A DNA stretch of 64,000 nt from Tubulanus polymorphus (taxonomy: Eukaryota; Nemertea; Palaeonemertea; Tubulaniformes; Tubulanidae). The stretch covers positions 15,954,450 through 16,018,449 of the forward strand of contig NC_134029.1 of the NCBI RefSeq assembly GCF_964204645.1, read 5' to 3'. The position numbers were made by a program, and so were the translations under genes. Positions 1 through 64,000 of the stretch are shown one piece after another (within the stretch, counting starts at the first letter, position 1; every line of letters starts with the position of its first letter). The notes beneath the pieces are model-generated. The model was given only the letters and a program-made list of their open reading frames with translations, was not told the origin of the DNA and made no database searches.

Positions 1-621
1 AATGTGATTTTTATGCATGTTGGTAGCTAAAAGTCACAGAATAATGTCATTTCTATGCACGTAGCTTGGTAAAAGTCACAGATTATCCAAGGTGAATATT
101 GTGAAAAACGCCATGGAAAATGTGAAATTTTTGAAAACTATTCAAGTTTTTCAACATAAGAATATAGAAGTATTTTTATTGAATTTTGCTGTGAAATCAA
201 ATTTGGGGGGGGGGTTACCTGTTTACCTGTTACCAGGTATTGTACTACAAAAACAAATTTGTGATAGTATACAGTAGGCTAGATCCCAGTAGACCTACCG
301 ATGATTGCACCTTATCAGCTTATAAGGTTTAGCACATCAGTTATTATCCAAGAGTTTATACATAGACCACTTGTTATATAGGTACAAGCGTGGGGTGACA
401 TGGCCACCGTGACCAAGTCACCCCAAAACAAGTAATTTCTTGATTACATTAAAGTATAAAATACCTTGCAGAAGATTCAATTTCTAAATTATACGTCACT
501 AACTAACTAATTATAATGACACATAACAATTCAGTTCCAGTGCTCATGATTACAAGTTTTTCCTACCTTAATTCCTTGACTTCACAGCGTGAGTTTGCAG
601 TCCGCCATTTTGAATATCTTC

Positions 622-647
622 AAGTCACATGACTGGTCATGTGACTT
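622..647. repeat. Perfect short inverted repeat
   Basis: Two 12-bp arms (AAGTCACATGAC and its complement) are separated by 2 bp. It could form a hairpin. It is not inside any recognisable gene and its role is unknown. Confidence 0.7.
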
Positions 648-1593
648 CTTGACAATTATCAATTTATAATACAGTACGATCATGACAATAAAACTATATC
701 ACAAAGAAAATAATAAGCACAGTTTGATTTTTTGGGTCGTGCCTTCTTAATTTTTTATTGATTATGGTGGCCAAATCACCCCAATGGCCAAGTCACCCCA
801 CGTTACCTTACTTAGGTAAGGAGCGAAATAATATATAGATATCTTAGGAGACCATTTGAAATCATGAGTTTGTTGTGAAAATCTATTACTACAGTCTCGT
901 AGAGCATAGACACCAAGCCACGTGGCATTGGTATTTTAAGGGCTATTCAGTTTACTCCAAAACAAGTCAATGATTAACATTAAAAAAGCTTCATATCAAG
1001 GGTATGTTGCAGGACTCGTGACGCCCATGAATTATCATCCCATAATTACAATGAATCCAATTCTGCATATACGTTAGCACGACTGATTACTAATCCAAAT
1101 ATTGCATTACAAAAAAACAATTACGCAAAACGTCAAGTACTTACAGCATCTGAGACAGTTGCGCTTAAGTTAGCCTGTTAAGTTACGTGTTTGGCTGTCA
1201 ATGTTGAAAAAGCCTAATTTTAAACATACATTTGCGCACTGTGGTTTAATATTCCTGCAAGAATCCGCAAAGGAATTGAAGATCGTAGTGCCCAGTTCAT
1301 TCCACGAATAATAGCTGGAAAGAAAGTAATCAAAATAAATTGTCATGCACATTCAGTGTAAACCAGGCCATAACTAGCTGCTATTAAGGCATTCCACTGA
1401 CTGGCTCTACCCATTATATTTAGGGCCTAAATCTATTCTAGTCGCATACCCCAAAAAAGCTAGGCATTAAGTAAGTCGCCAACAATGATCATTGCTTCAC
1501 CGAGTAGGCCTACTCATTTGCCACCATACTCATATTATTAAAGAAATCATTTAATACATTCCCTGGTTAACGGATTCTCACCTTAAAATACAT

Positions 1594-1630
1594 CATAGAA
1601 CTATAACGGAATATCCGTTATAGTTCTATG
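1594..1630. repeat. Perfect 17-bp-arm palindrome
   Basis: Left arm 1594-1610 and right arm 1614-1630 are exact reverse complements with a 3-bp spacer (ATA). This could be the core of a small foldback element, but no flanking duplication was seen. Confidence 0.8.
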
Positions 1631-1950
1631 AATACATAAACTCCGCTGTCGTTGTCATCGATACGAGTCGTCAACTGAACGCGGAAGTAAAATTCCGTGT
1701 GGAAATTCCTACAATTTCTGTCCATATCACGTTGATTTGACCCCGAAATCTTCAGGAAATGTAGCCAACGTAAATTGATTTACGAATAGAATTAATCAAT
1801 TGACTCATTTTAGAAATCATGGTTTCGTGAAATTCATTAAAGTCCTAAAACTCGCGATAAATTTAAGCCGAAAATGATTTCAACCATCCACCATGTTGTT
1901 TCATTAATAAAACAATTGTTGCGCCGGCGCTGTACTGTGATTACGCATGG

Positions 1951-2022
1951 TTTCACTAGGATTCGAACCCTCGACCTCTCAGTTGGGAGTCAAACACCTT
2001 ATCCACCATGCCACAGGACAGG
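1951..2022 (-). ncRNA. tRNA-like remnant (tRNA pseudogene or head of a tRNA-derived SINE)
   Basis: On the minus strand there is a good Pol III A box (TGGCATGGTGG, 2003-2013) and a canonical B box (GGTTCGAATCC, 1959-1969) at tRNA-like spacing. The T-arm and anticodon stems pair poorly and the acceptor ends do not match, so this is unlikely to be a working tRNA. It is better read as a decayed tRNA copy or the 5' part of a SINE. The loop would present CCC, but no amino acid is assigned. Confidence 0.55.
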
Positions 2023-2299
2023 ATGCTGTTTTTATCGTTAGTGGGAGTACCCCACAGGGCGAGTCGCGATTGCTACTCTCATCCGGTGTTATCTTTCAGT
2101 AAGTAATTTTAAGTTTAAAATAGGACGGAGAGTGCATAGGTATAATCTACGCGGAGCGAATGCGTATTATATTACTATCAGAATTCTACATTTCAATTAG
2201 ACGCAGTTAGTTGTCGAATCTGATAGAAGATGAATTTTATGTGCGAAAAAAAGTGGAAAATATGTAAATAATAATAATAACAATCAACAGAATTACAAA

Positions 2300-2327
2300 A
2301 GGGTTTTCGACGAAAGTCAGAAACCCT
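2300..2327. repeat. Imperfect palindrome at left edge of element 1
   Basis: The segment runs AGGGTTTTC ... CAGAAACCCT and pairs imperfectly with itself. It abuts the point (2328) where homology to polB begins. A nearly identical palindrome lies at the outer edge of element 3 (39401-39432), and half of it lies near the edge of element 4 (42051-42060). It may mark an element terminus or a preferred breakpoint. Confidence 0.5.
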
Positions 2328-5284
2328 AATAAATGTATTTGATTTAATCAAATTACCAAATACAAAAGGTAACAATATAAAACATTATACATTAGAACCT
2401 TTATATCTATCAAAAGATTATGATTAAAATGGTGTTATAGATATACTATATTATGAAAATCATTATATGTGGATTAAACAAATCGATTTATTTTTTAAAT
2501 CAGAAAATGATTTTGATAATAAAATATACCTATGTAGAAAATGTTTACATAAATTCAGAACTGAAAGTGCATTATTAAATCATAAACAATTATGTGAAAA
2601 TCATGATTATTGTAAATTAGTTTTACCAAATGAAAATGATAAAATATTAGAATTCAAAAATATGATTACAAAAATAATGTTCCATTTGTCATATATGGAG
2701 ATTTTAAATCATTAAATAAAGAACTAACCGATCAAGATAGAAAAGAAATATATCATAAAAGAAAGAAATTAAATTCTAATGAAAATGATTTTTCAGATGA
2801 ACCACCAATAACAAATACTATTAAAAAGATTCATCAATCAGCTGCTGCTTTCGGGTTATATATTAAATCTGATTATCCAGAACTAATCAAAAGTGAATAT
2901 TATCATTATAGAAATGAAAATGTTATTAATCATTTTTGTGACTTATTAATTGAATATGAAATAAAATTTAATGAAAAGTTAAATAAAAATATAGAAATTA
3001 TAATGACAGAAGAAGATAAAGAAGCATTTGCGTTTGCAGTTAAATGTTATTATTGTGAAAAGATATTTAATTATAAAGATAAAAAAGTAAGAGACCATGA
3101 TGATTTGAACGGAAAGTTTAGAGGCGCTGCGCATGAGAATTGTAACTTACAAGCTAAGAAAATTAACTTTGTACCAGTTATATTTCATAATCTATCAGGA
3201 TGCACATTTATCTATCAAACAGCTATGCCATAAAATAGAAGAAATCAATAATGAAATAGAAAGATTAAATTCAAATAGATCAAAAGATAAAATACCAACT
3301 TATAAATTTAAAATGTTAGCTAGAACATCTGAGAATTGTATATCATTCCAATTTGGGTGTTTAAGATTTATAGATTCATATAGATTTTTAAATAGTTCAT
3401 TAGATAACTTATCAAAATCATTAGTTGATGATGAATTAAAAATATTAAAACAACACTACCCAAATAATGATGATTTTCAATTAATGAGATATAAAGGCGC
3501 GATTCCATATTCATTTTATAAATCACATAATGATTTCAATATAACTGAATTATTAAAAGAACAATTCTATGATGAATTAAAAAATGAATATGTTAAAGAT
3601 GAAGTCTATAATAGAACATTGAATATTTGGAATCATTTTGGAATGAAAAATCATGGGCAATTAGTAGATTTATATTTAAAATCAGATGTATTATTATTAA
3701 CCGATATATTTGAAAGGTTTTAGAGATGTAAACCTAAAATATTTTAACATTGATCCTTGTCATTGTTATTCAAGTCCAGGATTAACATGGGATTGTGGAT
3801 TAAAATTTACAGATATAAAAATGGATTTGTTAACAAATATAGATCAATTATTATTATTTGAAAAATCTATAAGAGGATGAGTTTCAGGTGTATTAGGGGA
3901 TAGATATTTCAATGTAAATGATAACCCTGGATATAAGTTATTATATATAGATGCAAATAATTTGTATGGTTGGGCAATGATGGAACCACAACCTTATGGA
4001 GTATTTGAAATAAGTGAAGTTTCACAACATGAAAATAATGATAAATTTGATTGGAAGAAAAGAATCCTAGATATTGCAGATGATTCAGTTACTGGTTACT
4101 TCTTTATTGTAGATTTAGAATATCCTGAACATATTAAATTTAAACTTAGAAATCTAGCATACTGTCCAGAACATAAAACTGTAACTCATGAAGAATTATC
4201 AAGTTATCAAAAAAGAATTAAACCCGAAAATCATATTCATACAGAAAAGTTAATGGTAACTCAAGAAGATAAATATAATTATGTAGTACATTATAGAATG
4301 TTAAAGTTTTATCTAAAACAAGGAATGATCCTAAAAAAAGTACATAGTTATATTTCATTTAGTCAATCTAAGTGGTTAGAAAAATATATATATTTTAACA
4401 CCAAACAGAGAACTGAAGCTAAAACTGATTTCGAGAAAGATTTCTTCAAGTTAATGAATAATGCATTCTATGGTAAGACTTGTGAAAATATTAGAAATAG
4501 AAATGATATTGAGTTAGTAAGTAATGGCAAAAGGATAAGGCATTTACAATCATATCCTAAGTTTTTAGGTAACAGAATATTTGATGAAAATTTAGCCGCA
4601 GTTAAAATGAGAAGAACATCAATGAAATTTAATAAACCAATCTATGTTGGAGCATCAGTTTTAGAATTATCAAAATTACTAATGTATGAATTCTATTATA
4701 ATGGTTTACAACCACATTTTGGAGAAAAACATATAGAAATCTTATATTTTGATACTGACAGTTACATATTAAAGATAAAAACTAATAACATAACAGATGA
4801 TTTAAAAACATTAAAACATCATTTTGATTTCAGTAATTATCCTAAAAATCATGAATTGTTTAGCAATGATAATAAAAAAGTTCCTGGTAAATTAAAAGAT
4901 GAATTAGGTGGTGAAGAAATGATTGAATTCATCGGTATTAGATCTAAAATGTATTCATATAAAACTAAAGAACATGAAGCTAAAAAGTTAAAAGGAATAA
5001 CCAAAAGTGTAGTAGAAAAGAATATTCATTTCAAAGATTACATCAATTGTATTTTCAATGAAGAAGTTAGAAAACATAAAATGAGATGTTTAAGATCTGA
5101 AGATCATGAAATGTTTATTGAAGAAATTGAAAAGATAAGTCTAAACCCATTTGATGAAAAAAGATATATTTTAGATGATGGAATTCATACAGTTGCTTAT
5201 GGTTGCAATTTTGATGAATACTTAAAATTTAAAAGAGAAGAAACAAAAGAGAACGAGATAATGAAAAGAAGTCTAACGTGTTAA
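2328..5284 (+). pseudogene. polB: Protein-primed DNA polymerase B, 5'-truncated and broken (element 1)
   Basis: This is a family B DNA polymerase of the protein-primed (DNA_pol_B_2) type that replicates Polintons. Visible parts in order are a Cys/His zinc-binding segment near 2530-2620, an HNH-like zinc insert (3045-3150), the Exo III region ending near 3715, and polymerase motif A (DANNLYGWAM, near 3950-3980). Motif B (NNAFYGKTCEN, near 4450-4485) and motif C (YFDTDSY, near 4745-4765) follow. Compared with element 5, the first several hundred codons are missing. Frameshifts occur near 2660, 3200 and 3720, and a TGA replaces a Gly codon near 3880. From 3962 to 5284 the frame is open for 440 codons and includes all three polymerase motifs. 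It is followed closely by the small gene at 5314. Confidence 0.95.
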
Positions 5285-5313
5285 TCAAATTTTAATAAAA
5301 ATATGTATTATAA

Positions 5314-5667
5314 ATGGAGAGTAAACAAGCAAACAGTGAGAACAACAAATTATTTTAGATAGAATAAAAGATACTTCAAAACGTCAAATCAGTAGATTAT
5401 AAATTTAAGAAGTTAAAAGAATTAATAATCCATAAGAAATATCTAATTACAAATATTGATACAGTTACTAACAAATATGGAGATAAATTAGTTATACACT
5501 TAGAATATGAAGGATTAAAAGGAAATAAATATAAATTCACAACATATTTACCCGATAGATTTCATAGATTATCAAGTGAAGACCTAGAAGAATTATGTTC
5601 TGGAGATTTCTATTTCGTATACAAAGGTAAGAATGAAAACGGACACCATGAAATAGATTTCGAATAA
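5314..5667 (+). pseudogene. Small conserved gene after polB, about 117 codons, broken
   Basis: This gene was found by comparison with 58921-59274 in element 5. It starts at a TATAAATG box 30 bp after the polB stop and ends in a short acidic tail. The first 30 codons carry a one-base deletion and a compensating insertion that create stops. From about codon 30 the frame is clean: a Lys-rich region, then beta-strand-like segments with a conserved Tyr-Leu-Pro-Asp and a Gly-Asp-Phe-Tyr. The family is not recognised. Its place next to polB would fit a replication accessory role such as single-strand DNA binding, but that is inference only. Confidence 0.6.
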
Positions 5668-5684
5668 GAAAATATGTAAAATAA

Positions 5685-6440
5685 ATGGTAGAATTAAAAG
5701 AATACAGAATATTTGTTGATTCTAGAAGACTTACAAATTATAAATCACATAGTTTACTAGTACAATTAGATAGAGAATTCAAGAATTGTGTTGATTTAAA
5801 ATTAGTTAATATAAGTTTATGTAATTCTTTTTATAATATATCGGATACAACTTTTGAACATAGAGGGTTTATGATTTATATGAGAAATAAAGATAAATGG
5901 TTTCATATATTTTTAAAACCAGGATTATATAATTTAGAATCATTAGCGCAGGAAATTAATAGAAGAGCTCGGTTGAAAATCGGGGGCACTTCTGTATTTG
6001 AAATTAAATTTAATAAAATTGATAGTACTAATAAAATTAGAATAAAGATATCTAATGAACAACATAAATTTATGGTAAACAAACCACTGGCTAAAATGTT
6101 AGGAATTAAACCGCTTACAGTTACTGGAAACGCAGAAGGCAGCTCAAATATAATACCTTTTACACACTTTTATATTTATTGCAATTTAATCGAGCCTACA
6201 AAAACTTTCGAAGCAACTAAAGAAACAATTTGTAGTTCTAGTATACTAAATATTTTACCATTAAAAAATGTCAAACAATTTGGAACTCAAATAAATCATA
6301 ATTTAACAGAATGTGATTTCAAACCATGCATTCCACATTTTAATAATTTTAGATTAGAAATTAGAAATCATAATGGATACTTAATTGATTTGAATAACTT
6401 TCCTGTAATTTATGAATTAGTTATAAGATGTAGAGAGTAA
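5685..6440 (+). CDS. Penton-like minor capsid protein (element 1), intact
   Basis: The frame is open for 251 codons, starting at AAATAAATG 17 bp after the previous stop. The pattern resembles the single-jelly-roll penton proteins of Polintons and related viruses. An N-terminal strand region contains Asn-Ser-Phe-Tyr-Asn-Ile, a middle Gly-Leu-Tyr-Asn-Leu-Glu precedes an Ile-Asn-Arg helix, and a Phe-Tyr-Ile-Tyr-Cys-Asn-Leu strand follows. The C-terminal strand contains Glu-Ile-Arg-Asn-His-Asn-Gly ending in an Ile-Arg-Cys. Homologs lie at 27456-28206 (broken) and 59289-60044 (intact), always just ahead of the small membrane genes. In the virion it would sit at the vertices. The capsid role rests on pattern and context, not a structure. 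Confidence 0.65.
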   Translation: MVELKEYRIFVDSRRLTNYKSHSLLVQLDREFKNCVDLKLVNISLCNSFYNISDTTFEHRGFMIYMRNKDKWFHIFLKPGLYNLESLAQEINRRARLKIGGTSVFEIKFNKIDSTNKIRIKISNEQHKFMVNKPLAKMLGIKPLTVTGNAEGSSNIIPFTHFYIYCNLIEPTKTFEATKETICSSSILNILPLKNVKQFGTQINHNLTECDFKPCIPHFNNFRLEIRNHNGYLIDLNNFPVIYELVIRCRE

Positions 6441-6459
6441 TTTTTTCACTATATAAATG
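6441..6459 (+). promoter_or_regulatory. T-run plus TAAATG start box
   Basis: TTTTTT is followed after a few bases by ATATAAATG, the start codon of the next gene. The same layout precedes most genes of the elements and resembles poxvirus-type late promoters. Confidence 0.5.
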
Positions 6460-6813
6460 AATATAACTGTTGGGCCGAGCATATGTTTTGGATTTGATTT
6501 TAAATGTGAGAAAGAAATGAAATTTAACATTACTGATGTAATTATACATATTAAAAATACTGCATTTTCTAATGAAACAAAATTTGAGTATGAAACAACA
6601 ATAGATAAAGAAACTTTAAATGTAGAAAAGATTACTAATTTAATTAGAGAATCTTTAAGATTTTATGAATTAGATGAAGATTTTATCATCGATGATATTA
6701 AAAAAATAATAATTGAAATATATACAAATGAAACTAGTAATGAAATAAATATTGAATTAATCATAAATAAGTTAACTAAATATTTTGATGATAGTAATTT
6801 TTTTGATAAATAA
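6457..6813 (+). CDS. Unknown acidic 118-residue protein
   Basis: It begins at a TATAAATG box 16 bp after the penton-like gene, and its stop codon directly abuts the next start (TAAATG). The protein is soluble-looking and acidic, with an N-terminal Ser-Ile-Cys-Phe-Gly-Phe-Asp-Phe and mostly helical Ile/Leu/Asn-rich sequence. There is no signal peptide or membrane span. Broken homologs lie in elements 2 (28229-28589) and 5 (60061-60402) at the same place. It is conserved in position, so it is a genuine gene of this element family, but no function is assigned. Confidence 0.75.
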   Translation: MNITVGPSICFGFDFKCEKEMKFNITDVIIHIKNTAFSNETKFEYETTIDKETLNVEKITNLIRESLRFYELDEDFIIDDIKKIIIEIYTNETSNEINIELIINKLTKYFDDSNFFDK

Positions 6814-7035
6814 ATGTGTGATAATAAGTGGATAATAACTGGATTATATGATGGATCATTACTATCAGTTGGAACTGTTGGTTATTCAATGGTATTAAAA
6901 AAAGTATTCAAAATGGGAAGTGTTAATGTTGATAGATTTGATATAAATGATATTCTAAAATTAACATTAGCAGTTACTTTATCTAATTTAACTATTGATT
7001 ATTTGGAAAAACAAAAATATATTCCTCCCATATAA
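6814..7035 (+). CDS. Small hydrophobic protein, 73 residues
   Basis: The start codon follows the previous stop without any gap, inside a TAAATAAATG box. The N-terminal half is hydrophobic (Leu-Tyr-Asp-Gly-Ser-Leu-Leu-Ser-Val-Gly), as is the stretch Lys-Leu-Thr-Leu-Ala-Val-Thr-Leu, and it ends in Tyr-Ile-Pro-Pro-Ile. Similar small hydrophobic proteins occur in structural clusters of Polinton-type elements of aquatic animals as far as I recall. It is likely a virion membrane or assembly factor, which is inference. Broken copies lie at 28590-28810 and 60404-60623. Confidence 0.7.
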   Translation: MCDNKWIITGLYDGSLLSVGTVGYSMVLKKVFKMGSVNVDRFDINDILKLTLAVTLSNLTIDYLEKQKYIPPI

Positions 7036-7059
7036 ATACATAATTATTTTACTAAATAA

Positions 7060-7476
7060 ATGGCGTCTGCAGTTATAACTATTATAGGATCGGCAATTGT
7101 TAACGCTTTAGCATTTACTGGTGGCGGTTATTTATTTAAACATATTGATAAAAATGGATCATTAACAGAACAAAAAAGACATAACTTAGCATTAGAGAAA
7201 TATAATAAAGCAGCAGAAGAATATAGAGAAAAAAGACAAAACTATATGGATTACATCAATAAAGAATTATATGATGAGAAGATTTCACATTTTCAATCAG
7301 TTGATGATGCAATGAGTTTATATAACGCAGTAACCAATAAAGAAAAATTACATCTACATAAACCTACAATATCAGATTATTATACCCCAAGTAAAGAACA
7401 ACAGAAATATGAAATAATATGGATTTTAGGCGGAACAGTTAATGTTATATTTGTTGCTTATAAGTTTACTAATTAG
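7060..7476 (+). CDS. Membrane protein with N- and C-terminal hydrophobic segments, 138 residues
   Basis: It starts in CTAAATAAATG after a T-rich spacer. Residues 1-25 form a Gly/Ala-rich hydrophobic segment with a Gly-Gly-Gly-Tyr motif. Residues 30-75 are a charged helix likely to be a coiled coil (Ala-Glu-Glu-Tyr-Arg-Glu-Lys-Arg). An Ile-Ser-Asp-Tyr-Tyr-Thr-Pro-Ser motif comes next, and the last 20 residues form a second membrane span. The architecture is recurrent in Polinton-type elements but has no known function. Related broken copies are at 28835-29260 and 60648-61069. Confidence 0.7.
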   Translation: MASAVITIIGSAIVNALAFTGGGYLFKHIDKNGSLTEQKRHNLALEKYNKAAEEYREKRQNYMDYINKELYDEKISHFQSVDDAMSLYNAVTNKEKLHLHKPTISDYYTPSKEQQKYEIIWILGGTVNVIFVAYKFTN

Positions 7477-7479
7477 TAA

Positions 7480-7498
7480 TTTTTTTGCTAAATAAATG
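7480..7498 (+). promoter_or_regulatory. T-run plus TAAATG start box
   Basis: A seven-T run is followed by GCTAAATAAATG, the start of the next gene. The same form is seen at 7043-7062, 7922-7940, 8761-8779 and 10282-10300. Confidence 0.5.
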
Positions 7499-7921
7499 GA
7501 TGATAATATTGATATTATTCCTCATGATATAAATAAAACTAAATTAAAAATATATTTAGAAAAACAAATATTAGAATTTGAAAGTGATTTAAAAGTTAAA
7601 AAGAAAAAATATTTAAAAAGTAAAATTATATATTATTTGATTATAAGTGTATCGGTTACAATTAGTTCTGTAATAACATTTCTAGCAATATTCAGCCCAT
7701 TAACACCTTTAGCTATATCAATTGGCGTATTAGGATTAAGTTCAAGTGTTTTAACTGGTATAAGTTCAAAATTAAATATAAAAAGTAATAAAGAAAGAAT
7801 TAAAACTAATATAAAAGAAATTAATAAATTAAAGAATACACTAGATTATATAATAAGTTTAAATGGTCATATAACAGTTGAAGAACAAGATAAATTATTA
7901 AAAGAATTAGTTTATTATTAA
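7496..7921 (+). CDS. Two-span membrane protein, 141 residues
   Basis: A short acidic N-terminus and a basic helix (residues 15-45, Lys-Val-Lys-Lys-Lys-Lys-Tyr) lead into two adjacent hydrophobic spans (about residues 46-95). The spans are joined by a turn containing Ser-Pro-Leu-Thr-Pro-Leu. A C-terminal helix with Glu-Ile-Asn-Lys-Leu-Lys-Asn-Thr-Leu-Asp-Tyr follows. The hairpin topology would fit a holin-like or virion membrane protein, but this is a guess. Homologs are at 29280-29714 and 61090-61529, both broken. It starts in a TAAATG box. Confidence 0.7.
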   Translation: MDDNIDIIPHDINKTKLKIYLEKQILEFESDLKVKKKKYLKSKIIYYLIISVSVTISSVITFLAIFSPLTPLAISIGVLGLSSSVLTGISSKLNIKSNKERIKTNIKEINKLKNTLDYIISLNGHITVEEQDKLLKELVYY

Positions 7922-7937
7922 TTTTTTAATTATATAA

Positions 7938-8754
7938 ATGGGGTTTCCAAAAGCTTTCCAATATAATAAATAAATTAAATATAATATTCCTGCAATAGAT
8001 TTTAAAAAAAATATTACATATAAAAATGTAGTTTTAAAATGGAAAATATATTTAATACATATGAAGTTACTTTTACTCGATATGAATATCATATATATAA
8101 AGTAAAATCTAATATGAAATATTGGCAGAACCAATTAGATTTTGCTGTTTATTGTGCAACAACTGCGGAATAAGTTGGAAAGATCATTTAAATAACTTAG
8201 ATGAAAATTTGAAGTATTCTGATTTAAAATTAATTCACACAATATTTAGATTTCACACATATTTTCAAATCAGAATAATATTAAATGAATTTGAATGTCC
8301 TTTACCCGGGTCTAAATATTTTAAAGAATTGGACAATAATATTAATCTATCTAAGTTTTATACAATATGTAATGAATTTAATATAAACATTAATTCCGAT
8401 TTTAGAGCGCATGGTAAATTGCAAGGTGTTGGTGAAGAGTATGAAATAAAAAGAATTGATTATATGCATAGAATTGGAGCTTATCATAATTATAAAATTG
8501 ATAATAATAATGGTTGGGTTTATTTCATTTTAGAAAATAGTGAAGGTTTTACTAAAGCTGGAATACAAAGAATAAATCAATCTATTAGAACTTATTTGAT
8601 ATGTATTTTAGGTGCGCAAGTTGAAACAAGATCGCCAATAGTTGGAAATGATAACACTTCATTCGATGCGCAGAAACAATTCAAAGTATTATTTGAAGAT
8701 TCCAATTTGAAGAACTTGTATAGGAATTGTAATCGGAGGAATATTATATTTTAA
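7938..8754 (+). pseudogene. Conserved structural-cluster protein (about 400 residues when whole), deleted and broken
   Basis: The gene starts at TATATAAATG like its homolog at 61546. An early stop and an internal loss remove part of the N-terminal region, and the main frame is open from about 8122. It contains a Cys-rich turn (near 8150-8170), a Phe-Arg-Phe-His-Thr-Tyr-Phe-Gln helix and a Cys-Pro-Leu-Pro-Gly-Ser-Lys-Tyr-Phe motif. Further on is a long stretch ending in Phe-Glu-Asp-Ser. After this a deletion of several hundred bases joins straight to the C-terminal codons that encode a membrane anchor in other copies. Homologs are at 44696-45893 and 61546-62886. Function is unknown. Confidence 0.7.
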
Positions 8755-8776
8755 ATTTTAATTTTTTATTATGTAA

Positions 8777-10257
8777 ATGGCAGAAGGTGGAGAAGATATT
8801 CCATTGGAAGGCATGGGGAATAATAATGAAGGATATATTGATGATGATTATAATGATGCAGGTGCTAATCTTAATGAAACTAATATTGATGATGATAATT
8901 CATCAGCGCGTAATTCTAATTTAGCAGATAGTGGTTCTAAAGCCCCATCAACAGATGAATATCTTAGAGGAGCTAAATCGAGAATATATACTGAAAATGA
9001 AAATCCAGGTTTATTAAAGAAAAATTTAGAATATCATGAATCTATGTTTAAATTCCAACCTGTATTTGAAATATCCGGATATAATATAAATGATAAAGAT
9101 GCTGGCCGTTTAGTAGAAAATTTAAAACTTTTAGATGGTGAATATTATTATAAATTGAAAGATGATTATTATATTAATATCTCTTATAGAAATCAAGACA
9201 AAATATTAGCGGAAAAAACTTTGGGAAAATTAGAACCAGATAGAATTAAAAGAATAAGTAATAGTAATGTAATAACTGATGTTACAAAACAAGAATTAAC
9301 TGATAAAAATAGAAGAGTATTTAAACAAAGAATTAATGAATTATTTGAAATAATCAAAAAGAAATCAGAAACAGAAACAACTGAACTGAACAGAATATAA
9401 CTTCCAAAACTAGTAAACCTAATTCAAGAGGAGTTCAAACTGAAAAACTTTTACCGAATGGATTAATTGATGCAACAGATCAAGAATTAGAAGATTTAAA
9501 TAATATATTTTCTGTTGAAGCAATTAGAGAAATTAAAAGTATAAGACTTGCATCTGATAAAATTGCGAATGATAAAAGTATAAGAGATTTTAAAATTAGA
9601 ACTTTAGAAAAAGATAGAACTGATAAAATTAAAGAAATAGAACAATTAAAATTAGATAGAGATAATAAAGTTATTGAAGAAATTGAATTTAAAAAAAGAA
9701 ATGCATATTTAGAAAAAGAAAAAGATGATTTAGAATATAACATAGAATTACAGAAAGAAGAAATTAAATTATTATTAAAATCATATGATTATAATATTAA
9801 AAGATTAAAAGTTATTTTTAAAGATTTGTTGATAAAACCAGATTCTAAAATATCATTGAAAGATAGAATAAGATTATTATTTAAGTTAGAAGAAATAACA
9901 ATTCTTTCAATTCTAACAGCTGTAACTATGGTATTCACAACAATTGGTTTAGTTATATCAAATTCATTGAAATATACTCCTACTCCCAATAAACCGGATA
10001 AACCCCCGAATGATAATAATTCTATACAAGATAAAGTTAAAGATGGTTTAAAGAAATTAGCAAAATATTTATGGGAACTATCTAAAAAATCTGCTGCAGC
10101 ATTGCCAGGAGTTATTGCATCAATTGTTGGTTTTATATTGAAATCTGCAGGAAACATTATTAACTTTGCTGCTGAACATATTATTTTATTTTTAATTACA
10201 GTTGTAAGTGCAATTATTTTTGGGTTAGTGAATATGATATCAAAAAATATCAAGTAA
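8777..10257 (+). pseudogene. Coiled-coil membrane protein, about 490 codons, one frameshift
   Basis: The first frame (8777-9400) starts at ATGTAAATGG and encodes a disordered acidic Asn/Asp-rich head (residues 1-60). A folded segment with Leu-Asp-Gly-Glu-Tyr-Tyr-Tyr follows. A two-base gain near 9385 shifts the frame. The second frame continues to 10257 with a long charged coiled coil (9540-9790), a pair of hydrophobic spans (9895-9970), a Pro/Asn linker and two C-terminal spans (10090-10240) containing Ala-Ala-Ala-Leu-Pro-Gly-Val-Ile-Ala. This head, coil and membrane layout recurs in elements 2, 4 and 5, always just before the major capsid gene. It is probably a virion or assembly membrane protein. 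Confidence 0.75.
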
Positions 10258-10281
10258 ACATGATAAAAAATAAATAATTAA

Positions 10282-10300
10282 TTTTTTTGTTAAATAAATG
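10282..10300 (+). promoter_or_regulatory. T-run plus TAAATG start box of the major capsid gene
   Basis: A run of seven T is followed by GTTAAATAAATG. An identical arrangement precedes the capsid gene of element 2 (near 30978-30996). Confidence 0.5.
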
Positions 10301-11555
10301 AGTGGGAGTTATATCAATCCTTCTAAGAATCATAGAATATCAAATGCTATTAAAGCAGAAAGATCACATCATATAATTACTCATAACCCTTCTAATATTA
10401 ATCCCGATGAAACTTTTTATTTTAGAATCCCTCGATTAACACAAAATACTTTTTATGTTCCAAATAGTATTTATTTATCAGCCGATATAAAAGTAACCGG
10501 TAATAATAATAATTATGTTGTCGATAATGTTGGAAAATATTTGATTAAAAAATTAACAATAAAGATCGGTCCAGAAACAGTTTTCTCATTAGATGATTAT
10601 AATTTATTTATGCATTATAAAGATTTATGGTTAACTAAAGAAAATAGAAATAATAGGATATTTCAAGGAATCCAATCAGAAAACCAAAATAAATTAAGAT
10701 CAGAAGCGCATAATGCAATATTAACTAATGCTATAGATAAATTGATAAAAAGTATATATGGAAGCAAATATAAAATTCCATTAGACTTTGAATTGATAAA
10801 TAATAATGCGCCTTTATATAAATACGCAATTCAAGAAGACGTTATATTCGAAATAACATTTGCTCCTGTTAATGAAATTGTAATATCTAGCGTTAATAAA
10901 GATATGGGTTATAAATTATCGAATATATGTTTAGAATATGATACAGTAACTGATGAAAATATTTCAAGTATAATTCAAACTAAAAACAATCAAGGATTTT
11001 CATTATTATATGATTATATTGATAAATTTAAAACTGTAACTATTAATGCAAATGATGAAATTATTAATGAGAATATTAACTTCCCAAGAAGATCTATTAA
11101 AGGTATATTATATTTTATTAATATTTTTTACCATTGCAACATATACTAATGGCGCAATAAATGTTGATAATTATTATAATCCTGAAATAACAAAAGTAGA
11201 AATAACTATCGAAGGAATAGCAAATAAAATATTTTGTCAAGGTATGAGAATGATAGATCAATGGCCAGAAATTAGAAAACATTTTATGAATTAAAAAGTA
11301 AAATCATCTGAAAATTGTAATATTAATCAAATTGATTATTATACCGGTAATAAATATGCATTATGGTTAGATTTTAGAACAACAGAGGATAATTCATTAC
11401 ATGGTTCTGGAAAAGAATTACAGAACACTAAAGATGGAATACAATTATTCATGAAAAAGAAAAGAGGAGACAAAAATTTTAAAATGCACATTTATATTAT
11501 ATCTGACGCGCAATTAAATATTGTAAATTCTCAATTAAATAGTGTTATGTATTAA
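10298..11555 (+). pseudogene. Major capsid protein, double-jelly-roll type, broken (element 1)
   Basis: The gene would encode about 415 residues. The first 265 or so are open, including the strands Phe-Tyr-Val-Pro-Asn-Ser-Ile-Tyr-Leu-Ser-Ala-Asp and Lys-Leu-Thr-Ile-Lys-Ile-Gly-Pro-Glu. A Lys-Ile-Pro-Leu-Asp-Phe-Glu-Leu segment is typical of Polinton-type capsid proteins. A short duplication of about 11 bp near 11105-11120 shifts the frame, and a Glu codon is replaced by TAA at 11292-11294. Beyond this the sequence runs in frame to the TAA at 11553. Better preserved or partial copies are at 30994-32224 and 42099-43203. The capsid assignment rests on motif pattern, size and place downstream of the penton-like gene. 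Confidence 0.75.
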
Positions 11556-11587
11556 AATTTTAACTTTAATAAAAATTTATATAATAA

Positions 11588-12498
11588 ATGGAAGGAGGTA
11601 AAGTATATAAACATATTCCATACATCGATTCACATGAAAATAATGATGGTTTATATTATGTAATACCTTGTAATATAGCTTTGATATTTGATCCTATTTT
11701 CAAAATTTATAAAACTAAACTAACAGAAATCGATAATAATAAAAGTGGTGTTGTTGATAATTGAAGTAATGTAATTGATAATAATGTAATACCTTCTACA
11801 TCTAATAATGTATACCTTCTACATATAATAATGCAATACCTTCTACATCTAATAATGCAATACCTTCTACATCTAATAATGCAATACCTTCTACATCTAA
11901 TAATGCAATACCTTCTACATCTAATAATGAAATAATATTAAATATTAGTGAAAATAGAAATTATTGTGATTATTGTAAAGGTGAATTTTCAAACGCTCCA
12001 TCAAATTGGAATAAACATATGAATACAAAGACACATATCACTAATGTAATAGAACGTGTTGGTTTAAGAGAATTTATAGAACACCCATTTTAATATGTTA
12101 CAAAATTTGTTTCAAATAAAAAAGTAAATGGTAAAGAATTATATGAAGATTTATTATTAGCAACACCTAATAAAGATGAATTAGATTTAACTGATGCTAA
12201 TAAAATATTAGGATCAAACATTGTAAATGAAATATTAGGAGCAAAAACTAATTAAGATAATAATGAAAATATAGTTACAGATATTGATAATAAAGATTCT
12301 ATGAAACATAAAGTAGAAAATAATGATAAATTTGATTGGATGAATAAGCATAACAATGAAACAACTATTGATGATGCGGTAAAAAGAGTGAAGAATAAGT
12401 ATGAAAATAAAACAACTATTCATGTAGATTCGGTAGAGCATTTGAATAAATTGTTAGGGCCTGATAGTGAATTGGAGAGTGATGATGAAAGTGATTAA
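11588..12498 (+). pseudogene. C2H2 zinc-finger protein with N-terminal 8-residue repeats, broken
   Basis: The gene starts at AATAAATGGAAGG 32 bp after the capsid gene. A homolog on the minus strand in element 3 (39381 to 38267) begins with the same Met-Glu-Gly-Gly. After about 55 residues come repeats of Asn-Asn-Ala-Ile-Pro-Ser-Thr-Ser. A zinc finger (Cys-X2-Cys ... His-X5-His, near 11965-12040) and an acidic C-terminal tail ending in Asp-Glu-Ser-Asp follow. Stops occur near 11764, 12092 and 12255, and one repeat has lost a base. It is perhaps a nucleic-acid-binding regulator, which is inference. Confidence 0.6.
11780..11935 (+). repeat. 24-bp tandem repeat, about six units, coding
   Basis: The unit reads AATAATGCAATACCTTCTAC followed by ATCT. 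The last four units are identical, while the first two are diverged, the second with a one-base loss. Each unit adds eight codons to the zinc-finger gene. Confidence 0.9.
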
Positions 12499-12529
12499 GA
12501 TATTAATTATACTTAACTCAAATGATAAT

Positions 12530-12920
12530 ATTAGTTGAAAATTGTATAAAATAATAGTAAATAAAAAAGGGGGTTTTAAGTATTTAAGGTATTTAAGGTA
12601 TCTAATACATATCTAATACATATTATTTGAAAATACCTTAAATTATATTTCTTTTTTAAATTTATATTGAAACCTCAGTAATAATAAATAACCTTTATTA
12701 TTTTCAAACTTATTCATATATTAGTTGAAAAAATAAAAATAAATTGGTTGAAAATTGTATAGATAATATTTATTTAAAAAAAAGGGGGTTTTAAGTATTT
12801 AAGGTATCTAATAGGGTATCAGGTATTAGGGTATCTTATAGGGTATCAGGTATTAGGGTATCTAATAGGGTATCAGGTATTAGGTATTAGGGTATCTAAT
12901 AGGGTATCTAATACATAGGT
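12530..12920. repeat. Intergenic direct repeats and minisatellite
   Basis: A block reading TTGAAAATTGTATA and then AAAAAAGGGGGTTTTAAG occurs at about 12535-12605 and again at about 12745-12812. The second copy runs into a minisatellite (12811-12920) built from GGGTATCTAATA and GGGTATCAGGTATTA modules. It lies between the convergent ends of the zinc-finger gene and the ATPase gene. No coding frame is supported here. Confidence 0.75.
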
Positions 12921-12930
12921 ATACAAATAG

Positions 12931-13541
12931 TTATTTTATAAATTTATATTCATATGGAAATTGTAATCTCAGTAATAATTTTGAACCTTTATTATTCTTT
13001 AATTTATTCATATATTCATCATGTAATTCAGTAGGTATAATTTGATTTTCTTCCAATGATTGTTGCATAGATTTTCTATCTTTATTAAAGAATAAAACTA
13101 GAAATCTTATATTCTCCCTAAAGTCTTTAACAATTGAATTATATTTTTGATTTAAAACCCATGTTGTTATCCCAAAATGTCTCCCAGAGAAAGCTAGGTA
13201 ACATAACTCACTTTCTCTCACTTTTGAATCATGTAAATTTTCGCAATCATCTATAATGAATAATGTATTTGATCCTTTATAAGTATCAATTGCTATTTCA
13301 TACAATTATCTAAATTTTCTTTTACTGTTTTAGGATTTAATATAATAAACTTTTTTATTTCAACTATATCCCTATTATATGTTTTATTCATTTCATAAGT
13401 AGGACAAAATAATATTATATTATCAAAATGATTCTTATAAATAGTTTCTAACAAATCTAATATGAAATGTGTTTTACCACAATTGGTTACACCAGTAACT
13501 AACATATTATGCGGTTCAAATATAAATAAATCTTTATTCAT
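12931..13541 (-). pseudogene. DNA-packaging ATPase (FtsK/HerA, A32-like), one frameshift
   Basis: The protein would be about 203 residues. The first frame (13541 to 13293) has Walker A (Gly-Val-Thr-Asn-Cys-Gly-Lys-Thr, near residues 17-24). The second (13305 to 12931) has Walker B (Thr-Leu-Phe-Ile-Ile-Asp-Asp-Cys), then a conserved Ser-Gly-Arg-His-Phe-Gly stretch and a sensor-like Leu-Asn-Gln. A one-base indel near 13300 separates them. In Polintons and related viruses this ATPase pumps the genome into the capsid. Its start overlaps the integrase stop by 8 bases and lies in CTAAATG. Confidence 0.9.
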
Positions 13542-14625
13542 TTAGTCTTTTAATTTTACTAGATAAAATCCATTCATTAAATTTATCATCGTATCCTTTA
13601 TATTTCACCAAAGAATACTTTTTTCCTTTAAGAGTTTTTGTTTTCAATACTTTTTCTATTTTGTATTCTATTTCATTTGGATTTGGTACAAGTGATAATT
13701 CTTGTTCATAGAAATAACCTAATATTTCTTCGTCTTTTAGATCTTCTAATTTATAAACAAATGGTTTAGTTAATATTATCTTTTTAATCTTGAATATTTC
13801 TTCTGTAAAATTAGGGGTATAACCTTTATAAAATGTTTTTCGATATTTAGATATTCTAACGTGTTGTCCAATTTTAAATTTAGGTTCTCCGAAATCATGT
13901 GTAACAAATGCTCCATATAAATTATTCCAAACTATTTCTGAATTATCTTCTTTTCTAGCTTGTATTGGTTTCATGTTTATAGAACTATGTTTAGAATTAT
14001 TATAACCTTTCACTAAATCATCTAACACATCGATATATTTATGTGTTTCATTAGCAGTAAAATATTTCCACATTCTAGTTTTCAATGTTTTATTAAATCT
14101 TTCTATAATAGATGCTTTTTTATCTGAATGTGTTGAAAAATAATCTACATCGTTATCAGATAATAGTTTTTTGAAATGTTTGTTATAAAATTCCTTACCT
14201 TCATCAAATTGTATCTTATCTGGAATAGCTTGTTTGAATATTGATTTAAAAGCATTTGTTACTTCTATACCAGTTTTATTTTTGATTGGAATTGACCATG
14301 CGCATCTACTGAATATGTCTATAACATTTAGTATCCAGAAATATCCTTTGTTGTATTCCTCTAAGTTCTTCATGTCAATTAAATCTGCTTGCCATTGTTG
14401 ATCGATATATGAAACCATAACTTTTCTTGTTGAATAAGTTTTATCCATTTTCTTGTGGATTTGATATGTTGGTTGATTTTGTAACCATAATCTTAGTTCA
14501 CTATATTTTATATTACCATTTTTATTATCAGATTTAATTTTATTCCATAATTCTGAAACGTTAGAATATGATACTTCACTTTCTGGGTTATAATATAACT
14601 CTCTTAAATATTGTTCTTTTTTCAT
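13534..14625 (-). CDS. Retroviral-type integrase with C-terminal chromodomain, intact
   Basis: The frame is open for 363 codons. An N-terminal region of about 75 residues is followed by the rve catalytic core. The likely acidic triad is Asp81 (Trp-Gln-Ala-Asp-Leu-Ile-Asp), Asp141 (Gln-Phe-Asp-Glu-Gly-Lys-Glu-Phe) and Glu175 (Ser-Ile-Ile-Glu-Arg-Phe-Asn-Lys). An SH3-like segment (about 255-305) and a chromodomain (about 310-360, Lys-Tyr-Lys-Gly-Tyr ... Asn-Glu-Trp-Ile) complete it. This is the hallmark Polinton integrase, which would join the element ends to host DNA. The chromodomain may direct target choice. The start is AATAAGATG rather than the usual TAAATG. An N-terminal fragment of a related gene is at 32273-32337. 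Confidence 0.95.
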   Translation of the reverse strand: MKKEQYLRELYYNPESEVSYSNVSELWNKIKSDNKNGNIKYSELRLWLQNQPTYQIHKKMDKTYSTRKVMVSYIDQQWQADLIDMKNLEEYNKGYFWILNVIDIFSRCAWSIPIKNKTGIEVTNAFKSIFKQAIPDKIQFDEGKEFYNKHFKKLLSDNDVDYFSTHSDKKASIIERFNKTLKTRMWKYFTANETHKYIDVLDDLVKGYNNSKHSSINMKPIQARKEDNSEIVWNNLYGAFVTHDFGEPKFKIGQHVRISKYRKTFYKGYTPNFTEEIFKIKKIILTKPFVYKLEDLKDEEILGYFYEQELSLVPNPNEIEYKIEKVLKTKTLKGKKYSLVKYKGYDDKFNEWILSSKIKRLNE

Positions 14626-14631
14626 CTTATT

Positions 14632-14998
14632 TTAATCCATTGATAATAATTTAGATTTAGTTTCAATGGCATTATGATTTGACTTATTTTCTGGTATGAT
14701 TGGTTTATCATCCTTGGAATCATCTTTATCATCAGATTTGAATTTTGATTTATATATTACACCGGATAATGTAATAATTGTGATTAACCCAATTGTAATA
14801 TATAAGTAATTATTACTTCCAGCATTAGAAGAATTAGATGGATTATTATTTGAATTAATATCAGATAAAGTCTGTGATTCATTTATATCAGTTAATTTCT
14901 TTTTCTTAGCTTTTTTAATTCTGAAGATCTTTTACCTAATTCTCTTGCCCATTTAATTTGTTTCTCGGATCTAACCTTTTTTTAACACCATCACTCAT
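14632..14998 (-). pseudogene. Single-span membrane protein, about 120 codons, frameshifted
   Basis: The start (14998, AATAAATG) overlaps the stop of the upstream gene by 8 bases. The protein has a basic Lys/Arg-rich N-terminus and an Asn/Ser-rich linker. One hydrophobic span near 14770-14830 (Tyr-Leu-Tyr-Ile-Thr-Ile-Gly-Leu-Ile-Thr) leads to a charged tail ending just before the integrase start. Two small indels, one at a run of A near codon 7 and one near codon 28, disrupt the frame. Function is unknown; it could be a minor virion membrane component. Confidence 0.55.
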
Positions 14999-15600
14999 TT
15001 ATTTTAGTTAATTTTTGTTCTGATTCATTTTCTGTTTCACCGTTTGGTTGTAGTTCATCTGTTTCGTTCTTACCTGATTTATATTCCATAGGTTTGATGT
15101 TCGAAAATGTTATGACGCCAGTAGAAATTAATGTCATAACCGATCCTAATTGAAATGAAGCATATCCGACCCATTTTTGTAATTCAGTCATAACTAAGTA
15201 GTCATTTTTCGAATCACTATATAATTTATTTTCATCATCAATTGGTATTAACTAGTTACATAACTTAGAATAACATTTGACAATACCATCTGAAATAGAA
15301 TCATTTATTCTAGCTAATCTAGCTTCTTCATAAATCTTAAAATATTTTATTACTTTATCGGGTTTCATAGCATCTAATTCTTGAAAAGTTATTATTTTCC
15401 CGATAAACTGATTACATTTACCACTAGCAATTAATAATTCTAGATGGTGTTTACAATATAAGTAGTATTCATAATCTATATTAAAATTAACTTGAATATT
15501 ATTTTCAATTTTGGTTGGAATATCCTTATTATCACTAATACCTAAATCATCTAATGTTTTTTTCAATATCAATACTATTCTTACTCGATTTCTTTGACAT
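14991..15600 (-). pseudogene. Conserved 203-codon protein with C-terminal hydrophobic region, two breaks
   Basis: The open pieces at 15572-15252 and 15191-14991 lie in one frame and are parts of one gene interrupted by a TAG at 15252-15254. The true start is at 15600 in a TATAAATG box, as the homolog at 32505 shows, with a frameshift at a T-run near 15565. The N-terminal half is charged (Lys-Thr-Leu-Asp-Asp-Leu-Gly), the middle is helical (His-His-Leu-Glu-Leu-Leu-Ile-Ala-Ser-Gly), and the C-terminal part is a hydrophobic stretch with a charged tail. Proteins of this sort occur in Polinton-type elements, without known function as far as I recall. Confidence 0.65.
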
Positions 15601-15884
15601 TTATATTAGAGAAATTTAATAAGAAAAATATTATAAGTATTATAAAATGATACCAGTATCTCTTTAGATTAATACTAGCTTAGTTAAAGGTAAAGAATTT
15701 TAGTATTAGTTATTGTTTTTTAGTATTTTTTATTTGTGATATAAAGTATTCTTTTTTGAAAAGAAAATATTAAAAAAACAATAACTAATACTAGCTGGTT
15801 GAAGATATGTAATTTCTAATACTTTTTATTTAAAATCTATTATTCTTTAACCACTCATTAAAGACTCAACGTATTGTTCATTAT
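15601..15884. other. AT-rich intergenic segment
   Basis: No coding frame is present. The segment aligns by eye with 32510-32755 of element 2, which shows it belongs to the element. It contains short inverted pieces such as TAGTATTAGTTATTG and its near complement at about 15700-15715 and 15780-15795. Confidence 0.6.
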
Positions 15885-16514
15885 TTAGGTCATTGTTCCA
15901 TTGATCAATAAATAGTTCTTTGCCTTTGTTAACTGTTCTAAATATAACTGTAAATCTAGTTTATTAGATTTGATTTGATTTTCTTTCTTTTCAAGAGGTC
16001 TTAAATTTTTCCAACCCCAAATAAGTTTTTTATTGTATTTATCATTCATGTTAAATTTAGATATCGGTAACGTATGATCAATATGAAAGTATTCACCATA
16101 ATTATCTATATTCATTTTATCACCGAATTGAAATATAATCCATGATTTGAGAAATTCATCTGAACAACCCAACAAATTAGATAATGTTTCTGAATGTGTT
16201 TCTTTGTTGAATAATTGTGTTAATCTAGATCTTAAGCATTGTTTCAATCTAAAATTAAGATCTGTTTGATATCTTTCTCTCATATATTCTGCCATATAAT
16301 AATTATAATGTTCTATATTATCTTCTCGGTATTGTTTGGTATATAGTTTAGTGCAAGTTTTGCAGCAATATTGAAAACCATCTTTGCTAGTCTTACGGTT
16401 ACTAAATTCTGTAAATGGTTTATCTAATTCACATTTAGAACACTTCTTGTAATATATATTTATAACACCAGTGTTATTTGTAATATTGATAATTTGTGGT
16501 TGTTCTGGTTCCAT
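15885..16514 (-). CDS. HNH endonuclease-like protein with zinc ribbon, intact
   Basis: The frame is open for 209 codons, starting at AATAAATGG. Residues 23-60 carry two Cys pairs (Cys-Ser-Lys-Cys and Cys-Cys-Lys-Thr-Cys) forming a zinc ribbon. The C-terminal half has His-Ile-Asp-His-Thr-Leu-Pro-Ile followed by Trp-Lys-Asn-Leu-Arg-Pro-Leu-Glu, the usual HNH-type core in phage and large-virus proteins. A broken copy lies at 33601-34253. It could be a homing-type nuclease or a nuclease used in element replication or packaging. Which of these applies is not decidable here. Confidence 0.85.
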   Translation of the reverse strand: MEPEQPQIINITNNTGVINIYYKKCSKCELDKPFTEFSNRKTSKDGFQYCCKTCTKLYTKQYREDNIEHYNYYMAEYMRERYQTDLNFRLKQCLRSRLTQLFNKETHSETLSNLLGCSDEFLKSWIIFQFGDKMNIDNYGEYFHIDHTLPISKFNMNDKYNKKLIWGWKNLRPLEKKENQIKSNKLDLQLYLEQLTKAKNYLLINGTMT

Positions 16515-16650
16515 TTATTATATGTATTTTTTACTAAATTGGTTAATATCTAATAATCCTCTTCCATTTCTTCGACCAACGTCATCCTTTTTCATTCTTC
16601 GTTGCTTTTGATAAGTCGTTTCGATTCCTTGATATCTAAATCATACCACT

Positions 16651-16708
16651 AGGCAAAACCGCTCTTATAGGAGCGGTTTTGATCAATGCGCATGCGCTAA
16701 TCATAATT
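16651..16708. repeat. 58-bp direct repeat with GC-rich hairpin, copy 1
   Basis: It contains a hairpin with CCGCTC ... GAGCGG flanked by AAAA and TTTT, then the self-complementary ATGCGCATGCGC. It is identical to 16777-16834. The GC-rich stem stands out in this AT-rich DNA. Confidence 0.9.
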
Positions 16709-16776
16709 ATATATTCATTCTGTAAATACTGTAAAATAGAAACGACCGACATAAAATATCAAAACGTGTTCGCATT

Positions 16777-16834
16777 AGGCAAAACCGCTCTTATAGGAGC
16801 GGTTTTGATCAATGCGCATGCGCTAATCATAATT
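16777..16834. repeat. 58-bp direct repeat with GC-rich hairpin, copy 2
   Basis: It is identical to 16651-16708, with unit spacing of 126 bp. Both are near GAAACGAC or its complement GTCGTTTC, which gives a larger-scale symmetry at about 16613-16846. Confidence 0.9.
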
Positions 16835-16957
16835 GAAACGACTGAACATAGAACATTCACCAAACATATTTACACAATACATATACAAGTATGTTCGTTC
16901 GTTGTATTGACAAAATTTATAGTTTCAACTAATACATAATTTGATTTATAATTCCAA

Positions 16958-17631
16958 TTAGAACTTTTCAATTTCTGGATCATTGACAAGCATTTTTTCA
17001 ATATCGTTTAAATATTTTACTATATCAGAAAATGACAAACTTAAAAATTGGAATCTTTTATATGTAATTAATCTCCCCCTACGCTTCTTAATTTTCTTTC
17101 ATACCCAGCACTAATACCTATATATTTTTTAACCCAATAAGCCCAAGAAATCCCCGCAGTTTGTTTATTAAACGTTAAAAATCCCTTATTTAAACAATCC
17201 CCGAAAATGATATAATCCCATAAATGCTTTGCTTTTTTAAATAACAAGGTTCTATAATTTTTTTTCAATAAAACAGTTATTTCATTAAATGATGTTACAC
17301 CTTCTATTTCTTTAAAACTTGCATCTTTTTCATTTGATAATTTTGATTTTAAAAACTCATTTAACTCATTTCCGCTCATTTTCTTTTTAGTTTTTGTTCC
17401 TTTTAGTCTTAACAATATTTCTACATTGGTTGTTGGTCTTTTCGGTAATGATGTTGCGCTTGATTGCTGGTTTTCTATTATTTTTTCTAAAATTAATGTC
17501 ATTGCTTGATGGTAATATAAATGTTTTTTAACTTCTTCTAACGTTTCACCGTCTATATATAAAGATTCTTTTACTTCAACGCCCATTTCCATTGGTTCGT
17601 CTTCCACCATTTCGGTTGGTTCGTCTTCCAT
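16958..17631 (-). pseudogene. Unknown protein of about 225 codons, frameshift near the C-terminus
   Basis: The open frame 17631-17068 begins with an acidic head that repeats Glu-Asp-Glu-Pro. A helical segment and then a Trp-Ala-Tyr-Trp-Val-Lys-Lys-Tyr-Ile-Gly-Ile-Ser motif follow, with Tyr-Glu-Arg-Lys-Leu-Arg near the end. A G-run near 17072 appears to have gained or lost a base. Another frame carries on for about 37 codons to a TAA at 16958. It lacks the TAAATG start box of its neighbours and was not seen in the other copies, so it may be a lineage-specific or host-derived gene. The family is not recognised. Confidence 0.5.
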
Positions 17632-18244
17632 TTCGGTTGTCCTCTGAGAATTAAGAGTACTTCTTTATACGTATGACAAAAGATATCAGCTGTAGAACAG
17701 GAACTGCGATATCAAATGATATAAATATTTTCAAGTCTATCGTTTCTAATTATTATAACTTATTATAGTTCAAGTTATTATCTATCTAACGTAAAATAGA
17801 ATTAACTGTATGAAGTTGTAGTTGTCAAATGCACTTAAAGGTTTCATATTTAATAGCCCTAATAACTACAAAAACAGTACTTACATTTAGATTTAGAATT
17901 GTAAACTATAAACTCCTAATTTCGTTTTGAGAGATAGAATATCCTTAGCGTTATGTTACAGCGTCTATTCAGTTCCGGTGCGATTTCGAAATGAACACGT
18001 CGTCGATTATGACACGTCATCTGGTTCCGGTACACCTTCTAGAATGTTCTACGCGTTTGCAATATTATGACTCATATGTCTCAGCGTTATAGTAACGGCT
18101 GTGACGGTTGTGAGATTATTCTAGAATAATCCAATTATTTTGTAATACCAGCTGTTACACGAGGAGTCGCGTAATATGATTAAACGTTTCTATTCACTGA
18201 GAAAATCAATAATAAAGGCAACGTATCTTTATATAGAAATCAAA
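17632..18244. other. Noncoding segment shared with element 2/3 border
   Basis: There is no gene. Bases 17770-17950 align by eye with about 33190-33345, including a common phrase CAAAAACAGTACTTACATTT, so this belongs to the transposon or to a shared flanking sequence rather than unique host DNA. Confidence 0.6.
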
Positions 18245-18574
18245 TTATGTACAACGACCGAACATACTTGTAAATTTATTATCTTCATCAAAATAATCTT
18301 CACCTAAAATATCATTATTCATATTTCTAATATGGCTTTTAGATTTTAAATGTTCATTATAATATCTTTTATCACTGAATGATTGATTACATGTATCACA
18401 TTTGTATGTTTCTTTTTCATTCTTTAATTCATCTAATTTAGTTTCTAATATATCATCTTTATATTCTAATTTCAATTTATTCTCTAAATGTGTTTTAGTT
18501 TTATTGTGTCTTGCTTTTTGGGATTTATCTATATTGATTTTACATGTTGAACAGTAGTACTTATTTGCTTCCAT
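18245..18574 (-). pseudogene. polB: N-terminal zinc-finger fragment of polB, inverted
   Basis: The frame starts at Met-Glu-Ala-Asn-Lys and has two C2H2 fingers (Cys-Ser-Thr-Cys ... His, and Cys-Asp-Thr-Cys ... His-X5-His). It matches the start of the element 3 polymerase (37810 to 37510) up to about 18286. The match then ends and the last 14 codons read into unrelated sequence. It is a truncated polB 5' end on the strand opposite to the polB at 2328. It shows that the polymerases of this family carry N-terminal zinc fingers. Confidence 0.8.
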
Positions 18575-21500
18575 TTTAATACTAAAATTTTTATTAAAAT
18601 TGATTTTAGAAGTTATTCATTTATATTTTATTCATATATATGAATATTTTAAGAGTAATAGGGGTTTAGTTGTTTCATATCAAAGGTTGAACGGGGCGAG
18701 TGAGTAAAAAATAAAAAATAAATTCGAGTGTGCGAGAATTTATTTTTGAAGTTGAATTGGTCATTGGTGGTCAGTGATGGTCAGTGATGAATTTGCAATG
18801 ATGATTCCTTAGTAGTTTGGAAACAAACATTACATGATAAATTTCCGAAATTCGAAGTCAAGTGTTCAGACTCGGGGATATCTCAATTGGTCAGTTACTG
18901 ACCATCATGGTGTCACCATTGTGGTCTATAGCTCAAATGAAACATGTGGAACCGACGAAGGGGCCCAAAATCGTTAAGTCATTTCCTGGAGTGACGTGAT
19001 CCAAAAATGCCCTAACTGGAAAAGGCAGTCTCTCAATTGGATGAAACCAAATCGGACAGGACAATTAAAATTTGGGAAGGTCACAGGTAGTGGTCTTTCT
19101 ACGAAGCCCACGCGGTGAGCGTATTATTATGAAATCTTTTTTTAAACCACCATGTACCACGAAGTAATCGTTGTAAGCACTTGAAACAGCCATTAACCAC
19201 TTGAAACTCATACCGCATCCCCGCAAAGAGGGGTGGTTCAGCAAACCGGAGTTTTCATTGACCTCTCTAGACTACACCGCCAGTACGGGTAGCCGAGCAA
19301 ACCGGAAAACTCATAATGCTGCGACAGGTGGTTTTGCAAAGTCATTTAAAATCAAGATGAAAAGCGTCTAAGGATACAATTATTCCGATTTTGGAGAGAG
19401 AAGTCATAAAGAATGAATAAATTAATGAAGATTAAAAAATCGGAAGTGATAAACAAACAGTTTAAAAGCAGAAGCACCCGTCGCGATAAAATGAAGATTT
19501 AAATATTACAAAATCATTATGAAAAACGAAATGAAAAGAAACAAATGCTACCGTTGATAGTATTCACGTACAAATTGTAGAATGAGAATAGAAAATTTAA
19601 TTGAATACAAGTCACGAGAAGAGCAAAGAGATTTAGACAATCAATCCGGGGCTTGAAAGTAAAGAAACCAGTCTTTAAAATGAATAAACTCGAATGCAAG
19701 ATCTTTGCTTTCGAATAATTTGTTAATTACAAGGGTAGACCTAAGGTTCATATAAATCTATATTTTTGAATTTTGAAATCAGGGGATCTAAAAATAGTAT
19801 TCATCATTAGCGGGACGTCGATTCAGCAATTAATTTTTCAGGAAGAGCCGACCAGCCTTCCAAGAAAGGGAATGCGCATCATCCGTGAGTGTCGCAAAAG
19901 AATTATCTCATTGCTAATTAAAGTTGAAAAATAACATGTACGTTGTTTTCTGAATACTAAAAGATTCTCAATTTTATTTGTGTTCTGTCTACTTAATTGC
20001 GGAAATCCGATGTATTTGCAGTACTGGGAACAATAAAGTATTGAATAAAGTAATAATCAAGTACATTTGATGAGTATCAATAAGGTAAATGTATATTTTA
20101 ACTTGAATTTGAGCCCACTAGGTGGTGGTATTGGAAGACACCAGGTGGTTCGATCAACTTAATATGCTCCAGTGCCGTGGCGCTGTCGCATATCGCTGTC
20201 GCAAATTTGAAAAATTGACCGCCTGTCAATTCTGCGCCACGTACCTGTATTCGCACTCACAATTAGACTGGCTACCGGTCTCAATCTTCAATTAGAGACC
20301 GGTTGTGCCCATCCTCCGTCTTATATTTTCGATGCATGTCAAATAAGGTCAAACGTGTTTAAGAAGCGGTTACTTCCTGGTTAAGATGGCGTCTCTTCGA
20401 ATCTGCTTAGCTTCGAGCGATATCGAAATAGGCCTGGTATGAATGATTACGATAGCATCTGATAATCAACGAATTGTTATGTAATCAAAATACAAAAGGA
20501 AACTTTACAAAGGACAAGAAGCATTATTGCAGTAAGTGTCCGATAGATCTGCTGATAACTTTACCTGGTACTCGGAACAGAAACTAACAAGGATCGAAAT
20601 CTATGCGAGCTCAGCCTCGACAGTTACCGAATACAGAACATTCTGAAGGAACAGGGGACATCCTTTCTATATCTACAGTTCGTGAGATGTATTTAGTGAA
20701 TTCATGTTTTAATACAGTGTTGTAAAATGACTATATTTAGTATCTGAATAAAGTTTACAATTGTTGAACTCCTAGTTATGGTGAGATCACATATATTTTG
20801 ATCCACCTCAGCCTACTGATTTCCTGATAGACAGCAAGTTGGGACAGTCAAATTATGGGACTTGGTCAAGACAAATTATTCGGATCACACTGGAAATCCG
20901 CAATATCCTCCTCTCCTCATGGACCACACAATGTCAGTGTTGTGATACGCCGGTCACCATCCTCTCCTTAGTCGTATAATTAGTAAAAGCGATAATCGGT
21001 CCCTGGCGAGAGAACGTGTCCGCGCACAAACCCAAGTAAAAACTAGAATACCGGATATTTGAATGAATATAACAATAACAAGACGAATTTTTTTACCTTA
21101 ATATTCAAACTCAGCTCTCCAGTTTAACACAATCCAAATCCTAGCTCTAAATTCCTACTCTCCTGCTGTTAACCCGTCCTGAAAAGTCCCAAACAAGCTA
21201 TTAACGAGTAACTATCGAATCTCTATCGAGTGTCTCTTGAGTGTCTGCTCTCTCAAGATGCGGGTCCCTTTTATAGAAAGAATCGGCATTCATAAAATAC
21301 CGACTCTCCCGCTCGACTTTTGGCAAGGAGCAGCAACCTAACTGTCATGACTGTTTTGGTCATATAGAATTTAGCCTTAATGATTCGCTGATCTAAAATT
21401 ATTTGAGAAACTGATTTGCTAAACTAACTTTTTCCTTCCAACCCCTGTCATGACGGAATGATTTACTCACTCCTTGCTTATCATCGTTGAGAGAACAGCT

Positions 21501-22620
21501 ATTCTCTGCGAGTTACCAACAGACGTATACAACAAGAGAAACTTTAGAGAGCTAGTATTATCGTTTAACACAAATTAATTTTCTTAAAACTTTAGCGATT
21601 ATAGAGACTTTGTTCTCAATTAACATCTAGGATATTCAAATTAAATATATTTTCGAAACTTTAATATTTGTCTAAAATTACGGTACGTTACCACTGATTA
21701 TTTCTTTTTGAATTATTATAAATACCGGTACTTTTGATTCGGAACTTCATTATGATCAATTATCTCTCTTAAAATCATTCTATAACTGTTATACTAGATA
21801 AATTTGATTATAATACGGGATAAAGCAAAACAATAATGTCTCCCCATACTTCCGTTTTTCTTTTTATAGAAAGTAGTCGGGAGTATCATGAAGTAACAGC
21901 GTGATTCTTTCACCAGCCACATTATTAATGCAACCCATTGTTCCGACCAAATACGGTTCCGTCTATTCCCAAGTTTGTAAAAAGATTTCTGAATGTTTGC
22001 CAGATATCGCAGCAGAAGAACCGAGAAAGAATTATTTTTACACCAGGCTGATTTATGGTCAGCGCTGATAGATCAAAGCATCAAACAACAACCTGCTTAC
22101 TACATCTTACTACGTTTGTCGTCTGAAACCATTAATAACCACCAACGCATTCAGGAAATCAACATTACAAACATTTTTTAGCTACTACGAAATCTTGCTG
22201 CGGATCAGTTGACTCTAGAAATTGATTATAAAATTCATCACGCGAAACTCTTTTTCACTGGATTCAATATGTATTGTTCACTTCTGGTACAAAATCTTGT
22301 TCACCTCAGACAAGAGAATAAGCAATGACACTCTGCGTATTTCATGACATAAAACGGTAGTTTTGTTTTCATCAACAAATTGTGACAATCCTGATATCCC
22401 AGACTTAAATGATAGTGTCTTTAGACCAGCGTGAATCCAATCACAATTCAAATTGAAGGCTCGCGACGCTAATGCAGTTATTCACAGAATCCAGCTCTTT
22501 AAACTTCATCACTTTATTGGAATCAAGGAGTTTCACCACCTGTTATTTGGAATATCGTTTCATGACACCTAGTGCTGATTCTTCATTCTCTTTGATTGAC
22601 TGCATGATGTTATCTTTCTG
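18575..22620. other. Host-like region between elements 1 and 2, no gene recognised
   Basis: Composition is mixed and no convincing protein is encoded. Small open frames here have no recognisable motif. There are short local repeats (GGTCAGTGATGGTCAGTGAT near 18775) and an inverted repeat ACCGGTCTC/GAGACCGGT near 20275-20306. Parts may be old host repeats, but no family is recognised. Confidence 0.5.
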
Positions 22621-25600
22621 AAATTAAAATACATAAATTTAAAAATATAGTGCCATTTGTAATTTATGGGGATTTTGAATCGTTGAATAAAGAATAAAGA
22701 ACTGATCAAGATAGAAAAGAAATATATAAAAAAAGCAATTTTCAAAATCAATGGATAAAGGAAATGAACTACATGAAGATATAATTCAAGACCAACCAAT
22801 TATAAATACAATTAAAAAATTTCATCAAAGAGCTGCTGCTTTTTGAATTTATATAAAATCAAATTATCCTGAATTATATGAAAGTCAATATATTTCTTTT
22901 AGAGGTGAAGATGTAGTAAAAGAATTTGAAATAAAATAATTGAATTAGAAAGTGATTTAGCAAAATTATGAAACAAAAATAAAAGAATAGTTATGACAAA
23001 AGAAGATGAAATTGATTTTAATTATGCAACTCATCGTTGTTACTGTGAAAAACATTTTTATTCATTTGATAAAAAAGTTCAAAGAGATCAAGATCATTTA
23101 AATTCAAAATATCGTGGAGCTGCTCATGAAGATTGCAATTTACAAGCTAAGAAAGTTAATTTCGTACGAATATTATTTCATAATTTATCAGGCTATGATA
23201 CCCATCTATTTATAAAACAATTATCAGGAAAATTGGGCGCAATTAATCAAGAAATAGAAGAATATAATGCTATGAATGGTGCAAATGTAAGAAAATATGA
23301 TTTTAAACTATTAGCTAAGACATCTGAAAATTATGTTTCATTTCAATTTGGTTGCATTAGATTTTTAGATTTTTAGCAAGTCCATTAGATAATTTAGCAA
23401 AAAGTTTAGTTGATAACGATTTTATAATAACACGACATTATTATCCAAATGAACAAGATTTTAGATAATTGAGATTTAAAGGTGCAATTCCTTATTCATT
23501 TTATAAAACACATGATGATTTTTATGTAACAGAATTATTAAAAGAACAATTTTATGATCAATTAGAAGAGGAGTATGTGAAAGATGAAGTTTTAAGAGAA
23601 CATTAAATATTTGGAATCATTTTAAGATAAAAAATCATGGTGAATTAGTAGATTTATATTTAAAATCAGATGTTATGATATTGGCTGATATATTTGAAAA
23701 ATTTAGAGAAGTTAATTTGAATCATTTTAATGTTGATCCTTGTTATTGTTATTCAAGTCCTCGTTTAAACTGGCAATGTGGTTTGAAATATACAAATGTA
23801 GAATTAGATTTATTAAAAGAACCAGACATGGTTTTATTATTTGAAAAATCAATTAGAGGTGGAATTAGTGGTGTTATGGGAGATAGACATTTTAAAGCAA
23901 ATGATGAATATAAATTATTGTATATTGACGCTAATAATTTATATGGTTGGGCAATGATGCAACCCCAACCATATAAAAATTTTATATTAACAGAACTTGA
24001 AAATGATGATAAAACTAATTGGGAAAGCGCAATTATGAGTTTAGAAGATGAAGCACCAATTGGTTATTTCTTTGTAGTTGATTTAGAATATCCTGATAAC
24101 ATAAAGTTTAAAACAAGAAACTTACCATATTGCCCAGAACATTAAGCCGTAGATGATAGTTATTTAAGTGAATACCAGAAAAAAATAAAACCGAAAGATC
24201 ATGTTTTTACAGAAAAATTGATACTTACTCAAAATAATAAATATAATTATATTGTTCATTATAGGATGTTAAAATTTTATCTAAAATTAGGAATGAAATT
24301 AAAGAAAGTACATAGATATATTGAATTTAATCAATCGAAGTGGTTAGAAAAATATATAGATTTTAATACTCAACAGAGAACCATATCAAAAACAGATTTG
24401 AAGAAGATTTCTTCAAATTAGTGAATAATAGTTTTTATGGAAAAACATGTGAAAATATTAGAAATAGAAATGATATTGAATTAGTAAATAATTCTGAACG
24501 ATTAAGACATTTACAATCAAGTCCTAGACATTTAGGAAATAAAAGATTTGAAGATTATTTAACCGCGGTATAATTAAAAAGAACGACAATGAAATTTAAT
24601 AAACCTAAATTCATTGGTTCAACTGTTTTAGAAATATCAAAATTATTAATGTATTATTTTTATTATAATGTTTTACAACCACGTTTTGGGGAATAACATA
24701 TTGAAATATTATATTTTGATTCTGTAACAGCTGATACCCCAATATTATTAAAATACAATAATCAAATATTAATTAGAAGAATTTCAGAAATAATTCCGAA
24801 ACAAAATGAACTTTATATTTCATATGGTGAAAAAGAATTAATACAAATAAATGGATTAATGGATGTTTGGACAAGAAATGGATGGAAAAAAATTACGAAT
24901 ATAATTAGACTTAAAACAAATAAAAGAATTTATAGAGTTAGAACTAAATTTGGGTTTGTTGCTGTTACAGAAGATCATAGTTTAATTAGAAATAATGGTG
25001 ATGAAATAAAACAACCTGATATAAAAATTGGAGATGAATTATTACATAAGAGATTTTACCCAAGAATGAATCATATGTCATTTGATGAAATAATTGATAA
25101 TATTTATAACTTAGAACCTGAAACATTAAAAGAAAAAGAATATTTTATCAAAGGATTTTTTATGGGCGATGGTTCATCAGGTGTGTATAATTATGTTAGT
25201 CGCACTCAATATTGTTGGTATTTATGCAATCAAGATTTGAAATTATTAGAAAGAATAAAGAAATACTGTGAAGAAGTTTATTCACACAAAACATTTAGAA
25301 TCATGGATGTTATGAAATCATCAGCAGTTCATAAAATACTTGTAAATAATCCTAATGATTTTGCTATAAAATATGATGATGAATTCTATATTCATGCAAT
25401 AGTCAAAAGTAATACCTCAACAAAAGAAAAGATAGTTCCAGATTATGTATTAAATGCAAAAGATAATTTAAGAAACTGGTTCTTCATTGGATTCTACGCA
25501 GCAGATGGTGCTAAATTTACCGAGTTCTCCAGTAATAACATTTGCACAAAAAGGAAAAGTTGGTATATCAGGATTAAATATATTATGCAATTCATTAGGT

Positions 25601-26239
25601 TTTAATATGAATATTGGATTGATTAAATCTAAACCAAATTGTTTTATTCTAAGGCACACAGAAAAAGAAATAACTGAAGAAGTTAGAGATTTATTTGAAA
25701 TATATAACCCAACAGATTATGTTTATGATTTATCAACTGAAGATGGAACACTTAACTGTGGATTTCCATTAATAGTGGTCAATACGGACGTCTACATACT
25801 AAAAATCGAGACAAATGACATAACAAAAGACTTAAAAACATTAAAACATCATTTTGACTTTAGCAATTATCCAAAAGATCATGAATTATTTAGCAATGAT
25901 AATAAGAAAATTCCTGGTAAATTTAAAGACGAACTGGGGGGTGATGAAATGATTGAATTTGTTGGTATAAGAAGTAAAATGTATAGTTATAGAACAATAG
26001 ATCATGAGGCTAAAAAGTTAAAAGGAATAACAAAACATGTGGTTGAGAAACACATAGAATTTCAAGATTATAAAAAGTGTTTATATAACTCAATTGTAAT
26101 GAAACATAAAATGAATTGTTTAAGATCAGAAGATCACGAGATGAACATTAATGAAGTTGAAAAAACTAGTTTAAATCCGTTCGATGATAAAAGATATATT
26201 TTGGTTGATGGAATAAACACATTACCTTATGGCCATTAA
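22621..26239 (+). pseudogene. polB: Protein-primed DNA polymerase B with an in-frame intein, broken (element 2)
   Basis: Homology starts near the first exonuclease motif (Tyr-Gly-Asp-Phe-Glu-Ser, about 22665), so the 5' part is absent. The HNH-like zinc insert and Asn-Leu-Ser-Gly-Tyr-Asp exonuclease motif lie in 22993-23376, motif A near 23930-23960 and motif B near 24420-24460. Motif C is interrupted after Phe-Asp at 24720 by the intein and resumes with Thr-Asp at 25784. Stops and frameshifts occur near 22845, 22935, 23375, 23467, 23605, 24145, 24405, 24571 and 24694. The C-terminus is shorter than in element 1, and its stop overlaps the stop of the convergent gene. Confidence 0.9.
24721..25783 (+). 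other. Intein with LAGLIDADG homing-endonuclease domain in polB motif C, one frameshift
   Basis: The segment interrupts the polymerase between the first Asp and the Thr of the Asp-Thr-Asp motif. Its first residues are Ser-Val-Thr-Ala-Asp-Thr-Pro (block A). A block B follows with Val-Thr-Glu-Asp-His-Ser-Leu (near 24965-24985). Two LAGLIDADG-type motifs follow (Ile-Lys-Gly-Phe-Phe-Met-Gly-Asp-Gly near 25150, Ile-Gly-Phe-Tyr-Ala-Ala-Asp-Gly near 25483-25506). Block F reads Tyr-Asp-Leu-Ser-Thr-Glu-Asp-Gly, ending in Val-Val-Asn just before Thr. Length is 1063 bp, that is 354 codons plus one base, matching a single-base frameshift near 25510-25545. The penultimate residue is Val rather than the usual His, and the first is Ser rather than Cys. 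It would splice itself out after translation and cut intein-free alleles. Confidence 0.9.
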
Positions 26240-27387
26240 AAAAGAAAATCAATATCATCATACTCGAAATCACTACTGGTGTCATCATTTTTATTTAATT
26301 GTTTAGGTTCTTCCATTTCATTTTTCTCATTTAAATAAAGTTCTATATTGTACCACATTTCATCCTGCTCTCTTTGTTTCCTTTTGTTCATTACTTCATC
26401 AAATGGAATTATAATATCGAAGTTTAAAAAATGTACAATCTTATTTAAAAAGAATTCATAATTAATTGTTTTTATTATATCTGTCTTAGTTATTTCACCA
26501 TTTTTATTTTCTATCATTTTCATTTTTTTCAAGCCATTGCTTATATTCTGGTGTATGATCTTCCGTAGAAAATATCTAAAAAATTTCATATAGATATTTT
26601 AATTTTGGTTCTATAAGAATATCTCTAGTTTTTTCATCACCCCATAAATTTCTTTGCCATCCGCATTCATTACAAAATATCACAGAATCTTCTTGTCTTA
26701 AGTACACATAAATACATTTTGGGCATTTTCTTCTATCATATCTTGGTAATAGATCGTCATTAAGATTTTGGTATTTTCTTACGTTTTCTTCATGTTTTAT
26801 TGTTTTATTATGTAGATTTGAATTACTTGTTGTAATAATCAATTTACAATATTTGCAATAATATGTTTTTCTTACTAATTCATTATTTTGTTTTTCCAAC
26901 CTTTCAAGTGTTTCTTGATTATCTGGTAACGTTTTCTGGTAATATTTTATGTTTTCTAATATATTATGTTTTCTTTCATTGAATTCCGCTTCAAATTTAT
27001 TAGAAATTTTATCTATATGTGCTTTACGAAATTGATGATTTTCCCAATCTTCTATATTTTCAGGGCTATATTTTATTCGAAAAGGCTCACAGAAATGATC
27101 TTTTATATTATTCTTGTCATAGAATAAGAAAGGTCTTTTCAAATAATTTCAGGTTCAACTTCAACAGAATTATTATTACTTTCGTCACTATCAACATTAA
27201 CCGTTGAGTCATTAATTGTACACTTCTCTGAATGTTTTTTAACATAATTTTTTTAGAATAATTTATTATAATTTGGGCAGTTTATTTTAGGAGGTTTATA
27301 ATTTTTATCATGTTTTTTCATATGTCGAGCCATAATACTTTTTCTTTGAAGTTCACCACAAATTTCACATCCTATATTCTCATTCAT
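26236..27387 (-). pseudogene. Zinc-finger/zinc-ribbon protein, about 380 codons, broken (element 2 only)
   Basis: It starts at CTAAATAAATG (27387). The N-terminal part has a Cys-X2-Cys ... His-X3-His finger and a Lys-rich stretch with a stop near 27253. The piece 27142-26576 carries a further finger (Cys-Lys-Tyr-Cys ... His) and a four-Cys ribbon (Cys-Pro-Lys-Cys ... Cys-Asn-Glu-Cys). The last piece 26589-26236 is acidic. At least three frame breaks are present. It takes the place held by the small 5314 gene in element 1. It is convergent with polB, with overlapping stop codons. It may be a DNA-binding regulator, which is inference. Confidence 0.65.
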
Positions 27388-27455
27388 TTATTTAGGAAAA
27401 ATTTTATTAAAATTAATTTTTAATGGTTCGAGGTAATTTTTTTGCGTTATAAATA

Positions 27456-28206
27456 ATGGGTGAATTAAAAGAATATAGAATATTTGTTGATTCTAGAAAA
27501 CTTACAAATTATAAATCACATAATTTACTAGTACAAATCGATAGAGAATTTAAAAATTGTGTAGATTTAAAATTAGTAAATGTAAGTTTATGTAACTCTT
27601 TTTACAATATATCGAATAAAAGTCTTGATCATTTAGCTTTTTTAGTTCATGCTAGAAATTTGAATAAATGGTATCATCTATTTTTAAAACCTGGATTATA
27701 CAATTTAGAAACATTAGCGCAAGAAATAAATGAAAGAGCTCGTTAAAAAATGGGAGGTTCTGTTGGATTTGGAATTAAATTTTTAAAAAGTGATATCAAT
27801 AATAAAGTAAGAATTAAGTTAGCTAATGATGAACATCAATTTGTGGTTAAAAAAACCTATAGCTAAAGTGTTAGGAATTAACCCAGATGTAAGGATACGT
27901 AATGCCGAAGCTACACCAAACTTAATGCCTTTTACACACTTTTATATTTATTGCAATTTAATTGACCATGTAAAAACTTTCGAAGTAACTAAAGATACAA
28001 TTTGTAATTCTAGTATATTAGATATTTTACCATTAAAAAATGTTAAACAATTTGGAACGCAAATAACTTATAATTTAGCTGAATGTGATTTCAAACCTTG
28101 TATTCCAAAATTTAATAATTTTAAGTTAGAAATTAGAAATCATAATGGATACTTAATTGATTTGAATAGTTTTCCTGTAATTTATGAATTAGTTATAAGA
28201 TGTTGA
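27456..28206 (+). pseudogene. Penton-like minor capsid protein, frameshifted (element 2)
   Basis: It is a close homolog of 5685-6440. The frame is open to 27746, where a base lost after an Ala-Arg pair creates a TAA. A later gain of a base near 27847 restores the frame, which then runs through the Phe-Tyr-Ile-Tyr-Cys-Asn-Leu strand to a TGA at 28204. That TGA replaces the last codons present in the other copies. The start is TAAATAATGG. Confidence 0.8.
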
Positions 28207-28228
28207 GAGTAATTTTTTCATTATATAA

Positions 28229-28589
28229 ATGAATATAACTGTTGGACGGAGTATATGTTTTGGATTTGATTTTAAACGTGAGAAAGAAATGGAATTTGAT
28301 ATTAATGGTATAAAAAATTACTCATATAAAAAATAATGCATTTACTAATGAAACAACATTTGAATATGAAACAACAATTGATAAAGAAACTTTAAATGTA
28401 GAAAAGATTACTGATTTAATTAGAGAGTCTTTAAGATTTTATGAATTAGATGAAGATTTTATTATTAATTATATTAAAAAAATAATAACTGAAATATATG
28501 AAAATGAAACTAATAATATTATAAATGTTGAAATAATTTTAACTAAGTTAACTAAATATTTTGAAGATAGTAATTTTTTTCCTAAATAA
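28229..28589 (+). pseudogene. Homolog of the 118-residue acidic protein, frameshifted
   Basis: It starts at TATATAAATG and matches 6457-6813. An insertion within an A-run near 28313-28320 breaks the frame. The rest matches to the stop at 28587, which abuts the next start. Confidence 0.75.
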
Positions 28590-28810
28590 ATGGTGGATCA
28601 GAAGTGGATAATAACTGGTTTATATAATGGAGCATTATTATCAGTGGGAACTGTTGGTTATACAATGGTATTAAAAAAGTATTTAAAATGCGAAGTATTA
28701 ATGTTGATAAATTTGATATCAATGATATTTTAAAATTAACATTAGCAGTAACTTTATCTAAATTAACAATTTATTATTTAGAAAAACAAAAATATATTCC
28801 TCCTATATAA
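28590..28810 (+). pseudogene. Homolog of the 73-residue hydrophobic protein, frameshifted
   Basis: The ATG follows the previous stop directly (TAAATGG). One A is missing from an A-run near 28675 compared with 6814-7035, which shifts the frame. The ending, Ile-Pro-Pro-Ile and stop, is conserved. Confidence 0.75.
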
Positions 28811-28834
28811 ATACATAATTTTTTTACTAAATAA

Positions 28835-29260
28835 ATGGCATCTGCGATTTTAACTATTATACGATCTGCAATTGTTAACGCTTTAGCATTTGCAGGTGGT
28901 GGTCATTTATATAAGCATAATGATAAAAATAGTTCATTAGCAGAACAAAGAAGACATAACTTAGCACTAGAGAAATACAATAAAGCTGCAGAAGAATACA
29001 GAGAAAAGAGACAAAATTACATGGATTACATTAATAAAGAATTATATAATCAGAAAATTACACATAGAGATGTTCAATCAGTCGATGAAGCTATGAGTTT
29101 ATACAACGAAGTAACAAATGAAGAAAATTACATCTATATAAACCTAAATTATCAGATTATTATACACCAAGTAGTGAACAACAAAAATATGAAATAATTT
29201 GGATTTTAGGTGGAACAGTTATTGTAGCTTACATTTGTTGCTTACAGATTTACTAATTAG
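28835..29260 (+). pseudogene. Homolog of the 138-residue membrane protein, frameshifted
   Basis: It starts at CTAAATAAATG. The Gly/Ala-rich first span and the charged helix are intact. One A is lost near 29125, and a small insertion near 29225-29235 disturbs the C-terminal span before the TAG at 29258. Confidence 0.75.
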
Positions 29261-29279
29261 TAATTTCTTTTCTAAATAA

Positions 29280-29714
29280 ATGGATGATAAAGTTGATAAT
29301 ATTGATATTATTCCTCTTGATATAAATAAAACTAAATTAAAATTATATTTGGAAAAACAAATATTAGAATTTGAAAATGATTTAGAAATTAAAAAGAAAA
29401 AATATTTAAAAAGTAAAATTATATATTATTTTATTATTAGAAGTTCGGTTACAATTAGTTCTGTAATAACATTTCTAGCAATATTCTCACCATTAACACC
29501 TTTAGCTATCTCAATTGGAGCTTTAGGTTTACGTTCAAGTGTATTAACCGGCATAAATTCAAAAATAAATATAACAAGTTATAAAGAAAAAATTAAGGCT
29601 AATATAAAAGAAATTAATAAATTGAAAAATACATAAGATTATATAATAAGTTTAAATGGTAATATAACAGTTGAAGAACAAGATAAATTATTAAAAGAAT
29701 TAATAAATTATTAA
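29280..29714 (+). pseudogene. Homolog of the two-span membrane protein, one nonsense codon
   Basis: It matches 7496-7921 from the CTAAATAAATG start. The frame is open for 118 codons until a TAA replaces a Leu codon at 29634-29636. The remaining codons continue in the same frame to a TAA at 29712. The membrane hairpin is intact. Confidence 0.75.
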
Positions 29715-29730
29715 TTTTTTTATTATATAA

Positions 29731-29893
29731 ATTGTAGATACTTTTCCAAAAGCTTTTCAATATAATAAATCAATTAAACATAATATTCCAGCAATAGATT
29801 TTAATAAAGATATTTCATATAGAAATGAAGTTTTAAATTCATTAATTAATTTAGATATTTATGTGACTGAAACTAATAATTTTAATGCAAAGA
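29731..29893 (+). pseudogene. N-terminal fragment of the conserved 400-residue structural-cluster gene
   Basis: It matches the first 55 or so codons of 61546-62886, but the ATG has become ATTG. A deletion of more than 1 kb then joins it, within GGAAAATATA, to the middle of the coiled-coil gene. The fused product has no meaning as a gene. Confidence 0.65.
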
Positions 29894-30973
29894 TGGAAAA
29901 TATATATAATTAATATCACTTATAAAAATCAAAACAAAATATTAGCAGAATCAACTTTGAGTAATTTAGAACCATCTAGAATTAAAAGAATAAGTAATAG
30001 TAATGAAATAGAAAATGTTACACAAGAAGAAATAAATCAAAATAAAAGAGTATTTAAACAAAGAATTAATGAATTATTTGAAATAATCAATAATAATTTA
30101 GAACCAGAAACAACTTCTGAACAGAATATAACTTCCAAAACTAGTAAACTTAAATCAAATAAAGTTCCAATTGAAAAATTTTACCGAATGGATTACTTGA
30201 CGCAACAGATCAAGAATTAGAAGAATTAGATATATTTTCTGATAAAGCAATTAGAGAAAGTATTAGTATAAGACTTGCATCTGATAAAATTGCGCAAGAT
30301 AAAAGAATAAGAGATTTAAAAATTAGAACTTTAGAAAAAGATAGAACTGATAAAATTAAAGAAATAGAACAATTAAAATTAAATAGAGATGATAAAGTTA
30401 TTGAATTTAAAAAAAGAAATGCATATTTAGAGATAGAAAAAGATGATTTAGAATATAACATAGAATTTCAGAAAGAAGAAATTAAATTATTGAAAAAAAT
30501 CATATGATTATAGTATTAATTAATAGATTAAAAGTTATTTTTAAAGATTTGTTGATAAAACCACATTCTGAAATATCATTAAAAGATAGAATAAGATTAT
30601 TATTTAAGTTAGAAGGTATAACAATTCTTTCAATTGTAACAGCTGTAACTATGTTATTTACAACAATTGGTTTAGCTATTTCAAATTCATTAAAATCTAC
30701 GCCTACACCCAATAAACCGGATAAACCTCCAAGTCATAATAATTCTATACAAGATAAAGTTAAAGATGGTTTAAAAAATTAGCAAAATATCTATGGGAAC
30801 TATCTAAAAAATCTGCTGCAGCTTTACCCGGAGTCATAGCATCAATTGTTGGTTTTGTACAAAAATCTGCTGGAAATATTCTTAGTTTTGCTGCTGAACA
30901 TATTATTTTAATTTTAATTACAATTGTTAGTGCTATTATTTTTGGGTTTGTGAATATGATAAAAAATAGATAA
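29894..30973 (+). pseudogene. C-terminal part of the coiled-coil membrane protein (element 2)
   Basis: It lacks the acidic head and begins within the region equal to about 9172 of element 1. The coiled coil and the membrane spans are recognisable, with frame breaks near 30178, 30497 and 30778. It ends just before the capsid gene, as in the other copies. Confidence 0.75.
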
Positions 30974-30993
30974 TTAATTTTTTTGTTAAATAA

Positions 30994-32224
30994 ATGAGTG
31001 GGAGTTATATAGATCCTTCTAAGAATTCTAGAATATCTAATGCTATTAAAGCAGAGAGATCTCATCATATAATTACTCATAATCCTTCTAATATTAATCC
31101 TGATGAAACTTTATATGTTAGAATCCCGAGATTAAATCAAAATACTTTTTATGTTCGAAATAGTATTTATTTGTCAGCTGATATAAATGTAACTGGTAAT
31201 AATAATAATTATGTTGTAGATAATGTTGGGAGATATTTGATTAAAAAATTAACTATAAAGATTGGACCAGAAACAGTTTTTTCATTAGATGATTATAATT
31301 TATTTATGCATTATAAAGATTTATGGTTAACAAAAGAAAATAGAAATAATATGATATTTCAAGGCATCCAATCAGAAAACCATGATAAATTAAGATCAGA
31401 AGCTAATAATGCAATAATAACTAATGCTACAGATAATTTGATAAAAAAGATTTATGGAAGCAAATATAAAATTCCATTAGACTTTGAATTGATAAATAAT
31501 CATGCACCTTTATATAAATACGCAATTCAAGAAAATATTATATTCGAGATAACATTTGCTCCTGTAAATGAAATTGTGTTGTTGTCTAGCGTTGTTAAAG
31601 ATATGGGATATGAATTATCGAATATATATCTAGAATATGATACAGTAACTGATGAAAATATTTCAAGCATAATTCAAACTCAATACAATCAAGGATTTTC
31701 ATTATTATATGATTATATTGATAAATTTAAAACTGTAACTATTATTGCAAATGATGAAATAATTAATGAGAATATTAACTTCCCAAGAAGATCTATTAAA
31801 GGTATAATGATTTCTTTAACCATTGCAACATATTCTAATGGTGCAATAAATGTTGATAATTATTATAATCCTGAAATATCAAAGGTAGAAATAACTATTG
31901 AAGGTATAGTAAATAAATTATTTTGTCAAGGAATGAGAATGATAGATCAGTGGCCAGAAATTAGAAAACATTTTATGAATGAAAAAGTAAAATCATCTGA
32001 AAATCGTAATATTAATCAAATTGATTATTATACCGGCAATAAATATGCATTGTGGTTAGATTTAGAACAACAGAGGATAATTCATTACATGGTTCTGGGA
32101 AAAAATTACAGAACACTAAAGATGGAATACAATTATTCATGAAAAAGAAAAAAGGAGACAAAATTTTAAAATGCACATTTATATTATATCTGATGCGCAA
32201 TTAAATATTGTAAATTCTCAATAG
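30994..32224 (+). pseudogene. Major capsid protein, near-complete with one frameshift (element 2)
   Basis: This is the best preserved capsid copy in the window. It is open from TTAAATAAATG through about 355 codons that match the family. One T is then lost near 32062, so the annotated frame drifts off and closes at 32142. The proper frame continues to a TAG at 32222, slightly earlier than in element 1. It includes the Ile-Pro-Leu-Asp-Phe-Glu-Leu segment and an Ile-Gly-Pro-Glu-Thr-Val-Phe strand. Confidence 0.8.
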
Positions 32225-32272
32225 CATAATATTCAATATTAAAAATGTAAAGTTAAAATTAACGATATATAA

Positions 32273-32337
32273 ATGGGGGATAAAAAAACTCGAAATACTA
32301 AAGGACAATATTTAAGAAATTTATATTTTAACCCACT
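32273..32337 (+). pseudogene. N-terminal fragment of an integrase-like gene
   Basis: It starts at TATATAAATGGGG. About 20 codons include Gln-Tyr-Leu-Arg-Asn-Leu-Tyr-Phe-Asn-Pro, matching the integrase start of element 1 (Gln-Tyr-Leu-Arg-Glu-Leu-Tyr-Tyr-Asn-Pro). It lies on the plus strand right after the capsid gene, unlike the minus-strand integrase of element 1. It is cut off at about 32337 by a deletion. Confidence 0.6.
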
Positions 32338-32505
32338 AGCAATTAATGATTCCAGATGGTGCTTACATGTTAAATAGTATTCAAAATCAACATTATTATT
32401 AGTTGGAATACAATTAGAAACAACTGTATCTTTATTATCACTAATGCCCAAATCATCTAAGGTTTTTTCAATATCGGTATTATTCTTACTCGATTTCATT
32501 GACAT
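32338..32505 (-). pseudogene. N-terminal fragment of the conserved 203-codon gene
   Basis: It starts at 32505 in TATAAATG and matches 15600 to about 15430. After about 55 codons it runs into the integrase fragment at a deletion junction with a few bases of shared sequence (CCACTAGC). Confidence 0.7.
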
Positions 32506-33600
32506 TTATATTAGAGAAAAAAGCAAGAAAAATATTATAAGTATTCTTCAAATGATATTAGTATCTCTTTGGGTAATACTAAATTGACTAGGTTAGTAAA
32601 AGTTAAAGAATTTTTATTCAAATCCATTCAAAATATAAAGTATTCTCTTTTTGAAAAGAAATATTAGATTTTGGAAAAAATATAATAGAAATAACTAGCT
32701 AGTTGAAGTTATTGTTTTTTAAATACTTTTTATCTAATATCTCACTACTATTGTTTATCTATTAGGAGAAGTAATTATAACTGTCCAGATAAGTCATTTC
32801 GGATTCTTGATAATAAATCCTCAAACTGAAAATAAATTCAAAGAAACGACTGGTGGAATTACTATTTCATAAACACATATATTTTACAATCATTATCGAT
32901 TTCCACATTCCAAGCCGCTCCTGAGAGGAGCGGTAAGGTATGCGCGGAATGCAGGAATCAATAAAGTATAATACAACATCTGTCACTGCGACATTAACAA
33001 CAGCTGAATGACGCAATTGAAATTCCGGCAAACGTAATGTATTGAAAGCCTATAAAGTATGGCTAAACTGCTACAGTCTCATGAGTTGAAATATCCATAA
33101 TTTCTGATTCCGCATCCTCCTATCTTCATTTTCTTGGTTCAAATAGCAATGGTCTTCTTGTTACGCGTAGCATTTTGTTATCTAAAAGATAAATATCTAG
33201 CGTAGAATAAAACTAACTTGAAGTTGTAGTTTTAAAATAAAATTAATAAACATGTTTAACGTTTCCCGGCGTCTTAATAACAACAAAAACAGTACTTACA
33301 TTTATAACTATAAACTCCTAATTGTGTTTCTAGTGAGAAATCCTAAGCGTTCTATATTCCACCTTTTCAGTTCGGCTGTTGTAATGCGTCTGCGCTCAAT
33401 ACATCTAGGTGCTTTTAACAACAAGCAACAGATGTTCTTTTATGATTAATCCTTTTCAACTGAAATAGCACGTTCGATCAATATTCAAATGAATATAAAA
33501 TGTGGCACAGATGTTAGTATAATTGCATATAGGCAGTTATAATGGATAACTATATACACACATACACGAGCGACTCGAGTAGAGTTCTTATTATAACCGC
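32506..33600. other. Noncoding border between elements 2 and 3
   Basis: There is no gene. 32510-32755 aligns with 15600-15845, 33190-33345 aligns with 17770-17950, and a hairpin at 32915-32933 resembles those at 16651 and 16777. The segment therefore corresponds to the right part of element 1 with the HNH and unknown genes absent. Confidence 0.6.
32915..32933. repeat. GC-rich hairpin related to the 16651/16777 repeats
   Basis: CCGCTCCT and AGGAGCGG form perfect 8-bp arms around a 3-base loop. Apart from the loop it matches the stem of the element 1 repeats, at a corresponding position. Confidence 0.75.
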
Positions 33601-34253
33601 TTAAGATTCAACGTGTTTTTCATTCTGTGTTGAATTCCATAATTCAACAAATGTCTTTGCTTTATCCAGTTGATCTAAATATAATCTCATATCAAGTGTG
33701 TTCCCTTTCCTTATATTTTCCTTCTTTTCTAGAGGTCTTAAATTTCTCCAGCTCCAGATTAGTTTCTTATTATAATCATCACTCATGCAAATTTAGAAAT
33801 CAGCAACACGTGATCAATATGAAAGTATTCACCATAATTATCTATATTCATTTTATCGTCGAATTGATATATTATCCATGATTTGAGAAATTCATCTGTA
33901 CAACCCACCAAATTAGATAGTGTTTCTGAATGCGTTTCTTTGTTGAATAATTGTGTTAATCTAGACCTTAAACATTGTTTCATTTTAAAATTAAGATCTG
34001 TTTTATATCTTCCTCTCATATATACTGTCATATAATCATTATAATGTTCTCTATTATCTGCTCGATATTGCTTGGTATATAGTTTAATACAAGTTTTGCA
34101 GCAATATTGAAAACCATCGTTGCTAATCTTACGCTTACTAAATTCTGTTATAGCTAATTTATCTAATTCACATTTAGAACATTTCTTGTAGTATATATTT
34201 ATAACACCAATGTTATTTGTAATATTGATAGTTTGTGATTGTTCTGGCTCCAT
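33601..34253 (-). pseudogene. HNH endonuclease-like protein, one frameshift (element 3)
   Basis: It is a close homolog of 15885-16514, including the zinc ribbon and His-Ile-Asp-His. A frameshift near 33785 splits the HNH core from the Trp-Arg-Asn-Leu-Arg-Pro-Leu-Glu part. In this copy it follows polB closely, and its start is AATAAATGG. Confidence 0.8.
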
Positions 34254-34298
34254 TTATTATACATATATATTTTACTAAATTATATACTCATATTTTTA

Positions 34299-37200
34299 CT
34301 AAAATTTGATTAACACGCTAGAATCCTGTTCATTATTTCCTTCTCCAAAATGAGGTTGTAATATGTTATAGTAAAATTCATACATTAATAACTTTAATAT
34401 TTCTAAAACTGTAGCTCCAACATTAATTGGTTTATTAAATTTCATAGATGTTCTCCTCATTTTAACTGCAGCTAAATTTTCATCAAATATTCTGTTACCT
34501 ATGAACTTAGGATATGTTTGTAAATGTCTAATTCTTTTACCATTACTAACTATCTCAATATCATTTCTATTTCTAATATTTTCACAAGTCTTACCATAGA
34601 ATGCATTATTGATTAGTTTGAAGAAATCTTTCTCAAAATCAGTTTTAGCTTTAGTTCTCTGTTTGGTGTTAAAATCTATATATTTTTCTAACCATTTAGA
34701 TTGACTGAATGAAATATATCTATGTCCTTTTTTAGATCCATTCCTTGATTCAAACAAAACTTCAACATTCTATAATGTACTACATAATTATATTTATCTT
34801 CCTGGGTTACCATTAACTTTTCTGTATGAACATGATTTTCGGGTTTAATTCTTTTTCTATAATTTGATAATTCTTCATGCGTAGCTGTTTTATGTTCTGG
34901 ACAGTAAGCTAGATTTCTAGATTTAAATTTTTTATCTTCAGGATATTCCAAGTCTGCAACAAAAAAGTAACCAGTAATTGAATCATCTGCAATATCTAGA
35001 ATTCTTTTCTTCCAATCAAACTTATCATTATTTTTATGTTGTGAAACTTCACTTATTTCAAATACTCCATAAGGCTGTGGTTCCATCATTGCCCAGCCAT
35101 ATAGATTATTTGCATCTATATATAATAACTTATATCCAGGATTATCATTTACATTGAAATATCTATCACCTAATACACCCGAAACTCCTCCTCTTATAGA
35201 TTTTTCAAATAATAATAATTGATCTATATTTGTTGACAAATCCATTTTTATATCTGTAAATTTTAAACCACAATCCCAAGTTAATCCTGGACTAGAATAA
35301 CAATGGCAAGGATCAATATTAAATATTTTAGATTTACATCTCTAAACCTTTCGAATATATAAGTTGATAATAATACATCAGATTTTAAATATAAATCTAC
35401 TAATTGTCCATGATTTTTCATTCCAAAATGATTCCAAATATTCAATGTTCTATTATATACTTCATCTTTAACATATTTCATTTTTTAATTCATCATAGAA
35501 TTGTTCTTTTAATAATTCAGTTATATTGAAATCATTATGCGATTTATAAAATGAATATGGAATTGCGCCTTTATATCTCATTAATTGAAAATCATCATTA
35601 TTTGGGTAGTGTTGTTTTAATATCTTTAATCAATCATCAACTAATGATTTTGATAAATTATCTAATGAACTACCTAAAAATCTATATGAATCTATAAATC
35701 TTAGACACCCAAATTGGAATGATATATAATTCTCAGATGTTTTAGCTAACATTTTAAATTTATATGTTGGTATTTTATCTTTTGATCTATTTGAATTTAA
35801 TCTTTCTATTTCATTATTGATTTCTTCTATTTTATGACATAACTGTTTGATAAATAAATGTGCGTCGTACCCTGATAAATTATGAAATATTACTGGAACA
35901 AAGTTAATTTTCTTAGCTTGTAAGTAACAATTCTCATGTGCCGCGCCTCTAAACTTTCCATCCAAATGATCATGGTCTCTTACTTTTTATCTCTATAACT
36001 AAATAGTTTTTCACAATAATAACATTTATCAACAAACTCGAATTCTTCTTTATCTTCTTCTGTCATTATAATTTCTTTATTTGTATCTAATACTATACTA
36101 AATTTGATTTCATACTCAATTAATAGGTCACAAAAATGATTGATAACATTTTCATTTCTATAATTATAATATTCACTTTTAATTAGTTCTGGATAATCAG
36201 ATTTTATATATAACCCGAAAGCTGCAGCTGATTGATGAATCTTTTTAATAGTAATAGGGATCTGAATAATCAATTATATCATTTTTATTAGAATTTAATT
36301 TCTTTCTTTTATGATGTATTTCTTTTCTATCTTGATCAGTTAATTCTTTATTTAATGATTCAAAATCTCCATATATTACAAATAGTACTTTATTCTTGTA
36401 ATTATATTCTAATACTTTATCCTTTTCATTTGGTAAAACTATTTTACAATAATCATGATTTTCACATAATTGTTTATGATTTAATAATGCACTTTCGGTT
36501 CTGAATTTAATTATACATTTTCTACATAGATATATTTTATTATCAAAATCATTTTCTGATTTGAAAAATAAATCAATACGTTTTATCAACATATAATGAT
36601 TCTCATAATATAGTATATCTATAACATCATTTGAATCATAATCTTTTGATAAGTATAAAGGTAGGTTCTAATGTATAATGTTTAATATTATTGCCTTTTG
36701 TTTTTGGTAATTTGACTAAATAAAACACATTTATCTTTATATTATTATCTCTTTCTATTTTTGGGATATTTTTAATTCTAACTGGATAATTATCTATCTT
36801 ATAATTATTTTCAAATTGTTTATAATTTGTTACTCTACAAATGTTATCAGTTGCAAGATGTAAGCAACTAATAATTGTCCATAGAAAGCATTTATCATCA
36901 GAATTTTGTACATTTATAACATCATTAGTTTTAAATGGTAATTTGATATAACTTGATCCATTAATATTATTATCTTTATAATATGATAAATTATTTTCAT
37001 CAATTAGTTTTGATTTAGTTAACTTATTATATTTTGTGTTATAAACATGTAAAGTCATAAATATTATTTCAACAAATATTAAACCAGATCCTTCAAAATA
37101 TTTCTCTTCTATTTTCCTTTTTATTTCATTATAACATTTATCTAATTTATCATCTATATGTTGTTTTGAAATAATATGTTGTGAATGAGAATTTATATTA

Positions 37201-37810
37201 TATATTGCTTCATCTTCAGATTTTATAAACTTTACTTTAGAAGATATACTAATTTTAAGGTATTCAACATCTGTAATTATTTTTACAATATTTTTCATAT
37301 TTTCTAAATGTTTTTTATTTTCTTCTAATGTTTTTCCTTTATGAAATTTAAACTCAATAGCAGCTGGACCAATATCACTTTTAAATGCTTCAGTTATCTC
37401 TATTTCTTCTTTATTATCTAATGAATTAATATAATTTCTTACATCTTCAATGTATGGCCTTTTATTGTTTAATTTATTTTTTATTCTTTTAATTGTCTTC
37501 TGTTTCTTATCATTATCTTTATCAAAATAATCCTCACCTAAAATATTATTATTCATATTTCTAATATGACTTTTAGATTTTAAATGTTCTTTATAATATC
37601 TTTTATCACTGAATGATTGATTACATGTATCACATTTGTATGTTTCTTTTTCATTCTTTAATTCATCTAATTTAGTTTCAAATATATTATCTTTATATTT
37701 TAACTTTAATTTATTTTCTAAGTGAGATTTAGTTTTATTATGTCTTGCTTTTTGAGATTTATCTATATTGATTTTACATGTTTGACAGTAGTCTTCTTAT
37801 TTGGTTCTAT
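34299..37810 (-). pseudogene. polB: Protein-primed DNA polymerase B with N-terminal zinc fingers, motif C deleted (element 3)
   Basis: This is the only copy in which the N-terminal zinc fingers (37800-37560) are joined to the rest of the gene. The initiator ATG has become ATA (37810-37808). Recognisable in order are the fingers, a helical region, the exonuclease motif (Tyr-Gly-Asp-Phe-Glu-Ser, near 36375), the HNH-like insert (36050-35930) and motif A (near 35100). Motif B follows near 34595. The gene then jumps from the segment before motif C to the last codons, a deletion of roughly 430 bp. At least eight frame breaks are present. It could not be a working polymerase. Confidence 0.9.
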
Positions 37811-37874
37811 TTTGATAAATTTTTTATTAAAATTGATTTTAAAATAATACGTATTAGATACGTATTAGGTGAGT

Positions 37875-38238
37875 GTCTTTATTGTCTTTATTAGTTTTAG
37901 TACTTTTAGTACATAAAGAATATATCTTTATTTTATTAGTACTTAGAACATTAAATATGGAAATATTTTTATATATGATAAATCTATGATATTTATCATT
38001 ATTGAAACAGTGATATATAATAAATATGTGTGATAAATAAATTTTATTATTGGAACAGTAATATAAAATAAATATGTGTGATAAATAAATATAATTATTG
38101 AAACAGTAATATATATATTTATGTCTTTATCTCTTTAGTTGTTTAGTAGTTTTTAAAATAATTTTATTCACTACTTATAATATAAAGATTTATTCTTTAT
38201 GTACTAAAAGTACTAAAAGTACTAAAGACAATAAAGAC
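37875..38238. repeat. Large imperfect inverted repeat enclosing 48-bp tandem repeats
   Basis: Arms 37875-37921 and 38192-38238 are 47 bp each and pair at about 45 positions. They consist of GTCTTTATTGTCTTTA and TAGTACTTTTAGTACATAAA. Between them, 38001-38125 holds a 48-bp unit repeated two and a half times (starts at 38001, 38049 and 38097). The feature lies between the zinc-finger gene and polB. Confidence 0.85.
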
Positions 38239-38266
38239 ATAAGGGGTATTATATTCATGTTTTAAA

Positions 38267-39381
38267 TTACTTTTTTGATTCTAATTCTAAAAACAATTTG
38301 AGCCGTGCATCTTTTAATTCTTGTGATTTTCTATTACCTTCAAATTCACCTAATAGTTTAGTATGTTAACCATCAACAGCATTCGAATTCTTAGCATACA
38401 ATTCATAAGTTAAATAAATATATTGGTTTAATTTGTCTTCACTTATATTTTTATATTTATTTTTTGCATCATTTATTATTTCATTTATAACATCCTGTGA
38501 AAAAATATTCATAACTGTAATATTGAATTATTTCATCAAAGTTATCACTTTTATTATCATAATTATCATTAGCAGCAACTTTTTTCAATTCTGTTAAAAA
38601 ATCTGTATTTTTAAATTTTATGAAATAATGTATACCTGAATAATCCCCTGGAAATATTTTTATATCTGTCCAATTAGTTTCTATATCTGATAATACTCGT
38701 TTTGGATTATTTCTTACATAATCGATAAAAATTGATCTATATAATTTCCTGTGATTATTATTTTCGACATCAAAAATACGCTTAATACTCTATAAAGGCG
38801 TTTTGAATCAATAGCTTTTATTGTATGTTCAATAGAATTATCATGTTTAATTTTATCTTTAGGTAATCCTACAACATTACACTTTTCACATATATTTCTT
38901 TCTACATTATCCAAATGAATTTGAGTTAATTAATGCTTTGAAAAATTACTACGACTTATATATTTATCACATTCTTCACAATATTTATCTTCTTTAACAT
39001 TATCATTATCAATTTCACTATCATTATTAAATTCATTTATAGTCTTATTCTTATTTTTCTTATGCTTGAGTGAATTAAGATGAGTTGCCCAATTCTTATA
39101 ACTTTTATACTGTTTACATACGTCACAATATTTTTCATTTGTCTTTTTGGTTTTGATATCAGGTTCAATATTATTATCTATTTTAGATTCAATATTATCT
39201 TCTATTTTAGGTTCAATATTATCTTCTATTTTTGTTTCAATATTATTATCTAGTTTACTTATTCTATATTTGAATTGAAGTTTTCTCCAAAATACTCACT
39301 GTATTCATCATAAGGTATTATATAATATATATCTGGCATCATTTCACTTGGACTTTGTATTTCATATATTCCTCCTTCCAT
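38267..39381 (-). pseudogene. Multi-finger C2H2 protein, broken (element 3)
   Basis: It starts at AATAAATGGAAGG, like the gene at 11588, and shares Met-Glu-Gly-Gly and a Tyr-Tyr-Ile-Ile-Pro segment. It has about three 30-bp coding repeats (39165-39255), then fingers with Cys-X2-Cys ... His-X5-His near 39140-39050, 38990-38930 and 38895-38830. A helical, charged C-terminus ends at 38267. Several stops and frameshifts interrupt it. It is likely nucleic-acid-binding, with role unknown. Confidence 0.6.
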
Positions 39382-39400
39382 TTATTATAAAAAGTTTTAT

Positions 39401-39432
39401 TAGGGTTTTCTGTTACATCACAGAAAACCCTA
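39401..39432. repeat. Perfect palindrome at outer edge of element 3
   Basis: TAGGGTTTTCTGT (39401-39413) and its exact complement (39420-39432) are separated by TACATC. It resembles the palindrome at the left edge of element 1 (2300-2327). Confidence 0.8.
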
Positions 39433-42098
39433 TTGAGATTCGCGTGTTTCTTCTTATTATTATTTTATGTCACACTATTTTCACTAAAACAACTAAGGCT
39501 TTGTTACCTTGCCGCTGTTGTCGATACTATCCGTATGATATCGTTCAGCTCACTGAGATCTACAAATACTCCGCGTGTTTTTTCACGAATCATCGTTACA
39601 AAAGCACTGTCGGACCGTAAACATCGAAAATCTAGCCCCATTCAATGGGGCGACATGTTTTTCGAGTCGTCATCCCGAAATCAACCCGCAGGCCGATTGT
39701 CACTTCGATTATGAATTCAAGTATAAATGAACTAATTTATTGCCGTAAACTTCACATTCAGCCGCGGTCTTCAAACAGTAATTTTAACAATAGCCCATTT
39801 TCCTCATCAAATCATATTACCGATACACTGGAAATTTACTACTTTAGATTTTAAAAGCACCTTCGAGCCGTAAACATCGACGAATCGACGTGTGTCACTA
39901 CATCGTCGTTCCGGGGATCAGCTGCGAGTTTCTCCTCATCATGAGAATCAAATCAAATCGAGTACAAATTAATTTATTACTACCAGTGATTTGGCTGCGG
40001 GTTTCAAGGAGTTAGTTTAACAATACCTATTTTTCTTTACCAAATTAACCATGTATATACTAAGATAAATCTTTAGTGTACTGGGGAGTCGTAGGCCTAA
40101 ACTAAACACGCCGAAGAGATATAGCGGAGAAAAGCTGTTATGTCGACGAGGTATCAAAATAAAAGAATATATTACTTTATTCGGCCGCGGGCTTCAACCT
40201 CTATATTAATACCATCAATACTCTATATTTCCTATAGTACATACTGATCATTGTCAAATGCACAATGTTTTTACTAAATACAAGTATATAACACACTCCT
40301 ATCCGTATGCTGGACTCACACTTGACATTCGGAGTAAGCGTTCGCTGTGGGGGAAAGGAGATCGTTCGCTGTGTCGCTTGAAGTGTTTATCGAGTTTTCC
40401 GCGACCTTAAGGCTTTAGGCCTACCGGTACTGACCTTTACTGTCTCAAACAAACACAGTATAAATGTTGCGGTTATTGACGGACTCATTGGATTGAACTT
40501 CAAAACAAAATTTACGATATTTAGGAGGGTTGTTATTCAATAGGCCTACGACAAACCTGTCCGGATGTTAGGCCTGCGCATATACATAGGCCTACGTAGG
40601 CTAGTAGCCTCTACTAGGTTAAAGCTAAATTCACTGTAAAGGAGGAATCAGATTTATTAAAATGCATGTTAATTAGTGATTAACTGGTTCTGACTTGCAA
40701 CGATCAATCACAATTATCTATTTTATTGGCAAAAATGAAGATTTCTTTTTGAAAAATTCGTCTGAGCAGACAGCTTTATAAGCCAGACTTTTCATTTGAG
40801 TTTTTTCATCATAAATGAAACTGGTATTTCATTAATTCCTAATGAGTTAAGGCGGGCGTAGGTTGGCTTTGCGACGGTTTGTAACTCACTGCGACGCCAT
40901 TCACTGCGACCGCCAGCGACGATTGTGTCGCAACGACTCATCGACCTAAGCTCCCTTGCGACGGGTTGCGACTGTCAGCAACGCCAGTCACAAGGAGTCG
41001 CACGTGTTCTTATTTTAGTGACGCGACACGACTGACACAACTGACCTATGCGCTCTTGCCACTTGGCAGAAACTAGTCGCACACAATCGTATCGCAACCG
41101 ACTTGCACCGAAACTTGCGATGCAACGCGAGGATTGCATCGCGTCACAAGGCCGACCTACGTCCGGCTTTAAGTTACTGCGGAGCCCCAGAAATATCTTT
41201 TTATTCGTTCAAAAGACCTTTCGCTTGAAAATTCTTTCGTCGGAACAAAATTTATTTCGTTCCAAGCAAGCAATAATATTCTTTTCGATTGAACCAATTT
41301 GAAAAATCGTTAGAACAAAGTTGAACAAACTTTTCTTTATCCAAACGAAAGGTTTTTCGTTCGAAAAATCGTTCGATAGAACAGAATCGTTTTAATTTGA
41401 ACAGAATTTTCTTGTCAGAGCACTAAGTTTTTCGTTCGAACAAGTATATTGTAAAAAGTTTTTTCTCCGAACCAAAAGTATTAAGTATTTCGTTCAATCG
41501 AACAGAATTGTTTTCATTCAAACATTTGTTCGAAAAAATTGTTTTCGCTCAACCAAATTTTTTGCCGCGACAACAAGTTTTCATTTCAACAATAACATAG
41601 CTTTTCATTCGAACACATTTTTTTGTCAGAATGAAGAAAGGTTTGGTTCAAACAAAAAGCGTATTGATCAACCAAACTAAATTGTTTCCACTTGAACAAG
41701 ATTTTCTTGTCGGAACATTAAGTTTTTTGGTCGAACTGCGTGTTAAGTTCGTTTTGGACATTTACTCGGTCTGGTATATTTTGGATTCCTGTGTATGTCA
41801 TTTGTCAGGACATTAAACAGAAGACGACTTAGGATACTACCAAACGTGGCTCCACTTGTTAGACCGACTTATTCCAAGAAGAGGCGTTCCGTTGATTTTG
41901 GCTACAAGTTATCGTTCAGAGATAACTGCTGAGCCATTTTGGCGACCTATCATTGATACTGTTTCCTAATAGCCTGTTTAGTTAGTAATGGCTGATGTTG
42001 TGCCTAATCAATTGTCGAAATCCACCGTTGAACAGGATTCTAAGACTGTGCAGAAAACCCGTTATCGCTGCTTTGCAGCTATACTTAAAATTAAAATT
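39433..42098. other. Host-like region, no gene recognised
   Basis: The composition differs from the elements and no supported protein is encoded. It includes a segment rich in GCGAC/GTCGC words (40850-41160) and a degenerate repeat tract (listed separately). CAGAAAACCC at 42051-42060 echoes the edge palindromes. Confidence 0.5.
41200..41740. repeat. Degenerate repeat tract built on TTCGTTCGAACA
   Basis: Words such as TTTTCGTTCGAACA, TCGTTCGAAAA and AACAGAATTTT recur irregularly across the tract. It looks like an old, decayed satellite-like array. The short open frames inside it are not credible genes. Confidence 0.6.
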
Positions 42099-43203
42099 TT
42101 AATACATAACACTATTTAATTGAGAATTTACAATATTTAATTGCGCGTCAGATATAATATAAATGTGCATTTTGAAATTTAAGCTTCCTTTTTTCTTTGT
42201 CATGAATAATTGTATTTCATCTCTAGTGTTCTGTATTTTTTTCCCAGAACCATGTAATGAATTATCCTCTGTTGTTCTAAAATCTAACCATAGTGCATAT
42301 TTATTACCGGTATAATAATCAATTTGATTGATATTACAATTTTCAGATGATTTTACTTTTTCATTCATAAAATGTTTTCTAATTTCTGGCCATTGATCCA
42401 TCATTCTCATTCCTTGACAAAATATCTTATCTGCTATTGCTTCGATAGTCATTTCTACTTTTGTTATTTCAGGATTATAATAATGATCAACCTGTATTGC
42501 GCCATTAGAATATGTTGCAATGGTAAAAAATATTAATATACCTTTAATAGATCTTCTTGGGAAGTTAATATTCTCATTAATAATTTCATCACTTGCATTA
42601 ATAGTTACAGTTTTAAATTTATCAATATAATCATATAATAATGAAAATCCTTGATTGTATTGAGTTTGAATTGCATATTTATATAAAGGTGCATTATTAT
42701 TTATCAATTCAAAATCTAATGGAATTTGATATTTGCTTCCATAAATCTTTTTTATCAAATCATTTGCGGTACGAGTTACCATTGCGTCATTAGCTCCTGA
42801 TCTTAATTTATTTTGGTTTTCTGATTGGATGCCTTGAAATATCATATTATTTCTATTTTCTTTAGTTAACCATAAATCTTTATAATGGATAAATAAATTA
42901 TAATCATCTAATGAGAAAACTGTTTCTGGTCCAATCTTTATAGTTAATTTTTTAATCAAATATCTTCCAACATTACCAACAACATAATTATTATTATTAC
43001 CAGTTACTTTTATATCAGCTGATAAATAAATACTATTTGGAACATAAAAAAGTATTTTGTGATAATCAAGGGATTCTAACATATAAAGTTTCATCAGGGT
43101 TAATATTAGAAGGGTTATGAGTAATTATATGATGAGATCTTTCTGCTTTAATAGCATTAGATATTCTAGAATTCTTAGAAGGATTTATATAACTCCCACT
43201 CAT
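42099..43203 (-). pseudogene. Major capsid protein with internal deletion (element 4)
   Basis: The start at 43203 lies in TTAAATAAATG. An Arg codon became TGA and one T was gained near 43045-43085, so the long open frame begins only at 43094. About 70 codons in the middle are missing, apparently by recombination at a short ATTCAA match. The C-terminal region is intact to the TAA at 42099. Confidence 0.8.
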
Positions 43204-43222
43204 TTATTTAACAAAACATTAA

Positions 43223-44679
43223 TTATCTATTTTTTGTCATATTCACTAACCCAAAAATAATAGCACTTACAACTGTAATTAAAAATAAAATAATATGTTC
43301 AGCTGCAAAGTAAAGAATATTCCCAGCAGATTTCAATATAAAACAGACAATTGATGCAATAACTCCGGGTAAAGCTGCAGCAGGTTTTTTAGATAGTTCC
43401 CATAGATATCTTGCCATTTTTTTAAAACCATCTTTAACTTTGTCTTGTATAGAATTATTATCATTTGGGGGTTTATCAGGTTTATTGGGAGTAGGAGTAG
43501 ATTTCAGTGAATTTGATATAGCTTAACCAATTGTTGTAAATAACATAGTTACAGCTGTTAGAATTGAAAGAATTGTTATTCCTTCTAATTTAAATAATAA
43601 TTTTATTCTATCTTTTAATGATATTTCAGAATTTGGTTTTATCAACAAATCTTTAAAAATAACTTTCAATCTATTAATATTATAATCATATGATTTTAAT
43701 AATAATTTGATTTCTTCTTTCTGAAATTCTATGTTATATTCTAAATCCTATTTTTCTTTTTCTAAATATGCATTTCTTTTTTTAAATTCAATTTCTTCAA
43801 TAACTTTATTATCTCTATTTAATTTTAATTGTTCTATTTCTTTAATGTTATCAGTTCTATCTTTTTCCAAAGTTCTAATTTTAAAATCTCTTATACTTTT
43901 ATCATGCGCAATTTTATCAGATGCAAGTCTTATACTAATAATTTCTCTAATTGCTTTATCAGAAAATATATCTAAATCTTCTAATTCTTGATCTGTTGCA
44001 TCAAGTAATCCATTCGGTAAAAGTTTTTCAATTGGTACTTCATTTGATTTAAGTTTACTAGTTTTGGAAATTATATTCTGTTCAGAAGTTCTTTCTGGTT
44101 CTAAATTATCATTGATTGTTTCAAATAATTCATTAATTCTTTGTTTAAATACTCTTTTATTTTGATTTATTTCTTCTTGTGTAACATTTTCAATTTCATT
44201 ACTATTATTACTTATTCTTTTAATTCTAGATGGTTCTAAATTACTCAAAGTTGATTCAACAAATATTTTGTTTTGATTTTTATAAGTGATATTAATATAA
44301 TAATCATCTTTCAAATGATAATAATATTCACCATCTAAAGATTTTTATTCTGTAACTAAAAGTCTGGCGCCTCTATCATTTATATTATACCCAGATCTTT
44401 CAAATATAGGTTTGAATTCATAAATATATTCATTATATTCTAATCTTTTTTTTTTACTAATTCTGGATTTTCATTTTCAGGATTTATTCTCGAATTAGTT
44501 CTTCTATCAAATTCATCTGTTGATGGGCCTTTAGAACCACTATCTGCTAAATTAGAACTATACGCTGTTTCATCATAATTATCAATATTAGTTTCAGCAT
44601 TATTATAATCATCATCATTATAATCATCATTATTATTTCCCATGTCTTTCATTTCATAATCTCCTCCACCTTTTGCCAT
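43223..44679 (-). pseudogene. Coiled-coil membrane protein, broken (element 4)
   Basis: It starts at ATGTAAATGG. The acidic Asn/Asp-rich head is open from 44679 to 44440, and a frame break lies in an A/T run. The coiled coil is open at 44314-43748 and the C-terminal spans run to 43223. Stops or shifts occur near 44450, 44348, 43748, 43525 and 43420. It matches 8777-10257 and 62903 onward. Confidence 0.8.
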
Positions 44680-44695
44680 TTACATAATAAAAAAA

Positions 44696-45893
44696 TTAAA
44701 ATTTAAAATATAATATTCCTCCGATTACAATACCTATACAAGTTATAGCTAATTTAGCATTTTCATGGGATTTATTATCATTATCAGTTTTAGATATGTC
44801 ATGTTGAATATTATCAGTTTTTATATCACCGTGTGGGTGCCGTACGGCAACATTTTCTGTAGTATTGTAATCTTTTATTTTAGAATCATTATTTAATTAA
44901 TATTCTTAGTTTTAGTTTCTGTTGATTGAATATGTTTTTTAATTTTTTCACCTTCCATTAATTTTGGAGCAGTAATAATCTTTTTATTTATATAATTTAA
45001 TGCAAATGAATTATTTATTGTTGCAGTTTTAATTAGATTATTATAACCAATTATATTTCCCATTTTTAATAATAAATCATCAGAAATAATTAATAAATTA
45101 GGGCCTATACAATAATTTAATCTAATATGTGATTTATCTAGATAATTTTGGTACCTAACTATGTTTTCTGGAATCAATCTATTTTTATCATTATGAATTG
45201 AATCTTCAAATAATACTTTGAATTGTTTCTGTGTATCAAATGAAGTGTTATCATTTCCAATTATTGGTGATCTTGTTTCAACTTGCGCACCTAAAATACA
45301 AATTAAATGAGTTCTAATATATTGATTTATTCTTTGTATGCCTGATTTTGTGAAACCTTCACTATTTTCTAAAATGAAATTAATCCAACCATTATTATTA
45401 TCAATTTTATAATTATGATAAGCTCCAATTCTATGCATATTATCAATTCTTTTTATTTCATACTGTTCATCAATACCTTGCAATTTACCATGCGCTCTAA
45501 AATCGGAATTAATATTTATATTAAATTCATTACATATTTTATAAAACTTAGATAGATTAATATTGTTGTCCAATTCTTTAAAATATTTAGATCCGGGCAA
45601 AGGACATTCTAAATCATTTAATATTATTCTGATTTGAAAATATATGTGAAATCTAAATATTGTGTGAATTAATTTTAAATCAGAATAATTCAAATTTTTA
45701 TCTAAGTTATTTAAATGATCATTCCAACAACAACCAGTTGTTGCACAATAAACAGCAAAATTTAATTGATTCTGCAAATATTTCATATTAGATTTTACTT
45801 TATATATATGATATTCATCTCGAGTAATAGTAACTTCATATGTATTAAATATATTTTCCATTTTAGAAATAAAAAACTGTGTTTCAGTAACAA
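44696..45893 (-). pseudogene. Conserved 400-residue structural-cluster gene, 5'-truncated (element 4)
   Basis: The main frame is open for about 330 codons and preserves the full middle of the protein. This includes a Cys-Ala-Thr-Thr-Gly-Cys-Cys turn, a Phe-Arg-Phe-His helix, a Cys-Pro-Leu-Pro-Gly-Ser motif and a Gly-Ala-Gln-Val-Glu-Thr-Arg-Ser segment. A base loss near 44893 shifts the frame before the C-terminal membrane anchor (44740-44696). The first 40 or so codons were lost at the junction with element 5. Confidence 0.75.
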
Positions 45894-48623
45894 AAAACAT
45901 TAGAAGAAAATAAAAATTATGTAGAAAATATGAAAAATATTATAAAAATAATAACTGATGTTGAATACCCTAAAATTAGTATATCTTCTAAAGTTAAATT
46001 TATAAAATCTGAAGATAAACCAATATATAATATAAATTCTCATTCACAACATATTATATCTAAACAACATATAGATGATAAATTAGATAAATGTTATAAT
46101 GAAATAAAAACTAAAATAGAAGAGAAATATTTTGAAGGATCAGGTTTAATATTTGATGAAATAATATTTATGACTTTACATGTCTATAACACAAAATATA
46201 ATAAGTTAACTAAATCAAAACCAATAGATGAAAATAATGTATCATATTATAAAGAACCAGATATTGAAGCATCGAAATATATTAAACTACCATTTAAAAC
46301 TAATGCTGTTATAAATGTACAAAATTCTGATGATAAATGTTTTCTATGGACAATTATAAGTTGCTTACATCCTGCAACTGATGATATTTGTAGATTAACT
46401 CATTATAAACCATTTGAAAATAATTATAAGATAGATAAGTATCCTGTTAGAATTAAAAATATCCCAAAAATAGAAAGAGATAATAATTTAAGAATAAATG
46501 TATTTGATTTAATCAAATTACCAAAAACAAAAGGCAACAATATAAAACATTATACATTAGAACCTTTATACCTATCAAAATATTATGATTCAAATGATGT
46601 TATAGATATACTATATTATGAAAATCATTATATGTGGATTAAACAAATCGATTTATTTTTTAAATCAGAAAATGATCACCATAAAATATATCTATGTAGA
46701 AAATGTTTACATAGATTCAGTAATGAAAGTACATTATTAAATCATAAACAATTATGTGATAATCATGATTATTGTAAATTAGTTTTACCAAATGAAAAGG
46801 ATAAGATATTAGAATTCAAAAAATATGATTACAAAAATAAAGTACCATTTGTAATATATGGAGATTTTGAATCATTAAAAAAAGAATTAACTGATCAAGA
46901 TAGAAATGAAATATATCATAAAAGAAAGAAATTAAATTCTAATGAAAATGATTTTTCAGATGAACCACCAAAAACAAATACAATTGAAAAGATTCATCAA
47001 TCAGCTGCAGCTTTCGGGTTATATATAAAATCTGATTATCCAGAACTAATTAAAAGTGAATATTATCATTATAGAAATGAAAATGTTATCAATCATTTTT
47101 GTGACTTATTAATTGAATATGAAATAAGACTTAGTAAATTATTGAATACAAATATAGAAATTATAATGACAGAAGAAGATAAAGAAGAATTTGTGTTTGC
47201 AGGTAAATGTTATTATTGTGAAAAGATATTTAATTATAAAGATAAAAAAGTAAGAGACCATGATCATTTGAATGGAAAGTTTAGAGGCGCTGCGCATGAG
47301 AATTGCAATTTACAAGCCAAAAAAGTAAATTTTGTTCCAGTTATATTTCATAATCTATCAGGATATGATGCACATTTATTTATCAAACAGCTATGTCATA
47401 AAATAGAAGAAATTAATAATGAAATAGAAAGATTAAATTCAAATAGATCAAAAGATAAAATACCAACTTACAAATTCAAAATGTTAGCTAGAACATCTGA
47501 GAATTATATATCATTCCAATTTGGGTGTTAAAGATTTATAGATTCATATAGATTGTTAAATAGTTCATTAGATAATTTATCAAAACCATTAGTTGATGAT
47601 GAATTAAAGATATTAAAGCAACATTATTCAAATAATGATGATTTCCAATTAATGAGATATAAAGGAGCGATTCCATATTCTTTCTATAAAAATCATAATG
47701 ATTTTAATAGAACTGAATTATCAAAAGAACAATTTTATGATGAATTAAAAAGTGAATATGTTAAAGATGAAGTATATAATAGAACATTGAATATTTGGAA
47801 TCATTTTGGAATGAAAAATCATGGACAATTAGTAGATTTATATTTAAAATCAGATGTATTATTATTAACTGATATATTCGAAAGGTTTAGAGATGTAAAC
47901 CTAAAATATTTTAATATTGATCCATGTCATTGTTATTCATCACCAGGATTAACTTGGGATTGTGGTTTAAAATTTACAGATATAAAAATGGATTTGTTAA
48001 CAAATATAGATCAATTATTATTATTTGAAAAATCTGTAAGAGGAGGAGTTTCAGGTGTATTAGGGGATAGATATTTCAATGTAAATGATAACCCTGGATA
48101 TAAGTTATTATATATAGATGCAAATAATTTGTATGGTTGGGCAATGATGGAACCACAACCTTATGGAGTATTTGAAATAAGTGAAGTTTTACAACATGAA
48201 AATAATGATAAATTTGATTGGAAGAAAAGAATTCTAGATATTGCAGATGATTCAGAGACTGGTTACTTCTTTGTTGTAGATTTAGAATATCCTAAACATA
48301 TTAAATTTAAATCTAGAAATCTAGCATACTGCCCAGAATATAAAACTGTAACTCATGAAGAATTATCAAATTATCAAAAAAGAATGAAACCCGAAAATCA
48401 TATTCATACAGAAAAGTTAATGGTAACTCAAGAAGATAAATATAATTATGTAGTACATTATAGAATGTTAAAGTTTTATTTGAATCAAGGAATGATGCTT
48501 TAAAAAGTACATAGATATATTTCATTTAGTCAATCTAAATGGTTAGAAAAATATATATATTTTAACAGCAAACAGAGAACTGAAGCTAAAACTGATTTTG
48601 AAAAAGATTTTTTTAAGTTAATG
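45894..48623 (+). pseudogene. polB: Protein-primed DNA polymerase B, 5' part before the retrotransposon (element 5)
   Basis: The sequence begins inside the gene (Leu-Glu-Glu-Asn), lacking the zinc-finger head. It is open from 45930 for 533 codons with a Cys/His segment (46700-46770), Exo I (Tyr-Gly-Asp-Phe-Glu-Ser, near 46858) and the HNH-like insert (47205-47320). Exo II (Asn-Leu-Ser-Gly-Tyr-Asp, near 47355) follows. A Leu codon became TAA at 47529. The frame reopens with Exo III (near 47840-47890) and motif A (near 48118-48145), and another stop comes near 48501. The insertion point at 48623 lies just before motif B. Confidence 0.95.
48620..48623. repeat. Target-site duplication AATG, left copy
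   Basis: AATG directly precedes the LTR and is repeated at 57714-57717. Uninterrupted polB in element 1 has a single AATGAATAATGC at this point, which confirms the insertion site. Confidence 0.85.
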
Positions 48624-50216
48624 TGTAGCGGAAAACGGGGGCAACACGGTGCTACCCTCTCTCTTCTAATATGGCGGTCATTCTTCTGCTCATCAATTTG
48701 CTGCTCCAATCGTCATTCATCTAATATGTCAGGAGGTCTTGAAGGTAAAATCTAAAGTCTTCCAAGCCCGCTACGGAGTTCGCTTACGTCGAATGATTTC
48801 TGGTAGTGAAACCAAAAAGGGAAATAATATTTCACCGCAAGAGATGATCCTCATGAGAAACCGAGAGAGATAAATCTATAAAACAGCCACGATTTGAAAA
48901 TTATAGTCTGCTATGTTAAGATCGTGCATACCGAGCACGAATAGCCTATTTTCCGGTATACGGTTATCCTCAGCAACATGTATCTTACATGCCCGTAAGG
49001 CCCACAGCATATAATTGAGTTGGCCACCCCAAATTATACCTGGATCTACCCTACATTCGACCGGTCTATAGAATAATCCCGTAACCCTCACTTCATACTA
49101 ATGGCAGTCCAAAATCCTACCATAGATTCTCCCACCTATGGGCTGTAGGCTCAAAGTCCCTACTAAATAGTCCTCTGCTATTCGTCTCCACCATTTCAAT
49201 CTTGTCAAAAAGCTGATATCATAAATAATTTTTCCTCAGTCCTTATTAAGGTTCTGACCATTCTCAATAGATAAGTCTGAAGCCGCAAAAAAATACTGAA
49301 TCTAATTATTAATTTATTAAAGTCATACTTTCTTATTATAATTCAAAGTGAATAAATATTAGGTTAATTCTACTATATAACTTATTCTTTTCTTTATCGA
49401 ATCTACCGTCTAAGTATCTCGTAAAAGAACAAAAACCTATTACGTAAACGTATTATCATATAATTCGAATCGACAATCAAATCACGCAAATACGGTTCGA
49501 AGAGTAAATTAATGGAAGTTCAGACAAATCCAAGCTGTCAATCACAATCATCGTTGAAAACGATAAAAAGGAGACGGCCGGCCTGACTGACTTATTAATT
49601 ATCAATAGTGAACCGATTACGTGAATGTCGGTCAGCCCGGTCAAAGACCGGAGCTGACCGACGAATCAACTGATGCTTACCAAGTCTGGCTGTCAACTGC
49701 CAAACTGAAATGATGGGAGTCAATACGACCGGTAAAACAGTTAATATCGTTAAATAATGATAATCGGTTGACCCCAGCATCTCAGCATGACAACGGGCAG
49801 CTCAGCCTGGTAACCCCACCCCGCTAGCCCAACAACTGACATGACAACCGACACACCAGCTGATAGCGCCGCCACTCGCGTGCCACGGACACTACCAGCA
49901 TGATTAAAATTTACGGATACTTAGCCGGTTAAAAATACACATTTTAAGTAAGTGATCCCACCCCCTATACAACATATCAATACACAATATCTATATACAG
50001 TATACATCTTAAATTCAACAAAAGTAAATAGAGTAACATCTAACAAACCTATCCCGCCCCCCTCTAAATATTATTCCATTCAATTCAATTCAATACATTT
50101 GAATAAATACATACAATTGCACAGACGCTACAATATCAATACACGAAAATTCTACATATTATTCAATTCAATTCGATTTAATACATTTTAATAAATACGA
50201 TTGCACAAACGCTACA
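48624..50216 (-). repeat. 3' LTR
   Basis: 1593 bp, flanked inward by the purine tract. It is near-identical to 56120-57713. The small open frame it contains (Met-Arg-Val-Thr-Gly) occurs in both LTRs and is probably not a gene. Confidence 0.95.
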
Positions 50217-50231
50217 CTACCCCCCCCCTCC
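50217..50231 (-). promoter_or_regulatory. Polypurine tract of the retrotransposon
   Basis: On the minus strand it reads GGAGGGGGGGGGTAG directly before the 3' LTR. It is the usual primer for plus-strand DNA synthesis. Confidence 0.85.
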
Positions 50232-50281
50232 AGATCTGGACGTCCTCGTCCAGAAAATAACTATATTACATAACAATTTAA

Positions 50282-50992
50282 TTAAAACTTCTTCTTCAAA
50301 ATAGTACAAAATTTACACTCCACCTTGCTTCCTACCGGATAAACTAAGACAAATTCCCCCCCCCCCCCAAACATCTCGCCAACGTGCCTGTGTTCGATCA
50401 TTTTCTTTCTCGGGTCCGACGTCACATCTACTGGTATTAACGGAATTGTCCATGGCTTAGCATCTCGCTCTGACGTTTTTGGTCGCAACTTTTCTGTTGG
50501 AATAAATTTCTGCGGACTGTTGAAAGGACTTAGGCTCGGCGTCACTACGGTCGTTTCTTCTTTCCAGTTTCCGGTAATTTCTAATAGTTCCTCGATTGAT
50601 ACTTCAGGTACTTCAATTATAGGTTCTGACTGTGTTTTCGTTTCCATCGGAACTTTCTGTACTACTGAACAAGGAATTGCAGGTAATAATTCTCTCTCAC
50701 ACCGTTCCGTTTGCTCTACTGTTCGTATAAATCGGCTTGAATGCCCTTTGACTGCATTCAAATCTTTCGGATGACTTTTCTCTACATGTTCCTTCATCAG
50801 GCTCACTCGATGCGAATTGAATACGCACAGCGTGCACTGAAATAATCGGGTATCGGATATACCAACGTTCTCTTTTCTCGACGCTTTATTTCTGCAGTTC
50901 CTTAGATGCTTTCGTTTATTCGTGCCTTCCGATAATGATCGCAAGCAGTATGAACATTTCCACAGTCTCTCGAACGTAGGAGCCATTTTCAT
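50282..50992 (-). CDS. Extra ORF of the retrotransposon: C2H2 zinc-finger protein
   Basis: 236 codons start at an ATG just 25 bp after the integrase stop. Residues 13-35 carry Cys-X2-Cys ... His-X3-Cys. Residues 53-75 carry a classic Cys-X2-Cys ... His-X4-His finger, and a Cys-X2-Cys lies near the C-terminus. The middle is Ser/Thr/Pro/Glu-rich and likely disordered. There is no signal peptide or membrane span, so it is not an envelope gene. It could bind nucleic acid or modify host silencing, but the role is unknown. Confidence 0.75.
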   Translation of the reverse strand: MKMAPTFERLWKCSYCLRSLSEGTNKRKHLRNCRNKASRKENVGISDTRLFQCTLCVFNSHRVSLMKEHVEKSHPKDLNAVKGHSSRFIRTVEQTERCERELLPAIPCSVVQKVPMETKTQSEPIIEVPEVSIEELLEITGNWKEETTVVTPSLSPFNSPQKFIPTEKLRPKTSERDAKPWTIPLIPVDVTSDPRKKMIEHRHVGEMFGGGGEFVLVYPVGSKVECKFCTILKKKF

Positions 50993-51016
50993 TAAGCTAA
51001 AAAAAAATATAAATTA

Positions 51017-51586
51017 TCACATCTCAGTTATCCACCGGCGTGGCTTTCGTACTACCCGGCCCCCTCTCGTTGTCTGTTCGCTTGAGGTCACGAACTCTTC
51101 ATCTTGGACCGTATATTCTTCATTATTCTCGCTATCTTTAGTTGCCATATATGGCTTTAATCTGTTAAAATGTACTGTCTTTTCTACCCCTTCATCTGGT
51201 AATTGTATTCTATAAACTACATCATTTACTTCCCCCTTCACTATACAGGGTCCTATCCACCTATTCGATAATTTCTTCGATCGACCTTGTGGAACCATCG
51301 GCGTGAATAACCACACTAAATCATTGATTAAATATTTACTACTCTTCGTTTTGATATCGTAATTTTTCTTATTTCTTGTAGCTTTACGCCCGGTGTGAAC
51401 ACGTACTTCCTTGAATGCCTGTTCCAGACATTTACTCAAAGAATTGATGTACGCGGTATAAGATTTCTCTACATGAGAAGACGGTCCACCCACAGTTACA
51501 TCATTCGGCAAATCTACCTCGCTACCAAGCATCAAGTGATTAGGAGAATAACCCGTAACGTCATGTTTTGTGGCTCTGTACGCCAT
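51017..51586 (-). pseudogene. pol: Integrase C-terminal part of pol, frameshifted from the main ORF
   Basis: 190 codons start with Met-Ala-Tyr-Arg-Ala-Thr, the region just after the integrase core. They contain the GPY/F-type module (Leu-Ser-Asn-Arg-Trp-Ile-Gly-Pro-Cys, then Tyr-Arg-Ile-Gln-Leu) and His-Phe-Asn-Arg-Leu-Lys-Pro-Tyr. In intact Ty3-type elements this is continuous with the core. Here a small indel near 51610-51640 puts it in another frame. Confidence 0.85.
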
Positions 51587-51605
51587 GGTTACATAAGGTA
51601 AGCAT

Positions 51606-54600
51606 TCATCCCAAATCCTCTTGATCGTCCTGTATTGTCATTGCTAAACAATTTAGTAGGGTTCTATTGAATCGTTCAACCAATCCATCAGACTGTGGGT
51701 GATACGCGCAAGTTCTCATCTTCTTTATCTCCAATAATACACATAATTCTTTCATCAATCTAGATTGAAAGTTAGCACCTTGATCCGTATGAATTATTCT
51801 TGGCACCCCAAACCTCGATATAAATTCTTCAACTAATTTACACGGTACAGTTTCTGCGCTCTGATCTGGTAAAGCATAAGCTTCTACCCATTTCGTAAAA
51901 TAATCGCAAACTACTAAAATATAGGTCATTCCATTGCGTGAAGTCGGTAATGGACCCAAAATATCCATGGCTATTCTTTCCATTGGAAGACCCACTCTGT
52001 ATAACTGTAGGCTAGCTTTTGGTTTCACTGCTGGTGTCTTTCGAGCACCACATACAAAACAACACAAGCAGTGCATTCTTACATCTTGCCGGATGTGATG
52101 CCAATAAAAACGGCCGTGCACTCCTGTTAAAGTTTTACGAATCCCTAGATGTGCCGCAGTTATAGAGTTATGTAAACTGTGTAAAACTTCTTCTCTATAA
52201 TCTTTCGGTAATAATAGTAAAATGGATTCACTAAATCCTTCTCTCTGTTTACAGATATATAAAACATCATCTATAATCTTTAACTGTTGCCACCGAGCCC
52301 AATAAAACTTAGCATCTTCGCCTAATTCGCTCACATCAGACCATTCTGGTTTGCTATTGCTTTCTATATACGGAAATATCCACTTGAACTCCGGATCATT
52401 ACGTTGAGCTTGTGAGATATTCATAGATAGCCAATGGCCCTCTGGAGCGAATTGACTATACGTATATCGAGTTTCTGTTATATCTTGTTCCGATACTAAG
52501 TTATTTATATTACTCTCTCTCATTTCATTACAGGTACCCTCGTTCTTTCTTGTTATACGATCACATTGTATGCATTCTTGTCTGGATAATGCATCGGCAT
52601 TACCATGATTCTTGCCGGGCCTATGGATGATCTCAAAATCGTAAGTGCTTAATACGGATATCCACCTCGCTATCTGTCCCTCTGGTTCTTTAAATGACAT
52701 TAACCACTTTAAAGAAGCATGATCTGTTCTTAAAGTGAAACGCTTGCCCATCAAATAGTATTTAAAATGTTTAATGTACGATACTACAGCCAGCAATTCC
52801 CGTCTCGTTACACAATAATTTCTTTCAGGCTTGGCTAACGTACGACTTGCGTATGCTATCACTCTTTCTTTTCCATCCTGAATTTGCGACAAAACTGCTC
52901 CTATACCAGTATTGCTAGCATCTGTGTCTAGTATAAAAGATATGTTCGGGTCTGGATATGCCAATATAGGGGCTGTCGTTAATAATTCTTTGATCTTTGT
53001 AAAAGCCACGTCACACTCAGGTGACCACTTAAATTCTTTGCCTTTTTCTGTAAGCGTATATAAGGGTTTAGCTATTGAAGCGAACCCTTTACAAAACGAA
53101 CGATAATAGGAGGCTAATCCCATAAAAGAACGCACTCCCGACGGAGTTACTGGCTGAGGCCATTCTTTGATTGCTTTAACTTTCGCTTCTGTACAAGCAA
53201 TGCCTTGGTCTGACACTACATGCCCTAAAAATTCAATACTACTTTTGAAAAAATGACATTTCTTAGGCTTGAGTTTTAACCCCGCGGCTCGAAGGCGCTC
53301 CAAAACTTTCTCTAAATTCATCAAAGTTGATTCGAAATCTTTGCCAAATATAATGACATCATCTAGATAAACTAGGACTATGTCGTTCAATAAGCCTTCC
53401 AGTACTCTCTCCATAAGTCTCTCAAAAGTAGGACCACTATTTTTGAGACCCATAGGCATTTTTCTTAATTGATATAAACCTTGCGGTACTACAAAAGCAG
53501 TCTTTTCTTTGTCTTTAGGCGATACCGGAACTTGCCAGTAACCTGCCTGAAGATCGGCTCCACAGAAATACTTGGCTCCCGATAAAGACCTTATCGTATC
53601 ATCAATTCGAGGTAATGGATAGGAGTCTGATACTGTACATTCGTTCAAAGCCCGATAGTCTAGGCAAAATCTAAGGTTACCATCTTTTTTAGTCACCAAT
53701 ACTATTGGACTGCTCCATGGTGACTGACTATTCTCGATCACTTTAGAATCCATCATATCTTTCAAAAGTTTATCTAATTCTACTTGTTTCGCTAATGGTA
53801 AACGCCGAAATCGTTGTTTGATAGGCGGCGTTGAACCTGTATCTATAGTATGGTAAACTCCTTTCGCTTCCCCTAAATCCGTATCTGATTTCGCAAATAC
53901 ATCCGCGTATTTCACAATTGAATTTCGCACTTTTCTAGCTTGTTCCGGGCTCAAACCATCGCAACTACGCTTAATTAAGTCTTCTAGATATTCTAAGGAT
54001 TCTTTACTCTCTACTTGATTAACTTGATCTGATTTACCACTTGCCTCTTCTCGTGACCATATAGCTCTTACCCTTGATATTTTAGCCATAGAGGTATTTT
54101 TATACAATACTCTCGGCTGATCGCCTAAATTTACGATTCTAACTAATATCTGTGATTTTTCCGTGTCCACTACACTACGTGCTACACACATTTCAGGGCC
54201 TAACTTCCAATTGTGGTTCGATTCCACCATCGCCCACTTGCCTAAGTACTGTTTATCTTTCTCGTCGATATAGCCCGGCACCGTTATTTCAGATAAAGGC
54301 GGGACCTTAATTCTGTCTGTTGATCTAATTAATATTGCGTTCTCGTGAATAGGCGCTATTGGCTCCTCATGCATTTGATGACCTTGACAAGTCACCGTAC
54401 GCTGTTTTAAATGGATATGACAATCATATGCTGTCAGAAAATCCATTCCGAGAATTGCATCTTCTTTAATTTCGGCCACTATCACTTCCCAAGGTATATT
54501 TTTACCAAATAAGCCTAAGGGAATGACCGCTGTACCTCTCACTCTAATACTACTATGATCAGCTGCATAGAGTCGTATAGTTGATTGTTCTAATTTTATC

Positions 54601-54878
54601 TTGTGATTCTTTATAATTTCAGTATACAAACGATTACTGATGATTGTGTTATGAGCACCGGTATCTACCAGATACTTCACAGACACTCCGTGTACTACTG
54701 CCGAAAAATAAATCGCCGATTGTGATTTATCATTTTTGGACAGTACGTATACTTTAGAATCATCTTTCTTTTGTCTATTTTCAATCTCTAAATTCTTTGG
54801 GAGACTTGATTTATTTACTCTAGCCGAACCTACTCCCTTTTGAACGGCGCGGGAGAGTTTAAAGGCTGCTGTGTACAT
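51606..54878 (-). CDS. pol: Pol polyprotein: protease, reverse transcriptase, RNase H, integrase core
   Basis: The main frame has 1090 codons. The aspartic protease motif Val-Asp-Thr-Gly-Ala is at residues 71-75. The reverse transcriptase catalytic Tyr-Leu-Asp-Asp is near residue 505. The RNase H first Asp (Leu-Asp-Thr-Asp-Ala-Ser) is near 651. The integrase zinc domain (His-X-His ... Cys-X2-Cys) is near 890-935. The catalytic Asp, Asp and Glu are near 971, 1027 and 1068 (Met-Asp-Ile-Leu-Gly, His-Thr-Asp-Gln-Gly, Val-Glu-Arg-Phe). The ORF overlaps gag by 49 bases in the -1 frame. It ends early through the frameshift described for 51017-51586. Confidence 0.97.
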   Translation of the reverse strand: MYTAAFKLSRAVQKGVGSARVNKSSLPKNLEIENRQKKDDSKVYVLSKNDKSQSAIYFSAVVHGVSVKYLVDTGAHNTIISNRLYTEIIKNHKIKLEQSTIRLYAADHSSIRVRGTAVIPLGLFGKNIPWEVIVAEIKEDAILGMDFLTAYDCHIHLKQRTVTCQGHQMHEEPIAPIHENAILIRSTDRIKVPPLSEITVPGYIDEKDKQYLGKWAMVESNHNWKLGPEMCVARSVVDTEKSQILVRIVNLGDQPRVLYKNTSMAKISRVRAIWSREEASGKSDQVNQVESKESLEYLEDLIKRSCDGLSPEQARKVRNSIVKYADVFAKSDTDLGEAKGVYHTIDTGSTPPIKQRFRRLPLAKQVELDKLLKDMMDSKVIENSQSPWSSPIVLVTKKDGNLRFCLDYRALNECTVSDSYPLPRIDDTIRSLSGAKYFCGADLQAGYWQVPVSPKDKEKTAFVVPQGLYQLRKMPMGLKNSGPTFERLMERVLEGLLNDIVLVYLDDVIIFGKDFESTLMNLEKVLERLRAAGLKLKPKKCHFFKSSIEFLGHVVSDQGIACTEAKVKAIKEWPQPVTPSGVRSFMGLASYYRSFCKGFASIAKPLYTLTEKGKEFKWSPECDVAFTKIKELLTTAPILAYPDPNISFILDTDASNTGIGAVLSQIQDGKERVIAYASRTLAKPERNYCVTRRELLAVVSYIKHFKYYLMGKRFTLRTDHASLKWLMSFKEPEGQIARWISVLSTYDFEIIHRPGKNHGNADALSRQECIQCDRITRKNEGTCNEMRESNINNLVSEQDITETRYTYSQFAPEGHWLSMNISQAQRNDPEFKWIFPYIESNSKPEWSDVSELGEDAKFYWARWQQLKIIDDVLYICKQREGFSESILLLLPKDYREEVLHSLHNSITAAHLGIRKTLTGVHGRFYWHHIRQDVRMHCLCCFVCGARKTPAVKPKASLQLYRVGLPMERIAMDILGPLPTSRNGMTYILVVCDYFTKWVEAYALPDQSAETVPCKLVEEFISRFGVPRIIHTDQGANFQSRLMKELCVLLEIKKMRTCAYHPQSDGLVERFNRTLLNCLAMTIQDDQEDLG

Positions 54879-55876
54879 TGTCTTGCTATATGACCTTTCT
54901 GCTGGCAGTTATAACAAACTACGTTATTACTTGTTCTATATGGTGTTGACTGAGATTTATAATTATTTCTGCGACTATTGCACATACGTCGCACATCCTC
55001 TCTTAAACTCGCCATTTCTTTCTTAAGCTCAGAAACCTCATCTGAAACTATTGCTTGTCTTACATATGTTTCTCTTGGAAATCTATCATTCGATGATTCC
55101 ATCATATATATACTTTCTAAACGTAACGCGTATGAGATTAATTCATCAAAACTCTTTACATCTGATTGCCATAATCTCATTCTCATTTCACCATCGGACA
55201 ATGCTTCGATGAAATGCGTTCTGGCTAGCTTGTCTCTTTGCACCAAAGAGAATTCAGGATATGCTTGAGCACACAGAATTGTTACTGCTTGTCCCAATTC
55301 TTTTTAACTTTCGTGTCTCTTGCGTTTTCGATTGCGCAGTTCGGCCAGATGAACTTCCGCGAAATCCCCTGGACCAAATCTTGCGTCTAAAATCTTACAA
55401 ATTTCTTGATACTCTAATCTTTCCGTGTTAACCAGCTTAGTACAAACTAGTTGCCTAGCCGCGCCTCGTAATGAAGCGAATAAGAAGTCGGCTTTAACAT
55501 CGTTTGACCAGTGATTAAGTCTTGCTACTGTTTCAAACCCTAATCTGTAATCTTGCCATGATCCGTCACCTGAATAATTTTCTGGTTTTATCTTACAGAT
55601 CACGTTTGGTTCTACATTACGGGAACTGGAAGAACTTGTTCTACCTACATCCGCCGAACCACTACTTTGAGACCACGTTCCATCTTGACTCTCGCCAGAG
55701 AACGTTTGGCCTGTCGGATTACTAGTCATACTAGACCGATACGACGCGGACTTGCTAACAGGACCTACATCACCTTGAACTATTATAGACGTCTCGTTAT
55801 TCACAAGACCGTCTGGACTTGATAAATCTTCCGAACTTTTACTACGCATAATTCGAGCGCGCGATGCACGAGTCAC
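54830..55876 (-). pseudogene. gag: Gag protein with CCHC zinc knuckle, one in-frame stop
   Basis: The frame runs from at least the ATG at 55849 (open further upstream to a GTG at 55876) to the TAG at 54830. A TAA at 55304-55306 interrupts it in frame, and both halves are otherwise open. The first half has a Ser-rich head and a retrotransposon Gag-like helical region. The second half carries on the helical region and has the knuckle Cys-Tyr-Asn-Cys-Gln-Gln-Lys-Gly-His ... Cys near 54870-54925. Total length would be about 345 residues. Confidence 0.9.
54857..54863 (-). promoter_or_regulatory. -1 ribosomal frameshift slippery heptamer
   Basis: On the minus strand T TTA AAC lies in the gag-pol overlap, with gag read as TTA AAC, exactly the phase needed for a -1 slip into pol. 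TTTAAAC is a known efficient slippery sequence. Confidence 0.8.
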
Positions 55877-56099
55877 AGGATAACTCTTTTTTTTTTGCTG
55901 ACTTGTACGACTTCGAATCTGTATAAAATACGAAGTCTAAATTGTATGTCCTTGTTTAAAACTTAACTACATATACTACTTAATGCAAAACTTATCGACT
56001 CAGGGAACAGGTCAGAATCTACTTAAATATGTATCTGTTATGTTGCGAGGCTATATGAAAAAAATTATTATCTCTCAATCTGGAATCTCAAAAAGAATC

Positions 56100-56117
56100 A
56101 TCCCACTTCTGACACCA
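56100..56117 (-). promoter_or_regulatory. Primer binding site of the retrotransposon
   Basis: The minus strand reads TGGTGTCAGAAGTGGGAT two bases inside the 5' LTR. The leading TGG complements a tRNA CCA end. The sequence resembles Leu-type tRNA sites, but the identity is not certain. Confidence 0.75.
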
Positions 56118-56119
56118 AT

Positions 56120-57713
56120 TGTAGCGGAAAACGGGGGCAACACGGTGCTACCCTCTCTCTTCTAATATGGCGGTCATTCTTCTGCTCATCAATTTGCTGC
56201 TCCAATCGTCATTCATCTAATATGTCAGGAGGTCTTGAAGGTAAAATCTAAAGTCTTCCAAGCCCGCTACGGAGTTCGCTTACGTCGAATGATTTCTGGT
56301 AGTGAAACCAAAAAGGGAAATAATATTTCACCGCAAGAGATGATCCTCATGAAAAACCGAGAGAGATAAATCTATAAAACAGCCACGATTTGAAAATTAT
56401 AGTCTGCTATGTTAAGATCGTGCATACCGAGCACGAATAGCCTATTTTCCGGTATACGGTTATCCTCAGCAACATGTATCTTACATGCCCGTAAGGCCCA
56501 CAGCATATAATTGAGTTGGCCACCCCAAATTATACCTGGATCTACCCTACATTCGACCGGTCTATAGAATAATCCCGTAACCCTCACTTCATACTAATGG
56601 CAGTCCAAAATCCTACCATAGATTCTCCCACCTATGGGCTGTAGGCTCAAAGTCCCTACTAAATAGTCCTCTGCTATTCGTCTCCACCATTTCAATCTTG
56701 TCAAAAAGCTGATATCATAAATAATTTTTCCTCAGTCCTTATTAAGGTTCTGACCATTCTCAATAGATAAGTCTGAAGCCGCATATAAAATACTGAATCT
56801 AATTATTAATTTATTAAAGTCATACTTTCTTATTATAATTCAAAGTGAATAAATATTAGGTTAATTCTACTATATAACTTATTCTTTTCTTCATCGAATC
56901 TACCGTCTAAGTATCTCGTAAAAGAACAAAAACCTATTACGTAAACGTATTATCATATAATTCGAATCGACAATCAAATCACGCAAATACGGTTCGAATA
57001 GTAAATTAATGGAAGTTCAGACAAATCCAAGCTGTCAATCACAATCATCGTTGAAAACGATAAAAAGGAGACGGCCGGCCTGACTGACTTATTAATTATC
57101 AATAGTGAACCGATTACATGAATGTCGGTCAGCCCGGTCAAAGACCGGAGCTGACCGACGAATCAACTGATGCTTACCAAGTCTGGCTGTCAACTGCCAA
57201 ACTGAAATGATGGGAGTCAATACGACCGGTAAAACAGTTAATATCGTTAACTAATGATAATCGGTTGACCCCAGCATCTCAGCATGACAACGGGCAGCTC
57301 AGCCTGGTAACCCCACCCCGCTAGCCCAACAACTGACATGACAACCGACACACCAGCTGATAGCGCCGCCACTCGCGTGCCACGGACACTACCAGCATGA
57401 TTTAAATTTACGGATACTTAGCCGGTTAAAAATACACATTTTAAGTAAGTGATCCCACCCCCTATACAACATATCAATACACAATATCTATATACAGTAT
57501 ACATCTTAAATTCAACAAAAGTAAATAGAGTAACATCTAACAAACCTATCCCGCCCCCCTCTAAATATTATTCCATTCAATTCAATTCAATACATTTGAA
57601 TAAATACATACAATTGCACAGACGCTACAATATCAATACACGAAAATTCTACATATTATTCAATTCAATTCGATTTAATACATTTTAATAAATACGATTG
57701 CACAAACGCTACA
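56120..57713 (-). repeat. 5' LTR
   Basis: 1594 bp, near-identical to 48624-50216, carrying the promoter for minus-strand transcription. Differences seen include 56352 (A for G), the run near 56783 and single bases near 56892, 57000, 57118, 57251 and 57402. Confidence 0.95.
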
Positions 57714-57717
57714 AATG
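57714..57717. repeat. Target-site duplication AATG, right copy
   Basis: AATG directly follows the LTR and matches 48620-48623. Confidence 0.85.
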
Positions 57718-58892
57718 AACAATGCATTCTATGGTAAGACTTGTGAAAATATTAGAAATAGAAATGATATTGAGTTAGTTAGTAATGGTAAAAGAATTAG
57801 ACATTTACAAACATACCCTAAATTTATAGGTAACAGAATATTTGATGAAAATTTAGCTGCAGTTAAAATGAGAAGAACTTCTATGAAATTTAATAAACCA
57901 ATTTATGTTTGAGCATCAGTTTTAGAAATATCAAAATTACTAATGTATGAATTTTATTATAACGTATTACAACCTCATTTTGGAGAAAAACATATAGAAA
58001 TCTTATATCTAGATACGGATGCGTACATATTAAAGATAAAAACTAATAATCTAGCAAATGATTTAAAAACATTAAAACATCATTTTGATTTCAGTAATTA
58101 TCCTAAAGATCATGAATTGTTTAGCAATGATAATAAAAAAGTTCCTGGTAAATTCAAAGATGAATTAGGTGGTGAAGAAATGATAGAGTTCATTGGTATT
58201 AGATCTAAAATGTATTCATATAAAACTACTATGAAATTTAATAAACCAATTTATGTTTGAGCATCAGTTTTAGAAATATCAAAATTACTAATGTATGAAT
58301 TTTATTATAACGTATTACAACTCATTTTGGAGAAAAACATATAGAAATCTTATATCTAGATACGGATGCGTACATATTAAAGATAAAAACTAATAATCTA
58401 GCAAATGATTTAAAAACATTAAAACATCATTTTGATTTCAGTAATTATCCTAAAGATCATGAATTGTTTAGCAATGATAATAAAAAAGTTCCTGGTAAAT
58501 TCAAAGATGAATTAGGTGGTGAAGAAATGATAGAGTTCATTGGTATTAGATCTAAAATGTATTCATATAAAACTAAAGAACATGAAGCTAAAAAGTTAAA
58601 AGGAATTACCAAAAGTGTAGTAGAAAAGAATATTCATTTCAAAGATTACATCAATTGTATATTCAATGAAGAAGTTAGAAAACATAAGATGAGATGTTTA
58701 AGATCAGAAGATCACGAGATGTTTATTGAAGAAATTGAAAAGGTTAGTTTGAATCCATTTGAGGATAAAAGATATATTTTAGATGATGGTACACACACAG
58801 TCGCGTATGGTTGCAATTTAGATGAATATCTAAAGTTCAAAAGAGAAGAAACAAAAGAGAAGGAAATAATGAACAGGATTATAACGTGTTAA
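57718..58892 (+). pseudogene. polB: Protein-primed DNA polymerase B, 3' part after the retrotransposon (element 5)
   Basis: It resumes with motif B (Asn-Asn-Ala-Phe-Tyr-Gly-Lys-Thr). Motif C (Tyr-Leu-Asp-Thr-Asp) occurs twice because 348 bp are duplicated in tandem. A Gly codon has become TGA at 57910 and again in the second unit at 58258. The second unit has also lost a base near 58322. From 58464 the frame is open to the end at 58892, with a C-terminus like that of element 1. Confidence 0.9.
57883..58577 (+). repeat. 348-bp tandem duplication inside polB
   Basis: Unit 1 is 57883-58230 and unit 2 is 58231-58577. They are almost identical and share a TGA, so the stop predates the duplication. 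The second unit lacks one base. The unit length is a multiple of three. Confidence 0.95.
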
Positions 58893-58920
58893 TCAATTTT
58901 AATACAAATATGTATTATAA

Positions 58921-59274
58921 ATGGAGAGTAAACAAGCACACAGTGAGAACAACAAATTATTTCTAGACAGAATAAAAAATACTTGAAATGCCAAATCACT
59001 AGATTATAAATTTAAGAAGTTAAAAGAATTAACAATCCATAAGAAATATCTAATTACAAATATTGTTACAGTTACTAACAAATATGGAGATAAATTAGTT
59101 ATACACTTAGAATATGAAGGATTAAAAGGAAATACACCTAAATTCAGAACATATTTACCAGATAAATTTCATAGATTATCAAGTGAAGATTTAGAAGAAT
59201 CATGTTCAGGCGATTTCTATTTCGTATAAAAAGGTAAGAATGAAAAAGGCCACCATGAAATAGATTTCGAATAA
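58921..59274 (+). pseudogene. Small conserved gene after polB, two stops (element 5)
   Basis: It is a homolog of 5314-5667, 118 codons from TATAAATGG. TGA replaces a codon near position 22 and TAA replaces Tyr near the end (Phe-Val-stop-Lys-Gly). The rest aligns without gaps. Comparison of the two copies is what defines this gene. Confidence 0.65.
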
Positions 59275-59288
59275 AATATGTAAAATAA

Positions 59289-60044
59289 ATGGTAGAATTA
59301 AAAGAATATAGAATACATGTTGATTCTAGAAAACTTACAAATTATAAATCTCATAATTTACTAGTACAATTAGTTAGAGAATTTAAGAATTGTGTTGATT
59401 TAAAATTAGTAAATGTAAGTTTATGTAACTCATTTTACAATATATCGGATAAAACTATTGATCATAGACTGTTTATGATTCATGTTAGAAATATAAATAA
59501 ATGGTTTCATCTATTTTTAAAACCAGGATTATATAATTTAGAAACATTAACTCAAGAAATTAACAGAAGAGCACGATTAAAACTTAGAAGTGAAGATAAA
59601 TTTTCAATTAGATTTATAAAAAGAGATAGTTCTGATAAAATTAAAATAAAGTTAGATGATACCAAACACGCATTTTTAGTAAAAAAACCAATAGCTAAAA
59701 TGTTAGGAATTAAACCAGATACTGTTACAGGAAACGTAGACGGTAATTCAAATATAATACCTTACGCGTATTTTTATATTTATTGCAATTCAATTGATGC
59801 TACAAACAATTTCGAAGCAACTAAAGATATAACTTATAATTCTAGTATGTTAAATATTATACCATTACAAAATGTTAAAGAATTTGGAACACAAATTAAT
59901 TATAATTTAGCGGAATGTGATTTTAAACCTTGTATTTCACGATTTAACAATTTTAAATTAGAAATAAGAAATCATAATGGTTATTTAATTGATTTGAATA
60001 ACTTTCCTATAATTTATGAATTAATTATAAGATGTAAAGAGTAA
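59289..60044 (+). CDS. Penton-like minor capsid protein, intact (element 5)
   Basis: 251 codons start at AAATAAATGG, the same length as the element 1 copy and with the same ends. Many amino-acid differences are conservative and no indel is needed to align them. The Phe-Tyr-Ile-Tyr-Cys-Asn strand and the terminal Arg-Asn-His-Asn-Gly-Tyr strand are kept. Two open copies among otherwise broken neighbours may be chance, or a sign that the copies are young. Confidence 0.65.
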   Translation: MVELKEYRIHVDSRKLTNYKSHNLLVQLVREFKNCVDLKLVNVSLCNSFYNISDKTIDHRLFMIHVRNINKWFHLFLKPGLYNLETLTQEINRRARLKLRSEDKFSIRFIKRDSSDKIKIKLDDTKHAFLVKKPIAKMLGIKPDTVTGNVDGNSNIIPYAYFYIYCNSIDATNNFEATKDITYNSSMLNIIPLQNVKEFGTQINYNLAECDFKPCISRFNNFKLEIRNHNGYLIDLNNFPIIYELIIRCKE

Positions 60045-60060
60045 TTTTTTCACTATATAA

Positions 60061-60402
60061 ATGAATATAACTGTTGGATCGAGTATATGTTTTGGATTTG
60101 ATTTTAAACATGAGAAAGAAATGAAATTTAACATTACTGATGTAATAACACATATTGAAAATATTGCATTTTCTAATGAAACAACATTTGAGTATGAAAA
60201 AACAATAGATAAAGAAACTTTAAATGTAGAAAAGATTACTAATTTAATTAGAGAATCTTTAAGATTTTAAGAATTAGATGAAGATTTTATCATTGATGAT
60301 ATTAAAAGAATAATAACTGAAATATATGAAAATGAAACTTGTAATGAAATAAAAGTTGAATTAATCATAAATAAGATAACTAAATATTTTTTTTATAAAT
60401 AA
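60061..60402 (+). pseudogene. Homolog of the 118-residue acidic protein, one stop
   Basis: It starts at TATATAAATG. A Tyr codon has become TAA at 60268. The rest matches 6457-6813, apart from a shortened end near 60385-60400. Confidence 0.75.
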
Positions 60403-60403
60403 A

Positions 60404-60623
60404 TTAGTGATAATTATGGATAATAACTGTTTTATATAATGGCGCATTATTATCAGTTGGAACTGTTGGTTATTCAGTGGTATTAAAAAAAGTATTTAAA
60501 ATGGGAAGTGTTAATGTTGATAGATTTGATATAAATGATATTTTAAAATTAACGTTAGCAGTTACTTTATCTAATTTAACTATTGATTATTTGGAAAAAC
60601 AAAAATATATTCCTCCTATATAA
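60404..60623 (+). pseudogene. Homolog of the 73-residue hydrophobic protein, start lost
   Basis: The abutting ATG of element 1 reads ATT here (60404), and a base is missing near 60417. The rest matches 6814-7035 and ends Ile-Pro-Pro-Ile, stop. Confidence 0.7.
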
Positions 60624-60647
60624 ATGCGTAATTATTTTACTAAATAA

Positions 60648-61069
60648 ATGGCTTCTGCAATTATAACTATTTTAGGCTCAGCAATTGTTAACGCTTTAGC
60701 ATTTACTGGTGGTGGTTATTTATTTAAGCATATTGATAAAAATGGATCATTATCAGAACAAAAAAGACATAATTTAGCATGAGAAAAATACAATAAGCAG
60801 CAGAAGAATACAAATAAAAGAGGCAAAACTATATGGATTACATCAATAAAGAATTATATGATCAGAAGATTTCTCATAGAGATTTTCAATCAGTCGATGA
60901 TGCAATGAGTTTATATAACGCGGTAACCAATAAAGAAAAATTACATCTATATAAACCTAAATTATCAGATTATTATACCCCAAGTAAAGAACAACAGAAA
61001 TGTGAAATAATATGGATTTTAGGCGGAACAGTTATTGTTATATTTGAAGCGTATAGATTTACTAATTAG
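60648..61069 (+). pseudogene. Homolog of the 138-residue membrane protein, broken
   Basis: It starts at CTAAATAAATGG. A Leu codon became TGA near 60780, and several single-base indels lie in 60790-60830. From 60833 the frame is open to the TAG at 61067 and includes the Ser-Asp-Tyr-Tyr-Thr-Pro-Ser motif and C-terminal span. Confidence 0.75.
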
Positions 61070-61089
61070 TAATTTTTTTTGCTAAATAA

Positions 61090-61529
61090 ATGGATGATAA
61101 AGTTGATAATATTGATATTATTCTACATGATATAAATAAAACTAAATTAAAAATATATTTAGCAAAACGAATATTAGAATTTGAAAATGATTTAAAAGTT
61201 AAAAAGAAAAACTATTTAAAAAGTAAAATTATATATCATTTTATTATCAGGGGTTCAGTTACAATTAGTTCTGTAATAACATTTTTAGCAATATTCAACC
61301 CATTATTAACACCTTTAGCTATATCAATTGGCGTGTTAGGATTAAGTCCAAGTGTTTTAACCGGTATAAGTTCAAAATTAAATATAAAAAGTAATAAAGA
61401 AAAAATTAAAACTAATATAAAAGAAATTAAATAAATTGAAGAATACACTAGATTATATAATAAGATATAAATGGTCATATAACAGTTGAAGAACACGATA
61501 AATTATTAAAAGAATTAGTTAATTATTAA
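61090..61529 (+). pseudogene. Homolog of the two-span membrane protein, broken near the end
   Basis: It is open from CTAAATAAATGG for 114 codons, including both spans. A frameshift near 61430 closes it and another near 61466 follows. The original end is at 61527-61529. Confidence 0.75.
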
Positions 61530-61545
61530 TTTTTTAATTATATAA

Positions 61546-62886
61546 ATGGGGTTTCCAAAAGCTTTCCTAATTAATAAATCAATTAAATATAATTTTCCTG
61601 CTATAGATTTAAAAAAAAATATTACATATAAAAATTTAGTTTTAAATTCATTAACTAATTTAGAAATTTATGTTACTGAAACTAATAAATTAAAATTATT
61701 AATGTTTACGTAATTAATTTTAAAAATTTTAATGAGGCAAAACAATGATTATTAAAATCTAATATGAAGTATTGACAGAACCAATTAAATTTTGCTGTTT
61801 ATTGCGCAAAAACAGGATGTGGAATTAGTTGGAATGATCATTTAAATAAACCAAGTTTACCATTGATGTTATCTCTTTTTAGATTTCATACATATTTTCA
61901 AATAAAATTAATATTAGATGAATTAGAATGTCCTTTATCAGGTTCAAAATATTTTAAAGAATTGAATAACAATATTAATTTTTCTAAGTTTTATAAAATA
62001 TGTAATGAATTTAATATCAATTCAAATAATGATTTTAGAGCAAAAGTTGGAACAATGGGTGGATTAAGAATATTATATACTAAAGAATTTGGAAAAATAA
62101 TGACAAATACAGATTTAAGAACACTAAATTGGAATGAATTACCAAAATATTATAATAATATACAACAATAAAACAATAATGGTTGGATTAATTTTATTTT
62201 AGAAAATAGTGAAGGTTTTACTAAAGCTGTTTTACTAAAGAATACAAAGAATAAATCAATCTATTAGAACTTATTTGATATGTATTTTAGGTGCGCAAGT
62301 TGAAACAAGATCACCAATAGTTGGAAATGATAGTACTTCATTTGATGCGCAGAAACAATTTAAAGTATTATTTGAAGATTCCATTCATAATGATAAAAAT
62401 AGATCGATTCCAGAGAACATTGTAAGATATCAAAATTATTTAGATAAATCACATATTATATTAAATTATTGTATAGGCCCTAATCTATTAATTATTTCTA
62501 ATGATTTAGTATTAAAGATGGGAAATATAATTGGTTATAATAATCTAATTAAAACTGCAACAATAAATAATTCATTTGGATTAAATGATATAAATAAAAA
62601 GATTATTACTGCTCCAAAATTAATGGAAGGTGAAAAAAATAAAAAACATATTCAATCAACTGAAACTAAAACTAATAATATTAAATTGGATAATGATTCC
62701 AAAATAAAAGATTATAATACATCAGCAAATGGTGCCTTACGGCACCCACACGGTGATATTAAAACTGATATTATTCAACATGATATAATTAAACTAAATG
62801 ATGATAATAAATCCCATGAAAATGCTAAATTAGCTATAACTTGTATAGGAATTGTAATCGGAGGAATATTATATTTTAAATTTTAA
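61546..62886 (+). pseudogene. Conserved 400-residue structural-cluster gene, broken (element 5)
   Basis: This copy shows both ends of the gene. It starts at TATATAAATGGGG, and its C-terminus is a membrane anchor (Ala-Ile-Thr-Cys-Ile-Gly-Ile-Val-Ile-Gly-Gly, 62830-62880). A stop lies near 61710 and about 80 bases are altered or missing in 61710-61770. Insertions follow near 62040-62170 and 62230-62250. From 62275 it is open to the end. A GC-rich hairpin-like GGTGCC ... GGCACC lies in the tail-coding part at about 62731-62745. Confidence 0.75.
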
Positions 62887-62902
62887 TTTTTTTATTATGT
62901 AA

Positions 62903-64000
62903 ATGGATGTAGAAGGTGTAGAAGATTATGAAATGTGAGAAATGGGAATTAATAAGGATATATCGATGATGATTATAATGATGCAGGAACTAATATTGAT
63001 AATGATGATGAATCAGCATATAATTCTAATTTAGCAGATAGTGGTTCTAAAGGCCAATCAACAGATGAATTTGATAGAAGAACTAGATCGAGAATAAATC
63101 CTGAAAATGAAAATCCAGATTTGGTAAAACAAAATTTAAAATATAATGACTATATTTATAATTTCAAACCTATATTTGAAAAAGCTGGATATAATATAAA
63201 TGCCAGAGGCGCCAGACTTTTAGTACAAGAATTAAAATCTTTAGATGGTGAATATTATTATCATTTGAAAGATGATTATTATATTGATATCACTTATAAA
63301 AATCAAAACAAAATATTAGCAGGATCAACTTTGGAAAAATTAGAACCAGATAGAATTAAAAGAATAAGTTATAATATTAATGAAATAGAAAATGTAACAC
63401 AAGAAGAAATAAATCAAAATAGAAGAGTATTTAAACAAAGAATTAATGAATTGTTTGAAACAATTGATAATAATTTAGAAACAGAAACAACTTCTGAACA
63501 GAATATAACTTCCAAAACTAGTAAACTTAAATCAAACGAAGTTCAAACTGAAAAACTTTTACCAAATGGATTACTTGATGCAACAAAATAAGAATTAGAA
63601 GATTTAAATATATTTTCTGATAAAGCAATTAGAGAAATTATTAGTATACAAAATGAAGCTGATAAATTTGCGCGTGATAAAAGTATAAGAGATTTTAAAA
63701 TTAGAACTTTAGAAGATGAATTATTTAAATCAAGAAAAGAATCAGAACAATTAAAATTAGATAGAGATGATAAAGTTATTGAAGAAATTGAATTTAAAAA
63801 AAGAAATGCATATTTAGAAAAAGAAATTGATAATTTAAAATATAATATAGAATTACAGAAAGAAGAAAGAGGTATATTATTAAAATCATATGATTATTGT
63901 ATTAATAGATTAAAAGTTGTTGTAAAAGATTTAATAATTAAACCAAATTCTGAAATATCATTGAAAGATAGAATAAAGTTATTATTTAAATTAGAAGGAA
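62903..64000 (+). pseudogene. Coiled-coil membrane protein, broken and cut by the window edge (element 5)
   Basis: It starts at ATGTAAATGG. The acidic head has a stop and shift near 62937-62955. The main frame is open at 63121-63591 and closes at a TAA replacing a Gln codon near 63588. The coiled coil continues to the window end, so the membrane spans lie beyond 64000. Confidence 0.75.

What the first reader, a model, noticed from the sequence alone, without database searches (positions are those of the whole stretch)
24721..25783. Intein with homing endonuclease inside a Polinton-type DNA polymerase
Seen: a 1063-bp segment splits polymerase motif C between Asp and Thr-Asp. It starts Ser-Val-Thr-Ala-Asp-Thr-Pro, has a block-B His, two LAGLIDADG-type motifs and a block-F region, and ends Val-Asn before a Thr. 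Elements 1 and 5 have the uninterrupted motif. Known: inteins favour this exact motif in archaeal and giant-virus PolB. Inference: a selfish protein intron has reached an animal-integrated Polinton, perhaps by exchange with large DNA viruses. The atypical Ser first residue and Val in place of the penultimate His are also notable.
Basis: partly seen in the sequence, partly recalled or inferred. Interest (0 to 1): 0.88.

Follow-up and report, generated by a model that had tools for sequence, protein, structure and literature searches.

The report
Intein spreading through animal Polintons
A self-splicing protein insert that carries its own DNA-cutting enzyme, of the kind known from giant viruses, sits in the DNA polymerase of virus-like Polinton elements in an animal genome, where over 200 copies exist and it seems to have jumped between different Polinton lineages.

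The parts
24721..25783 (+). intein with LAGLIDADG homing endonuclease, frameshifted copy
   Evidence: the other 129 listed matches in the own genome are 79-88% identical
24721..24723 (+). Ser1, N-terminal splice residue
   Evidence: Ser in 61 of 62 copies
24967..24978 (+). block B T-E-D-H (Thr83, His86)
   Evidence: T83 and H86 in 62 of 62 copies
25141..25176 (+). LAGLIDADG motif 1 with Asp150
   Evidence: Asp in 61 of 62 copies
25477..25509 (+). LAGLIDADG motif 2 with Asp262
   Evidence: Asp in 60 of 62 copies
25472..25605 (+). overlap of the two reading frames, inside which the frame of this copy changes
25721..25783 (+). C-terminal splicing region (blocks F/G) ending Val-Val-Asn
23588..24720 (+). 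N-extein: polymerase PF03175 upstream of the intein, with stops
25784..26239 (+). C-extein: rest of motif C (Thr-Asp) and polymerase C-terminus
3881..5284 (+). intein-free polymerase copy (motif C YFDTDSY from 4745)
58311..58892 (+). intein-free polymerase copy (YLDTDAY from 58353; a second partial copy from 58006)
13534..14631 (-). Polinton-type integrase (rve + chromo domain, the latter below its cut-off) in the same repeat array

Best explanation
The segment is a full-size intein of the PolB motif-C family, 355 residues long in 39 of 58 sampled copies. It is translated inside the Polinton-type polymerase, cuts itself out by class-1 splicing (Ser1, block-B Thr/His, terminal Asn, Thr+1) and rejoins Asp to Thr-Asp-Ser/Ala of the catalytic site. 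Its double-LAGLIDADG endonuclease cuts intein-free copies at the same site, and repair copies the intein in. Shown: sequence, fold (on a relative), copy number and distribution. Inferred from conserved residues and selection: splicing and cleavage. Inferred from transfer between polymerase backgrounds: homing. In this animal it is nearly fixed in one Polinton subfamily and has entered several backgrounds of another. The window copy is a decayed member.
Against: No expression, splicing or cleavage data. Penultimate His was seen in none of the 58 copies nor in the 100 junctions listed of 235, though that is common in this family. Occupancy is low in A, so homing is weak or recent there. Ordinary recombination also occurs: L140 and L011 have B-type upstream and A-type downstream flanks. 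The downstream extein tree alone forces only 1 change of state. dS is uneven inside the intein (0.12 to 0.55). Target/endonuclease covariation was not confirmed out of sample.
Confidence: 0.85

Rival explanations
1. It is an intein, but its movement between Polinton subfamilies is ordinary recombination between repeats, not endonuclease-driven homing.
For: Hundreds of similar Polinton copies offer templates; two copies have B-type upstream and A-type downstream flanks (L011, L140).
Against: 9 of 10 readable A-occupied copies have A-type sequence on both sides, which needs two exchanges placed tightly around the intein; the catalytic Asps and helices are under strong constraint.
Confidence: 0.2
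2. The intein no longer splices well; carrier copies spread in trans with polymerase from the abundant intein-free copies.
For: Intein-free sites outnumber occupied ones, 510 to 235; the penultimate residue varies (K 43, V 11, F 7, A 1 of 62).
Against: Splicing parts and polymerase flanks are under purifying selection (dN/dS 0.17-0.20 and 0.05-0.12); 11 of 130 listed intein matches lie in full-length open frames; Lys is the commonest penultimate residue in relatives.
Confidence: 0.1
3. Assembly error or contamination by a giant virus or protist.
For: The passages read of a survey of eukaryotic inteins name none in animals (PMC5784728).
Against: Listed copies lie on each of the contigs C1-C12, including C6 with the Hox cluster, in Polinton context.
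Confidence: 0.01

Closest known systems
Mimivirus and other giant-virus PolB motif-C inteins
   Same: Same insertion point YGD|S...N|TDS, same length class, Ser1, Lys as penultimate residue, LAGLIDADG domain; Mimivirus E=1.6e-50 over the whole intein.
   Different: Host polymerase is of the PF00136/PF03104 type, not Polinton PF03175; other side of the tree. I know of no multi-copy integration of these (recalled, not searched).
PI-PkoII (Thermococcus polymerase intein, PDB 2CW7)
   Different: 537 residues, archaeal (recalled), 21% identity to the model.
Inteins of other Polinton-type polymerases (P0004, P0009-P0013, P0016)
   Same: Same site D|S...N|TD; 41-63% identical to the query inteins; one group on the tree.
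   Different: Hosts unnamed; P0004, P0006 and P0010 keep a block-F and a penultimate His, which the copies read here lack.
Homing endonuclease insertions in polinton pPolBs mentioned in PMC11071308
   Same: That preprint says in one sentence, citing Jeong 2023, that polinton pPolBs hold diverse homing endonuclease domains at different positions, suggesting intein invasions (passages read).
   Different: The cited paper is not held, so site, type and hosts could not be compared.

Membership tests
Intein (class 1) | N-terminal Ser/Cys, block B TxxH, C-terminal Asn, +1 Ser/Thr/Cys | tested here: met
   For the copies counted, Asn355 and Thr+1 had been required by the junction pattern; Ser1, T83 and H86 had not.
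Intein (class 1) | Curated intein model above its cut-off | tested here: met
   TIGR01445 29.4 (window) and 32.7-33.5 (three uninterrupted copies) against 24.5. Pfam Intein_splicing stays below its gathering score (23.6 window, 29.3-30.8 copies, against 35.8).
Intein (class 1) | Hint fold | tested here: met
   Model of relative P0004, pLDDT 91.6, matches solved inteins over 12..358. The window copy itself was not folded.
Intein (class 1) | Protein splicing | not testable with these tools
   Needs expression.
LAGLIDADG homing endonuclease | Two LAGLIDADG helices with catalytic Asp | tested here: met
   LAGLIDADG_3 26.3-32.7 in three uninterrupted copies against 22.5; 17.5, below it, in the window copy. 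Asp150 in 61 and Asp262 in 60 of 62.
LAGLIDADG homing endonuclease | Cleaves the intein-free site | not testable with these tools
   Only indirect: transfer between backgrounds.
PolB motif-C intein family | Insertion between Asp and Thr of motif C and homology to giant-virus members | tested here: met
Polinton/Maverick | PF03175 polymerase and rve-chromo integrase in repeated elements | tested here: met
Polinton/Maverick | Capsid genes and terminal inverted repeats | not tested
   Pfam gave no capsid match for the ORFs tried; ends of elements were not mapped.
Integration in an animal genome | Animal-specific gene order in the same assembly | tested here: met
   Ten same-strand homeodomains, 61-95% identity, C6:5318228-5634747.

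The most novel reading that the evidence does not exclude
Inside one animal genome a homing endonuclease and its target are in a running arms race: the DNA-contacting hairpins of the endonuclease diversify while its helices stay fixed, and Polinton polymerases change synonymous codons at the cut site to escape, so that several endonuclease specificities coexist.
Probability: 0.2. Interest if true: 0.85.

Novelty: new member of a known kind. Interest (0 to 1): 0.7.

Why it matters
[quoted passage not shown] Here an animal carries over 200. Hundreds of occupied and empty sites in one genome give a natural experiment on homing, on how a selfish intein spreads through a transposon family, and on target-site escape. 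It also ties animal Polintons to the intein pool of giant viruses.

Tried and rejected
Endonuclease/target coevolution. In 62 copies the codon at extein +3 covaried best with intein codons 160-162 (of 190 codons scored; Fisher p=2e-10, Ala codons only 1e-8; 9 independent pairs on the tree, on average 6.4 concordant, 0 discordant, median p 0.03; Ala only 6 pairs, 4.7 concordant, 0 discordant, p 0.06). The grouping of codons was chosen after seeing the data. A held-out set of 40 further copies, taken from C1-C3 of the list, 30 readable, gave W/(AGT,GCG) 10, W/other 5, non-W 8 and 7, p=0.36; Ala only 6, 5, 2, 7, p=0.16. I therefore do not claim it. The strong first result probably reflects relatedness among copies picked for likeness to the window copy.

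Hypervariable target codons. The +1 Thr codon ranks 1 of 197 for synonymous diversity in 32 intein-free copies and 2 of 498 in 62 intein copies, but +2 and +3 rank 18 and 11, and 48 and 51: suggestive only. Hairpin dN/dS (0.75, 0.56, 0.31) is raised but not above 1.

Assembly artefact: rejected. The first structure model with 9 sequences was poor (pLDDT 48.3) and was not used. The window ORF alone matched no intein in the PDB and nothing in PHROGs. Scans of viral contigs gave one weak locus and nothing, of prokaryote contigs nothing. An ungapped comparison of the L041 upstream flank was uninformative (0.49-0.89 to A, 0.53-0.54 to B; an indel spoils it); the aligned tree was used instead. The arthropod cuticle query found nothing, without a positive control; the phylum of the host is unknown.

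Full report
The observation. At 24721-25783 a segment splits polymerase motif C between Asp (24718-24720) and Thr-Asp (25784 on). It begins Ser-Val-Thr-Ala-Asp-Thr-Pro, holds TEDH and two LAGLIDADG motifs, and ends Val-Val-Asn. NCBIfam intein_Nterm scores 29.4 bits over a cut-off of 24.5; Pfam gives Intein_splicing E=4.9e-5 and LAGLIDADG_3 E=0.005, below gathering. The ORF alone matched no intein in the PDB (best E 0.34). The copy is broken: the intein lies in two frames whose ORFs overlap at 25472-25605, and the polymerase upstream has in-frame stops. So it is a dead copy, and I searched its pieces apart.

The host. The window is C5:15954450-16018449 of a 267.8-Mb genome of 77 contigs. An Antennapedia homeodomain query finds ten homeodomains, all on one strand, 61-95% identical, at C6:5318228-5634747. 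I read this as a Hox cluster, so the host is a bilaterian animal. An arthropod cuticle query found nothing (no positive control). The species is unknown. The array is of Polinton type: polymerase PF03175, an Endonuclease_7-like domain in another polymerase copy, and an rve-chromo integrase. Polymerase homologs include a Stylophora transposon-derived protein; of the best 120 of 4,098 listed, 2 carry the Pfam intein domain, one of them the query itself.

Copies. The intein query gives 130 scored matches of 766 candidates in this genome, and 11 of the 130 lie in open frames of 1,686-1,690 aa. Exact patterns count 235 in-frame occupied C-junctions, 15 more with one base less and 510 intein-free motif-C sites; the reversed control patterns gave 0. 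Being exact, these are lower bounds. Of 60 copies fetched, 58 had a recognisable C-junction (L005 and L023 dropped) and 39 of these are 1,065 bp long. The residues before the terminal Asn vary (QK, AV, CF, AK and others). None of these 58, nor of the 100 junctions listed of 235, has His before the Asn.

Is it functional. Over 62 copies dN/dS is 0.22 for the whole intein, 0.20 and 0.17 for the splicing parts, 0.04 for the LAGLIDADG helices, and 0.05 and 0.12 for the flanking polymerase. Ser1 is kept in 61, Thr83 and His86 in 62, Asp150 in 61, Asp262 in 60 of 62. This fits recent function of both splicing and endonuclease. The strands after each LAGLIDADG motif, which contact DNA in known enzymes (recalled), change faster in protein sequence (dN 0.09-0.17 against 0.01).

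Does it move. The upstream extein tree of 94 copies (62 with intein, 32 without) has two subfamilies: B with 61 occupied and 4 free, A with 28 free and 1 occupied, L041; starred branches force at least 3 changes. The downstream tree of 79 rows needs 2 and forces 1. Genome-wide exact patterns give B 222 occupied and 6 free, A 17 occupied and 440 free; one of the six, C6:22327774, appears to be intein copy L005 with a changed last codon. L041 has exteins 77% and an intein 89% identical to the other 57 copies, whose own means are 93-94%. Of the 17 A-occupied sites two were held (L041, L011) and 15 were fetched upstream; 10 were readable, 9 A-type, 1 B-type. The A-type flanks are of several haplotypes, and two are 100% identical to intein-free copies over 109-110 bp. 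Together with lower dS in the intein (0.20, though 0.12 to 0.55 in its parts) than in its flanks (0.40, 0.31) and poorer agreement of intein distances with either flank (rho 0.25) than of the flanks with each other (0.44), this supports spread of the intein between polymerase backgrounds. Homing is the simplest cause; two recombinant copies (L011, L140) show that plain recombination also occurs.

A stronger claim that failed. In 62 copies the extein +3 codon covaried with endonuclease codons 160-162 better than with any other of 190 codons, and split the Ala codons GCG and GCC. A held-out set did not confirm it (30 of 40 readable, p=0.36; Ala only p=0.16). I keep it only as the novel case.

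Literature. PMC5784728 (passages) lists eukaryotic inteins in fungal nuclear, chloroplast and viral genomes, with Prp8 inteins also in some protists; the passages I saw name none in animals. [quoted passage not shown] PMC11071308 (passages) says polinton pPolBs contain homing endonuclease domains at different positions, citing Jeong 2023, and suggests intein invasions; that paper is not held. Ten searches, seen as listings with passages of some papers, showed no report of an amplified intein in an animal genome, but most subscription papers are not covered. So the kind is known, its presence in Polintons is hinted at in print, and the amplification in an animal and the inferred homing appear new.

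Noticed in passing
48620-57713: An LTR retrotransposon (RT, RNase H, integrase in ORF 51606-54908 on the - strand) with two LTRs of about 1.6 kb, 99.4% identical, splits the polymerase of another Polinton copy: a recent insertion.
   Followed up: partly
15885-16514 and 33783-34253: Two copies of a free-standing protein with paired CxxC and a HID-type motif that looks like an HNH endonuclease (my reading); no Pfam match for the first at E<=0.01, the second not searched.
   Followed up: no
57976-58275 and 58323-58622: A local duplication repeats the motif-C region of an intein-free polymerase copy 347 bp apart.
   Followed up: no
G000, contigs C1-C12: The listed Polinton polymerase sites fall in the inner part of the large contigs (for example C1 about 12.5-22 of 32 Mb), as if piled up near centromeres; lists are capped.
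   Followed up: no
P0137: A Polinton-like polymerase is filed under Sulfurimonas sp.; probably contamination of a bacterial record.
   Followed up: no
intein codons 353-354, C-terminus: The two codons before the terminal Asn rank 3rd and 5th in nucleotide diversity of 555 codons in 39 copies and often come as swapped pairs (CAA-AAA, GCN-GTC, TGC-TTC, GCC-AAA); the cause is not explained.
   Followed up: partly
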